Below the pieces are notes generated by a model. The model was not told the origin of the DNA and searched no databases. It saw only the letters and a program-made list of their open reading frames with translations. From assembly GCA_009760855.2 (NCBI GenBank), contig WPIO01000050.1:2358501-2422500 (forward strand): 64,000 nucleotides of DNA. The letters run 5' to 3'. Within the stretch, counting starts at the first letter, position 1, and the number at the start of each line of letters is the position of its first letter. Position numbers and translations under genes: made by a program. The stretch comes from Cristatella mucedo. Lineage: Eukaryota > Bryozoa > Phylactolaemata > Cristatellidae. Below, piece by piece: positions 1 through 64,000 of the stretch.

Positions 1-174
1 TGCACTGTGCGCCACCATCTGTCGGTGCGACTCCTGGGTCTTCGCCGCCGACCGAATGGCGAGCATCGCACGGACACTCTCGGCCACGGGCTTCTCGCCC
101 AACTCCTTAGCCGGCGCACTGCGAACTTGCACCGGTAACTCTTTGCTCCCCGTCGATGTCTCGTCCGTAACCAT
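1..174 (-). CDS. N-terminal part of an unrecognised protein, runs off the left edge
   Basis: On the minus strand an ATG at 174-172 opens a frame of 58 codons that is still open at position 1, so the gene continues outside the window. An in-frame TGA lies three codons upstream of the ATG, which makes this Met the natural start if there is no upstream splice site. The peptide begins MVTDETSTGSKEL and continues hydrophilic, rich in Ala, Ser, Glu and Arg, with no signal peptide or membrane segment. Codon third positions are GC-rich, unlike most of the window. I do not recognise a family. The GC-rich 175-560 stretch would be its 5' UTR or promoter; an opposite-strand frame there (about 145-483) is more likely a compositional shadow. 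The assignment rests only on the open frame and its protein-like composition. Confidence 0.5.
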   Translation of the reverse strand, partial: MVTDETSTGSKELPVQVRSAPAKELGEKPVAESVRAMLAIRSAAKTQESHRQMVAHSA

Positions 175-600
175 CAGCAGTCAACCATAAACACAGGCGA
201 AGACCGGCTCTCCACTGGAAAGGGCTCGCCGGTCGCTGCCACCTATCCGGCGGTAGCCGACACAGCTCTTGTGGACACCGCTCCTTATCTGGCGGACGCA
301 GCCGATTTTCTCGTGGACACAGCCACTTCTGCAGGTTCAGACTCTCTGTCATGTGCCGCCTCTCCTGCCTTCGTCGCCTCTCTCACGGACCCCGCCGCTT
401 CTATGGTTGTCTCCTCATTTTCCACTGAGGCGATTGCTGCTAACGCTTCCAGTCGCACCTGTCGGCCCTCTCAGTCCGACTAGCTTTTATTGCTTCAGCA
501 TGCAGCCGCATCGTTCCATCCCGCAGTCAGGTGAATGCCCTCTCTAGGGGCCACACGCAGCTTTGCGTAGTCGTCCTGCAATGTCTGCAGAGGATTCGTG
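175..600. promoter_or_regulatory. GC-rich upstream region of the left-edge minus-strand gene
   Basis: The sequence is visibly richer in GC and CpG than the following kilobases and lies directly upstream of the minus-strand start at 174. It has open frames on both strands, as expected for GC-rich DNA. A promoter or 5' UTR role is inferred from position only; no core promoter motif is identified. Confidence 0.3.
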
Positions 601-716
601 ATAAAAAAGTGAAGGCCCCGCCTTGCATCGCAAGGAGCAAGCGAGAGTGTCGCTTACTAGGTTCGTAGCAAACTTTGCTCAATCTCCCTATCGTAACTCA
701 GACACTAGCCAACAAA

Positions 717-745
717 GTCTCCGAAGCTTCGACAGCTTCGGAGAC
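717..745. repeat. Perfect 12-bp inverted repeat with a 5-nt loop
   Basis: GTCTCCGAAGCT at 717-728 and its exact complement AGCTTCGGAGAC at 734-745 flank a 5-nt loop. The stem extends outward by CAAAG/CTTTG if one base is bulged. Function unknown. The surrounding 560-1,180 shows no gene that I can support. Confidence 0.7.
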
Positions 746-1194
746 CTTTGAACGCTTCGACAGACATCTTAAATGCCAAAATAGCTTGTGGCTTGACACT
801 CTGATGACAACACAGCGACGGTAAAGAAACAAATTCATGTCCGAAGCGAAAGAACGACATGCATCGTCCTCTCCTTCGCCGTCTTTCTCACTCATCCGTA
901 ACACAGCCTCAATCCAACATACACTTTTAAGCCCACAATGATCGATAAGCCATGAACTCAGAAATCTATAAACCCCAAAAAAATATGAAACCACCTCCAG
1001 AGATCTCACGAACTGTTGAGGTGTCTTCTTTTGAGCTTTCCACGCTAGTATTATCATGACTCTTGTGCACTTTTGCAATTGTCATCAAGGTATGATATCG
1101 CGGGTGCCAGGAATTCCCGCTTGTTTTTGCTTTTCTCGCATAATGTCACTGTAAACGTTGATAGCTGTGATCAGCCTTACTAGAAAAGTAATAA

Positions 1195-1300
1195 CTAAAG
1201 TAATAATAATACACTTTATAAAGTGACCAGAGAAAACTCAAATCTCTTTCTAAGCATTTTCAATCTGCTGTAACAGAAGCACAATCGAATGGTTAGCAGT
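1195..1300 (-). mobile_element. LINE-1 (CR1/L2-like) 3' tail fragment, minus orientation
   Basis: After a short (TAA)n run comes the tail signature CACTTTATAAAGTGACC followed by AATCTCTTTCTAAGC, the reverse complement of the conserved 3' end seen at 37,790-37,862. It is truncated, with no coding part. The same fragment occurs at the equivalent place in the second unit near 6,500. Confidence 0.65.
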
Positions 1301-1489
1301 AGAATGCTCAATGACAACAAGTATTGCAGGGTTTTGGCAGGACATGCTCAGATACTTGTGGCACTAGTCAAACCAATTAATCCCATCGCACGTGGTGATC
1401 AGATAGGTTTATTTCAGATAGGTTTATTTTATCCAGGGCCTCTCCACAGCAGGTACTAGCGCAGTCTTTCATTAATAGACCAACGCACT

Positions 1490-1920
1490 TGAGGAGCCCT
1501 GTGGCGAGTTTACACCGCTAGTAATTCGCCATTGGGCATTCTTAGGCATGGGCTTTCGCCAACGTCCAGATCCCGGGTCCAGCTCTGCAAAAAGAAGTGC
1601 AACGACTCATGAAAATCTTCCGCGGAAGCATTCGACTCAGGCTCGGAGCAGCTCACGGCCGATTTTGGCGACTGGGTGAGAGATGCAGCAGCGGCAGCGA
1701 TGGCCGGGGTAGTGGCTGCGGTGGCGCCTGCAGCCACTACGCCTCCGAGCGGGCATTATCTGTCGCTCGCACGCCCAAACAAGAGGACAAGTTCACTTGC
1801 TCGGTCGCCGTCAGTGTGCCTTCGTGGGTTGCACGATCGCAAGCTCAGCGATTAAAAAAAATTTGCATTGAAACCTCGATTAAAGACAACCGTTAGTCGG
1901 AAGTCAATGGACTGGGTAGC
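1490..1920 (+). repeat. Conserved upstream module of the A units, copy 1
   Basis: This stretch is similar to about 6,790-7,160 and more weakly to 9,270-9,680. Shared landmarks are GGCATGGGCTTTCGCCAAC-like sequence, a GCAACGACTC block, and TTAGTCGGAAGTCAATGGAC at the right end. Short frames exist on both strands but none is clearly conserved as protein. The module always sits about 0.8 kb upstream of exon A, so a promoter, enhancer or 5' exon role is possible. This is inference. Confidence 0.5.
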
Positions 1921-2319
1921 GAAACTTTCCGTCGGCGGTCGCTCGATTGACTTTTCAATAGTGTTCAGTGAGACGTTAGCGAGCGGCAGGCCTGTATAAG
2001 TGTACGAGTCAAGCTGAGGTTACGCTTGCTATGACTTTAATGCGGACCGCAGGCGACGCTCTTCCGTCGGCCGCTCTTTTACAATGCGCGTGCAAGTCAG
2101 GCTAAAAGTTTTCGCGAACAGATTATAAGTTTTCAATCGCCGACGATTTCATTTGCCGCTAGCTAAGAATAATGCGAGGCATCTTACGAAATAGAAATCA
2201 GAACTAACCAAAGCAAGTATTGTGGTAATTGCTTTGAAGGCATTTAAAGTTGAATGGGTTTCTAGATGTCGCTCACCTCTCTCGACCGGAGAAACTAACA
2301 GGTGATTTCGCATTCACAG

Positions 2320-2606
2320 CTCTGGAGTGGAGCGTGCTGTGCCGCCCCTGAGGACCATCTCGAGCGCACCTCGCGGGCTTTGCTCCGATTCCTCGGACTC
2401 GACGCAACAGGGCGGAGTCCATCAGCTCGGTGGAGCTGTGACGGGAACGGTGGCTGCGAGGCCGTCGTCGTCGCGGCCGATCTCAGACGGCAGGCAGCAG
2501 GCGTCCGCCGAGGCAGCGACTAGTGACCTGGCGGCCCAGGCACTGCTCGAAAGACTGCGCCACCAAGCCTGGAGTGTGCTCAGTGGATTGTGGTACCCGG
2601 TTGCTG
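2320..2606 (+). CDS. Exon A1 of an unrecognised multi-exon gene
   Basis: This is a 287-nt exon between acceptor CGCATTCACAG and donor G|GTAAGCC. Reading starts after one base (phase 2 in), runs 95 codons and leaves one base (phase 1 out). The peptide starts SGVERAVPPL and ends near WSVLSGLWYPVA. It is rich in Ser, Ala, Arg and Gln, with a helix-prone end (QALLERLRHQA). It aligns through its whole length with A2 (7,592-7,881) and in its second half with A3 (about 61.5 kb), for example SDSTQQGGVHQL versus SDATRPCGEHAL. Splice sites and phase are conserved in A1 and A2, which supports a real exon. No start codon lies in frame upstream, so at least one more 5' exon is needed. No domain family is recognised. 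Confidence 0.65.
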
Positions 2607-4834
2607 GTAAGCCTTCGTCAAATCGTGCTCTCTCATTGGACACAACAAAGTGTGCAGATCTCGGTCTTGTTGGCTTATTTTAGCTGCACTCATCTAGGAC
2701 CCAAGGTAACGGTTATGGTGTCACCAAGGTTATGGGTCACCATGGGGGCGAGTCGAATCGGCTTTTTTGAGTTACGGCTTTTGAAAACGCCTTACCGGTC
2801 CTGAGCTGCGTCCTCGGGAGGCAGAGTCAGAAGTGGCTTGCTTTCTCGCCTGTGTAATGGCTTCAACGAGATTCAGATTAGCCTTCAAGAGTACGTTTAG
2901 TGCTTAGGTGTTGTATTGCAGTCAAGCTTGTCTAAAGCGGTTGCAGTCGTCAATTTAAGCACATCGTCCTCAAAAAGCTAGTCAGCGAGGTTCTCGCAGT
3001 ATCTTGCCATGTTCTTACCAGTCACTGCATTTCTTAGATTAAGGCACACGCCTTGAAAAAATAGCAGCGATGAAACGCTAAGACTAGCCTGTACATGAAA
3101 CTTATCCGATCTAATTTACTGTGAGCTCCTCTAGAATTAGGAAATTCGTAAGGTGTGCAGGAATATATGCTTCTTTATTAGTGCTCACAATGACCGCACA
3201 CGCTGCACCAATCCAGCAGGCATCTATTGTCATGACTGGTTGACAAAGTGAAGTCATCATTCTTGCTCCGTGTTCCTTTGTGTGCATACGTGTCGTGATG
3301 TCATGCCTATTACCTAACTTAGGTCTACCGATCAGTAGCCATGAGTGTGTGCATAATAACTTTTTCATGCCGATGAAAGCAGTTTAGTTAGTTTAGTATG
3401 CTTGATACAAGGTGTGATGCTAACCTCGCAGGTAATGACAGCCCGGTAGCGAGTTTTAAAGCTCCTAGATAACCATAAAGTTCTCATGGGTTGTTATCAA
3501 ATGCCTGGACAACTACAGCTGCTATAGCCGACACTCATGCAAAGGGGAGTTATTTTCATCGTGTAGCATCTTCCCAATAAATGGATGCTAATACTATCAA
3601 ATTGTCAGTAACTCGCCGACTGCCTTAAATTGTACATATCTTTGGCAATGGCATAGTAATGTTGGGCTAATTTTGCTTAATCTCAAAAGAAGTACGTTAC
3701 TTAGTAAAATGGCAGTACTAAAGAGCAATACGGTTGTCTTGATTTTTACGTACAAGTTATAAGTGCTTGCCTGTATATGCAGCGTATATATTTGGACATT
3801 GTCTTTTTAGCGAGTCTTAGACGAGTGACTTTGGGCTTAAGCTAAAGTGGCAACATGAGCGATTATCATGGCGATTGCACCTACATTGGTGTAGCTGCAG
3901 CGGCAAATCTCTCTGTTTTCTCCAAATTAAACTAGCTTGGTTATCGCACCGAGGCACATTTATTGCTCTTACAAGTCAACCGATTTGAGGAATTCCATAG
4001 TATTTTGCGTCTTTTCTTAGATTCACCGTTGAGGGGGGTGAAGCTGCTTAGCATCTGATCTCTCTTCTGAATGATAAAGTATTGCCTTGTTTAAGTCAAT
4101 TTGTCAAGCACCTATAGTATCTAAGAAATTGCCATACAAAATTACGCCCCTTATTATTTCGTGGCTCTGTAATCACAATTCACTTCTCGACCGATTACTT
4201 CTACCGAATCCCACTGACGACTGCAGACTTAGATCCGAGATTAATTCAATCTTGTGGAACAACCTGACTCTAATCTGTGGGCAGCTAACCAAAAAAAAGT
4301 GTGTTCTGCAGGATTGGTCTCACCTGAGATATATTAATCGGTGACCTTGAGTATTTTCATGTTTGATTCAGCATGCTGGCCAAAAAATAATTCATTTTGA
4401 CCTTCACCTTCTACACGCGAATCTATGGTGAATGACCCAAACGATGCGAGTATTGGTTCTGAATGCAAATTTTAAAGCTTTTGTGTACAGATTGAATTTA
4501 ATTACCATGCTTTGTTAATGACCGTTGAGCTTGAAAGGACTAAACGCATCTGGGCGTGATAGGCAGCCAATTGACATTTCAAAACACCAATCTTCACCCA
4601 CCCCACTCAGTTAGAAAGTGTCAACCTCAATAACAAGAACATGGTCCTATAGGGCAAACAATTTTAGTGGTACTGACTGACAAAAAGTGTTTGACAGCAA
4701 TTGTAGTTCGTCCCTTGCTGGAGTAGGAATAGCTAACGAACGGCAATGCTCGAACGCTGTAATTTCCCGCAGATTTCTTATGCGTGCGTACGTGGGTGCA
4801 TATTTGTGTTCGCGCTCGTGTGTATGCGTGTGTA

Positions 4835-4854
4835 TGTGTGTGTGTGTGTGTGTG
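4835..4854. repeat. (TG)n microsatellite
   Basis: About ten uninterrupted TG units lie within a longer TG-rich stretch (4,790-4,865). The open frames across it on both strands are repeat artefacts. Confidence 0.9.
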
Positions 4855-5148
4855 CGTTCGCGTGTGGTGGATTTGTGTATAGCTGCTGTAGCAATCTCCT
4901 ATTTGTGGTAAGGTCTTGGTTGATCTTGAAACTTGAGCAATAGTCATCACAAAATATAAATCATTAGCCGTAATGGATTGCCTCTTGATTTTAAACTATA
5001 TAGTCTCACTAATTTATCAAACCTAGGCATCTTAGATGCTCTTTATAGTCAAAGCACGTGCATGGACCCGAAAAAACGCGTATTTTCTCAAACTTGCCAC
5101 CTAGAAGGCTGTAAGTCGATAGCAAATGATGACTTTTCTTGTTATCCT

Positions 5149-6060
5149 GGTAATAAAAATAATAACAATAGTAATCAATTTGATAAATCGCACTCAGAGA
5201 ATTCAATCTCTTTCTAGGCGCCTTAGAATTGCTGCTGTAAATGAAGCACGATCGAGAGGTTAGTGGGAGCATGCTCAAAAAACAGCAAGAGTATCATGGT
5301 TAGGGATAAAGTGCACAGAGTCAGCATGCATGTGTAGTTAGCAGCATCATGCACTAGTGTCAGCACGCATCCATAAAATGCTGTTATAAATAGAGTTTCT
5401 AATTTCTTTTTAAATGTGGAAAAGTCAGGAGATATCGTGACTCAGGTCGGGAATGAATGTCAGGGTCTGGGAGCATACGAACTAAAGACAAGGTTTTCAA
5501 AAGATTAGAGGTTTGTATGAGGTACAGGTAAACTATTAGATTCAGAAAAGTGGGCGGTACGGTGCTTAGCCTGGTGGGGCAGTAGATCTGATAGGTTATT
5601 TGAACCCAAAGAATGAAGAGATCTAAAGGTGAGTGATAAAACGGTAAAGTCGCTGCGTCGCTTGACTGGGAGCCAGTGCAGGTTGGCGAGATGTGTTGTG
5701 ATGTGGCAACTTTGACGCTCACGACAGACAAACCTAGCTGCAGAGTTTTGCACCAGCTGTAAGCGCCTGAGTGCACAAGTTGGTAGGCCAGCAAGGAGTG
5801 AGTTACCGAAGTCAAGACGGGATGTAATAAATGAATGGACCAACTTAGATTTGATATCCCTCTGTAAACGAACCCAAATTGTAGCAATTTTATGAAGCTG
5901 AAAGTAGGCAGACTTGATTGTGGAGCTTATGGGGTCGTCCAATGAAAGGTCACTTTCAAACACGACACCTAGATTTGGTACAGATATAACACGAGATATG
6001 CTGGCAGAGCCGATTGTGAGCGTTAGCCTTCACAATTTCAGAATCATCCATGGTTTTATA
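5149..6060 (-). mobile_element. LINE-1 3' portion: reverse transcriptase C-terminal end plus tail
   Basis: From right to left on the minus strand a frame reads SDLSLDD, then HSFITSRLDFGNSLLAGLP, then LQLVQNSAARFVCRER, then LHWLPVKRR. This is the block that follows the catalytic motif in CR1/L2 reverse transcriptases. A frameshift near 5,500-5,880 splits it. The 3' tail (AATCTCTTTCTAGGCGCC) and an A/T-rich (TAA)-like end lie at 5,149-5,225. The copy is 5'-truncated and dead. Confidence 0.85.
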
Positions 6061-6489
6061 TTTCTAATAAGTTGCTCCTACTAATCTAGGTCGATTAGTC
6101 GAATGTGTCCAGTCTCATTGTACTCGCTTTTGCATATTAAGTCACGGTAGTTTGATGCCTTGTCAACACGTCCGGCTATCCAGCCAATTGCTTCCATATA
6201 TTACCACTGACGATGTCTAACTTTTTTCACCGACGAATCCAGAAAACCGAACAACGTGGATCCATATGGTAAGGGGCTAACCGACATGAGCGCTTTAAAC
6301 CAGACCCGTTCAAGTTAACCAGAGATACTATTGCCTGTTGAGTGTCTTATTGAACGCATCACACACTAATCTTACATGTTTCTGGCACAACTGTTCAGTT
6401 ATTTAAAGGTACGATACTACACAGGCCACGAATGCCCACTTTTTTTTCTTGCAGTACGCTATTGTACACGTGGATAGCAGTGATCTGCT

Positions 6490-6620
6490 TCACTTAATAA
6501 TAATTATAATGATAACAATAATAATAAAATAACATTAATCGACTTAATATAGCGCAAGAAAGAACTCAATCTCTTTCTGATTAATTTACATTTGCTTCAA
6601 AAGAAGCTCGATTGAATGGT
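6490..6620 (-). mobile_element. LINE-1 3' tail fragment in A unit 2
   Basis: AATCTCTTTCTGATTAATTTACATTTGCT-like tail preceded by an AATAATAA run, at the position equivalent to 1,195-1,300 in unit 1. No coding sequence remains. Confidence 0.65.
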
Positions 6621-6789
6621 TCGTGGTAGCGTGCTCAATGATAGCAACCATCCCTTGGTTAGAGGTGACATACAGCACTACACAATCGAACTACTGGCAT
6701 TGCAAGTGGCGATTAGATTGGCTTCATTTTCCAGGGCTTTTCCTTAGCAGCTAATAGCACAGTCTTCGAATGGTAGACCAACGCATGTG

Positions 6790-7160
6790 AGGAACCCAGG
6801 GTAACGTTTACGTCGCTAGTAATTCTCTTTCCGGCTTTCTTAGGCACGGGCTTTCACCAACCATGGTCCAGGTCTGGGAGAAGAAATGCAACGACTCGTG
6901 CAAAACTGCCTCGGAAGCCGGCGGCGCAAGTACAGACCTGCTCACGACCGATCGATGCAACTGGGTGAGAAATGCGGCAGCTGTGGCGACCATATCTCCG
7001 ACTGGGCGTGGTCTGTCGTTCCCACACCCAACAAAGAGGAGCGTTCGCTTGCTCGGTCGCCTTCAGTGTGCGCTCGCGGATTGCTTCGTCGGAAAGCTCA
7101 GCGATCAAAATTTTTGCAATAAAACCCTGATTGAAGACAGCCACTAGTCGGAAGTCAATG
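6790..7160 (+). repeat. Conserved upstream module of the A units, copy 2
   Basis: Homologous to 1,490-1,920. It has the same block order, including GAAATGCAACGACTCGTGC and TAGTCGGAAGTCAATGGAC. The matching minus-strand frames in both copies share LRKPERELLAT/LRMPNGELLAV-like ends but drift elsewhere, so I do not call a protein. Confidence 0.5.
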
Positions 7161-7591
7161 GACTGGCGAGCGAACCATCCGTCGGCGGTCGCTCGATCGA
7201 CTCGATCGATCGACGGCTAGAGTATTGACTGAGACATTGGTGAGAGGCGAAGCTGCATAAATGTACGAGTCAACCTGAGGATAGGCTTGCTTAGACTTTA
7301 ATGCGGGCCACAGGCGAAGCTCTTCCGTCTACCGCGCTGAGTACTGCTTTTACAACGCGTGCGAAAGTCAGGCTAAGAGTTCTCATGAACAGCTTAGAAG
7401 TTTTCAAGCAGCCACGATTTCATTTGCCGCACGGTAAGAATAATGCAAGGCATTCACAATAAAGAAATCAGAACTAACCCTAAGAAACTATTGTGGCACT
7501 TGTTTTGAAGGCTATTTAAAGTTGAACGGATTTCTAGATGCTGCCCATGTCTCGACCGGATAAGCTAATAAGTGGTTTTTCACATTCACAG

Positions 7592-7881
7592 TTCTGGAGT
7601 GAAGCGTGCTGCACCGTCCCCTAGGAGCGTCTCGAGCGCTAGGGGGCGGTGCTCCGAACCCTCGGATTCGACACGACAAGGTGGAGGCCACCCGCTAGGC
7701 CGAGCGGCGAAGAGAACTGTAGCTGCGAGGCAGACGTCGTTGCCGATCTCGGACAGCAGGCAGCAGGCGTCCGCCGAGGCAGCGTCGAGGCAGACTAGCC
7801 ACATCGAGAGCCAGGCACTGCTTGAGAGACTTGAGCACCAAGCCCGGAGTGTGCTCAGTGGATCTGGGTATCCGACTGCAG
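7592..7881 (+). CDS. Exon A2 of an unrecognised multi-exon gene
   Basis: This 290-nt exon lies between acceptor TTTTTCACATTCACAG and donor G|GTAAGCC, with 1 base + 96 codons + 1 base, the same phases as A1. The peptide starts SGVKRAAPSPRSV and ends RSVLSGSGYPTA. It is one codon longer than A1 in total, and differences are mostly substitutions with in-frame indels. It is Ser/Arg/Gln/Ala-rich with a predicted helix around SQALLERLEHQA. Length, phase and both splice sites are kept after the intron has diverged, so selection on the coding frame is likely. It may be an alternative or additional repeat exon next to A1. Function unknown. Confidence 0.65.
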
Positions 7882-9214
7882 GTAAGCCTTTGTCAAGTCG
7901 TGCGCTCTCATCGATCACATCGGAGCGTGCCTTGGTGGCTAATTTTGGCTGCACTCATCTTGTTGCCAAGGTGTGGTGCTCTGCGCACGTGAGTCGAATC
8001 GGCTTTTCTAAGCTACGGGTTTTGACATACGTCCTGCCGGTCGTGAGCTGCGTCATCGGGAGGCAGCATTGGAAATAGCTTGCTTTCTTGCCTGCTTAAG
8101 ATCTTGAGATTAGCCTTCTAGAGTAAGTGTCGTGCTTTAGCATTGCATTGCAATCGAACTTGACTAAAGCGTTTGAAATCTCGTGGATGCTTATAGTCTG
8201 AAGGCGAGTTTTAAAGCTCCTGGGGTACTAGAAGTTCTCTTAGGTTGTCATAAAATGCCTGAATAGCATCAACTGATTGAGCAGAAACTCGTTCGAGGGG
8301 AAGCTGCTTTCATCATGGAGCGTCTTTCAAAGCCCTTTAAAGTTTTTACTGGTCTAACGTCAATAACACGCCCCACCCTTGAATTGGAAATACCGTTGGC
8401 GATGACGGACTAAATGTGTTTACTGTCGAAATAAGTAATTTACTTCCTGCAATAGCAGTACCAAAGAACGATGCGGTTGTCGTTATTTGTACGCACAAGA
8501 TAAAAGCACTTGCTTATACAGGTAGCGCATGTAATTGCATAAAGTCTCTTTAGCGGGTCTTGGAGGAGTAACTTCTTACTTAAGCTACTTAAGGGAACTT
8601 GGATGGTAGTCACGGCGATGATCGCATTTACATCAATAGCTGCAGTGGGGAATCTCTAAATTTTTCTAAAGTAATCTAGCTTTGTTATTACATTGAGGCA
8701 CCTTTATCACCCTTCAAAATCAGCAGCAGGGAGAAGACCCACTATACATCGCATCTTCCCTCAGATTCATCGACAAGAGGGCTATTACTTCTCAGCAACT
8801 GAGCTATTGTCTGGCGAACATAGTAACGCCTGGTTTAGGTCGTCTTTTAGAACCTTTTTAAAATATTGCCATAATTGGCGAAAATTAACGGACTACGGTA
8901 TTTTGCAGTCCTGCAATCGCGAGTGAATACATGACTAGTTAAATCTGTCGATTCTCGCTGATGAGCGTAGACCCGGTTATACGGTGAATCGGAGCTTAAG
9001 GAAACACTCCAGGCTTGGCTTGAAATTACGGACCGCGAGCTTTCGTGACCCTGCAAATTATAAGTGGCTGCTTTGGTCTTCCTTGGTACTCATGGAATTC
9101 TCATCTAGGCGTGACAACGTGCATCCTGGGAACGATCCATTGTTGTTATATCTCTTGTCGAGCGTTCTAACGCTCCCAAATACAATTTACTTCACTGAAG
9201 GCGCTTTACAAAAG

Positions 9215-9785
9215 ATATACTGTCTTTGCTTGTGGCGACTGAATGGGTCCGTGTCCTGGGCTTCTCCTCACAAGTGGCTCTCTCAGCCCCATAAATGACA
9301 GACCGACACAGCTTGCGAAATCCAGGGTGGTCTTAACGTCACAGAAAATTCGCATTTTGAATCTCTTAGGCACCGGCATTCTCCAAAGTACGGCGACCGG
9401 GTCTCACTATGCAAGACAGGAAGCGTCGAACTGTGGTGCGACAACCATGCAGCGGAAGCTGGCGACGCCGGGGCAGAGCACCTCCCAACCAATCTCGGAG
9501 ACTGAGTGAGTGTCGAGGCGTCAGCAACAACGACGTCACAGTCACTGTGCCCGTTAGATGCACCCTGGTAGGAGTTAGTAGGCCTCTTTGACTTCTACTT
9601 AAGGAGCTAAATCCTGACTTTGCATTTCGGACTGACGGTAAGAGTTAATCGGAAGTCGCTCGTCTGGTGAGTGGAAGCCTCAATTGGCGGTGGCTGTCCA
9701 GACCTTGAAATCTCAATTTGAGGGAGGAGAGTGGCACAGTTACATACGAGTGCGTGTCAAGGTTATGTTACTTGTTAAGATGCGG
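9215..9785 (+). repeat. Third, truncated copy of the A-unit upstream module
   Basis: Landmarks match 1,490-2,050 and 6,790-7,310: a LRDSK-like frame on the minus strand, AGTTAATCGGAAGTC near 9,645, and the TACGAGT...CAAGGTTA block near 9,755. The homology stops before the place where exon A would follow, where a LINE-2 fragment begins (about 9,880). No A exon is visible here. Region 8,000-9,215 is otherwise intron-like. Confidence 0.45.
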
Positions 9786-9879
9786 CTGTAAAGTGGGTCA
9801 CAAACCCATAGTGCCCTTACTGCATGCTTTTCAGTGCGGCTAACACAATTTATCTATGGCTATACATGTGCAAAGCCAT

Positions 9880-10860
9880 ACAGATTAATCAGGTGTTTGG
9901 TGGGAGAGCTTTGTATAGCCTGCAGAAAGCCTAAGCAGGTTTTGGTAGCAGGATTGCAGAAAGTTTTAACGTATGCAACGACGAGGAAGGGATAAATAGC
10001 ATAAATAAGTCAAACGAACTGTATTCAGAGAAGTAAGTAGCAGAAGTGGCATCTCTAGATGGCTGGAAAGAAAATGCCGTAGTCGACAGCTGGAGAGTCA
10101 TGCATTAGAATTGTGAAGTGAGTTCCACAGTCTAAGACTCAACAGTGCGAAAACTTCTGTTGCCAACTGTTTTTAAGCGTAGGAGTGGAACAGCTAGTTT
10201 ATGGTCCCTTGAGAAACTGAGGTCACGAAGAGGCTGACACTGGCGCAGTTTAGCTATGGGTTTTAATTAAATTTGTCCAGTTTTCACTTTTGGGATGTCC
10301 TGCAAGTAGGAGTTTAATATTACCATTGTTTGGACATTCGTTTGTTTTTAGTTGTCCATGATCGAATTTCTTCAGGGCAAATATTTATTTTTTTGATCAC
10401 TGTGGCATATACCGACGGTTTAAACTTCAAATACAACTAAATACGTCTTCAGCAAAGATCTTACAGCCGATCCGATGGGCCCGAATCAGTTAATGGAGAA
10501 TGGCAAAGAAACAATAACTGGCCGTAGAGGGTCTCGACAGGTGCATAGCATAGTCATTAGTGTGAGACTGGCCGCACCGCACGACTCGGATTAAAAGCCA
10601 CCTGCCCAGGACGATTTGGGCTACGCCGTTACTTCATCTGCGAGACCGCACCTTGTTCTCAGTTGTTCAATGAGGATACTATGACCACTATTAAAAAAGA
10701 CTGTTGATAGATCCAAAATCGTAAGGGTAGTAACATTCATGTCATTGTTGCTACATAAGATGCTGTTGGTTACAAGGAGGAGAGCTGCTTTAGTGGAGTG
10801 ATTGTCGCTTGAATGCCGACTGAAATACATCTTAAAATAATTCATTCTTGTCAAAGCGTG
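9880..10860 (-). mobile_element. LINE-2 (L2-like) fragment, heavily decayed
   Basis: Matches the minus-strand LINE-2 at 45.3-46.8 kb. GAGAGCTTTGTATAGCC and AGTGAGTTCCACAG landmarks lie in the 3' part. At 10,621-10,854 a minus-strand frame still reads HSTKAALLLV...LTILDLSTVF...GLADE, equivalent to HSTETALL...LALLDLSTAF...GLADE of the better copy. Internal deletions and stops are present. Dead copy. Confidence 0.7.
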
Positions 10861-11589
10861 CTACTATAGGCTAAAATGCTCGCCAATAGTTAAGCGCAAA
10901 AAGCCACAATTGTATGGGTCAGCCCAAAGCATGATGCCTAGAATTTTATAAACCTAGCAAGAACTAACCCGATCACAATCATTTTTATGAATGCAAGTTA
11001 AGCAAACTTGAGTACTTTTTTCGAATTCATTAACATTAAAAAGGAAAAATAGCACGACTAGCTTCCTGATTTGTCAGAGAGATTCAATGTGGATGAAGAG
11101 CCCGGTGTTAAGTAAATATTCACAGAGCTACTGTCGAATAAATATTTATACAGTCTCTGTTACTGATATTCAAATACTGACAAAGTTAATGTTTAGTTAT
11201 TGCTACTGCCTCAGTTCTCAATAACCTATGGCTTGAGAAGTTCTCACTGTATTAGTGAAGACGTTTATTCCATATCGAAAGAACTGGCTGGCGTCCATTA
11301 AAAGGTTCTTTGAAATATTGATTCTTTTTTTGTTGCGATCAAATGCTCTTGGATGGAGCACAAATCAGTCGCTGTTCAAAATCCACTAAGTTGTGTACAT
11401 TTCACGATGGACTGAAATGATAGAATTGTAGGAATTAGTTTTAATTGGTAAGTAAAAGCAATGTATATGCGAGCACTTTTTATCATGCTCACTCAAGAGA
11501 CTGAGGTTTGTCAGAGGTAAAGCTACATGAGTTGAGTCAGAATAGCTAATGGTACGATGACTTGAAAGAAGTTATTATAGGTAGGATGA

Positions 11590-14035
11590 AGCTAGAGAAT
11601 GAAGGAAATTAAACGCGAGTGACAAAACCATTTAAGTGAATACACTGCTTGATTAAAACTCAGTCAAGGTTTGTGTAAAGTGGTGTGATGTGGCAATTGC
11701 TACGCTCACGATAGAGAGCTTAGCTGGAGAGTTTGTACCAACTATAAGTGCCCGACTGCGTACGCCGGTAGTCTAGCAAATGAAGCTGAAGAAGTGTAGA
11801 CGGTATTTTCAAATACATGAACGAATTTATATATCATGTCAAAGCACGCCCGGCTGAAGAAAAGTTAAGTAGCTCTAAGTAATCAGACTTGACTGTGTAG
11901 TTAGCGTTGTCACTAGTGAAGGTCACTTTTCCAGTTGAAACCTTAATTTCGGGCAGATTCAACAGGAGATATGCTGGCAGAATTCATTCTCAGACTTAAG
12001 ATTTTCAGTTTATGACACTTTCGCACATAGCGAGTAATTTGGCTATATCGTCAGTGAGTTAAAGAAGGCTTACTGCCATTAATGTGGAGATATCGGCAAT
12101 ACATGCAGCATGGAGTTAAGAGAATTCAACGTATTTGAGAACTCGAGGGATCAATTCATAGGTGCGACTGAGTCAGCTGCATAAAAGCGTAGAATTTTCT
12201 TTGCGATATGATCCTCGAAAGGGCGACTTAAAAAGAAGTGGACCAAGCATTGAGCTCTGAGGTACCCCCTACTTCAGGGAATCTTAGGATGGCCGCTATG
12301 TTGTCGAGTAAATACTCTGGAGTCTTCCACTGATATAGATTGTGAATCATTGCAATTCAATTCCAGAGATGCAAAGCTAGATTGAAGGCACTCGAGAAGA
12401 CCTTGGAGATGTAATGTATCTCCGTCAGTAACTCCACAAAGTCATAAAGACCATGTGGGTGTTATGCAGGAGAGTTTTGTATAGCACTCACAGCCTAAGC
12501 GGCTTTCGGTACGCATTCGGTAGCCAACCGACTTTGTCTCACGCAACAAAGAGAAAGTTGGAAGCATAGCAGAGTTAGGAGAGCAGTTGAGGTAGTGAGT
12601 AGCAGTTCAGGACCGTTGAAAAAGATGTGCCATAGTCGGCAGTTGGAGAGTAGATGTCGTTGCGTCAAAAAAATTAAAAGCTGTGGATCGATCAAGCCAA
12701 CTAAGAGGAAAGAGTTCACCTAATTCTTCTCCGTTTCATAAGGTCTCTATTTACCTGAAACAATTCTGACTGTTAATTGATTATATCTAAAACCAGACTG
12801 GAAATTTCTGGGTAGGTTTTCTTAGCTTTTTGGAAAGAGTTCAGATTTTATACTACAACTCGTTCCAGTGTCTTTGATAGGAACCGCAGGAGAGTGGGCA
12901 AAAGTCACTCAAGCCATCTTGGTCTAGCGTTACTTTTTTAATTGTTGGCAAAGTGACAGAATTTTTTTGAAACTTTCAGATATACGACCTGAGGCTAGTG
13001 ACACACTTTTCACAATAGCAGCGCACGACTGTAGCATATATGAGCATCATACAAGGTGCACAGTGACAATAGAAGGCTCTAGAAGATTGGTATTTTTCTT
13101 TGACTGGTTGCTGAATTTCTTCTGGATGAGGTCTCTCTTGGCCTAATTTAACGTAGACACCGAGGTGCTGCACATAAATGTGGTAGAGGAGTGTCGTGCA
13201 TGCATCTTATGTAGGAACACGAGTCTAGTAGGAAGGCTGCTTCTTTATGGATGGCTCTCTTATCTTGTCTACTTTGCTGACAACAAAGCTAGACTAGTGG
13301 TCAGCAATTTCGCAGCAAGGATGACTCGGTAAGGAGATAGCGAAAGAGTTGTAACGAGATGGCTGATCGTAGAATGAAAGAAATTCTGGATTGTGTATCT
13401 GTGATTAAACCATATTTTCGTAGAGGCTAGATTTGGTCTGCGCTAGGATCGACTGATTATTATCTACAGTAGCCCTCGTATACCTTGCAATGGGCAGGCC
13501 ATCCTAATAATTAGTATAATTTCTCAAGCTTGCGCTTAGTAGACTTAATTAATTGCACCACAGTCTGTCTGCACGAGGCGGCTCAGTGCCCTTAGTTAGA
13601 TTTGCATATTAGTCAGGTGCCAACTCGCATGTCAGCCAGTGTCGTGTTGGATCATTCTGCTGGCGATGGCAGGACGGAAGGGGGATTGAGCAGCCGGGGC
13701 TAAGAAGATTTTGTCGCGCGGACAGCATCCATGTCAAGAGTTTTGAAGTTTCACGATTAACGGATGATTTTGAATGTGAATGAGGCACACACTACAGACC
13801 CTACGGGATCCGCATGTGGTCAGATGAGCAGAAGCTTTGTAAGAAAAGAAGACGAGAGCATACACTGGTGGAAAAAAGAACCGATTGAAAGTGTGATGCT
13901 TGTTAAGAGTAGGGTCATGCAAAGAAGCCATGAGAGAAAACGAGCCAGTCATTGCACGCAATTTGGCACCGAAGGTGGTCTGAAAAGCTTTCAAATGCAT
14001 ATTCAAATCACTCATGGCTAGAAAAACATTCATTC
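11590..14035 (-). mobile_element. LINE-1 decayed copy, interrupted by a LINE-2 fragment
   Basis: Nucleotide landmarks of LINE-1 in minus orientation recur: GTGATGTGGCAATTGCTACG (11,681), the GTCACTAGTGAAGGTCACTTTTCCA region (11,908), CAACAGGAGATATGCTGGCAG (11,959) and TTCCAGTGTCTTTGATAGGA (12,865). The order matches 42.8-44.3 kb. It is split at 12,409-12,725 by LINE-2, so LINE-2 jumped into it later. No open frame of useful length remains. Confidence 0.65.
12409..12725 (-). mobile_element. LINE-2 3' end inserted into LINE-1
   Basis: The stretch from ATGTATCTCCGTCAGTAACT to the CAGTTGGAGAGTAGA and CGTTGCG landmarks is nearly the same as 45,318-45,580, in minus orientation. It is a 5'-truncated copy that carries only the 3' end of the element. 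Confidence 0.8.
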
Positions 14036-14485
14036 ACGCATGCAAAATCTAAATGAGATAAGAGAAACCTGAGAAACGGGGACGTTTTACTTGGGCGGGG
14101 CATATATTTTCGTGACCATTGGAAGCTTATTGTCGCATTAACTCAAATAAAGAGATTCAATACACAGATTTGATGCGTCAAAAAAGGATAGAAATTGAGG
14201 AAGGAACGAGTGGGCAATGGTGACCTCTCCCAAATTTCCGAGATCGTCTCCGATAGAAATGATATACCTTGCTACTCAACTATGTTCCGCTCTTTCACTT
14301 TGCTTCGTGAAACGCATCGAATGGGCTACACAAAACTCTGCTTCGTAATACCCGCACAGTCTTTCTGGCTTTGCCGAGATACACGTCAAGATATAATACG
14401 TTAAATCGTATTACGTATGATTAGGGGTTTATTGCACATACTGAGTGAGAATTCCAATGAACAGCTATAAGATGGTCCGCAGGGG

Positions 14486-14526
14486 TTATAGCAGGTCGGA
14501 TTTATAGCAGGTCGGATTTATAGCAG
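14486..14526. repeat. 16-bp tandem repeat, about 2.5 copies
   Basis: The unit TTATAGCAGGTCGGAT occurs at 14,486-14,501 and 14,502-14,517, followed by a partial third copy TTATAGCAG. Confidence 0.85.
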
Positions 14527-15380
14527 CTGATCTTGAGGCAGATCATGCACGGCCGCTAGCTGCAAAGCCCTCAATACCTAACATACGAGCTTCCGTCTGA
14601 GGCATGTTTACGCACGCCTTCGCTTGGAGACACCAAATTAACATACCATAGCAACAGCATCCACATCTAAGAATAAATTTGAAGGAATAGGGCGCACCAA
14701 TGATTGACACGTAAGATGAAACCTAACGGGCAGATAATAATTAGTCTGCGAAACTAAAGCTGAGGGCGGCGTGGTGGGATAGTTCACGGTACACGAGGAC
14801 ACAAGATTTCAGACATCCATGGACGCGTAATCTCTTGCACGGTGCATTAAAAGAGGACACGCTTTAGGCCGGTCTCAGCTTTATTCGGTTACGTGAACGA
14901 TGTTGGCGAAAAATTTGATTGAAGGAATGGAATCCTGTGAAGGCGAGAAATGCTAGTAGCGCTTGATTCTCTAGCAGCAGTGAAAGGCACTGGTTAGTAA
15001 GTTATATGCTTTGAATTTTTGAAGACAGTGCAGGTAAGTAGCTAATTTAACAGAATTTCGGCTCGTAGTTTTTACTTCCAATTCCTTGAAATGGGAGAGG
15101 AGCGAATCGAAGTCAACGTTTTTTTTCTTCAAATTAGCCTGCTGAATTATCTAGCAGCTCGACTAGTAGTTTCAAATGGATTTGCCAGCCTATTATGGAA
15201 TCAAATTAAAATACAGGTACATTAGTTTTTTTAAGGATAATCAGTGAATCAGCACTGAAGTGCACTGCAATGATAATAGTGAACGTAAATTGTGCAGTAA
15301 GAGCTTATCCTGAAGCTGCACCGAAAGTTGCAGGACAGCACTCAGCAAACTTTGCCTTCAATATTTGAAGTAACTCGGGG

Positions 15381-15410
15381 AGAACCGGCAATCAGCTGAT
15401 TGCCGGTTCT
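15381..15410. repeat. 30-bp perfect palindrome
   Basis: AGAACCGGCAATCAG (15,381-15,395) is followed immediately by its exact reverse complement CTGATTGCCGGTTCT. There is no spacer and symmetry stops at both ends. Function unknown. Confidence 0.9.
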
Positions 15411-15743
15411 ACCAGAATCATGTTGGTCAATATGAAAAGTATTTGCTGCTGATACAAAAGGTAAGGATTACTTGCAGACACTTTCCTTAACTATTCGATT
15501 ACAGCTCTACGCATTTATCTACGGCTGCACTTCAGCAAAAGCTAGTTGAGGTCACAGCTCGGCTTGTGCAAGTAATCAAGGTGCCGAGCCGTCGGTGGGG
15601 GGATATCGCGATTCTTCGGTGCTTAAGTCCTAACGGTTAGTGTTAGGACCTTCATTCTTTGACAACTAAACTTCTGACCGGAGGTTTTGTAAACTTAGAT
15701 TGGGGAACTACATTGTTGCTGTCTAATTCGGTTTCAATTTTAG

Positions 15744-15938
15744 TTGCGTTGAGGAATTACGAAATACATTGGGCGTCAACTCGTGGAGTCAGGCAGAACA
15801 ATTACTGTCGAGCGTCGCTAACAGCTTTCGAGAAGATAGCGAGCTCGTCGCAGCAGGATTTATTTCAAGCGGTGATGTACCCTCAGTTGCAGCTGCTGGC
15901 AAGACATCTTATTTGATGGCACCGTCGGAAGTCGATAG
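15744..15938 (+). CDS. Exon C0, diverged first member of the C exon family
   Basis: The exon follows acceptor GGTTTCAATTTTAG and ends at donor GATAG|GTATGG. It is 195 nt: one base, 64 codons, two bases, exactly the length and phase of the five later C exons. The peptide starts CVEELRNTLGVNSW and contains SQAEQLLSSVANSF, which aligns with IEADEYLSSLVNNL of the array copies. The C-terminal half (GDVPSVAAAG...EVDR) has drifted. It is acidic/Ser-rich with no Cys pattern, signal peptide or known domain. No E- or D-type partner was found beside it. The exact length match supports a true exon and an ancestral duplication older than the array. Confidence 0.65.
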
Positions 15939-15939
15939 G

Positions 15940-17620
15940 TATGGTCAAATGCAAACGTACGAGCCTTCGTTCTAAGCTTACCGGTTACTATCTTTAGCTC
16001 GGGCTATTAGGCTCACTTGGCTTAGTCGCCGTGATCAAGCTCCTTACTTTTAATAACGCTGCTAGTCATGAGTGCAAAAATCCACGCAGTCTCTCATGAT
16101 CGCACTGAATACGTGACACACTAATTTCTACTATCCTTCGCTAGAGTTTAGCTGAAGCGGAACACTTCCACTGCCATTATGAATGCTACAAATGACAAGA
16201 AGACGCCGAGCATAACTCAGCTCCTTTCTAACTATTTTGAACGTAGAGTAAATGATGAACGACGTTACTAAAGTAACGGATCTTTTTGGGAGTGTGTCAT
16301 GCCATTCTTAGTTGCCATGAAAGCATGGATAAGCTAGAGCTCTCCTGAGAGCCATTTTTCCATGAGCCCTAACTCGAGAACTTGTGCAATGAGATATTAT
16401 GTGACATTGACGTTACAGTTGGCGCTCATTTGCGGGAATACCAATAAATTCAATTAAATTTCTTAAGTGCTTTAGAAAAATTTAACCTCATTATTGTTAC
16501 TTCGCACCAGATGGTGTAGCAGCCTAATACTAGCAGACTAGTGGAGATGATTTGAGTGATGTGAGTGCACTATAAATCTCTTGAATCTATATAAGTCTCG
16601 TGAATAAAAACCGCATAGTATGTGTGGCTTTGTGCAGTAAAAGACGGAGATATATTAAATTTTCAAAAGTATAGTGTGCACCAAAATGGTGAGAAGACTC
16701 GTCGATGTAATCTTGAATCTTGCTAGTTTTTAGTCTCCTTTGAAATGTTATGTAATGACGCCATTCGGCAAACAGTTTATGTTTTGTGCACACAGATACT
16801 GCAAGCATCATAGCCTAAGCAATGGAGTTGAGTTAGATACTCATGTAAATTAAAATTATTTGTATTCGCTTAGGAATCCTAAAAATATCTAGGCTTCTTT
16901 GAAAAAGGCAGATAAGTAGCTCCACTTTAGAGAGCTTTAGTACAGTCGTATCATACTGCATGAATTCGGATAGACAATTCTCTAGAATTTAAGTGTTGAA
17001 GGGACATTAAAAAAAGCATTCATTAACACTTACAGCCTATTTATAAAGAAGTCTTCACATAATGAAATTCGGCCGGAAAGTTTTGGCAGCAGAAACCATG
17101 ATTAGGGCTGACACCATTTATGCTGGCCTTTCCATGTTTTACTGGAATGAGACTAAGGTGCACGTAACTGCATGATAGCTCATTACCAGTGTCCTCTGAG
17201 CACATATATAGGCAAACCTTCGTTTGATGCCGATGACGTAAATTATGTAGAAGTACCGTTAATTTTTGTATAGTGATTAACCTTTTTATTTTTTAGCCGT
17301 TCCAAAGAGCTAATAATTTTGCGTATCTCCAATAAACACTTTCTATGTGTTAGCATCACACTTAATGTGTCGCGAACGGTTCCATTTTTGATAGTAATGA
17401 TACGTCTAGAGAAAGCAGCTCAAGTTAATTTGCCTCAAACAAGTTTAAGCATTCATCCCTGAACTCGGGTTTAGCTTATCGCACCTAGCAGCTTCGAGCC
17501 CAATCCTCCTATCCTGACGGGGAATTATTGTTATATTATATGCCGAGTTTGCATTTCAATGAGATAAGTAGCTGACAAGTCTCAATGTTATAAATTGCAC
17601 GTCGGTATTCCTTGGTATCC
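15940..17620. other. Intron-like stretch before the array
   Basis: No supported exon or mobile element is recognised. The sequence is A/T-rich with many stops in all frames. Confidence 0.4.
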
Positions 17621-18026
17621 AGAGCAAGTGGCTTAGTGAGCTGAGCTTCAGCAGCCATCATATGTTTTCCTATTTTCAGCTACTGTGGTTAGAGATTTAG
17701 TTCACAGAAGGCGTACAGAGATCCTAAAATATTTTAATAGTGACTACATCGGCTCTTGATACGGTTCTTTCTAAAAAAAGAATAAAGAATGTCGTGAGCT
17801 ACATCAGCTCCGATTCATGAATGTGAATTCTTTAAATTTTATATGTGAACCGACATCAAAACAAGAAAGTCATAGACACTTAAATATAGAGAACCTAAAA
17901 GTGACCCATGCTGTTTTACAAATACAATACACGATACATTGTTTAGATTTCATGGCTGCAGTGTGCAGTAGCTTTAATGCTTACGCTCGACTTAGTTTGC
18001 AGTGAATTTGTATTATTATTGCATTG

Positions 18027-18119
18027 ACTTATAAATGCCGACAACGATATGGAAGCTGATTACTCGGTTCAGAATAACGAGTTGTGTTCTTATCGACCTA
18101 ATACTAAATAAACTAATAA
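18027..18119 (+). pseudogene. Decayed exon E1
   Basis: Matches exon E of blocks 3-5 over its full 93 nt (ANGCCGAC...ATGGAAGCTGA, then CAGAATAACGAGTTGTG). The acceptor AG is missing (ACTTATAA where others have ATAG), an in-frame TAA occurs near the end, and the last third no longer aligns as protein. The donor GTAAGTG remains. It cannot function as the phase-2 exon seen downstream. Confidence 0.75.
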
Positions 18120-18221
18120 GTAAGTGAACTCCTTTGGATAATCCAGTACTAATACAATTATTTCTACTGACTTGACGTCTCAATTCTGCAAAGTTTGTGA
18201 GGACTGCTACTTTTGTTTCAG

Positions 18222-18416
18222 ATTGCCAGACAAGATACTGAAGCAAAGTGAGGAAGACGACACATTTATTGAGGCGGATGAGTATCTTAGCAGCTTGGTG
18301 AATAATCTTAAAGGTTCCTGTCAGCCTGATCCACGGGCGGCTGTAGAAAAGAGTTCAAAAGCTGCCAGTTCCGCCAACCAATCTACACTGTCACAGTTGC
18401 TCGGACTCGACGACGG
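18222..18416 (+). CDS. Exon C1 of the tandem-cassette gene
   Basis: Acceptor CTTTTGTTTCAG, donor GG|GTAAAGT; 195 nt, 1 + 64 codons + 2. The peptide starts LPDKILKQSEEDDTF, then IEADEYLSSLVNNLKGSCQ, and ends STLSQLLGLDD. The final bases GG differ from AG in the other copies, changing the junction residue from Arg/Ser to Gly/Ala type. The middle part (AAVEKSSKAASSAN) differs most from its sisters. An amphipathic helix with an LxxLL pattern (LSQLL) is visible near the C-terminal end. The family is unrecognised. Confidence 0.75.
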
Positions 18417-19493
18417 GTAAAGTACTGAACTCTGTGGAATGTGTCCCGAGAAGCCACACATGGATTTTCATTACGGCATCGACTATTTGTCTTTTCGTTA
18501 CGCACGATTAATCTCGGAAAAGATGTGCACTGAGCTGTACAAGAATTGCAGCTCGATCATTTGCAATTCTTAAAGATGCCACGACTGCAATACTCCGTTT
18601 GGCTGAGAGTAAAAACAAATATGTAATTCTTTGCTAGCGGTTTCTTGGTTTTGAGAATAATCACATTTCTGCGGACGCTACAATATGCAGTGGTTTACTG
18701 AGAGCTAGGATACATTGGTGTGAAGATACAAATTGAGAGGAGGTGATGACTCATCACAGATTGCAAAAAAAAATAAGAGATTGCTTTGACGAGTAAAATG
18801 TCAAGAAAATAATATCATATTTGGTCATTGAGGTCCTAACTTGCTGAAGCTAAGGTTAAACAGTCTCAAGATGGAAGAAACAGCTATTCCACGAGTACGT
18901 TGGTTCAAGACAGTTAAGAAACTAGCTTCAAACATTTGACATACCATATCACGTATGACTAGAATGTCACTTTTAGTTGACAGAATGTAACCAGTTTGAT
19001 AGTACCTCAATTGATCAAGTCCCTACCGAAGCTAATACTTTTGCAGCTGAAACATTGCAATTCTAGAAAAGTCGAACGATGTCACTGCAGATACAAATTG
19101 CTCTCCAAAATTTCCACTGCTATTTAAAAACGTAGCCCACGAATGTCACTATCGGTATTAGGTCCGTTTTAAAAAACCTCAACAATTTATTTCATGAGCT
19201 GGATAATTATTTTGGTTGAAAAATTACTTTTAGCTAAGGCAGGACAGCACTATTTGGATAGCAAGACTTGTCTGCAGCACTAAATTAAAGGACAGACGGC
19301 AGACCTGAATCGCATTAGAGTGCTGCCCTGGTTAATGCAATTATTTTGCTTGCTCGGTCGTGCAAGTGCTACAGTGCAGCAAGTTTGTAATTCACCTCAT
19401 GTGACAAAGATGGTCATACTTGTACACACACGCATGCACACAAACTTAAGGCACATGCACACCTACTGTTTTATTTATTTATTTATGTGATAG

Positions 19494-19604
19494 CCATCTG
19501 GAGGTAGCATACGATGACGAAATCGATGAAGCATTTGTCCAGTCACTGAACGTTCACTCGGCTTTGAGTTTCGACGGACTTACCGATCATGATGGCAACC
19601 AAAG
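19494..19604 (+). CDS. Exon D1 of the tandem-cassette gene
   Basis: Acceptor TTTATGTGATAG, donor AAAG|GTAGGCG; 111 nt, 1 + 36 codons + 2. The peptide starts HLEVAYDDEIDEAFVQSLN and ends FDGLTDHDGNQ. Later copies read LLEVAYG and DGLDRHDG at the same places. It is strongly acidic with no cysteine. The intron before it holds a CA-rich spot at the same relative position as the CA or AT microsatellites of the other blocks. Confidence 0.75.
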
Positions 19605-21036
19605 GTAGGCGAGGCCTCGAACTCTACTTGCTTTCAAATATCACAGTTACTCGTCAAATGTGCATGTAGTCTTTAAATTATTGCCAAAGGAAACCCCTGA
19701 CCAAAGAACATAGAAAATCATTATTTTATTAAAAGAATTACATTTTCAATTGATTTAATATTCGCTAGATCTAACCTGAAAGATATTTTTTAGGAAATAC
19801 AATGCACAGTAAACAAGCTGATTAATTTTATGAGTAGCAACTGTGACCACATCTCCCTATCTGAAAAGTAGATAATTTGTAGATGATACTTAATATTTTT
19901 TTTTATAACCAACGGAGATGCGAAACGATAGATAGAGTGTGGCCATCGGAGTTTTCCAGTTCTTCGCGGTCCAGTAAACCAAACTTGAAGCAGGCAGCAG
20001 CTAGTAAGTTCAGGTGAAAAGCTTGCTTGAATGAAATATAACGTCAATGGCCTACTTTTACTTAATCTAACGATCAACCTAGCCGTACGGTTCAGCTCTT
20101 GATGACCAACATCGAGTCAGTATTTTCTCAAAGGCAAAGGTCTTTTGAATATGCTAAAGTTAATTGCTTTAATTTGTTTTGATATGCACTCGATTTGAAC
20201 TTTTAGCTGACCCCATACGTCGAGAAAGTGAACGGTATTTTGAAGTGATTACTGGCATTGCAACGTGCAAATGGATGTCTCATCCGTTATTTGGAATAAT
20301 AACCCAAAATAACGTAGCAGCAAAAGACTGCTAAGGAAGTTTTCAGTTACAAACGCTGTGGTTGTAGCATACGTTCGCACTAACAATCTATTCAATGGCA
20401 ATACAAATACCAAATGGACTTTTGCTTAGTGCCCTGAGAGAACTTGATCTCGAGTCAGGTAATTCAAAATTCGCAGCTAATGAATGAAAAAAAAGGTCAT
20501 GCTAAATGCTTCATGCTAAATTTTGATCATATAAAAGCAAGCGTGTATCGTTATACACGAAGTGTTCTTAAGCAAAAATGGTGAAAAATTGCAGCACTTT
20601 ATTACGGTACCTAACCGACATATAATCAAGAAAGTGGCTTAGTTGCATTAGCTCCCGAACCGATTATATGTTTTCCTATATCGCCACTTGTAAACTACTC
20701 TGGTTAGAGATTTAGTTCTCATATGGCGCTACAGAGATTTCATAATACTATAATCAATAATACCTCGGCTGTTCAACCTGGTATTTCTCAAAAAGAATAA
20801 GGAATGTCGTGAGCTACATCACCTTCAATTTTGGAATATAAGTTCTTTATCTTTTCAGGTGAACATATATCAAAAAAAGCAAGTTATAAACTCTTTAATG
20901 GACAGGACTTCAAAAGAATCAATTTTGTTTTACTACTAAAGTGCTAAATTAATTTTTTAGATTTCCTTGTACAGCGTGCTGTAACTTTGATGCCTACTGT
21001 CGCAATGACTAGCAGTGACGTTTTATCTTTATTTAG

Positions 21037-21129
21037 AGTTGTAAACGCCGACACTAATGTGGAAGCTGAGTGATAGGTACGGAATAATAAATTGTGTTTT
21101 TCTCTAGCAGTAGCTGAAGTAGTTGATAA
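21037..21129 (+). pseudogene. Decayed exon E2
   Basis: Full 93-nt match to E3-E5 with intact acceptor (TATTTAG) and donor (GTAAGTA), but adjacent in-frame TGA and TAG codons follow GTGGAAGCTGAG. The equivalent place in E3 reads GAATACCAG. Including it would terminate the protein, so it must be skipped or the mRNA is non-productive. The symmetric phases allow skipping without a frameshift. Confidence 0.8.
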
Positions 21130-21236
21130 GTAAGTAGGCAAATTTCCATGGTTAAGTAATGTCTATTTAAGTAATTCAAATACACTGGTTGGTTCATTTA
21201 TGCCAAACTTTTTGGACACTGCTACTTTTATTGCAG

Positions 21237-21431
21237 ATTACCAGAAAAGGGAAATAAGAAAACTGACAGAGACAACACATTTAATGAGGCGGATAAGTAT
21301 CTTAGCAGCTTGGTGAATAATTTTAAGAGTTCCTGTCAGCCTGATCCGGGTGAAGCTGTAGATACGGGTTCAAGAGCTCTCAGTCCCACCGACCAATCAG
21401 CTTTGGCACAGCTGCTCGGACTCGACGATAG
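21237..21431 (+). CDS. Exon C2 of the tandem-cassette gene
   Basis: Acceptor CTTTTATTGCAG, donor GATAG|GTAAAG; 195 nt, 1 + 64 codons + 2. The peptide starts LPEKGNKKTDRDNTF and reads NEADKYLSSLVNNFKSSCQ, then RALSPTDQSALAQLLGLDD. The frame has no stop. The ALAQLLGLDD end forms the same amphipathic LxxLL-like helix as in C3 and C4. It lies 108 nt after dead E2. Confidence 0.8.
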
Positions 21432-22474
21432 GTAAAGTGCTGCACTCTGTGGAATGGGTCACCGGAATCCAAGCCCTAATTTTCATTAAATAATTGGCTA
21501 TCTCCGTTTTCGTTACTTACGATTAATATTAGGAAAGAATGCCTGTGGAGCTGTGCAAGGATAGCAGCTTGATCCATTGAAAAACTCGTAAGTGCAACGA
21601 CTAGGATACTGCACATGGCTGAGAGTAAAAAAATATGTTATTCTTTGCTAGCTTTTTCATCGATTCGAGAATAATCAAATTTATGTGAAAGCTACGATAA
21701 GCGTTGGTTTACTCAAAGCTAGGATAAATTAGTGGGAAGACACAAATTGAGAGGTGATGAATCATCACAGATCGCCAAAGGTGATAAGAAATCCTTCAGG
21801 AGTTTAACATGTAGCCAAAACGTGCGTTCCCAGTTGAATGCTTGGACGAGGAAAATGTCACAAAACCATCTTGTTATTGAGGTCCTAACTTGCTAATTTC
21901 AAACAGTCTCTAGACGCAAGAAACAGATATTCCATGAGTACGTTGGTTCAAGTCAGTTTAGAAATTAGCTTCAAACCTTTGACATCCTATGTAACATTTG
22001 ACTAGAACGTCACTTTTAGTTGACAGAATGTAACCAGTTTTATAGAATCTCAATTGATCAAGTTACTACCGAAGCTAGTATTTTCGCAGCTGGAACATTA
22101 CAGTCGCATTCACCAGAACGATGTCACCGCAGATAGAAATATCTCATGAATGTCTGCTGACCTTAACAGACGTAGCACTACGAAATTTTCTATCCGTATT
22201 AGGTCCATTTTAGATATCAGAGAAATTTATTTCATCAGATGGATAGTTATTTTGGTTAAAAAGTGACTTTTAGCCAAGGCAAGGCAGCACTATTTAGATG
22301 GCAAGAAATGCCTACAGCGCTCAATAAAAGAACAGGTGGCAGAGCTGAATCACGTTAGAGTGCTGCAATAGCTTATGAAATTAATTTGCTTGCTAGTTCG
22401 TGCAACGTGCTACAGCTCAGCAAGTTTGCAATTCATCTCCTGTGACAAAGATGGTCATACTTGTACAAACACAT

Positions 22475-22475
<1 letters not shown>

Positions 22476-22512
<37 letters not shown>
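22476..22512. repeat. (CA)n microsatellite in block 2
   Basis: About 18 CA units in the intron just upstream of D2, at the same relative position as the repeats at 25,757 and 29,125. Confidence 0.95.
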
Positions 22513-22518
<6 letters not shown>

Positions 22519-22573
22519 TCTCAAACTTAAATAAATGCACACATAAGGTTTTATTTCTTTATTAATATGATAG

Positions 22574-22684
22574 CCTTCTGGAGATAGCATACGGTGAAGA
22601 AATCGATGAAGCATTCGTCCAAGCACTGAACGTTCACTCGACTTTGAATTTCGACGGACTTGATCGTCATGATGGCAACCAAAG
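22574..22684 (+). CDS. Exon D2 of the tandem-cassette gene
   Basis: Acceptor TAATATGATAG, donor AAAG|GTAGGCG; 111 nt. The peptide starts LLEIAYGEEIDEAFVQALN and ends NFDGLDRHDGNQ. Compared with D3, several changes are at third codon positions (ATC/ATT, GAT/GAC), while the acidic core DEAFVQALN is kept. Confidence 0.8.
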
Positions 22685-24311
22685 GTAGGCGAGGCCTCGA
22701 ACTCTACTTGCTGCTAAATGTCACAGTTACTTGCCAAATATGCCTGCAGCCTTGCAATTAATGAGAAACGAAACGCCTGACCTAAATAAATAGAAAATAT
22801 TTGTGGTTTATTTAAAAATGGCATGTTTTCAATTGATTCACTATTTGCTAGACCTAACTTCAAGACAGCTGTTTGTAGAAAATGCAATGCACAGTAATTA
22901 AGTTGATTTATTCTAAGAGTAGCAACTGTGACCACAATCTTACTATCTGAAGTGGTATTAGATATATTGAAGATGATACTTATTATTTTGTCATAGAACG
23001 AATGGAGATGCAAAACAATAGATAGTGTGTGGCCATCGCAGTTTGTCAGTTCGTCGAGCTCCAGTAAACCAAACTTGAAGCAGGCAGCAGTTTGTAAATT
23101 CAGGTGAAAAGATTGCTTGATTGAAAGGTAACTCTGAACTTCAATGAATTAATAATATGAATAATCCTGAGCATTATTTGATAATCTCAACCCAATAGCA
23201 CAAGCTTATTTGAATAATAGATCACGTTCTATGACATTGCAAAGAGTTTCATTTTTACCATTCAAGCTGCACATTGCAGCATATTTTTAGAGCTAGTCCG
23301 TGATACCGATTAGAGATCCCGCTGGATTTTGTCAATGGCTTACTTTATCTTACCCTAAGGGTTAACCTTGGAGTACGGTTCAGCTCTTAATGACTAACGT
23401 TGAGTCACTGTTTTCTAAGAGGCGAAGGTTTTTCGAATATGCAAAAGTATAGTGTTAAATTTGATTTGATTTACATTCGATTTTACTTATTTTGGTGTCC
23501 AAATACGTTGAGAAAGTGAACAGTATTTTTCGGTGATTTCTGGCATCGGACATACAAATGGATTTCACGTCCATTATTCGGATTAATAACCCTTATGTAG
23601 CACTGAAAGACCACTAAGGCAGTTTTCAGTTTAAACGCTGCGGTTGTAGCTTACGTTCCCACTAATAATCTAGTAAATGGCAATACAAACACCGAATGCA
23701 CTTATGCTTAGTGCCCCGAGAGAACTTGATCTCGAGCCAGGCACTTCAAAATCTGTCGCCAAATGATGAAAATCGAGATCTGGCTTCATGCTGAATGTCG
23801 ATCATATGAAAGTAAGCATGTATATCATCATACATGAAGTGTGCTAAAGCTAACATGGTCGACAATTGTGACACGTTATTAAGGTACCCAAATGGTGCAT
23901 ACCCGAAGGAAGTTGCTTAGTTAGTTTAAGTCCCACAACAATTATAGGATTCCCTATATTACCACTTGTCAACTACTGTGAATAGAGATTTAGTCCTCAT
24001 AAGTCGCTATAGAAATTTCAAAATACTATAATCGTTAATAACTTCTCTGTTCAACCTGGTAATATCAAAAAGAATAACGAATGTCGTGAGCTACATCAGA
24101 TCCAATGTAGGAATATGAGTTCTTTTTTTCCACTTGAGCCGATATCAAAACAAGCAAGTCGCAGACACTTCAACGTACAGGAATTCAAAAGGATCAATTT
24201 TGTTTTAATAATAGAATACACAATTAATCCTGTAGATTTTCTCGTACAGCGTGCTGCAACTTTGATGCCTACGGTCGCTATGATTAGCACTGAGATTTTA
24301 TTTTTATTTAG

Positions 24312-24404
24312 GGCTGTGAACGCCGACTTGAATGTTGAAGCTGAATACCAGGTACGGAATAATGAATTGTGTTTTTCTCTGAGAGGAGCTGAAGTAGTTG
24401 ACCA
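24312..24404 (+). CDS. Exon E3 of the tandem-cassette gene
   Basis: Acceptor TTTTATTTAG, donor GACCA|GTAAGTG; 93 nt, 1 + 30 codons + 2. The peptide starts AVNADLNVEAEYQVRNNEL and ends GAEVVD. The last two bases (CA) plus the first base of exon C3 (G) make CAG, Gln, so E splices in frame to C. It is acidic and short, with no recognised motif. Confidence 0.75.
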
Positions 24405-24513
24405 GTAAGTGGGCACATTTTCATGGTTAAGTAATAATATCTATTTAAGTAATTTAAATATACTGGGCGTTTCATTTTTGCCGAACTTAGGGACATTGCT
24501 ACTTTCATTGCAG

Positions 24514-24708
24514 GTTACCAGAAAAAGGAAATAGGCAAAATGACGGAGGCGACACATTTAATGAGGCAGATGAGTATCTTAGCAGCTTGGTGAATAATCT
24601 TAAGGGTTCCTGTCAGCCTGGTCAGGGTGAAGCTGTAGATACAGGTTCAAGAGCTCTCAGTCCCACCAACCAATCAGCTTTGGCACAGTTGCTCGAGCTC
24701 GATGATAG
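24514..24708 (+). CDS. Exon C3 of the tandem-cassette gene
   Basis: Acceptor TTTCATTGCAG, donor GATAG|GTAAAG; 195 nt. The peptide starts LPEKGNRQNDGGDTF and includes NEADEYLSSLVNNLKGSCQ, then SALAQLLELDD. Here GLDD of C2 has become ELDD. It is intact and follows E3 after a 109-nt intron. Confidence 0.8.
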
Positions 24709-25754
24709 GTAAAGTACTGCACTCTGTGGAACGGGTCCGCAGAATATACGCCGTAATTTTTATTAAAGCGTTGACTGTCTTTCTTTTTTGTTACTTGCGG
24801 AAAGAATGTGTGTGACCTGTGCAAGGATATCAGCTTGATACATTGAAAAAATTGAAGGTGCCGCGACTAAGATACTGCACGTGGCTGAGAGTGAAACAAT
24901 ATGTTATTATTTGTTAGCGGTTTCATCGGTATGAGAATAATCAAATTTGTGTGGAAGCTAAGCTAAGCTAAGCAGTGGTTTACTGAAAGCTAGGATAAAT
25001 CAGTGGGAAGGCAGAAATTAGAGGAGGTGATGACTCATCACGGATCGCCAAAGGAGATATGAAATCCGTCACCTGTTTACTATGTAGGCAAAACGTGCAT
25101 TCCAAGTTGAATGCTTGGACTAGTAAAATACCAAGAAACCATCTTGCCATTGAGGTCCTAATATGCTGAAGCTAATTTCAAACAGTCTCTAGATGCAAGA
25201 AACAGCTATTCCACGAGTACGTTGGTTCAAGTCAATTTAGTAATTAGCTTCAAACATTTGACATCCTATATCACATGTGACTAGAACGTCACTTTTAGTT
25301 GACAGAATGTAACCAGTTTGATAGAATCTCAATTGATCAAGTTACTATCGAAGCTAGTATTGTCGCAGCTGGAACCTCACATTCACATCAAGTAGAACGA
25401 TATCACTGCAGAGAAAAATATCTCTAGTAAATGTCTGCTGATCTTAAAACAAATTGCACCACGAAATTTACTGTCGGTGATATGTCCGTTTTATATTATC
25501 AGAGAAACTTAGTCCATGAGCTGGATAATTAGTTTGGTTGAAAAATTACTTTTAGCTAAGGCAAGACAGCACTATGTTGATGGCAAGACTTGTCTACAAC
25601 ACTAAATGAAAGGACAGGTGGCAGGGCTGAATCGCATTAGATTGCTGCATTGTTCATGCAATTACTTTGCTTGTCACTTTGTACAACGTGCTACAGCTTA
25701 GCAAGTTTTCAATTCACCTTCTGTGAAGAATATGGTCGTACTTGTACAAACGCA

Positions 25755-25756
<2 letters not shown>

Positions 25757-25793
<37 letters not shown>
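25757..25793. repeat. (CA)n microsatellite in block 3
   Basis: About 18 CA units, at the orthologous position to 22,476-22,512 upstream of exon D3. Confidence 0.95.
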
Positions 25794-25795
<2 letters not shown>

Positions 25796-25856
25796 GCACA
25801 CCCTCAAACTTAAATAAATGCACACATAAGATTTTATTTATTTATTGATATGATAG

Positions 25857-25967
25857 CCTTCTGGAGGTAGCGTACGGTGACGAAATTGACGAAGCATTCG
25901 TCCAAGCACTGAACATTCACTCGACTTTGACTTTCGATGGACTTGATCGTCATGATGGCAACCAAAG
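25857..25967 (+). CDS. Exon D3 of the tandem-cassette gene
   Basis: Acceptor TTGATATGATAG, donor AAAG|GTAGGCG; 111 nt. The peptide starts LLEVAYGDEIDEAFVQALN and ends TFDGLDRHDGNQ. It is intact and nearly identical in protein to D2 and D4. Confidence 0.8.
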
Positions 25968-27690
25968 GTAGGCGAGGCCTAGAACTCTAACTGCTGCTAA
26001 ATGTCACAGTTACTCGTACATGTACGTAGCCTTACAAATAATGCGAAACAAAACGCCTGACCTAAATAAATAGAAAATACTTTTATTTAATTAAAAATGT
26101 ATATTTTCATTTGATTTACTATTCGCTAGACCAACATTGAAAGCTATTTGTAGAAAATGCAATGCACAGTAATTAAGTTGATTTATTCTAAGATTAGCAA
26201 CTGTGACCACAATCTTACTATCTGAAGTGGAATTAGATATATTGTAGATGATACTTATTATTTTGTCATAGAACGAATGGAGATGCAAAACAATAGATAG
26301 TGTGTGGCCATCGAAGTTTGCCAGTTAGTCGAGCTTCAGTAAATCAAACTTGAAGCAGGTAGTAATCAGTACATTCAGGTGAAAAGCTTGATTGATTGTA
26401 TGGTAACTCTGAAAGTCTACACGGTTAGTAGCATTATAACAAGTTACACGACGTGCCAAGCCTGGATAGCCATTCAGCCAAATAAAAATGCCTGTGATAA
26501 CAGTGTTAAACGAATATCAATGATTTAATAATAAGAATAATCCTGAGCAATATTAAAAAAAACTCAAGCCAATAGCACAAGATTATTGGAATAATAGGTC
26601 ACGTTCTAAGAAATTGCGACGAGCTGCATTTCGACCCTTCAAGCAGCACATCGCAGCCTATTTTTAGAGCTAGTCCGTGATACCGATTAGAGATCCTGCT
26701 GGATTTTGTCAATTGCAAACTTTATCTTACCCTAACGATCAACATTGGAGTATGGTTCAGCTCTTAATGACTAACGTCGAGTCACTGTTTTCTCAGAGGC
26801 AAAGGTTTTTCGAATATGCTAAAGTCAAGTGTTTAAATTAGCTTTGATATGCCCGTGATTGTAACTTTTAGGTGACCCTATACGTTGTGAAAGTGAACAC
26901 TTTTTATGGTGATGGGTAGCATTCCATCATGCAAATAGATTTGAAATCCGTTTTATGGACTAACAATACTTTTGTAACGCAAAAAGAAGGCTAAAGCAGG
27001 CTTCAGTTTTCAACACTTTGGTTGTAGATTTCGTTCTCACTAACAATCTTTTTAATGGCAATACAAATACCGAATGGACTTTTGCTTAGTGTCCCGAGAG
27101 AACTTAATCTCGAGCCAGATACTTCATAATTCGCAGCAAAAGAATGAAAAACAAGATCTGGCTTCACGCTGAATGTCGATCATATAAAAGTAAGCATGTA
27201 TCGTCATAAATGAAGTGTGCTTAAGCAAACACAGTCCAAAATTGCAGCACTTAATTAAGGTACCTAACTGACGTATACCCGAAGGAAGTGGCTTAGTTAG
27301 TTTAGCTCCTACAACAATTATTTGATTCCTTATATTGCCACTTGTCAACTACGGTAGATAGAGATTTAATTCTCATAAGGCGCTATAGAGATTTCATAAT
27401 ACTGTAATCATGACGACCTTGGCTGTTGATCCTGGTATTTCTAAAAAACGAATAAGGAATGTCGTCACTACATCCGCTCCAATTTAGGAATATGAGTTCT
27501 TTATTTTCTTCACGTAAGCCGATATCAAAACAAGCAAGTCGCAGACACTTCAATGTACAGGAATTAAAAGTATCAATTTTGCTTTACAAATAGAATGCGC
27601 AATAATTTTTATAGATTTTCTGGTACAGCGTGCTGTAACTTTGATGCTTACCGTTACTATGATTAGCACTGAGATTTTATTTTTATATAG

Positions 27691-27783
27691 GGCTGTGAAC
27701 GCCGACATGAATATGGAGGCTGACTACCAGGTACAGAATAATGAATTGTGTTCTTCTCTAGCCGGAGCTGAAGTAGTTGACCA
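27691..27783 (+). CDS. Exon E4 of the tandem-cassette gene
   Basis: Acceptor TTTTATATAG, donor GACCA|GTAAGTG; 93 nt. The peptide starts AVNADMNMEADYQVQNNEL and continues CSSLAGAEVVD. It joins C4 in frame through a CAG (Gln) codon. E3-E5 keep AV(N/S)A, (V/M)E, the NNE motif and EV(V/T)D. Confidence 0.75.
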
Positions 27784-27892
27784 GTAAGTGGGCAACTTTC
27801 AATGGTTAACTGATGATGTCAAATTGAGTAGTTGAAATTGACTGAGCTTTTCAAGTTTGCCCAATTTTTGGACACTGCTACTTTCATTGCAG

Positions 27893-28087
27893 GTTACCAG
27901 AAAAAAGAAATAAACAAAGTGACGGAGACAACACATTTATTGAGGCGGATGAGTATCTTAGCAGCTTGGTTAATAATCTTAAGGGTTCCTGTCAGCCTGA
28001 TCCGGATGCAGCTGTAGGTACGGGCTCAAGAGCTCTCAGTCCCACCGACCAATCAGCTTTGGCACAGTTGCTCGAGCTCAACGATAG
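27893..28087 (+). CDS. Exon C4 of the tandem-cassette gene
   Basis: Acceptor TTTCATTGCAG, donor GATAG|GTAAAG; 195 nt. The peptide starts LPEKRNKQSDGDNTF, reads IEADEYLSSLVNNLKGSCQ and ends SALAQLLELND. Intact. It resembles C1 at IEADEYLSS and C3 at LLEL. Confidence 0.8.
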
Positions 28088-29188
28088 GTAAAGAACTGCA
28101 CCCTGTGGAATAAGTCCCATAATCCACGCCTTAATTTTTTTTAAAGCATTGACTATCTTTCATTTTGTTACTTAGTATTAATTTCGGAAAGAATGTGTGT
28201 GAAGCTGTATAGTTGTTGTAACTTGATCCATTGAAAAAATCGAAGGTGCCACGACCAGGATACTGCACATGGCTGTGAGTGAAAAAATGTGGTATTTTTT
28301 GCTAGCGGCTTCTTCGGTTTGAGAATAATCACATATCTGTGGAAGCTAGGCTAGGCAGCGGTTTACTCAAAGCTAGGATAAATTAGTTCGAAGACAAAAA
28401 TTGAGAAAAGGTGATGACTCATCACAGATCGCGAAAGGAGACAAGAAATCCGTCGCCAGTTTACCATTTAGCCAGAACGTGCGTTCTCAGTTGATTGCTT
28501 TGACGAATACATTGTTACAAAAAATCTTTTCAGTGAGTTCCTAACTTGTTGAGTTTTTTTACCGCCTTTACATTCACGCAACAGCTATTCCTGGAGTACG
28601 TTAGTTCAAGTCAATTTAGAAATTAGCATAATATATTTCACATCCTATACCATATATGATAAGAATGTCACTTTCAGTTGACATAACATAATTAGTTTGA
28701 TAGATTCTTAATGGGTCAAGTTACTACCGAAGCTATTTTTTTCGCAGTTCAAACGTCACATTTCCTAATAACTCGAATGATGTCACTGCAGATATAAATT
28801 GCTCTCCTAAATGTCAACTGGTCTTAAAAAACGTAGCACCACGAAAGTCAGTATCGGTATTAAGTTCTTTTTTAGAAGACCATAGAAATTTAGTTCTTGA
28901 GCTAGATGGTTATTGTTTTGAATTACTTTTAGCTAAGGCATAACCGCACTATTTAGATGGTAAGACTTGTCTACAACACCGATTTAAAAGATAGGCGGCA
29001 GAGGTGAGTCGCGTACGAGTGCTGCAATTGTTTACACAATTATTTTGCTTGCTCGTTCGTGCAACGTGCTACACTACAGCAAGTTTGTAATTCACCCCAT
29101 GTGACAAGCATGGGCATGTTTTTACACCCACACATACACACGCACAAACACAGTTACATGCACACATATAGTTTTATTTATGCGATAG

Positions 29189-29299
29189 GCTTCTGGAGGT
29201 AGCATACGGTGACGAAATTGATGAAGCATTTGTCCAAACACTGAAAGTTCAATCGACCTTGAGTTTCGACGGACTCGATCGTCATGATGGCAACCAAAG
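29189..29299 (+). CDS. Exon D4 of the tandem-cassette gene
   Basis: Acceptor TTATGCGATAG, donor AAAG|GTAGGCG; 111 nt. The peptide starts LLEVAYGDEIDEAFVQTLK and ends SFDGLDRHDGNQ. The first base is G, where most copies have C, so the codon across the splice becomes AGG (Arg) instead of AGC (Ser). Confidence 0.8.
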
Positions 29300-31026
29300 G
29301 TAGGCGAGGCATCGAACTCTTACTTTCTGTCATATGTCTCAGTTAATCTAAAATATGGATGTAGCCTTTAAATTTATGCGAACCAAAACTCCTGATCCAA
29401 AGATCTAGATAATAGGTATTTGTTTAAATAATGTGCATTTTCAATTGATCTACTATTCGCTAGACCAAACTTGAAAGCTATTCGTAGGAAATGCAATGCA
29501 CAGTGAACAAGTTGATTTATTTTGCGTGTAGCAGCTGTGACCACAATCTCCCTATCTGAATTTGAACTAGATATTTTTTTGAGATAACGCCTAATATTTT
29601 TTCAGAAGTAATGGAGATGCAAAACGACAGATAATGCGTAACCATTACAGTTGGCCAGTTCGTTGAGCACCTGTAAAACATACCTTAAAGGAGGCTGTAT
29701 TCAAGAAGCTCAGGTGAAGTAGTTGCATGGTTGAATCGTATCACTAAAAATCTAGCTGGTTCAGTAATATTAAAAACAGGGCCAAGACGTGCCTAAATCG
29801 GATAGCCATCAAGACAATTTTTCACTGCTTGTGATACAAAAGTGTAAAATGAACTTCAATGATTTAATACTTCGAATACTCCTGAGTTTTATTTTATTAA
29901 GTGAGTCCAGTAGTACAAGCACATATAACAATGCGTCGCATTTTATGAAATTGTAGCGAGTTGCATCTTGATCCTTCAGGCAGGGCATTGCAACACATTT
30001 TTAGAGTTAGTCCATTAAAAAAATTAGAGATACTCGCAAATTTTGTCAATGAGCTACTTTACCTACCCTAAAAATCAACCTTCGAGAACATAGTTCAGCT
30101 CTTTATGATCAACGCTGAGTCTATAATATCTCAGAAGCTAAAGTTTAACGAACATGCTAAAGTCAATTGTTTAAATTTGTTTTAATATGCACTTGATTTT
30201 AACTTTTAGCTGACCCTATATGCAGAAAAAGTGAAAAGTATTTTGCGGTGATTACTTGCATCGCAACATGCAAATCGGTTTCACATGCGTTATTTGGACA
30301 GACACCCTTATGTAGCACTAAAAGACGGCTAAGGAAGTTTACAGTTTTAAAGACCACGGGTTGGGCCTACATGCCCACTAATAATCTATTTAATGACAAT
30401 AAAAATACCAACAGAGCTTTCGTTCAGTGCTTTGAGAGAAGTAGATCTCTAGCCAGGTACTTCAAGATGCATGGTGAAAGAATGTAAACCAAGATATGGC
30501 AACATGCTAAATGTCGATCATATAAAAGCAGGTATCGTCATTTATTAAGTGTTCTTAAGTAAAAACGGTTACAAATAGCCACACGTTATTAAGGCATCTA
30601 CCCGACATATACCCAAAGCAAGTGGCTTAGTTAGGTTAGCTCCAGCAACGATTATATGTTTTCCTATATAGCCACTTGTCAACTTCCGTGGATAGAGACT
30701 TGTTCTCATAAGGCGCTATAGAGATTTCATAATACTATAATCATAACTACCTTTGCTGTTGATCCTAGTAGCTTCTCAAAAAAGAATAACGAATGTCGTG
30801 AGATATATCAGCTCCAATGTGGGAATATGAGTTCTTTATTTTTACATGTGAACCGACATCAAAACAAGCAAGTCATAGACACTTGATTGTAAATGAATTG
30901 AAAAGGATCAATTTTGTTTTACAAATATAATGCACAATTGATTTAATAGATTTTCCGGTTTTAGTATGCAATAACTTTGATGTTTATGGTTTCTATGATT
31001 AGCAATGACATTTTATTATTAAATAG

Positions 31027-31119
31027 AGCTGTGAGCGCCGAAACTAATATGGAAGTGGAGTACCCTGTACAGAATAATGAAGTATTATCTTCACTATCGG
31101 GAACTGAAGTAACTGACCA
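31027..31119 (+). CDS. Exon E5 of the tandem-cassette gene
   Basis: Acceptor TATTAAATAG, donor GACCA|GTAAGTG; 93 nt. The peptide starts AVSAETNMEVEYPVQNNEV and ends GTEVTD. Several replacement changes compared with E3/E4, but length, phase and both splice sites are kept. Confidence 0.75.
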
Positions 31120-31228
31120 GTAAGTGAGCAAGTTTTGATGGTAATGTAATAATGTCTAATATAGTAATTTAAATCGGCTGGGCGTTTTGATGATGCCGAA
31201 TTTATGGACACGGCTCTTTTTATTTCAG

Positions 31229-31423
31229 CTTACCAGAACGGGGAGATAAGGAAAGTGACGACGATGACACATTTCATGAGGCTGCTGAGTATCTTAGCAG
31301 CTTGGTGAATGATCTTAAGCTGATCCGGCAGCCTGATTCGGGTGCCAATGTAGGTACGGGTTCTAGAGCTCCCAGTCCCACCGACCAATCAGCACTGGAA
31401 AGGTTGCTTGGACTTGACGATAG
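31229..31423 (+). CDS. Exon C5 of the tandem-cassette gene, with a GC donor
   Basis: Acceptor TTTATTTCAG; 195 nt. The peptide starts LPERGDKESDDDDTF, reads HEAAEYLSSLVNDLK and ends SALERLLGLDD. The donor is GATAG|GCAAGT instead of GATAG|GTAAAG. AG|GCAAGT is the known consensus of the minor GC-AG intron class, so splicing may still occur. If it fails, translation runs on for about 30 codons (QVLHSVECVPKAAL...) to a stop at 31,512-31,514, giving an alternative C-terminus. The LxxLL-like motif is LERLL here. Confidence 0.7.
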
Positions 31424-31504
31424 GCAAGTACTGCACTCTGTGGAATGTGTTCCCAAAGCCGCTCTAAATGTCTTTGTAAAAAAAATAATAGCTGATTTAA
31501 AAGC

Positions 31505-31645
31505 CACTGTATAGCGAAAGAAGATGAGAATTTATGGTCATCGCCGCCCCTTTCCTTGGCGATAAAGAAGTGTTCACCACAGGATAAGAACCTACGATCT
31601 CTGGATCGAAGTCGAGAAAAGGAACCGCCTTACCGCCCTCACAGT
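31505..31645 (-). mobile_element. SINE-1 copy, minus orientation, diverged
   Basis: Reading the minus strand, it has GGTAAGGCGGTTCC (A-box region), a diverged B-box region, a TCGCCA-like block and a TCTTTCGCTATACAG end, matching SINE-1 at 58,308-58,482. It lies just 3' of exon C5. Confidence 0.65.
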
Positions 31646-32614
31646 TATCTATTATCTCTATCGTTGCTTTATGCAATAACAATCAGAAACAACAGGTGTC
31701 TAGCTGTACACGGATGAAAGTGGATCCATCCAAAAAAGTCCAAGTTGCTTGAACTAAATTACTCTGCTTCAGTGAGAAAAGAGCGATTAAATTTGAAATA
31801 AGCGGCTGCTCTGATTTCAGAATGAACAATTTACTATGTGTGAGGCGAAGAGCGTTGGTAACTGAGAGCAAGGCTACAGCAGTGAAAAGACTGGAATTAA
31901 ACGAATGTGAAAACCCTCATCCTAACTTACTGAAGTGGTTTAAAACCCGTCACCACTTTACAATACAGGTGTTATATGTATTCCTAGGAGTTTTCTTAAT
32001 CAAGTATAATGCCACGAAGATCACGTGACAATGAGATCATAAGGACTCGATATAAGACTTAAACAACCTCGGCATGCAAGGAGTATTCTACGAATACGTT
32101 AGTTCAAGTAAATTTTAAATAAGGTTCTACATTTCAAAGATCAAAGGTCATATATAACTATAATCTAACTTAAAATTTAAAGAATTTAGTAAATTTGATT
32201 TACTAGCAATTGTCCAAATTTTCATAGAAGCTAGTTCTCTGATAACTGATACCTCAAAATTCTCTTAGAATTGGACTATTTCACTTTAGTTATAAATTGC
32301 CCACCTAAATTTACGCTACTCTTCAAAAACATTGCACCTCGAAAGTCGCTCTCAGTACTAGGTCATTTATACACAACCTCGTAATTTTACTATATAATGG
32401 ATTAAAAAAGTGGGGTGAAAGATTAGTGTTAGCTGAGGCAGGGCAACGTTCTGCTGACAGTGATAAGAACAATCAGTACTGGAAGCAAGTTGCATTCGAA
32501 TGCTACACTTCTGTAAATAACTGTTTTGCTTGCCCGCTCGTGCAACCTACTACAATCATATTTTTAGCATGCCTCCTATGACCTGCATGGGTATGTTTTT
32601 ATTATAAATTCTTT

Positions 32615-32616
<2 letters not shown>

Positions 32617-32656
<40 letters not shown>
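32617..32656. repeat. (AT)n microsatellite in block 5
   Basis: About 20 AT units immediately upstream of D5, where blocks 2 and 3 have (CA)n. Confidence 0.95.
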
Positions 32657-32662
<6 letters not shown>

Positions 32663-32673
32663 TTACATTACAG

Positions 32674-32788
32674 CGTTATGGAGGTAATGTGCGACCTACA
32701 AATTGACGAAGAGTTTTCCCAAGCGCTGAGCCTTCCTCCACTTGTGAGTTTTGACGTACCGTCAGTTCATGATGACGGCCAAAGGAAG
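32674..32788 (+). CDS. Exon D5, divergent last copy with shifted donor
   Basis: Acceptor TTACATTACAG. The first 111 nt align with D1-D4 (VMEVMCDLQIDEEFSQALS, later VSFD and HDDGQ), but the usual donor site AAAG|GT is AAAG|GA here. The next GT (GGAAG|GTAAAG at 32,789) would make a 115-nt exon ending in phase 0 rather than phase 2. So either the following exon begins in phase 0, or this exon is not used. The protein differs at about half its positions from D4. Real coding status uncertain. Confidence 0.5.
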
Positions 32789-33099
32789 GTAAAGCTTCGA
32801 GATTGTACTTGCTGTTAAATTAATCAGTCGTGAAATGTATAGCCTTCGCGATTTTTTACGTGGACCAAACTGCCTGGCCCATAGACATATAAATTAACTG
32901 TTAAAGTATATTTGTTAAGCCCCTTCAGGCAATTAAATTTAGTTCTAGGCACGTTACGTATAATGTAAGAGAAACATGTAAATGTTGTCTGTGATAAAAT
33001 TCGCGCGGTGCTAAAGTTTAAGCACAAAAAGGACAAACAGCTAGTATCCAGTGATTACTCTGAACAACAGATTTACTCATACTTCTTTTCAAATGACTT

Positions 33100-33620
33100 C
33101 GCAGCAAGGATTTCACGATGACAGCAGTCCGTGTTAACAATGACATTTTACGTGGCGATGATAACGGGAATGTTACTGCCCGATCTCCGCTAGATCTGTC
33201 AGCTGCCTTCGACGCATGGGTCACAATGTTCTACTTAAACAACTGAGAACAATGATCGCGCTGGCAGACGAGGAACTGGCGTGGTTCAAATCGTACTTGT
33301 CTGATCGTGTTCAATCCGTGTAGTGTGGGGGTCAGGTCGCATACGAGTTGGGTCACCTGTGGAGTCCCTCAAGGATCCTTCCTCAGTCCCTTGCTGTTAT
33401 CCACTTATACTCAACCTCAGGGAAATGTGACTTATGCCCATGGAGTAGGATATCAATTTTATGCTGACGATGCTCAGCTCCAGTTGTACTCAAACAGTCG
33501 TAATCTGCTGCAGTAAATATAAACTGAATGCTTACAATGCATACATTCCATCCTGGATGTCGAAAAACTTCTGAAACTAAATGACGATAAAATCGTAATT
33601 GATCGATAATTTAAATGATT
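33100..33620 (+). mobile_element. LINE-2-like reverse transcriptase fragment, plus orientation
   Basis: A decayed frame carries DLSAAFD, then VTCGVPQGSFLSPLLLSTYT, then GYQFYADDAQLQLY. These are the palm-domain motifs of an L2/CR1 reverse transcriptase with catalytic Tyr-Ala-Asp-Asp. Stops and frameshifts interrupt it. It is the plus-strand relative of the LINE-2 at 45.3-48.8 kb. Confidence 0.85.
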
Positions 33621-34780
33621 TGACTTATATGGAAGTCAATTCAAAGTTAAATAAAACAGTTTTGATGAAAATCTTTCTTAAGTATGGGTATCATTTCGAT
33701 CATACGTAAATATTTTTTATTCAAGAAGAGAATGTCTTCTTTCGCTTAAAGACACGAGTAAAAATGTCTCACATCGAACGCTAAGCTTCTTTTGTGGAGG
33801 GAGGCATGGAATTAAATGACAGCGGTTTTCTGCTAGACCAAGAATCTTGGCTGTAGCTATGAAACTGAAGATTTCTGGAGTTTGGATTATGTAGATACTA
33901 AAACAAAAATAAAGCGTTAATCATGGAGAGGCTAAGAAATTAGGAACGTTGTGCATTCAGATTACTATCAATAATAATATATTCGACTAGATTTAAGCTA
34001 TGCGAGGGTAATGTGCTTAATTTCAATATAATTCTTGAAAACTCTATATATTAGGTTCATTTTGACAAGATACAACAGTAGTTACGGTTAGATAAGACAT
34101 CGAATAGCTGCGACTGCACAGCTCAAGCTGGGCCAAAACCACCCGTATAAGTAATGTCTCTTTCAGGAGTGAAATTGTGCTTGAAAGTACTTACTTTGTT
34201 CAAGCCAATATGTGCACTTGAATCACGTGGCCACGTTCGTTTCGTTACCAATATTTTAAAGGGTCAAAGGCTCTTCACAAGTCATGCGAAATCATTAAGC
34301 CATCATACCATGACTGACAATGTGATCGCCTCGAATTCTCAGCAAGAAGATGTCAGAGGACTGAGTGCAGAGACGCCTTCTCTCCCCCGACGATCTTCGA
34401 GACTAGCTGAAAGACGACTCTGGTCCACAAACTATCTATGGTTTCATCAGAAATGAAGGACCAGCAGGACCTGTAAACGAGGCTGGGCATAAGGCTCTGA
34501 CAGCTGTGATGACTAAAGTTATCAGTGAGATGCCTTTCTGGTGAAGCAATATCTAGATGGTGCTGCACACGGAAGCTTCTACTGCGGTTGCCTTGCGAGC
34601 TTATAAAATAATTTTAAATAATATTGTATCCTAGATTGATTTAATTTCTTCAGTAGTACACGGATTAAGGCAATGCACTAGGAATGCAGCCACTATTTAG
34701 TCCACTTCGTTAGTGAACCCTCTTGCTCGGTCTCTGAAGTTATCCCTAAAGCGGATCTCTAGTAAGATGGACGGAGCCTC
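33620..34780. other. Stretch without a supported gene
   Basis: A 100-codon frame at 34,154-34,456 contains SLPRRSSRLAERR, reminiscent of basic linkers in transposon proteins, but nothing else supports it. No repeats recognised. Confidence 0.35.
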
Positions 34781-34783
34781 TAA

Positions 34784-34965
34784 ATAAATAAATACTAGCT
34801 GTTTAAACAGCCTCTTTTTGTATAGCGACAGAAGAGCCTCGACGGCTATCACTACCGCTTGCAGTGGCGATAAAGGATCGCCCACCGCAGGAATCGAACC
34901 CACGACCTCGGGACCGAGGTCATGAAAGAAACCGCCTTACCGAGTGAGCCTCTACCAGGAGTAGG
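34784..34965 (-). mobile_element. SINE-1 copy, minus orientation
   Basis: The minus strand reads GGTAGAGGCTCACTCGGTAA (tRNA-like A box), then GTGGGTTCGATTCCTGC (B box), then GGTGGGCGATCCTTTATCGC, then TATACAAAAAGAGGCTG, ending in a TATTTATTTATTTA tail. One of the best preserved copies. Confidence 0.85.
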
Positions 34966-35344
34966 ACACAGGCTCACATAGAGCAGCGAGCGGAAGTTAG
35001 CTTCATCGGATCAAGTCAATGGAATCAGCAGTGACAGTTCGTAAACGGAGAGTTTTTTGTGAATGCTGCACGTGAAAATTAAGCTGGGGAAGTGCTCCAT
35101 CGTATTAGGGAATCAAATGCACCGATAGGCAGGCCCAGTACTGCCTACGGTGCTGAGTGAGTAAATATCGGTCAATTTCTCCACTAAATAGAAAACCAGC
35201 TACAATATAGCCTATTTTAAGTAAGGCGTTACTGTATAACAGTAAAACATTTCTTTTAATTTACGGTTGTCATAGAGCACTACAAATCTCCCTCTTCTAC
35301 TCCACAAAGCCCTAAAGACAAAGTGAAAGCTACGAAGTACAGTT

Positions 35345-35500
35345 TAGGCCCAGTGGTTAAGGTGCTTGCCCCCCACCAAGGTCCTGGAGAGCTCATGAGC
35401 TCGAGCCCCCTTGGCATACTGTGAAGCGCCTGATTAGCTGTTAATTTGTCTTAGGGCGCTGTAATAAGGAATTTTTTGTTATATTGTTAATATGGTGTTC
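35345..35500 (+). mobile_element. SINE-2 copy, plus orientation
   Basis: The tRNA-like head GGCCCAGTGGTTAAGGTGCT and B box GAGCTCGAGCCCC are followed by GAAGCGCCTGATTAGC and TCTTAGGGCGCTGTAATAA, a tail resembling the LINE-1 3' end. Confidence 0.7.
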
Positions 35501-35689
35501 TCTAGCCTACGACACTACTTTTGGTGGGCATACAGCAGCGAACAGACTTCAGCCCACGTGTCAAAGAGAAAGCGAGAAAAATAATCAAAATAAGAATCAG
35601 AAGCATTGCAGAATCGAAGGGGACGAGGAGTTTGCGATTATCGTGGCATTAGCAACTTATGGCAGATGGAAAAAAATTATCATGGTCTT

Positions 35690-35940
35690 CAGCTAAAGAG
35701 CTGATGTCGTTGCATACGATTTTTGGAAGTGAGTCCCACAGTCTAGGACCACCCGGACGAATGCTTCTGTTGCCAAGGGCCTACGAGCAGATGGATGAAA
35801 CAGCTAACTTATTGTTCATGGAGGAGCTACGAGCTATAGAAGGCTGTAAATGGTGCAGGAAGTTAACTAGTTATGAGGGAGGAAAGCAAATGCATCCCTT
35901 GCGCGTCAGAAAAGGAAATTTACGTAGAACCAGTTGATCA
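35690..35940 (-). mobile_element. LINE-2 fragment
   Basis: AGTGAGTCCCACAGTCTAGGACC, GCTTCTGTTGCCAA and ACAGCTAACTTATTGTTCA match the 45,595-45,690 part of LINE-2 in the same orientation. Short and decayed. Confidence 0.7.
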
Positions 35941-36107
35941 AACGCATGCCATTGAAGCTCTTTCAGGAATCGAGATTCGTCGTCGAACCTATAAAAATTG
36001 TTAACTAGCCTTGTAGCCACATGCATGCCACCAGGTTAGACAGTTCTAAACCTCGATTCTTAACGAAAATTTCAAAAATTGATAAGCAGTTGTCAAATAT
36101 GTTAGTG

Positions 36108-36290
36108 AGCCGCGATGGCACGTTAAGTAAATTGGCTGCATTTCAAGACCTCAGTCCATAAGTGGTTGGTTCGAATCCTGCAGTGTGCACTTCTTTACTG
36201 CCACTGAAAGCGGTGGTGATAGCCGTCAAGGTTCTTCTTTCAGTATATTTAAAAAGAGGGTTTTTAATCAGTTAATATTGTATTTACCGT
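36108..36290 (+). mobile_element. SINE-1 copy, diverged
   Basis: GGTTGGTTCGAATCCTGCAG (B box), GCCACTGAAAGCGGTGGTGA and TAGCCGTCAAGG match SINE-1. The head is eroded. Confidence 0.65.
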
Positions 36291-36379
36291 AATTACGAGC
36301 AAGCCGTGACAGTCGCCAAGTAGCATCTCATATAATGACAGCAAAGTGTCCGAGTCAAGCGTCATGCTTACGGCGTCTT

Positions 36380-36500
36380 ATGAGTAACAATTCCATTTTA
36401 TGGTTTTTAAATGTAAGGAAATTTTCCGAAATACAGGATTGAATGTCTGTGAAGCAAAACATTAACTTTATCCAATGCTGCAGCAGATTTCAATGGTATA
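36380..36500 (-). mobile_element. LINE-2 fragment
   Basis: GGAAATTTTCCGAAATACAG and GATTGAATGTCTG followed by GCTGCAGCAGATTTC match 46,236-46,320. It abuts the LINE-1 below. Confidence 0.6.
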
Positions 36501-37862
36501 AATGACTATCACAGCAATGATTTCTGGCACCTATCTAAGGTCTTAGAATTGTGGCTCGCAGAAACCATGAAGCGAGAAATGATTACGGCTAGGTCCTATC
36601 TCAATGGGAGACTCCAAAGTATTGAGGTGAATGGACAAAGATCGTCCGAGGTACCTTTGAAATATGGGATACCTCAGGGCTCTGGACTAGGTTCGGTTCT
36701 TTTCTAAGTTTATACTCTCCCTATTGCTTACGTGATTGCCATGCACAATCTAGGCTTTCACTTCTATGCGGATGACACAAAGTTGTACATTTGCTTTGAT
36801 CCCTCCCAGCCTTCGAGCACCTCAAATTCTCTCAACTCCCTTGCTGCATGTATTGATGATATCCGCACGGATGGCAGCAAATTTTCTAAAAGTAAACGAT
36901 GATAAAAATAGCCTACCATTTATGGGCAAACCCAGTGTGATTCAGACACGAGAAAGGCTGACGCTCAAAATTGGCTCTGCCAGCATATATCCTGTTGAAT
37001 CAGCTTGAAATCTAGGCATCATGTTCCAAAGCGACCTCTCGTTAGACGACAACACAGTCAAATCTGCCTACTTTCAGCTACATAACTTTGCTAAAATTCG
37101 GGCTTGTTTAGATAAGGATACCACGTCCAAGTTGGTCCATGAGTTCGTGACGTCCCATCTCGACTTCTGCAACTCACTGCTTACTGGCCTACCAGCATGT
37201 GCGATCAGGCGATTGCAGCTGGTGCAAAACTCGGCAGCTAGGCTTGTCTGTCGTGAGCGTCGCATCACACATTGCCACATCACACCACTTCTCGCCGACA
37301 TGCACTGGCTCTCTGTCAAGCAATGGATTGACTTCAAGGTTTTGCCGCTCACTTTTAGGTCACTTAATTCTTTGGCTCCAGCCTATCTTTCAGATCTACT
37401 CCCCCACCAGGCTAAGCATCGTACCACCTGCTTTTCAGAATACAACAGTTTACCAATACTTCGTACAAACCTCAAATCCTTTGGAGACCGTGCATGTAGT
37501 TCGTATGCTCCCAAAGCCAGAAAATCCCTCCCGACTTGCATCAGAACATCCCCTGACTTGACCACATTTAAAAAGAACTTACAAACACACCTATTTAGGA
37601 CAGCATTTAGTGGGTCCCTGTGATTCGTTCTTCACGTGCTTATGCGTGCTGACACTGTGCATGCTGCCACTAACCACATTTGCATGCTGACCCTGTGCAT
37701 GTCACCCCTAACCATGCTAATCAAATTGTTTGTTTATCAAGCATGATCTTACTCACCATTTAATTGCATTTCACTTTGCAGCAAATTTAAAGCGCCTAGA
37801 AAGAGATTGAGTTCTCTGAGGGCGCTTTATCAAGTGCATTATGATTAATATTATCATTACTA
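36500..37862 (+). mobile_element. LINE-1 3' half with reverse transcriptase, plus orientation
   Basis: The reverse transcriptase palm is readable: GRLQSIEVNG, KYGIPQGSGLGSVLF then a stop, HFYADDTKLYICFDPS. After frameshifts there is a 200-codon open stretch at 37,021-37,623 with SDLSLDD, FCNSLLTGLP, LQLVQNSAARLVCRER, MHWLSVKQW and LSDLLPHQAKHR, ending GSL. The 3' UTR follows, with the tail hairpin at 37,792-37,825 and an ATTATTA-rich end. It is the most complete 3' end of LINE-1 here. The element is 5'-truncated and inactive because of stops in the palm region. Confidence 0.9.
37792..37825 (+). repeat. LINE-1 3'-end stem-loop
   Basis: GCGCC ... GGGCGC and AGAGA ... TCTCT arms pair around a short loop just before the A/T-rich terminus. 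The sequence is the shared signature of every LINE-1 tail in the window. In related L2/CR1-type elements the reverse transcriptase recognises such a 3' hairpin; that this one is used so is inference. Confidence 0.6.
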
Positions 37863-38219
37863 TTATTACACCAAATCCACGTTAAATAATACCTAAATTG
37901 TCCTGTCAGCCTTTCTCTTAGAGGAAGTTGTAAAAGTGATATTTATAGCACAACTGTTCTGTTTTGGGCGAAGAAAACCTAGTCCATATCCCAGTGCTTT
38001 ACAACTCAGTGCTAGGAAGCCGATAACAAGGGTCAATAAAAATCGTGGTTTACGCTTGTAATACGTGCAAAGCATACGAGTCTAATTGTGAGACGACCGT
38101 ACAAGATACCGCAAGCCGATGCTCTCGGCCGGCGGTCAGTAGGAATACTAATTAGTAGCATTTTCTGAATCAAGCTCAGGATAGCATCCCCAGCGTACCT
38201 GCATAGATGGAGACAGGGC

Positions 38220-38417
<198 letters not shown>

Positions 38418-38484
<67 letters not shown>

Positions 38485-38575
38485 AGGGAGAGAGAGAGAG
38501 TGAGAGAATGAGAGATAGAGTGAGAAAAAAAGTGTGTGAGAGAGAGAGAGGGAGAAAGATAAAGAGAAAGAACGC
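38418..38575. repeat. (AG)n and impure AG-rich repeat
   Basis: About 30 AG units to 38,478, then an interrupted purine-rich stretch. Confidence 0.9.
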
Positions 38576-38579
38576 CTAA

Positions 38580-39600
38580 AGAAACCTCAAATTTAGTTCA
38601 ACCTACGATCAAAAAATGACTATCAACTCCGGAATTACTTATATTTTTTATCAGCTTGAAAAATATTTGCAAAGGTCAGTAGCACAAAAATAGAAATGAT
38701 GATCTTCTAAGGATACAAGGACAGATCCTTGGATTCTGCCAGAAAATAATGGTTCCAAGAAGAGGCTCACCTTGGCTCAATGTTTTAGTACGTTAGCTTT
38801 CGCTAACTGTCACCGACGTCACGTTTCAATTTTTCTTTGGATTGTAAGTACAGTAAAACTTCAAATGTGAATCTATTATGTGTGTAAGAAAGAGCCAATT
38901 TGCATTTTTAGTAGCTAGATGCGTTTTCACCTTATAAATTATATATAAATGTGTTGCGAATTCAATTCATTTGACTGTACATTACTATGAAATCACAGAA
39001 CCAATATCTGCGGCCCCGGACCGTCTAACGTGAAGGCATTTAACCTCAGTAAATACTTTGCTGAAGAGATTTAAAAAGCAAATAAAAGCACCACCTACCT
39101 GGTAATATTGTTAAGTCGGACGGGTAAAGCTAGATATTGTTTCCCTAGCTCCACTACTTACATGCGACCTCAATGACTTTCAACCTTCATATTCAGGTTT
39201 ACAAGTTGGGCTTTTTGATAAATATATTCCAAAGAATAGGTAAAATAGTTTTTGATAGCCTATTTTAAATGGGTGTGTTATACAAAAAACATCTTTTCAT
39301 AGGCCATGGCTTTTGTATGAAATGTATCCCGGTTCACGAACGTTCATCATTTGCTACCGATAAAATCCTTCCGACTAGTTCGGCTAGGCATATGATAGCC
39401 TCGCCTTGGCTAATTTATGTTCGGCTAATTACTATAACAATTACATGGCTTTAAAGTGCCCTAAGGTACAGATACGTGCATATACGAGCACAACAGTATG
39501 CTTAGAGGCAGACGTGTTTACTTGAAAGCAGATGCGTTGTTGTCGTGCCTATGCGAGCAATCTTGTGATGACAAAGAAAGAGAGAGCGTGAGAAAGAGAC
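38580..39600. other. Stretch without a supported gene
   Basis: A/T-rich, with no exon, LINE or SINE signature seen. Confidence 0.4.
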
Positions 39601-39624
39601 GGAGTGAGTGAGAAAGTGAGTGAG

Positions 39625-39741
<117 letters not shown>

Positions 39742-40243
39742 AGAAACTGAGAGAGGGAGAGAGAGAGGTAGAAAGAAAGAAAAGTAGATTAATATATAGA
39801 TAGGTAGAGAAGATAGTGAGAGGCAGGGACGTAAGTAAATACGTTCTCACACTTTAGGAAAAACGATTCCAGCATTTGGTGATGCCAAGGAAATTTGTCG
39901 AAATTTTAATAAAAGAAGGTAGGAATTTTTAAGCGTAATGGACTCTAATCGTCCGATGCTAATAATGCAGCTTTCAAGCTTTGCTATCTTTGTATGGGTG
40001 TAGTTTATTTTATTGAATTTGCAGTTCAATTTCCAGATGTTACATCAATAGGCAGTTCTTCCGTTTCATGCAAGCAGATGATAGCAAGATAACAAGCTCC
40101 TCCATCCTCGCTATAAAAATAGGGCTCTTCAATCATTTAACCTTTACTCTCCGGCTTCACTATCATTACTGCCTGTCGTAACCGTCAAACGAAAGATGGC
40201 CTAAACTGGTGACCACACAAGGTCAGCCGTCAAGGTCAGCTGA

Positions 40244-40444
40244 GTGATCCGAAAGTTAATGCATGTGTTTCGTTCGTTAAAATCAAAGGTAAATTCACCG
40301 ATTCGTAGATTCAGGGACAAGCTATCGTCGCAGCAAACCGAGTTCAACAATGCTCTTGCAATGCTAGAGCGACTTATTGCCAAAAGGCTGCCAATGAGAC
40401 TCCATAAAGCACACATGCCAAGATTCGAACGAAACACATGCTAG
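40244..40444 (+). CDS. Small basic open frame enclosed by an inverted repeat, unproven
   Basis: A 66-codon frame with GTG first and ATG six codons in reads MHVFRSLKSKVNSPIRRFR and then SQQTEFNNALAMLERLIAKR, ending PRFERNTC before TAG. It is basic and helix-prone, with none of the low-complexity bias of nearby shadows. An in-frame TGA precedes it. A perfect 16-bp inverted repeat (40,261-40,276 and 40,426-40,441) lies almost at its ends. It might be a terminal exon or a small element. No family is recognised. Confidence 0.3.
   Translation: MIRKLMHVFRSLKSKVNSPIRRFRDKLSSQQTEFNNALAMLERLIAKRLPMRLHKAHMPRFERNTC
40261..40441. repeat. 16-bp perfect inverted repeat, 149-nt spacer
   Basis: GCATGTGTTTCGTTCG at 40,261-40,276 and CGAACGAAACACATGC at 40,426-40,441 are exact reverse complements. 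Confidence 0.9.
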
Positions 40445-42060
40445 GTACTTCTGCTGTGTGCGTACAAATGCATTTACATTTTTCTTATTGCTGCACTTTG
40501 GATGTCGTCTAAGGCAAGGACATGGACCAAGTAGATTCCCAAGCTGTAACCGTACATTCAATCACAATTCGTTATATTTTTTCTTACTACGACTGCACCT
40601 CATTGTACATGAAGGCTCTGTCATATTCTTTACTGTAAATTTACTTACAGTTATGGGAATGTTAACCGGTCGATTGATTGATGTGAATGCAGTCTTGATC
40701 ATATTTGCTTAAAAGTTATAGCTCGTTTCTCTTCTTGTTTCTCTATCTGTATTGTCAAATCTTTTTTGAGCTTAAAAAACAAGAATGCATTACAAAAAAT
40801 GCAACGGTCTTTAGCAGATGTGATTTTAAAGACCAGTTGTTTGTATTTTCAAGCAACGATCAATATAAAGTTTTACTGTTTCATATTTAAGAGGCAGCTA
40901 TTATCTTCTATATTATAAACAACTTATGCACAGTCTACTTATATTAATTTTAGTAATAGTAAGTCAATAACATTAACGTTACTCTAAACTGCTGATTTTT
41001 ACTAATACTTAGCTGAACCGTTTTCCTGTTTAAAGTATGTCATTAAAATAATAACATGATATCATAGTTATAGGAAGACAGTACATGCAAACCCAGAGTA
41101 ATCACACTCAAAAATGTGACTGAGAAACCAAAATCGAATCTTATTTCGGATCCCTTGGTCTCTAGATGTCTCACGTTATCAGCTGAACACATTCCGACAA
41201 CAAACGCTTTAACAGAAATCGTCTCTTTAAGTGCACAGAAAGGGTGTGCATCTTGAATCTTTGAGCAGTGCTCTATACAGGTTCACTCGAATAAATTCGT
41301 TCTGCTGAATGGAGAATATATCGAGTTTCTTATGCAGCTAATTTATAACACTGTCTTTTCAACTCTAGAATTGATGGTTAGGTACTGAAAACGGATCCAG
41401 CCGCATTAATAATCGTTGGGAAAAGCGTTTCTTGCCAAGGATTTCTGAGTAAGTTATCGCACGTGGTTGAAACGAATCATGTTTTTGTAGACGCATAGCC
41501 TCTACTTCATTTATCAATGTGGAAATATAGTGACAGAGTACAGAATTTAACCACTACTAGTATTTTTACACCAAAAACATTTCCTCGATTTCTGAGTAGT
41601 TAGCAATAGCTTTTGGAGCTCGGCGGAAAGGCTTATGAAGTTCCTACTTGAAAAATGCCTTCATTTAAGCCAGAAAGATACAAGTAATAGTAATCAGGAT
41701 AAATGCTTTATCTAGCATCCTAAAACAATTTAATCTCTCGTTGACCGTTTAGAAACTTTCTGCAAAAAATGAACGGCATTGTTTTGTGAAATTAACAAAA
41801 CTGAGCATGCACAGAAAAAGTATCGTGGTTTCACGATCTTGTTTGGGCAAACCTCGACAATTAATACCCCCAGTTAACCAGACCTTCGGAAAGTAGCATG
41901 CACTTAACCAAGGATAGCTTCGGGGTCTGTCCATTTCCCTCTTGTGTGCGGCATCGTATTATCCTAAGAGGTATATTACAGAAAGTATGCTCAACGAAAT
42001 TCACTCGGAAGGCTTTTCTTGGACACCAGAAGTAACAAGTGCTGGTTTAAACTGCATAAG
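40445..42060. other. Stretch without a supported gene
   Basis: A/T-rich with short random frames only; nothing recognised. Confidence 0.4.
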
Positions 42061-42232
42061 CATCGGAATCTGTAGCCTGAGAATGAAAGGACCTACAAAT
42101 AGGCGATGGAATCTTGAAACATTTGATCTGATTAGCTGGGAGCCAGTGCAGGTCAGCTTCAAGTGGCGTGATGTGGCAACTGCGACTCTCAACAAAAGAC
42201 AAGCCTAGCCTCGATATTTTGCACCAATGCTA
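42060..42232 (-). mobile_element. Older LINE-1 fragment
   Basis: AGCTGGGAGCCAGTGCAGGT, GTGGCGTGATGTGGCAACTG and TTTTGCACCAATGC match the middle of LINE-1 3' regions (compare 5,660-5,760). It is cut at about 42,232, where a second LINE-1 3' end starts, so it was the insertion target. Confidence 0.75.
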
Positions 42233-44400
42233 TCATAATATTAATATTAACACACTTGATAAAGCTACCTCAGAGAACTCAATCTATTTCTAGGTGCTTT
42301 ACATTTTCTGCAAAGAGAAACACGATCGAATGGTGAGTTATCATGTTATCAATGTTATCATGCTGGATAAACAACATGGATAATATGGTTAGGGGTGATA
42401 TGCACAGTGTCAGCATGAAAGTGTGGTTAGTGGCAGCATGCCCAGTGTCAGCACACATAACACACATAAGGGACGAATCACAGGGACCCAATAAATGAAT
42501 TCCTAAATAGGTGCGTTTTAAGTTCTTTTAAAATGTGGCAAAGTCGGGGGATGTTGCGAAGCAAGTCGATAGTGAGTTCGGCGTTTGGAATTATACAGAC
42601 TAAATGCATGGTCTCCAAATGATTTGAGGTTGTATGAGGTATTGCTTCAATGTTAGATTCCAAAAAGCTGGCACTACGATGCTTGGCTTGGTGGCAGAGT
42701 AGATCAGAGAGATAGGTTGAAACCAAAGACTCAAGTGACCTAGAAGTGAACAACACAAACTTGAAGTGGATCCTTTGCTTGACTGGTTGCCAGCGCAGGT
42801 CCGTGAGAAGTGGTGAGATGTATCAGCTGTGACGCTCAATACAGTGAAGCCTAACTGCAGAGCTTTGCATCAGCTGTAAGCTCCTGATTGGTTATACCGG
42901 TAGGCCATCAAGCAGAGAGCTGCAGAAGTCAAGACGGAATGTCACAAACGCATGGACCAGCGTAGATATGATACACCTACGCAAACAAGCCCTGATTTTA
43001 GCAATGTTATGCAGCTGAAAGTTGGCAGACTTAACTGTGGAGCTGACACGGTCGTCTAATGAAAGGTCACTTTGGAAAATGACGTATAAATCTTGTGCAG
43101 ATTCAACAGGAGAAATGCTGACAGAGCCAATTTGAGAGTTACCTTTTCCAATTTCCGAATCACACTTGGTTTTCACATAAAAAGTATAATAGTTTATCAT
43201 CATTTAATTTACACAAGTTTACTAGTTGTAGTAATTTACATTTTAGTTCAGCTGCTCTGCCACGACTAGTTCCAGTATCTTTGATAGGAATGGTAGAAGG
43301 GAGGCTGGGCGGTAGTTGCTCAAGTTCTCTTCGTCTAGTGTCGCTTTCTTGAGAAGTGGTCTGACTACAGCTTTTCTGAAAGGTGCTCGGAAATTATCTG
43401 AGACACATAATTGATGTTAGTTATGCAAGGCAGCAGCAGATCGGTGCAACGTAGGAGCAGGGCAGTGGGAATAGGGTCCAAATGACTTGTTGTCTTCCTT
43501 GATTGGATTTTAAACTTTCGGACGAGATCAATAGTGACCCGGTTAAATGTAGACGTTGAGGTGCAGCCCGGAATCGAGGGATACCATTCAATGGAGGATG
43601 CTGCTATAACAGAGATGGACTACCTGATCTTGTTTATCTTCTGGAAAAAGAATCGAGAGAAGCGATCGGCTAAACCATTGCAAGAATCATCAGGTACGTA
43701 CCTAATCTGGGAGCGGTATTGATGGTTGATCGTCGACATCTGCATATTTGGATTGTGCATGTGTCATTCAACAATGTTTGTATAGAAGCCAGACTTGGTC
43801 TTTGCTACGGTCGATCGGTATGACCTACAGTTGTCCTCGTTTGCCTGTCGATGGAAAGTCAGTCCTGATCTTTTGCATGCTTTTTCAAGCTCGGGCTAAG
43901 TAGACCTAGCTAGTTTAATGTCTGTGTAAACCATTGTGTGCCATCTGGGCGATGGCACACAATGCGCTCAGTCAGCTGTGCAAAGTCGTCGAGTGTATCA
44001 GCTAGTGGCGTGTTGTAGCTATCTACCAACGACGGCAGAGCAGAGAGGGGACTGAGCAGCAGAATAAGGCAGATATTCTCGCACGGACAGCATCGATGTC
44101 AAGGGTCTCGAGTTTTCGCGATTCAAATGCGATTGTAGAGAAGGAAGAGAAAGAATCGCACACGTTGTTGGCTGAATTAGATCTGCACGTGGTCAGGTAA
44201 GCAAGATTTGGAAATAATTGGTGATGACAAAGTGCATTTGCTCGAGGAAATATGGTTGACTGTGCGATCCTTGACGTGAGTAGGGCCATGCATATGACCC
44301 ACAAGAGACGATGGGTGATTCAGTGAAAGAAATTCAGTGCTGTAGGCGTCACGTAAGTGATCAAATATTGAAATCACCTATAATGACGAAGAATCAATTT
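42233..44400 (-). mobile_element. LINE-1, long decayed copy
   Basis: From the 3' tail (TAATATTAATATTAACACAC and AATCTATTTCTAGGTGC) it extends into the coding region. Minus-strand frames show SDLSLDDRVSSTVKSANFQL, FRLDFCSSLLDGLPV, and near 43,240-43,500 PFRKAVVRPLLKKATLDE then LPFLSKILE, the N-terminal reverse transcriptase block. A frame at 44,177-44,377 (GHMHGPTHVKDRTVNH) resembles the end of the endonuclease domain. The palm with the YADD motif is missing (deleted near 43,200). Some LINE sequence may continue to about 44,950. Confidence 0.75.
43932..43964. repeat. 14-bp perfect hairpin, 5-nt loop
   Basis: CATTGTGTGCCATC (43,932-43,945) and GATGGCACACAATG (43,951-43,964) flank TGGGC, within the decayed LINE-1. 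Confidence 0.85.
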
Positions 44401-45304
44401 ACTGCACGCAGATATGAAATGAGACCGAAGAAATATGAGATAAATAATCATTGTGTACCTGTTGGACGATAGACTACTGCCACCGTCGGTAGCTTGTTTT
44501 CGAGTGAAATCAATACGACCGATTTCAAAGACTGCTCCGAGAGTACTGTAAATGCCTTGAAGTTGAATTTCGAGCGCACGTTAAGAGAAAATCTACCTCT
44601 AGTTTAGATTGATCTTGAGGTGTGATAGAATGAAAAACTGTTGTATAGCAGTTGCTCTGGTGGCAGCTATTCTTTCGCATTCTCACTGAGACACAAGAAT
44701 GGAAGTGGGTGGTGAAACAGACTCAATCTTCATTCCCTCAGCAGGTACATATACGAGCTGGTTGACTCACTGCAGATGGGGAATGCATCTGTGGGTGCCA
44801 CACCCATACATCTAAGGCCGGAAGCCGTACCGATACAAATTCCCAACCTGCTGTAGGTGATGCATACATTAGTGTCCCAAGCTGCTCCACTAATTGCAAT
44901 AGAAGAACCAGCTTGCTCACACAAAAAATTCGGGTAGAGTCTTTAATTGTTGGGCAGTTTAAAGTAGTCTCCTGTTTAATGTGAAGCTTGAACCTGAAAA
45001 GTTTGTGCACACTAGCTAGTGGGTGTGTACTAACCGGAACTCACAAAATGCCTCATGGTTTGATCGGAATATCCAAAGAAACAGCTTATACTAAGGACCG
45101 ACATTGCTCAGCTCCTTAGTCTAATCAAGCAAAAGCTTGGATGGATGTAGGAATCTGTTGGAAGTGGTTCAAAAGGAGGTGTTTTTTCGGTAGAGAAAAA
45201 ACGAAATGTACAAGCTGGAAACAGCTATGTGGCATATAAATAATCGCAGCTCTGAAAAAATGATACAAATATTTGTATCTCAAGGATGTTCTTGACTTTT
45301 AAGA

Positions 45305-48300
45305 ACTTAAATGTCAGTGTATCTCCATCCGTAACTCCACAAAGTCATACAGACCATGCGGGTGTTATGCAGGAGAGTTTTTTTATAGCACACTCACTGC
45401 CTAAGCGGCTTTCGGTACGCATTCGGTAGCCAACAGACTTCGTCTCACGCAACGAAGAGAAAGTGGGAAGCATAGCAGAGTCAGGAGAGCAGTTGAGGTA
45501 GAGAGTAGCATAGAAGTAGCAGTTCAGGACCGCTGAAAAAGATGTGCCATAGTCGGCAGTTGGAGAGTAGACGTCGTTGCGTAAGAATTGTGGAAGCGAG
45601 TTCCACAGTCTAGGACCTGCAGAACTAAAGCTTCTGTCGCCAACTGTCTTTAAGCGGAGGAATGGGACAGCTAATTTATTGTCCACACAGGACCTGAGGG
45701 CGCGAACAGGCTGAAACTGATGCAGCAGTTCAGCTAGGTACGATGGAGCCAAGCAGTACTGGACCTTGCGGGTCAGCGTAAGAACTTTGCTCTGTATCCT
45801 TCGCTCAACCGGCAACCATCCTAGCTCTTTCAGCAGAGGTGACACGTGCTCAAACCGCTGGGACTTGAAGACCAGCCTTGCGGCCGTATTCATAGTCGGC
45901 TGTAGTGGCATAATAGCTTTCTTTGGCAGCCCAGCCAAAAGGGAATTACAATAATTAAGCCGAGACAGAACTAAAGACCTAGTTAAATTTTTTACAAGCC
46001 ACTCTGGAAGACAGCTTCTAATCTTGGATAGGAATCGGATGTGATGGCTAGCTGTAGAGGCAGTCTTCTGAACGAAGCTTTTGAAATTGAGGCAGCTGTC
46101 GAACACGACACCTAAATTTTGAGCACGTGGTGAAGGTCGCACAATAGCATCACCTATTAGAATAGCAAAGCCTTTTAATCCAGCCACACGCTTAGGGTGT
46201 CCTATGAGAAGCAGTTCGGTTTTATCGCCATTTAATTTCAGGAAGTTTTCCGACATCCAGGATTGAATATCGGCAAGGCAAGCATTCAGTTTCTCAGTTG
46301 CTGCAGCAGATTCCGACGGATTAAATGACAAATACAACTGAGTATCGTCAGCATGGAAGTGATATCCTATTCCGTGGGCCTTAATTAATTTTCCCAGAGG
46401 TTGTGTATAAATGGAAAACTGCAAGGGACCGAGTACAGACCCTCGAGGGACTCCACAGGTGACCGTTCTTATGTCTGAGACCTGACCCCCAGACGAAACG
46501 GATTGAACACGATCAGACAAGTATGATTGAAACCACGCCAGTGCTTCGTCTGCCAGACCGATCGTTGTCCTCAATCATTCAAGCAAAACTTCGTGATCAA
46601 TGGTGTCGAAGGCAGTAGACAGATCTAGCAGAGCTAGGGAAGTGACATTCCCGTCGTCGTTGCTACGTAGAATGTCATAGTTACCACGGAGGAGAGCAGT
46701 TTCAGTAGAGTGCTGCCTCTTGAACCCTGATTGAAATGTTTCTGACATTCCATTATTTTCAATATGTTCAACTAGCCGCTTAGCAACAGCTTTTTCAAGA
46801 ATCTTTGATAGGAACGGAAGAAGGGAAACTGGACTATAGTTTGCTAGGACCTCTGTGTCTAATCTAGGCTTTTTAAGAATAGGTCTAACGATTGCCGATT
46901 TAAAGGACTTGGGGACGACCCCTTTTTCCCAAAGAAGCATTAAAAGTCTTGGTTATGGCAGGGCTAAGTTGGTCTGCCAGTGAAGACCACAGAGATGAAG
47001 GTATAGGGTCTTCAGGAGACGAGCTCTTTTTGCTAGACCTTATTAAGGCAGCCACATCACAGGCAGAAACACCGGAGAACCTTTAAAGAAAGGTAACAGG
47101 TTGAGGAACGGCGATTGATTTGGTCTGAGGGGGCTTAATAGAGGTACGAATGTGCACAATTTTTTTTAGTAAAGAAGGCTGAAAACATTTCGGCTGAGCC
47201 CTTAATATCTGGGGATTCAGACCTCAAAGCATTGTCCAGTAAATGGTTTACCGTCTTATAAATCTGTTTAGTGTCCGACTGGCAGGAATTCAGCTTTCTA
47301 ATGAAAAAAGAAGCCCTGGCTTTTTTTAAGCTTTTGGGTGTAAACTCGAAGGAAGTCTTTAAAATTGACTAGGTCTGCCTCAGACCCCGATTTCTTGAAA
47401 CGACGTTGCAGCCTGTGCTTAACACGGCACATCTTAAGGAGTTTTTTTTGTAAATTAAAAGGAATCTCGACGACTTTGAACACGGATAGAGCGAACGGAA
47501 GCATGCCTGTCAAGAGCACTCCTGAGTGTCATGTTCATCGCATCAGTGAGGGTATTGCTGCTGCCGGTCGAGTCTGAATGCAGATCAAGAAGACCTGCAT
47601 CACAAACAGTTTTCAAAAAATTGTCCATGTCAATGCTTTGTAAGTTACGTCGTTTGGCAAATTCGACATTGCTTTGTACGTACGAGGTAGCAGGAACAGT
47701 AAACGAGACCGAACAATGATCTGAGAGGGTCAGTTGGCACACCACAAAGGCAGTGGGGAGGACATCCTTAGTGATCACGAGATCTAGAATGTGGCCACCG
47801 ACGTGGGTGCTATGATTAACGTGTTGGGCCAAACCAAAATTCTCCAGACAGTCAAGAAATGAGCGGCCTGGCGGTTGCTAGGGTTGTCAACGTGAATATT
47901 TAAGTCTCCTACAATCAGTAACGGCCTATCACACACAAATATTTTAGCGAGGAACTCTGAAAACTCCTCTATACAAAAGTTTGGACAGCCAGAAGAAGGC
48001 CAGTATATCGGAACGGTGAGAGGCATTGTCTTTGATGAAGACCTGATAGCAAAAGATTCAAACGGTGACCCATGCGAGAAACTGCACATTTTATCGCCAA
48101 AAGATTCGCGAGCAACAATTGCAACCCCGCCACCAACCTTGTCAGAACGCATGGACTGATAAAATGAGAACCCGGGTGGGGTGGTCTCGGAAATACAGCT
48201 ACTGGAACAAGGCGTAATCCAGGTTTCGGTAAGCAGAAAAACATCTAGCTTCTCCTGGACCACCTGATCGCGGATGAGTAAACCCTTGGTTTTTAGCGAG

Positions 48301-48780
48301 CGGACATTTAGTAGGCGGAATTTAAGAGGCTGTCCATCAACTGGGCGACGGCGATGAAGTGGCTCGTATTCTCTACCGTTTGTGTCCGGCCCGGCGGACA
48401 CTGGCTCTTCAAATTTGAATTGGACCTTGGTAACGGCCGTCGGACGACATTTCACAGCGTGCTGGGCTACGGCGGGTGGGCTACTACCAAAACAAGTACT
48501 ATTTAGCGCTTTAAACTTACGAATCGTAGGTTTGATAGCCGAGCTTTTGATAGGGCGAACGCAGGATGCAGGAAGGTTCTCACTGACCCGCCGGAGAAGG
48601 CCAGCCGGTAGGTATCGACTAATGGCGACATCGCATATAACTTGACGAGGAGACGAACAGTAGAAAGAAAGGTCAGAGGCTAAAACCATGACGAGGTGTT
48701 GCACGGGTCCCTTACAGGAACCCAGCACACGTGCTCGGTACTGCAAGTTATGTGAAAGAAACTGGGATTCTATTTCACCA
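45305..48780 (-). mobile_element. LINE-2, nearly complete L2-like non-LTR retrotransposon
   Basis: Right to left on the minus strand, the first frame (48,806-47,784) has an APE-type endonuclease: LNVRSLKTKG, LDVFLLTETWITP, GGGVAIVARE, LLIVGDLNIHVDNPSN. After a frameshift near 47,830 it continues LDLVITKDVL and LSDHCSVSF. Reverse transcriptase follows: SAIVRPILKKPRLD, LPFLSKILEKAV, FQSGFKRQHSTETALL, LLDLSTAFDTIDH, then CGVPRGSVLGPL and YHFHADDTQLY, with Tyr-Ala-Asp-Asp changed to His-Ala-Asp-Asp. An in-frame TGA at 46,577-46,575 (most simply CGA to TGA) and further breaks between 47,298 and 46,940 inactivate it. The C-terminal domain (LNYCNSLLAGLP, LGWLPVERR) and 3' UTR reach about 45,305. The best-preserved element in the window. 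Confidence 0.9.
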
Positions 48781-48789
48781 AGCTCGATC

Positions 48790-49397
48790 AAAAATGATTT
48801 TGTCAAGGCCGAACTAGTGAATTTCTTGCCAGAACCGGAGACTGATAACTATGTTGAAGATGTGGGCACCGAACCTGCGAAGGCTTTCGAAACGTTGAAT
48901 TAATCCATTGCTTCATCAGAACTGAAATAATTATTCACGTTGATAACGAGAACCATGAAGAATATGTTGCTTCAGTATGGGAAGATGTTGACGAGCTTTT
49001 GCAGTCAACGAAGATTGTTGAAAATGAGATGGATGATGACAAGGACGACGTAAACCCTCAAGATCTCACTGTCGGTTAAGAAAGTCGAGTTGCATTTCTG
49101 GGGTTTGAATCCATTTATAAGCAGGTTCTCGACATCGACGATCAGATGCTCGGCCGTGAAGTTCAAACTGATGCTGATGGTACATTCAATGATCTTAAGA
49201 AATAGTTTGAATCATTTTAGAGCAAGATCCGGGCAGTCTCCCTCAAAGCTAAACGCAAGAAACTTCATAACCTCCGCCAAATAAAAATTCGTGACATTTT
49301 CAGCTAATAAATCTTGAACCCAGAACTGTACTGAAAAATATGCATACTTAGCCGGATGCATACTTAAACGGGTGCTTACCTAAGCGGGAGGCTACTG
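48790..49397 (+). mobile_element. pogo/Tigger-like DNA transposon, 3' remnant
   Basis: Broken plus-strand frames read ELVNFLPEPETDNY, then VASVWEDVDELL, then FIGFE/FLGFES-like, DDQMLGREVQTDADG and SKIRAVSLKAKRKKL, the kind of acidic-then-basic C-terminus seen in CENP-B/Tigger-like transposases. They are followed by a terminal region whose reverse complement starts CAGTAGCCTCCCGCTTAGGT and repeats GCATCCGGCTAAGTATGCAT, typical of pogo-group ends. A TA dinucleotide (49,398-49,399) directly follows, as expected for a TA target duplication. No opposite terminal repeat was found; the 5' part is gone. The left boundary is approximate. Confidence 0.65.
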
Positions 49398-49403
49398 TAC
49401 AGA

Positions 49404-49500
49404 TTGTAACCAAGTTTCAGTTAAGGCGAGTATGTTGAGACCATTTTCAGAAATAAGGTCGCTTATTGCTATAGGTTTATTGCACATTTAGAGATGATTC
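49404..49500 (-). mobile_element. LINE endonuclease fragment beside the Tigger-like end
   Basis: The minus strand reads AIAISDLISENGLNILALTE and then TWLQS, the N-terminal part of an APE-type endonuclease (compare LLTETWITP in LINE-2). It is broken at the TA where the DNA transposon ends. Confidence 0.75.
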
Positions 49501-50070
49501 CAAAGGCAAGGATTAACCTGGGCCTAATGACCACTAAGTTAGAGAGATTTACTGTGACTCATGTGGGAGAGAGTGCTGAGCGGTTGGCGACGATGCTAGG
49601 AGGGCCAAACGAGCGGCTAATTAGCTCTCAGTTACCGCCAAACCTGCAGTGTCTAAACTGGCAGCTCCATTCATCGTGCGGTGGCTCCGGGTTATTTTCA
49701 TTTGTTAATGCATTATTTACGAATCGTAGAAACAGAAGTCACATTTAGGAATGCATTTGATCTACAATGACGAAACGATAATAGCTGCGCACGATCATAA
49801 CTGACATGTAAGTTTCTAGCTGCTGGCATTACTAAGGCCACCGCAATCATGGGAGACCCAGCAACCACAAGCAATTAGCGTGTAGATATCCACAGGCACG
49901 TAATTTCTAACGCACTACGGTTAAGTAAACAGTCAGAATAACTTTAAATAGGTGTATCTTTATCGTTTCTGTACACAATGTTCGTTCGCAGGAACTCCAA
50001 TTTTCGGAAGAATTCTGCAAGAACAAAGAGCGCGGATTGGGGCGCTTAATGTCGGGAGGCGAGAATGAGG
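49500..50070. other. Stretch without a supported gene
   Basis: It may hold more eroded LINE sequence. An 84-codon plus-strand frame (49,494-49,748) is probably antisense to it. Confidence 0.35.
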
Positions 50071-50074
50071 GTCG

Positions 50075-50215
50075 TAATAATGATAATAATAATAATAATA
50101 ATAATGATAATGCACTTGATAAAGCGAACTCGGAGAACTCAATCTCTCTCTAGGCGCTTTACATTTGCTGCAAATGGAAATGCAATTGAATGGTCGTATA
50201 CCACTTAGGCTCTGT
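50075..50215 (-). mobile_element. LINE-1 3' tail with (ATA)n
   Basis: (AATAAT)n at 50,075-50,112, then TGCACTTGATAAAGCGAACT and AATCTCTCTCTAGGCGCTTT. No coding part. Confidence 0.85.
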
Positions 50216-50804
50216 AAAGGCCTTACTAGTTCCATAGTTATGTATAGGCTGGACTAATACTGTAGTTAGTTTTCGACTGGAAAAGTGACGGAAGCCACTA
50301 AACCTATGCTTGGTAAGACAGAGAACGCTCCAAAAAACCGTCAGGCTTAGAACCCTATAAATTTAGTTTGCCGCAGCAACAATTGTTGTAGATCGTTCGT
50401 AGAATCGTTGTAGACGAGGATGAAAAGAGAAAATAATATAAAATAAAAGTAAGCTTCGATGAAACGTTTTTCAGGAAAGTGTACGGTGATCGGTAATGCT
50501 CAACGTAAACGGTCGTACACGTGATGGTGCATTCTATATGGCAAGACACTTTCTATGTGGAAGAGGGTGAAACCATGGCTAAATGAGCAAACAAATGCCA
50601 TGTTCAAGAGGTTGTTCATAAACTCTGTCGCTTGTATACAAATATATTATAATCATTTCTCATGCGTTAATAAAAATTGTGCTTATGAACGTCAGGTAAT
50701 GTTATTTTGGCAGGGTTGCATGCATCTGGATTTCTATTGGTCAGCTGGTACAGCTGCAGTCAAAAGTAAATAACAGTACAGTTACAATTTATTTAATGAA
50801 ATGT

Positions 50805-50935
50805 ATTTGTATAGCGCCCAGAGAAAACTTAATCTATATTCAGGTGCTTCATATATGTCACGGGACTCGAGCCCACGTTCTTAGCCAGGCCTTTCCCGTA
50901 GGGAGCACCTTAACGGCCAGGCCAATTACACACAA
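50805..50935 (-). mobile_element. SINE-2 copy, minus orientation
   Basis: The minus strand reads GGCCTGGCCGTTAAGGTGCT (A-box head), GTGGGCTCGAGTCCCG (B box), GAAGCACCTGAATATAGATT, then TTCTCTGGGCGCTATACAAA. The last two blocks match the LINE-1 3' end. Confidence 0.8.
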
Positions 50936-50942
50936 GCCAGCC

Positions 50943-51360
50943 AAAAATAATAATAATAAAAATAAGACATTTGTAGTGAACCTACAGAGAACTTAATCTC
51001 TTTCCAGACAATTTGCACACGCTTTAAAAAAGCAGGACCAAACTACTAGTGGCAAAATTCGCAACGTCATCAAGCTTAACATTTTTAGATGCGATGTCCG
51101 CAGGATTAGCACATACAAATGGTTAGTAGCATCAGACGCAATGTCAGCACACATGAGCACGCAAATAAATAAAATCTCAAGGAACCGCTCAAAGCTATCA
51201 TAAGCAGGTGTATTTTGAGCTTCCTTTAAATGTCGTCATGTCATTGGATGTCTGTAGGGAGTGACCTCCAAGCTTTTGGAGATTACGAATTAAAGGTTAG
51301 GTCTCCAAAGGTTTGCAGGCTTGAGCGAGGTTTATCCAAGGAGGACGACATTATCAGAGG
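50943..51360 (-). mobile_element. LINE-1 3' fragment
   Basis: TAATAATAA run, AACTTAATCTCTTTCCAG tail, the AGCACACATGAGCACGC block and CAGGTGTATTTTGAGCTTCC match the 3' UTR and end of LINE-1. Decayed. Confidence 0.75.
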
Positions 51361-52270
51361 CTTCAATTTCTATTAATAGTGATACTGAGATGTCTACCGA
51401 AGACCTGCAAACTTATCATTCCTACACTTAAAAGTAGCGCCATAGTGTCGAAATAAAGTCCGGCGGCTGCAAAGGTTGATCGAGAGTTCTTAAGTTAGAA
51501 GGGTTCAACCAGAATAATGGTTTCCAGCCACAGTGAGCCAGCCGCTGCTATAGCTAGTTGCTAAAGTAGCTAAGCATTTACATGCTGGAACATTAAATTT
51601 ACTCTCGCAAGGGGAGCATCCTTTTTCGAAAAATCTGCTGTCTACTGCGAGCAGGAATCTCTAAGCGTTTAGAGTGCACGAATACTAGCGCGTACTTGGG
51701 GAAATAATAACACCTGCAAATCACGTGATTGTCAGACACAGTAAACAGAATCCCAGACACATGCACACCAATCGATCGATGTCGTCCACACCCGTAAAAC
51801 CGATGTCCGCCATTCAATGCACATCCTGTTCTGTTTTTAAGCAGTACCTAGTTACAGCAGCAGAACCATTACCGCACGCTCAATTTAGTTAGAGACTAGC
51901 TAGAGCATCTCAGACACTAGTGCATTGCTATCGCCTCGGCAGAACTCCACAGGGCCACCGGTACGCTGCTTGAGGATAATCCTGCAAACGGTGCCAATAG
52001 CTAAAACTTATTACGTCAGGTGGCAAAGAGAGTTTGAATTTGTCCGCAGTAGTGGAATACGGCGGCTGCGTTTTAATAATAACGACTCTGGTATTGCACG
52101 ATTTTCATCAGCAAGAGGTGATGCACTTTCTGCAATACAGAATTTCGCCTACTGATGAAGCCGGCTTATCATACTGAAAGTACGAGGCTCTCTCGTTCTA
52201 TCTGCTAGTAATGCACCTACACCCGTGTTTAAATTACCAGGTGTAATCCAAACCGTTTCATCTAAAAAAA
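51360..52270. other. Stretch without a supported gene
   Basis: No exon or element recognised. A 76-codon frame at 51,925-52,155 has no support. Confidence 0.4.
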
Positions 52271-52650
52271 TTATATATCTCCATCTGCAATTCTAGAACA
52301 CTACAAATACCGTCTCAGAATTATGCTGGAGAGTTTTCCACGGCACAGTTAAGGTTAGACAGCTTTCAGCTCACACAATACAAAGCCAACCAGAGCCCGT
52401 GCCAGGAAACAGAGATAAAGTGAGAAGCAAGCTGAGTCAGGAGGGCAGTTGAGGAAGTGAGTAGTGTCGCAGAGGCATTTCGGGACGCCTATAATGGATG
52501 TGCAATAGTGAGCAGCAGATGGGAGAAAGTCGTTGCATGATAATTGTGCGAGTGAGTTTTAGAGTCTAGAACATACAGGCCTAATGAGTCAGACTCCAAC
52601 GGTCTTAAATCATGGAGTTGGAAAAGCCATGTATTGTTTAAAGAGAAACA
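52270..52650 (-). mobile_element. LINE-2 3' fragment
   Basis: ATATCTCCATCTGCAATTC, TGCTGGAGAGTTTTCC, AGGGCAGTTGAGG and GTGAGTTTTAGAGTCTAG follow the order of 45,315-45,620. Strongly decayed. Confidence 0.75.
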
Positions 52651-52657
52651 GGGTTAG

Positions 52658-52832
52658 CCATGACGGTACAGTAGGTAAGGTGGATGCTTTTTGACCTTGG
52701 TCCCGTGGTCGTGGGCTCGAATTTGTGGTAGGTGTTTATTTATTATCGCTGCAAACGGTGGCGATAACCACTGAGGCTCTCCTGTCGCTGTACAAGAGAG
52801 GCATTGAATTCAGCTAGTACAGATGCATTTAT
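52658..52832 (+). mobile_element. SINE-1 copy
   Basis: GTAGGTAAGGTGGATGC (A-box region), GTGGTCGTGGGCTCGAATTT (B box), AAACGGTGGCGATAACC, then CTCCTGTCGCTGTACAAGAG. Diverged. Confidence 0.7.
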
Positions 52833-53339
52833 TAGAACCTGATGGCAAGAGGAGCCCGAGGGCTCAGCCTCCTCGCCGTGGTGGGCGAACTATGCCAACG
52901 AGCTAGTGACGACAGATTGCCTATCTTCAGGAGCTGACTCTATCAGCTTTGTTCAGCTTCGGCCTATCCAGGGCACGTGAGCAGGTCCTAAAGTGAAGCA
53001 CCTTTATTCGAGAGCAGAGCGAAATCGTGTCTAAACGTCAGCCTAAGTTTTTTGAGCGCACAATTCGGCTCTTCACAATAAGCAAAATAAGCTTGAGTGG
53101 AAACCTCAATAGAGGAAGCACTAGTGAGTTGACTTACAGCCAACATAACCACTAGAAAACTCATGCAGAAAATTAAACATTCAAAGCAGCCGTGTGAAGA
53201 TGTAGAGATGGTTTAAATAAGAGTCTGCTAAAGCTATGGAAACTGCTGCTATAGGCATGGAGCAAATTGAATGTAATATCCCAGTCTAAGCAGGCCAGAA
53301 TTTTTTGAGACTACAAGTACCTGCTGTTAAGCAGACTTG

Positions 53340-53830
53340 TATCTGGAGCTAGTGTGGTTATCTAGTGAAAGCTCATTTTGGAACAAGGGACATTGGTTTC
53401 GTGCGGGTGCTACGGGAAATCGGCCGGAAGAGCTTACTCTGCGTGTTAAGCTTTCCGATTTCTGAGTCTCGCAGGTTTGCTCTTAACTAATAAGTTGATC
53501 ATTCAGCTGGAGAAACTTTTCACCATCCAAGTGCGAATTTCAAAATTGCACGTAGCAAGGTAGCGAAGTTGACATGCTGGAGGGCTGGAAGGGATCTAAG
53601 CAAAGGCACGGCTTTGTGTCATCGGCGTAAAAGCGAAAGCCTTGATTGTTCACGGAGGTGACATCTGTAAGAGGCAGAGTATATTTTGCGAAGGTAAGCA
53701 GGCCAGGCACAGAGCCCAGGTGTACCCTGTACTTTAGAAACTCCCCAGATAACTGCTGCCCTGGGAATCAATGATTCGGATACTCCAACTGCGATGGGGT
53801 CTAAGCCACACAATAAAGACTGGAAGTATA
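53340..53830 (-). mobile_element. LINE-1 reverse transcriptase fragment
   Basis: Minus-strand translation gives GFRFYADDTK at about 53,610-53,640, the catalytic motif. The flanking AGTTTCTAAAGTACAGGGTA region corresponds to the PQGS segment. Many stops. Frames on this stretch are not host genes. Confidence 0.75.
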
Positions 53831-54379
53831 TTTCAAGTCATTTTCAGGTAACTGCAAGGTTCAGAAGTTGAAAAGTAAATGGCCGGAGGGACGAGAAGAT
53901 ATGCTTGTGCTGCTATCAACACCTAGATACAAGTTTCACGTACCCTCAGAGAAGATTTTTACATTCGTAATAATGTTTTCTGTTACTTTTGTAGAGCATC
54001 TTTCAGCTTGAACTATACGTAGTGTAAAAATTTACAAGGTACAAAAGCCCGAGCCCATCATTTGGCCTGTTGCATTAGTTGACTAATCACACGATATGTG
54101 CATTTTACTCTGAGAAAAATGTCTCTGAGCACTCTAACACGCGTCAATGGAAAAGTATCAATTGGTCGGTGACTGCAAGTGCAACTTCTGTATGCTACGC
54201 TCATCACACGTGCGAGGCATAGATCCAACGCCAACGGTAGACGCGCCCTGTTTGGACTCATTCACCATTCGCAGACTCTTCCGGCGGCCACAGCCTATCC
54301 CTGAGCAGCAGTACACAATCCCGGAGCCGCAATAAAGTTACAGGGAAATTCTGCACCCCTAGGGCCCCAGTGGCCGCTC

Positions 54380-55600
54380 GTGGCACAGAGTGCTTACCTG
54401 GCAATGTCGCCGGTCGCGGCAGCCACCGTAGCGCCCGAGGAGCGTTGCTCCACTCTCCGTCGCCGGGCGCGATTTAGGCTGACGTTTGCATTTCTAACAG
54501 CGGCGGCAATCGCAGCGGCGGTGGCCGCCGCCGCCTCGGCAGCTAGCTGCCACCACAGCGGCAGCTACGACCGTATGCTGCACGGCCGCCGCCTCGGCGG
54601 CGGCGGCGGCGGCCAGCGTCGCCCTCTTTCTCACGCTCGCCTTCTGCCTCTCGCCCGTCCTGCCTCTCGCCACGGCCGCACGTTGGCCGCCGGAATCGAC
54701 ACGGCCGAATGCTGCTCGCGAAAGGGAGAGCAAGCCTTGTTCGGAGAGGGTCAACTTGTCGTCGTCGTCCTCGCTTTCGGCTTTGTCGTCCCGTCGCTCG
54801 CCTCGCGCAGGGGGAGTACATACAGACCGTCGGTTTCCGTCGGGCTACTTCCTCTCTTTTGTGACGAGCTTCCGGCTCTTTCGAGCTTCCGGCGATCTCG
54901 GGCTCGCGTGCTTGTCGCTTCTCTCCGCGAGACGGCGGTCGCCGCCGCCGCCAGCTCAGCCGCCACTCGCTCGCCCATAATGCTGCCGAAGTGCGGGACC
55001 GGTGGCGCCGACGACGGCAGTGCAGAAGAAAGCGCCGCTCCGTGCGTGAGACGCAGCGGAGCGACGCCGCCACAGCAGGTCGCTAGCCACAGCTGAAGCG
55101 CTCGTCGCGTTACTCTGGCCGGCGTTCTCCTCTTTCGTCGAATCGCCCGCCGCTTTGGCACACCGGTCGACGAGTGGGAGACCCAGCGGCAGCAGCGGCG
55201 GCGGCTGCTTGAGGACTGTGATCGCGGCCGCGTGCATCTTGGACGTCTGCACCGGCTACGCGGTGGTGGCGCTGAGGGCGCCCGAACCTCCGCCGTTGCG
55301 TTCCCCTGCTGAGCCGAGCGATCGGCCAGGTCGCGACGACGTCGTTTCGCGTCTGGACAGTCGTGCGGCGGTAGTTGGCGATCGAAATCGCTACCGACGT
55401 AGCGGCCTGCCCTTTCGTTTCGTGCTGCCAACTGGTCGTCCACGGCTGAGGAATGGCGGCTGACTGTAGTCCGGAGGTCTACGGACTGGCTGGGCGGGAA
55501 AGGGCGCCAAGCAAGCGCATGCGCCGGTCGAACGAATCGATATTGGCGGCACCGGCAGGATCGGGTTAGATGGTTCCGCCGCAATACGTAATGCTACTCC
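54380..55600. promoter_or_regulatory. CpG-island-like region, probable promoter and first exon
   Basis: CpG and GC content jump sharply compared with the rest of the window. Long frames are open on both strands (for example 54,380-55,096 plus; 55,584-54,751 minus) because stop codons are rare in such composition. Their products are Ala/Arg/Ser/Gly-rich and do not look like one conserved protein, so I do not call either. GCC/GGC trinucleotide runs lie at 54,515-54,620. A CpG island with a strong splice donor on its left flank suggests the promoter and 5' exon of a gene transcribed leftwards. Confidence 0.6.
54393..54402 (-). other. Strong minus-strand splice donor at the CpG island
   Basis: The minus strand reads CCAG|GTAAGC, with the exon ending at 54,398. 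The frame before it is open for about 66 codons (AAAIAAAVRNANVSLNRARR ... TGDIA) but has no Met after the last stop, so the exon may be 5' UTR or the start may lie in another exon. No downstream (left) exon was found in the LINE-rich 53.8-48 kb. Confidence 0.5.
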
Positions 55601-57240
55601 CGCTTAATTCTTTGTGCTATTTCTAGGGACGATCGCGGCAACTAGACCCGTCTTGGGAGGTGGAGTCTTGACTAATTGGCCACCTCACAGGTCGCGCGAA
55701 TGTCAACTAATGACCGAGACTATGCGGAACGACTACTCAGAGAGAGTCCGAAGGGGATAAAGTAGTTCCATTCCCTGCCCGATAGACTGATTTTCGCCCG
55801 CCTAACTCAGCGGGATAGCCTCTTGGAGGTGGATAAATAAGCTAGCGCTTGCTGGATAGAGGACGGTGAGTATTCCCGAGGTCAGACAGATGTAACTCGA
55901 TCCGAATTTATAGGCTCCACGGAGAAATGTAGTCCGGCCAGGGATTTTTAATTATCGGTGGGTTACTAAACCGATTCATGGAAGCACTTATGATGTTAGA
56001 AGGCTGCTTGTCGTTGTAACGCGGCTGCTAATTCAAGTTATCACGCCCCCACGGAGCAGGCTCAGAGCTATCGCAGTATTTTGATTTTGAATATTTGTCG
56101 ATCGTAGATAGCTACTTGAGCAGATATCTAATTATGTATGGTTTTTCTCAGCAGTGAGGTACTCGCCTGAACAAAGCTGGCCGTGAGCTCGAGCCCTAGA
56201 CTGCTACTACTTCTACTACTACAAATACATTTGATAAAGCCACCTCAGTGAACACAGCCTTGCAGCGTCCGCAAAGCGCCTAAGTAGAGATTAAACACTT
56301 CTAGGTGCCACGTGAATGAATATTTATCTACTATTTAACCTAGCGACGGCTGCGTCCACTTAACGGGCAGGCATGGTTCATCGTGTAATATTCCTCATGG
56401 GCATCGAAGGTCGCTCGCCTCGGTAGTGCTAAAATGTGGGTCTCGTATACCTAACCGCTACATGATTTAAGCCGCCGACTTTTTAGTTACACATTTATGC
56501 TCACATTTTCATTAGTAAATTACGCACTCGGGCTATGCATACAATTAAAGTGCTCCATCTTTGAAACCTAGGTCGTGAGTTTAAGACCTTGCAAAAAAAA
56601 TCTGTTATTGCCAACTGCAAATGAGAGCACTAGCCGCCAAAGCTCATTTGCCATTATAGAAAAACGATGCTTCTGCATCATCTGACCATTACTTTTCAGC
56701 TCCTGGTTTTAGTGGAGGGGTAAGACTCTCACATTTATTGATCGGTTTGTTGATTGAGACCTCCAGTGGGCAATCCTGAACAGCCCACTGCTGGCGAAAC
56801 GGATCACAGTCAAGAATACTTACTTGCCACTCAACAAATGCGCTGGTTGAATCGACCGTCCTTTATTTGCGCTTGTTCTCAACGATCCGAGTTCTGGGCG
56901 AGCGTGCTGCTGAAATTAATTCTTCGCCTTGAAAACATGTTTATTTCTGTCAAAGTTCTTTTATCACTAGGTTAATGAAGCTTTTGAATGATCACTTTTG
57001 CGGTTTTGCGAGTAGAGAGCATGTCTTTACTTCAGCCCATGTTGATCACATTTTTAGCAGCACGTACGATTCCTGTTACGATATTGGCAGCTAATCTTGC
57101 TTGTAAATAAAAAAAATAATGTTCCATACCTCAACCAATCCAATTTTAAATGTCCACGACGGGCTTGCGTTTACTCAATATATGGAAGTCACCCTAACCA
57201 TGTTTATCTCGTCGTTTATTAAGCAGGCTACCGATTGAAC
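55600..57240. other. Stretch without a supported gene
   Basis: Near 56,160-56,330 a possible eroded SINE-2 (GTGAGCTCGAGCCCT) is followed by LINE-1-tail-like sequence (TTTGATAAAGCCACCTCAGT). Otherwise nothing recognised. Confidence 0.4.
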
Positions 57241-57254
57241 ATTCGACCATGCTT

Positions 57255-57330
57255 TCTTAACCGCTGATCTTTAGTGCTTAGAAAGAGATTGGGTTATCTA
57301 TATAGTTGTTAAATTAAATATTATTATTAT
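57255..57330 (+). mobile_element. LINE-1 3' tail, plus orientation
   Basis: GTGCTTAGAAAGAGATTGGG followed by an ATTATTATT end, the plus-strand version of the tail at 37,790-37,862. Confidence 0.7.
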
Positions 57331-57743
57331 TTGTCAATGTCAATTCCCAAGAGGGCGATGAACCATTGGAAAATATGCAAGCCTTAGCTACATATAAATA
57401 TGCACAGTAAATAAGGTTTGATAATGCAATTATAAGATCTGTTTTGAAATCAGTTTTTTCTTTCCTATGTATGATGGTGAATGCAGAATACTCACAGGTT
57501 GGTAAGGTCATTATGACCTTGTGACGTTGGTGATATCATACTTTAAGATGCAACAGCTTAATTTTCTCATAAAGGCTACGAGCAATTTGAGCATTCCCAT
57601 GACCGTTTAACGTGAAGAAGCTGCAACCGTGTACGGAAGCAGGGCAGGCTCAACAGCTTGGTCAGCGAACACTCATACGCGTGTGCCTGATTGCATATGG
57701 AGTTACTCGTGTATTTTCAAGGGTATCGGCTGCTGCTCCATGA

Positions 57744-57956
57744 TTGCACAGAGATCTCTTTGTAGAGCCTTGGTTAGAGACCTATGGTAACATTCCCTAT
57801 AGTAACAGACATCCATGCAACTATCAACTTCAGCCCTGGATGATTGAACAGTTTTATTTTGCCAATACTCGTGTGTTGAAAGCCGCGTCTGAAATTTCTG
57901 CTGCTACTGAAAGGCCCTCAGGCTCCGAGAAATCAACTGATCCCAAGAGTCAGTAG
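57744..57956 (+). CDS. Candidate exon of an unrecognised protein, ends in a stop
   Basis: The frame reads HRDLFVEPWLETYGNIPYSN, then NYQLQPWMIEQFYFANTRVL, and ends EKSTDPKSQ before TAG. The aromatic-rich, complex composition is unlike the low-complexity shadows around it. Possible acceptors are CTCTTTGTAG within the frame or TGCACAG just upstream. A second protein-like stretch in the same frame, after TAG and TGA, reads SNLRILALAAKALDNPAMMP and runs into a Ser/Gly-rich tail (57,967-58,160). No start or partner exon is identified. Confidence 0.35.
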   Translation: MHRDLFVEPWLETYGNIPYSNRHPCNYQLQPWMIEQFYFANTRVLKAASEISAATERPSGSEKSTDPKSQ

Positions 57957-58215
57957 TTATGAGGTGAGTTAGGATCCAACCTGCGCATCCTTGCGCTTGC
58001 TGCCAAGGCACTTGATAATCCTGCAATGATGCCATACTCTAGAAATAAAGCTGGAAGCAGCGAGAGCAGCAACAGCGTCGGCGCCGACAGTGGCGGTGGC
58101 GGCGGCTGCATCAGTGGCAGCAGCAGCACTAGAACTGTCCTAAACAGATTCGCACCTGAAAATACATGCAGGCAAGCACACACGCACGCACGTATGAACG
58201 CACATATGCTAGCAT

Positions 58216-58256
<41 letters not shown>
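58216..58256. repeat. (CA)n microsatellite
   Basis: About 20 CA units. CV/TH-repeat frames over it are artefacts. Confidence 0.95.
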
Positions 58257-58258
<2 letters not shown>

Positions 58259-58307
58259 AACACATATGAAAGCACAGAAGAGCACATACACACGCATGCA
58301 AAAGTCG

Positions 58308-58482
58308 TAACGGCTCACTACGTAAGGCGGTTTGCTTTTCACGACCTCGGCCCGAGGTCGTGGGTTCAAATCCTTTGGTGGGCGATCCTTTATCGCCACT
58401 GCAAGCGATGGTGATAGCCGTAAAGACTCTCCTGTCGCTATACAAAAAGAGGCTGTTACAGCAGCTAGTATTTATTTATTTA
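58308..58482 (+). mobile_element. SINE-1 copy, well preserved
   Basis: CGGCTCACTACGTAAGGCGG (A-box region) and GTGGGTTCAAATCCTTTGG (B box) form a tRNA-like head. A body GGGCGATCCTTTATCGCCAC and GCGATGGTGATAGCCG follows, then TATACAAAAAGAGGCTG and a TATTTATTTATTT tail. This is the reference copy for the family in this window. Confidence 0.85.
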
Positions 58483-58489
58483 TTTCATT

Positions 58490-59170
58490 TAAGCACAGAT
58501 GAGCACACACGCCTACATGCGAAAACACTACTATGTCAAAATTTAATGCTCGTTCTGTTAGCTGAGAAATACCCAGATAGTTCAAACCAGTCTTGATTTG
58601 CTGCAAGGAGTCCGATACTCTCAGGAAGCTCCATTATATATTTTCTAGGCTCGGAGTTAGCAAGGGGCACTCCATTCCGATAAGCAAGGTTAAAAAAGCA
58701 ATGCAATCTAGTCTCCTCCGTGTGACAAGGGAGATTATAGAGACTGGTTTTGGCACATGCAACAAGTTTGAAATCGGACGGAAGTAAAAATGTGTCCAAC
58801 ACTTTTACTTTTCAAAGGTTTAATAAATTGAACGGGTACTAAGCCTCGATGGGACCGGCAGCTAGTATTTCTGTGGTGCAGCACTCAAGCCATAGCCATT
58901 TTTGACTTGCACGAATGACAGACTTCATCACACTCAGAACGGGACGAGTGAAAAGTATAGCTGAAAAAGGAGAACATTCGATGAAGTATGCAGCTTAAAC
59001 CTAATAGTTTAAAAAAGAAAGAAGTTGAGAAGTCAGCAGCATGAGAAACGATGAGTTCAGTGTAAAATGATTATTGCAGAAGCAAGGCCGACTTTCAAAA
59101 GTCCTGCCAGTTTGAGCTACAGTTGCCTATCTAATGAAAAGAGACGCCAGAAAATAATAAGATGCTATAC
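58490..59170. other. Stretch without a supported gene
   Basis: Short frames on both strands at 58,536-58,802 are unsupported; no repeats recognised. Confidence 0.4.
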
Positions 59171-59174
59171 GTCA

Positions 59175-59330
59175 TGCTGATTTGGCCTGCTGGTTAAGAT
59201 TCTCGTCCGATCATGGCCTCGCTGAGGTCGTGGGCTCGAGCCCCGGGGCATTTGTGAAGGCCCAAATAGAGACTAATTTCTCTTAGGGCACTAAACAAAT
59301 GAAATATGAATAATACATTTATTTACTACC
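59175..59330 (+). mobile_element. SINE-2 copy
   Basis: GGCCTGCTGGTTAAGATTCT (A-box region) and GTGGGCTCGAGCCCCG (B box), then GAAGGCCCAAATAGAGACTA, TTTCTCTTAGGGCACTAAAC and an A/T-rich end resembling the LINE-1 3' terminus. Confidence 0.8.
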
Positions 59331-59494
59331 GTATACCTAATATAAAAAGGAGCTTGATTTCCAGATCAGTAATTTTGCTTAATGACATCCTTTGCAGGCA
59401 ATCTCCAGAATAAAAAAATATCGAAACTAGTATATTTCATCAGCAAGAGTGTTTTAACTGAAATGACGAGTGGTCGTAATTCAGGTAATTCAAT

Positions 59495-60060
59495 GCAATG
59501 TATCTCCATCTTCAAATTCAAAAAGTCACAAGGACTGTGTAGGTGTTTCGTAGGAGAGTTTTGCATAGCTCATTTACAGCCTAAGCGGCTATCGGTTGGC
59601 ATTTGGTTATCCGATAAACTACTTCTAAATCAACGAAGAGACATTGGGAAGCGTAGCAGAATCGGGAGAGCAGTTGTGGTAGTGAGTAGCATGAAAGTAG
59701 CAGCTCAGAGCTGCTGGAAAAGATGTGCCATAGTCGACAGCAGGAGAACGTGTCCGTGGCCGAAGAATTGTAAAAGTGAAATCTTCAGTACAGGATCTAC
59801 ACACCAAAATCTGTAGTCGTTAACCAGTCGAGGAACGGCTCAAAAGAACGTCCCACCGTCGTCAGCAGGAGAATGATCTCGTTGCCTAATAGTTGTACTT
59901 TGAACTTCTTAGTCGAGGATCTGCCCAGCGAAAGTAATGGTCGCCAACAGCATTAAACGCCCAAAGCATTAAGCGGAAGAGGTAATTTATTGTCAATGAG
60001 AAACCTGAGGGGTCAAAAAGGCTGCAACTGGTGCAGCACCTCACTTATGAAATAAGGAGA
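59495..60060 (-). mobile_element. LINE-2 3' fragment
   Basis: ATGTATCTCCATCTTCAAAT, GTAGGAGAGTTTTGCATAGC and GCCTAAGCGGCTATCGG follow the order of 45,318-45,425, with AAGATGTGCCATAGTCGACA further in. A minus-strand frame (RSPAVDYGTSFPAALSCYF) matches SPTADYGTSFSAVLNCYF of LINE-2. Partly duplicated around 59,850. Confidence 0.8.
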
Positions 60061-60179
60061 AAAGCCGTTGCTAACCTTTTTGGTCATTGTATGAACTCGA
60101 CAGTCTCCGTAGATCAACCTGGAGCTATTAGCGTAAACGAGCGGTATCAAAACGCATGATCGCACAAAGAGAACATTAA

Positions 60180-60225
60180 CTTTCTGCTAACGGAATCTAT
60201 TTCGGAAAATAACGTTAGCAGAAAG
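60180..60225. repeat. 13-bp inverted repeat, 20-nt loop
   Basis: CTTTCTGCTAACG (60,180-60,192) and CGTTAGCAGAAAG (60,213-60,225) are exact reverse complements. Confidence 0.85.
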
Positions 60226-60361
60226 AACGTTTAAGCTAATTTTTAAATGTCCCCAAGGCAGGGGAAGTCATGACGTCTGCCGGGAAGAATTCGAATACTT
60301 TGAAAGCGCAAGGACTAAATTTAAGGTCGCCAAACTATTTGAACACGTGAAAATGGTAAGC

Positions 60362-60515
60362 TGATTTAGTAGCCTCTTGTGTATAGTGGCAGAAGTCTTC
60401 ACAGCTATCACCTTGGCTTGCAGTAGACAATTCAGAATCGCTGCTCACAGCAGGATTTGCACCCTCAGCCTGGGTCGCGAGGAGCAAGCACGTTACCTTG
60501 TAGGCCAAGAACATG
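60362..60515 (-). mobile_element. SINE-1 copy, minus orientation, diverged
   Basis: TAGCCTCTTGTGTATAGTGG, ACAGCTATCACCTTGGCTTG and AGCAGGATTTGCACCCTCAG are reverse-complement SINE-1 landmarks (tail, body and B box). Confidence 0.7.
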
Positions 60516-61480
60516 AAACTTATACCCTATGTTATCTTGTCTAAGCGTGATAAACTGCACGATCGCTGGTTTTTTCTCTGGCAGCAATTTTTGAATCAAT
60601 CGGATCAGTTGTGGGTTCCCTTACTGAAAATGAAACGCTTGCTCTTATAGCACTTACTTCATCCTAAAAGAAGTTATGCAGGAATTTCTTTTACTGTCTT
60701 CTGAAAACCTGTGAAATGGTGCAACAAATCTTATCCCATTTTCGCAATGCCACTCAAATTAATCACATAACGTAATTCGTGAATCGGATGAGTACCTCAG
60801 GGCTTGAAGATATAGAAAACTGAAATTGATGGAGAGCTATGACCACAGACGCCTGTCCTCGTTGCTTTAATTCTATTGTCACCCTATCCTAGTCCTCTCC
60901 TTGCATTGGCCTACACGAATCCTTTACCTTTGCATATTATATCCCGGCTCTATTGAATTTGTAAGTATTTTTAATTTAGTTATTTCATACAATATTTATT
61001 TTTCTGTTGGCTCCTTATCCAAATTAACATATGTTATTCAATCAGATGACTCTGGTGCACTTCCCTCCATTTTACACTATCAGCGAACAGCAGTTACCAA
61101 CTGAATATGTTCAAAACTGAAGTGGCCGCACGCCTAGCATACAAACCGTGACAGGCTTGAAGACGAGTACGAAGTCCTCGGGCATTAAATGAAAGGAGGT
61201 GCATTATCTAATAACTGTCTCATGTCTGCTTGAGCCTTACAGAATAGCCTGCCTCGGTAAATCAAAGCCGTGATAGTCTATAGAAGTTCAAAAGACCCTA
61301 CCAGACTCACAACTAAATGTGCTAGCATTACGTGACTTGCGGGCGGCTGGCTACGCTAGATCTACTCAGAATAAAGCTGCATTTCTAGTTTAGTGGTAGT
61401 GTCACAGCCCGCCGGCTGTCACTCAGTCTTGGCCAATCACTAGACTCTCTCATATCGGTCGCACGTCGCCAAGGCGATAC
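60515..61480. other. Stretch without a supported gene
   Basis: No supported exon or element. A hydrophobic 67-codon frame at 60,901-61,104 has no splice or homology support. Confidence 0.4.
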
Positions 61481-61511
61481 ATGCTTGAGCTCTGTTGTGA
61501 CTGCTTGTCAG

Positions 61512-61820
61512 AGGATGACGATGGGAGGATGGCACCGCCAGATGAGTGTGCCTCGCGGTCAACCGGGATAAGTCAACGGCAAGTACTCAACTCTTTAACT
61601 TGTGGAGGCCTCGCCGAACCGTCAGACAAGCCGTTGCCCGCCTATAGCTTCCAGGGCGCTCACGAGCAGCCCTCAGGACCTTCGGACGCTACGCGACCGT
61701 GCGGCGAGCATGCACTCGGAGAGGCAGCGTACAGAGAGCTCGCAGCAGCCGAGTCGCTGCTAGAAAGTCTAGGCTACAAAGCACAGAATGAGTGGAGAGA
61801 ATCTGGGTACACGACTTCCG
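61512..61820 (+). CDS. Exon A3, distant homologue of A1/A2
   Basis: The open frame ends at donor TTCCG|GTACGTC in phase 1, as A1 and A2 do. The second half aligns: GPSDATRPCGEHALGEAAY with SDSTRQGGGHPLGRAAK, then AAAESLLESLGYKAQ with ESQALLERLEHQAR, ending ESGYTTS like GSGYPTA. I set the start at acceptor GACTGCTTGTCAG (309 nt, phase 1 in), but an ATG at 61,481 in the same frame could make it a first coding exon (MLELCCDCLSEDDDG). Its start therefore differs from A1/A2. GC-rich codons, no known domain. It lies about 54 kb from A2 on the same strand. Confidence 0.55.
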
Positions 61821-62360
61821 GTACGTCGTCGCTGAAAGTTTTGGGCTCCAGTCAGTCACAGCAACGCATGCCGATCGTAGACTAGTTTTCGGTGGTTTTT
61901 GCTGCACCAATCGTGCGCCGAGGCTCTGTACTGGCCTCGGCACTTGCAAGCTAAATCAAACCACGGTTTCAGCTTTACTCACTGTTCCTGCTTCACATCC
62001 GCGGCTTTATGCTTTATGCGCTCATAGTACTAAGATGTGTCATCGGAAGGCAGGGATTTCGGTAAATTGCTCGCCTTCCAATATGTGGTATTTAACCGAA
62101 GTGTGCCTTAAGTCAGTTACTGGCTGGGCGTCGCATTGCTATCAGAAGTACCGGAAGCGTTTCTAATCGATTGTTGATTTAACAGCGCCTTTTAGTAAAT
62201 TGCCCTAATGGCAAGTGCCCAAGATTCCGCTCATTTATTAGTTTTGCTAGATCATTTATTAAATTTTCCCGGCCATTGCTAACAGTTGGGCTTACTTAGA
62301 CAGGGATTCCATGTTGAAAACGGTTCCATGCATTTGTGATAACCGGTCTCGACTTATATA
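61820..62360 (+). repeat. Downstream flank of A3 with weak homology to A-unit introns
   Basis: TGTGTCATCGGAAGGCAGGG and GCTCGCCTTCC near 62,035-62,080 match CTGCGTCATCGGGAGGCAGC and GCTTGCTTTCTTGCC downstream of A2. No further exon is seen; the 124-codon frame across the splice site is a shadow. Confidence 0.45.
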
Positions 62361-62760
62361 ACTCATTGGTTGCTAGTCTACCGGCCTGAGCAATCAGGCG
62401 TAAACAGTTGGAGCAAAACTTTACAGCTAGGCATGCCTGTCATTTGCGTTGCTATTGCCACATCAAACCACTTCTCGTTGACCTGCACTGGTTATTAATT
62501 GTTAATCAGTGCATCGTATTCATGGTTCTGTCATTCGCTTTAAGGCCCAATCATGCTTTGGCTCGAGCCTAGTTATCAGATCTAATCACCCGCCATACTA
62601 AGCATCGTACTGCCTGATTTTCGGAATCTAATCGGTTAAATATATTTAGCCTCAAGCATTACATCCTTTGGATACCGTGCTTTTATTTTCTATGCTCCAA
62701 AATACCAGGAGACTTATGCACATGAAAACGTCCCGTGACATGTAAGGATGTAGCTGCACT
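62360..62760 (+). mobile_element. LINE-1 fragment, plus orientation, decayed
   Basis: TCTACCGGCCTGAGCAATCA, CACATCAAACCACTTCTCGT, GACCTGCACTGG and CATACTAAGCATCGTACTGC follow the order of 37,190-37,430. No frame survives. Confidence 0.8.
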
Positions 62761-64000
62761 TTGATTTCAAAGGCAGCACCGCAGCCTGCCAGCTTAAAAA
62801 AATTATCGATGACATTAGCTTAAAACCCACTTATTCATTACAGCACGTACTTGGTCATTGATACTCGTCCTTTATGCGTATCCGCCTGCAGATTACTCTA
62901 TGAGTGCTGGATGCAGATGTTACCACAAATCGTGTAGTAATGCTTTCTATAATGAGTCTGTAACACTTAAAGAAATATATTCAGGTCTCTAAGAGTGCTG
63001 TAAGAACGTATTATTTTTAATTGTCCTTGGTTGCAATTAGTATATTGAATCGTAAGTAATCCATCACATTTACTTAAGGAAAGAGCCCCGGTGCAATGCC
63101 GAGCTGGGTCTATTGAGTACACATATTTAATCTCAGTGCTTTTAACCTCAGGTACCACGAGGAAGTTTTTAATCTGCCCCAGAATGTCTACTTCTTTATA
63201 AGTGCTTACAATTACCAGGCCCAGACGTCACATCGATCATACTTGCCGTTAACGTCGTCGCCGATGCGTGGAACGTTGCTGGTTATTCAGCCTTTCTTTG
63301 CATGCTCACCAATGCATGTGTAACGCCGAAGGCTCGGCGGAGTAAGCTTAACCTGCCGCTTACCTAGTGGCGTAGCCTACCGCCTGATGCTGTTCGGTGC
63401 GCGCCTACGCCCAGTAAGCTGGCCCCCACGAAACGGGCGTTTCTGGGGCTGACCTACTTACCGTTACTAAAGGGGGTCGTGAGTCCGCGGCGTGAGTTGG
63501 AAAGCGAGAAACACAAATTGGGGATTTTACTTAACTTTTATTCGCAAGCGCACAAAGTCGCTGCGCGTCTGGCTCAGTTTTATCTCCACAATCCTCACAC
63601 GCACTCTACAGAGCAAGCACTCTTGCGGAGGAAACACGTCTCCACACTTACGTCTCTACAGTCGGGAATGACTCAAATAAACTGAGCCCAAACCGGAGCC
63701 TAAACCCTGACCGGTGAACTAGGACTCCGTTTCCACTTTGCGGCACGAATACCCTACACACACCAACTACATCTTGCTCACACCGGCAACTCCTTATGCC
63801 GAGACCACTGTGCGTGTGTGTTTGTCTGTGCTTGTGAGCAGGAGCTCAGTGTATCTGTTTGTCCACGTGTCTCTGACACCTGTGTGTATGTGTGCTTGTA
63901 TGCGTGTATATGGGTGTGCGCATGTGTGTCTCTGTGTCGATGTTTCTACGTGTGTCTTTTCTCTTTGTGTGTGTGTGTGTTTGTTTGCGTGAGTGCAAGT
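62760..64000. other. Stretch without a supported gene at the right edge
   Basis: Near 63,330-63,700 the sequence is GC-richer, with a 68-codon frame (63,479-63,685) that I cannot assign. A TG-rich stretch (63,810-63,990) with (GT)n at 63,965-63,980 ends the window. Confidence 0.4.

Follow-up and report, generated by a model that had tools for sequence, protein, structure and literature searches.

Is a tandem array of exon-like repeats in the genome of the bryozoan Cristatella mucedo part of a live gene that has grown by copying groups of exons, and how are the copies joined? The array lies in a window of 64,000 nt, the whole stretch of DNA that we analysed (contig WPIO01000050.1, positions 2,358,501 to 2,422,500 of the forward strand). 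Here the original prediction had placed five blocks of three exons (E, C and D), each exon beginning with one nucleotide and ending with two of a split codon. The five-block array is real: the blocks are spaced 3,015, 3,277, 3,379 and 3,336 nt apart (3.0-3.4 kb) on the forward strand, and C (195 nt) and D (111 nt) are ungapped, stop-free and in agreement at their phase-2 borders in all five. The split codon holds in C1-C5, each 195 nt long (18222..18416, 21237..21431, 24514..24708, 27893..28087 and 31229..31423; phase 2 to 2), and in D1-D4, each of the predicted 111 nt (19494..19604, 22574..22684, 25857..25967 and 29189..29299; phase 2 to 2). These nine exons have AG acceptors and GT donors, gtaggc in the case of D1-D4, with the exception of the GC donor of C5 (gcaagt). 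D5 (32674..32788) departs from this pattern: it lacks the donor of D1-D4 and either extends for 115 nt to a phase-0 donor (gtaaag) or continues, as the final coding exon, to a stop whose last base is 32818. An E exon had likewise been claimed for every block; E3 (24312..24404; 93 nt, phase 2 to 2), E4 (27691..27783) and E5 (31027..31119) are intact, but E1 (18027..18119) is without an AG acceptor and contains one in-frame stop, and E2 (21037..21129) contains two, with its splice sites retained. A full E-C-D cassette comprises 133 residues (31+65+37), as first calculated.

The introns are rich in indels, again in line with the earlier claim. In an alignment of the five blocks, with gaps counted over the columns of block 3, there were no gaps in E, C or D in any of the ten block pairs, and gap columns made up 3-22% of the C-D intron in all ten; intron indel events, counted in five of the ten pairs, numbered 10-13 per kb. 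Random segments of matching length, drawn from the forward strand of the window between 33 and 53 kb, were open in 4% (C), 15% (D) and 20% (E) of cases. Divergence between blocks is 10-40%, in exons and introns alike, and the blocks are therefore not one sequence assembled repeatedly. It is very improbable, in our judgement, that the array reflects an assembly error or a row of separate small genes: nothing except the repeat itself favors either, and no start exon (A, P or B, described below) lies between blocks. Up to C5, block 5 resembles blocks 1-4 at an identity of 0.67-0.88; across the C-D intron and D the value is 0.49-0.70. The drop falls within ~60 columns past the end of C5, the kind of trace expected from a crossover inside the intron.

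The array is the 3' portion of a gene that extends further upstream and starts outside the window. Our sequence model predicts the exon order A-P-B-P-B-P-C0-C-D-C-D-E-C-D-E-C-D-E-C-D, with the 3' boundary of exon A placed at an observed donor. Within the window, the upstream exons are P1 (1546..1675; 130 nt, phase 1 to 2; homologous to ten other P copies), B1 (2320..2606; 287 nt, phase 2 to 1), P2 (6844..6964; 121 nt, phase 1 to 2), B2 (7592..7881; 290 nt, phase 2 to 1), P3 (9370..9505; 136 nt, phase 1 to 2) and C0 (15744..15938; 195 nt, phase 2 to 2), all on the forward strand. The 20 modelled exons measure 93-415 nt, agree in phase at 19 of 19 joints and together give 1,129 codons with no in-frame stop, compared with 44 and 108 stops in the other two frames. 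All 11 P copies had a length of 1 mod 3 and were open in the required offset (offset 0 was open in 5/11 and offset 1 in 3/11), the acceptor having been placed by hand from the P alignment in three of them. Of the three possible offsets, the required one was the only one open in each of the six B copies tested; a search of the contig with B found 23 places, some being A exons. The idea of frame-neutral modular cassettes is thus borne out and extends to two further modules of the gene, the P-B pairs and C0, and the unit repeated in this one modelled gene consists of several exons together with their introns. We give a probability of roughly 55% to the reading that this modular gene is live and was amplified through tandem duplication of multi-exon units, a reading under which the array would be the 3' half and D1-D4 internal exons. 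Isoforms differing in repeat number would be allowed by the exon phases.

The gene belongs to a local family that occupies ~0.65 Mb of the contig and has at least five gene starts. Queries with C0, E-C-D, B and A produced 99 matches, 89 of them on this contig between 1.996 and 2.646 Mb, and the first coding exon (A) of the family's next gene falls inside the window (61481..61820, forward strand). Paralogous units with identical order (P, B, then C0, E, C, D) occur on both contig strands, single-block genes end C0-E-C-D, and the P-B pairs, C0 and the E-C-D blocks have each been multiplied separately. C0 had been counted as one of six C copies of equal length. Its length and phase match those of C, but it is only 17-22% identical to C1-C5, a comparison of C0-family and C-family profiles returned a probability of 2.8%, and 12 other copies are closer to it; on these results we do not count it as a sixth C and place it in an exon family of its own (13 copies aligned).

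Comparison of dN/dS among copies, a check proposed with the original prediction, gave a mixed answer. Pooled omega was 0.62 for C (six copies: C1-C5 and one at 2.5025 Mb), 0.59 for D (eight copies, without those at 2.441 and 2.646 Mb) and 0.68 for E (three copies), and 48 of the 49 pairs had values below 1 (per-pair range 0.4-1.04). The C set excluded those at 1.996, 2.071 and 2.644 Mb, as well as two that carry stops (2.582 and 2.565 Mb); the C0 set held 3 of 13 copies. In neutral simulations, however, an omega at or below that observed arose in 6.1% (C1-C5) and 11% (D1-D5) of runs, and the five C all remained open in 3.4% of runs and the five D in 20%. Because these simulations are marginal, constraint rests mostly on the absence of indels, and selection on the array exons looks weakly purifying (omega ~0.6). 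The same marginal tests and per-pair values, along with the broken E1 and E2 (two of five E), the odd donors of C5 and D5 and the stops present in several paralogous exons, can be read as signs of a decaying gene, a relic of recent amplification with most blocks functionless. We consider this quite unlikely, given that C1-C5 and D1-D4 are all open, indel-free and equipped with usable splice sites and that the entire 20-exon chain is open.

If the gene is live and has grown by duplication, unequal crossing-over within introns may have copied whole exon groups with equal outer phases, namely P-B (phase 1 to 1), C0 and E-C-D (both phase 2 to 2). Since the copied groups have equal outer phases, their gain, loss or skipping would always keep the frame, and the death of E1 and E2 beside intact C and D fits such tolerance. 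D1-D4 would be spliced as internal exons through the phase-2 donor GTAGGC, and D5 would either close the coding region or lead into a further last exon.

Judged by consensus, D1-D4 have a weak donor (GTAGGC), and the surroundings of D bear on a different arrangement, in which C0 would be spliced to one chosen E-C-D block with a stop in or just after its D, so that the blocks would offer five C-termini to choose among and not a chain. This would be the manner of lola and mod(mdg4) of Drosophila, which have tandem alternative 3' exons; these are not known to have arisen as recent tandem copies of a single block of several exons, and the likeness extends to the array only if this reading holds. 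An in-frame TAG follows D in 8 of 10 copies, single-block genes stop at C0-E-C-D with no later exon recognisable, and D5, the final copy in the array, lacks a phase-2 donor with no visible harm. In three further genes whose D ends in GTAGGT, no recognisable exon was found past D, which suits D as the last coding exon. We nevertheless regard a choice among last modules as rather unlikely. Any phase-2 donor starting GTAA, GTAG or GTGA gives an immediate in-frame stop, so the TAG after D is not a special signal, the same stop arising at C and E donors; a donor-like GT ends 10 of 10 D copies, in one of two positions; and the AATAAA or ATTAAA present within ~340 nt downstream of D in 7 of 9 copies would be expected of an AT-rich intron anyway. 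A candidate conserved exon downstream of D was rejected, as the pairwise matches past the D flank recur in several places in the manner of a repeat.

The older, downstream donor GT was kept in all six D copies that are not internal to the array and lost in all four that are, probably in one event, as these four share descent. This distribution suggests a more tentative history, which we hold to be doubtful: D, once the last coding exon, would have become a repeatable internal cassette at which the transcript splices on or stops. The ancestral D stop would have sat in the exonic part of a splice donor (TAG/GTGAGG); a change of GT to GC in D1-D4 would have destroyed that donor and left the one 4 nt upstream (AG/GTAGGC), use of which would excise the stop and equalise the phases at both ends of D. 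With a splice-or-stop choice at each D, the length of the acidic tail could be under the control of the gene. If true, this would be an example of a last exon turned internal and repeatable.

For the live, duplicated gene that we prefer, the best reading is that the array resembles the NBPF genes and their Olduvai (DUF1220) repeats in its manner of growth, and not a micro-exon gene. In the part of the NBPF source cited here (PMC9584774), the repeats on human chromosome 1 contain two exons in ~1.6 kb per unit, neighboring repeats diverge by ~20% and the genes form a multi-gene family. Both systems thus have tandem intragenic units of introns and several exons within a multi-gene family; the array differs in its unit of three exons in 3.0-3.4 kb, in the additional amplification of P-B and C0 upstream, in having no Olduvai domain (no Pfam match at cut-off) and in its animal group. 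The likeness to schistosome micro-exon genes, which had been proposed in principle, holds for frame neutrality only. As presented in the passages of PMC10526429 drawn on here, those genes have central exons of 6-81 bp, long introns and exons that are mostly multiples of three, so that skipping keeps the frame, and their proteins bear a signal peptide. The array gene shares mostly 3n exons (C0, C, D1-D4 and E; not A, P, B or the 115-nt D5), long introns and a frame that survives skipping, but its exons of 93-415 nt and its hydrophilic N-terminus do not fit. A further comparison is with SmLEV1 of Schistosoma mansoni, described in the cited portion of PMC8639091 as a lineage-restricted gene of 11 exons with proven transcripts, probable exon duplications and cassettes that skip in frame, whose product has no Pfam domain and neither a signal peptide nor a membrane helix. 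Lineage restriction, the lack of these protein features, frame-safe cassettes and probable exon duplication are the points of likeness; SmLEV1 has proven transcripts, whereas the 20 exons of the array gene, arranged in multi-exon blocks, are predicted from sequence. Growth by the copying of exon groups is already known from other genes, and the protein family is unmatched in the libraries searched; the weight of the case lies in gene-structure evolution rather than function. If transcribed as modelled, the gene would be a clear natural case of phase-matched exon groups lengthening a protein stepwise, with three modules amplified independently in one family and single-block paralogs alongside for comparison.

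An unrecognised, possibly undescribed protein had been proposed, and this stands within Pfam, NCBIfam and PDB sequences, where the predicted protein had no relative at any curated cut-off. The best Pfam score, to MinC_N_1 (E = 0.0004; 21 bits, below the cut-off of 27, and no individual stretch passing), was attributed to chance. Among IMG/VR viral contigs, scanned with the C profile, 107 pattern matches yielded no confirmed relative, and neither an RNA family nor a tRNA was identified in the window. Elsewhere in the assembly, the mitochondrial COX1 (contig C688) stays open under genetic code tables 5 and 9 alike; judged by conserved Lys and Met sites, table 5 appeared to fit better, and an initial assignment to a tapeworm or fluke was dropped. 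The arthropod cuticle (PF00379) and mollusc haemocyanin (PF14830) families were not matched anywhere in the genome, a weak negative given that control genomes gave no match either. No part of the predicted protein resembles a membrane segment (top 19-residue hydropathy window, 1.26), and its first 30 residues are hydrophilic (mean hydropathy -0.38), with no signal peptide indicated by hydropathy alone. A structural model of C has two helices (12-32 and 50-63) at low confidence (mean pLDDT 68.5, pTM 0.27). From these predictions, we read the product as probably intracellular and for the most part unfolded, its repeated acidic tail containing short amphipathic helices; extra blocks might then provide extra binding sites for a candidate partner, the partner and the valence both being guesses. 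The N-terminal part is basic (52 K+R versus 37 D+E) and the C-terminal part acidic (45 K+R versus 128 D+E).

The window spans positions 2358501–2422500 of contig C453. Direct repeats spaced 3015–3379 nt apart fill 17.7–32.8 kb of the window, where exons C1–C5 (195 nt each), D1–D4 (111 nt each) and E3–E5 (93 nt each) all have AG acceptors, phase 2 at both borders and, except for GC at C5, GT donors. Based on these repeats, splice sites and phases, the predicted five-block E-C-D array is present, but E1 and E2 are broken, so that two of five blocks are without a usable E, and the end of D5 deviates. The 195-nt exon at 15744 (C0), previously counted as a sixth C copy, is a different exon, and comparing C0 with C revealed no relatedness.

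Upstream exons of the same gene were found through DNA similarity to paralogous units, other genes of the family on this contig (C453). Exons B (2320–2606, 7592–7881) and P (1546–1675, 6844–6964, 9370–9505) both have a conserved acceptor and donor and alignment indels in threes; P was open in the phase-1 to phase-2 offset in 11 of 11 copies, and B from phase 2 to 1 in all six copies tested. Translation of the first coding exon, A, starts at a conserved ATG (M-F-E-L-Y-C-D-C-S-S-E-D-D-D or a variant of it), and the exon has a phase-1 end. Joined as A-P-B-P-B-P-C0-C1-D1-C2-D2-E3-C3-D3-E4-C4-D4-E5-C5-D5, the 20 exons gave 1129 codons with no stops, compared to 44 and 108 in the other two frames. 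Because phase was determined separately for each of the exons A, P, B and C0, the agreement at the joints provides a check on the predicted gene model, partly circular for P, which was chosen in part because it fitted.

The predicted protein had no relative in Pfam, NCBIfam or PDB, within which the original suggestion of an undescribed protein was borne out, and no hydrophobic N-terminus or membrane-like stretch. Its N part is basic (52 K+R versus 37 D+E) and its C part acidic (45 versus 128). A low-confidence model of the exon C peptide shows two helices, and C, C0, D and B are alike in having what look like short helices, acidic or amphipathic; as a guess, these predicted helices might serve multivalent binding.

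In a search of the whole genome (572 Mb, 688 contigs), at least 14 of 15 matches listed for C0, at least 25 of 27 for E-C-D, at least 23 of 28 for B and at least 27 of 29 for A fell on C453 between 1.996 and 2.646 Mb. In at least five places the match to exon A starts at residue 1 and is free of stops, and among the matches listed only the window gene had more than one intact E-C-D block. A paralog at 2.517–2.498 Mb has single B and P exons and four copies of C0, followed by E, C, D and an isolated E. These differing exon counts indicate that P-B, C0 and E-C-D were each multiplied, to an extent that differs from gene to gene. An A-like exon at C453:2539570-2540270 (-) contains an internal repeat of SLPSWS-type units, and its frame stays open for 233 residues, as far as the sequence read extends. 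On another contig, C222:2667505-2667829 (-) holds weak matches to exon E (E-value 2.2, one TAG) and exon C (E-value 0.009) in that order, with the array's spacing of ~110 nt between them, perhaps a relative outside the C453 cluster.

The amplified modules have equal outer phases (P-B, 1 to 1; C0 and E-C-D, 2 to 2). Block 5 matched the other blocks well as far as the end of C5 and poorly beyond, a pattern that a crossover within the C-D intron would leave. D5 differs less from its counterparts at 2.563 and 2.578 Mb (dN 0.21 and 0.28) than from D1–D4 (dN 0.43–0.52), which makes the last D the older copy that stayed behind. The closest known parallel to this mode of growth is NBPF/Olduvai, as covered in sections of PMC9584774, and SmLEV1, a lineage-restricted gene without a Pfam domain, has proven frame-neutral cassettes (sections of PMC8639091). 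Set against the account of schistosome micro-exon genes in parts of PMC10526429, the window gene differs in exon size, as anticipated, and also in signal peptide. Block amplification is a known manner of growth, here seen in a family unmatched in Pfam, NCBIfam and PDB and involving three separately amplified modules.

Pooled dN/dS, the check proposed for the C and D copies, was below 1 for C (0.62; 15/15 pairs <1), D (0.59; 27/28), E (0.68; 3/3) and C0 (0.69; 3/3), but star-tree simulations of neutrality (mean 0.85–0.89) reached the observed values in 6.1% of runs for C1–C5 and 11% for D1–D5. The chance of every copy staying open in the neutral simulation was 3.4% and 20%, respectively. E, C and D were free of indels in 10 of 10 block pairs, and introns carried 10–13 events per kb (five pairs counted); judged from sequence, these missing indels are a stronger sign of constraint than dN/dS. 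Substitutions by codon position were nearly flat (C, 129/107/128; D, 74/78/91), pointing to weak constraint.

We aligned the D ends of all ten copies, with the place of a second GT 4 nt on from that of the first. After the exon, D1–D4 continue with GTAGGCGAGG, the copies at 2.501, 2.563, 2.578 and 2.646 Mb with GTAGGTGAGG or GTAGGTGAAT, D5 with GAAGGTAAAG and the 2.441 Mb copy with GCAGGTGAGT. The first GT, in eight of ten copies, yields a 111-nt exon with equal phases; the second, in six of ten and none of D1–D4, yields a phase-0 end and a length of 115 nt, and in four of the six the last codon is TAG. Gene comparison found no conserved exon downstream of D among the genes compared; either a short last exon there was missed, or D1–D4 are alternative last exons, or, as we favour for the window gene with low certainty, D is the last coding exon and D1–D4 were made internal via the first GT. 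The lone D-like exon at C453:2441345-2441455 (+) contains a stop in frame, and its phase-0 donor (CAG|GTGAGT) is the strongest among the D copies.

Elsewhere in the window, 45345–48848 (-) is a broken LINE with endonuclease (PF03372) and reverse transcriptase (PF00078) Pfam matches in three separate open frames, and long AG/GT dinucleotide arrays occupy 38223–38571 and 39575–39739. In the GC-rich stretch at 54300–55600, both strands carry long open frames that overlap, and the two frames tested had no Pfam match; this stretch may be another gene's promoter or first exon. COX1-like pieces at C166:4375626-4376390, C83:2826-3735, C549:2641741-2642010 and C299:634220-634540 lie apart from C688, the mitochondrial contig, and are probably nuclear copies of mitochondrial DNA.
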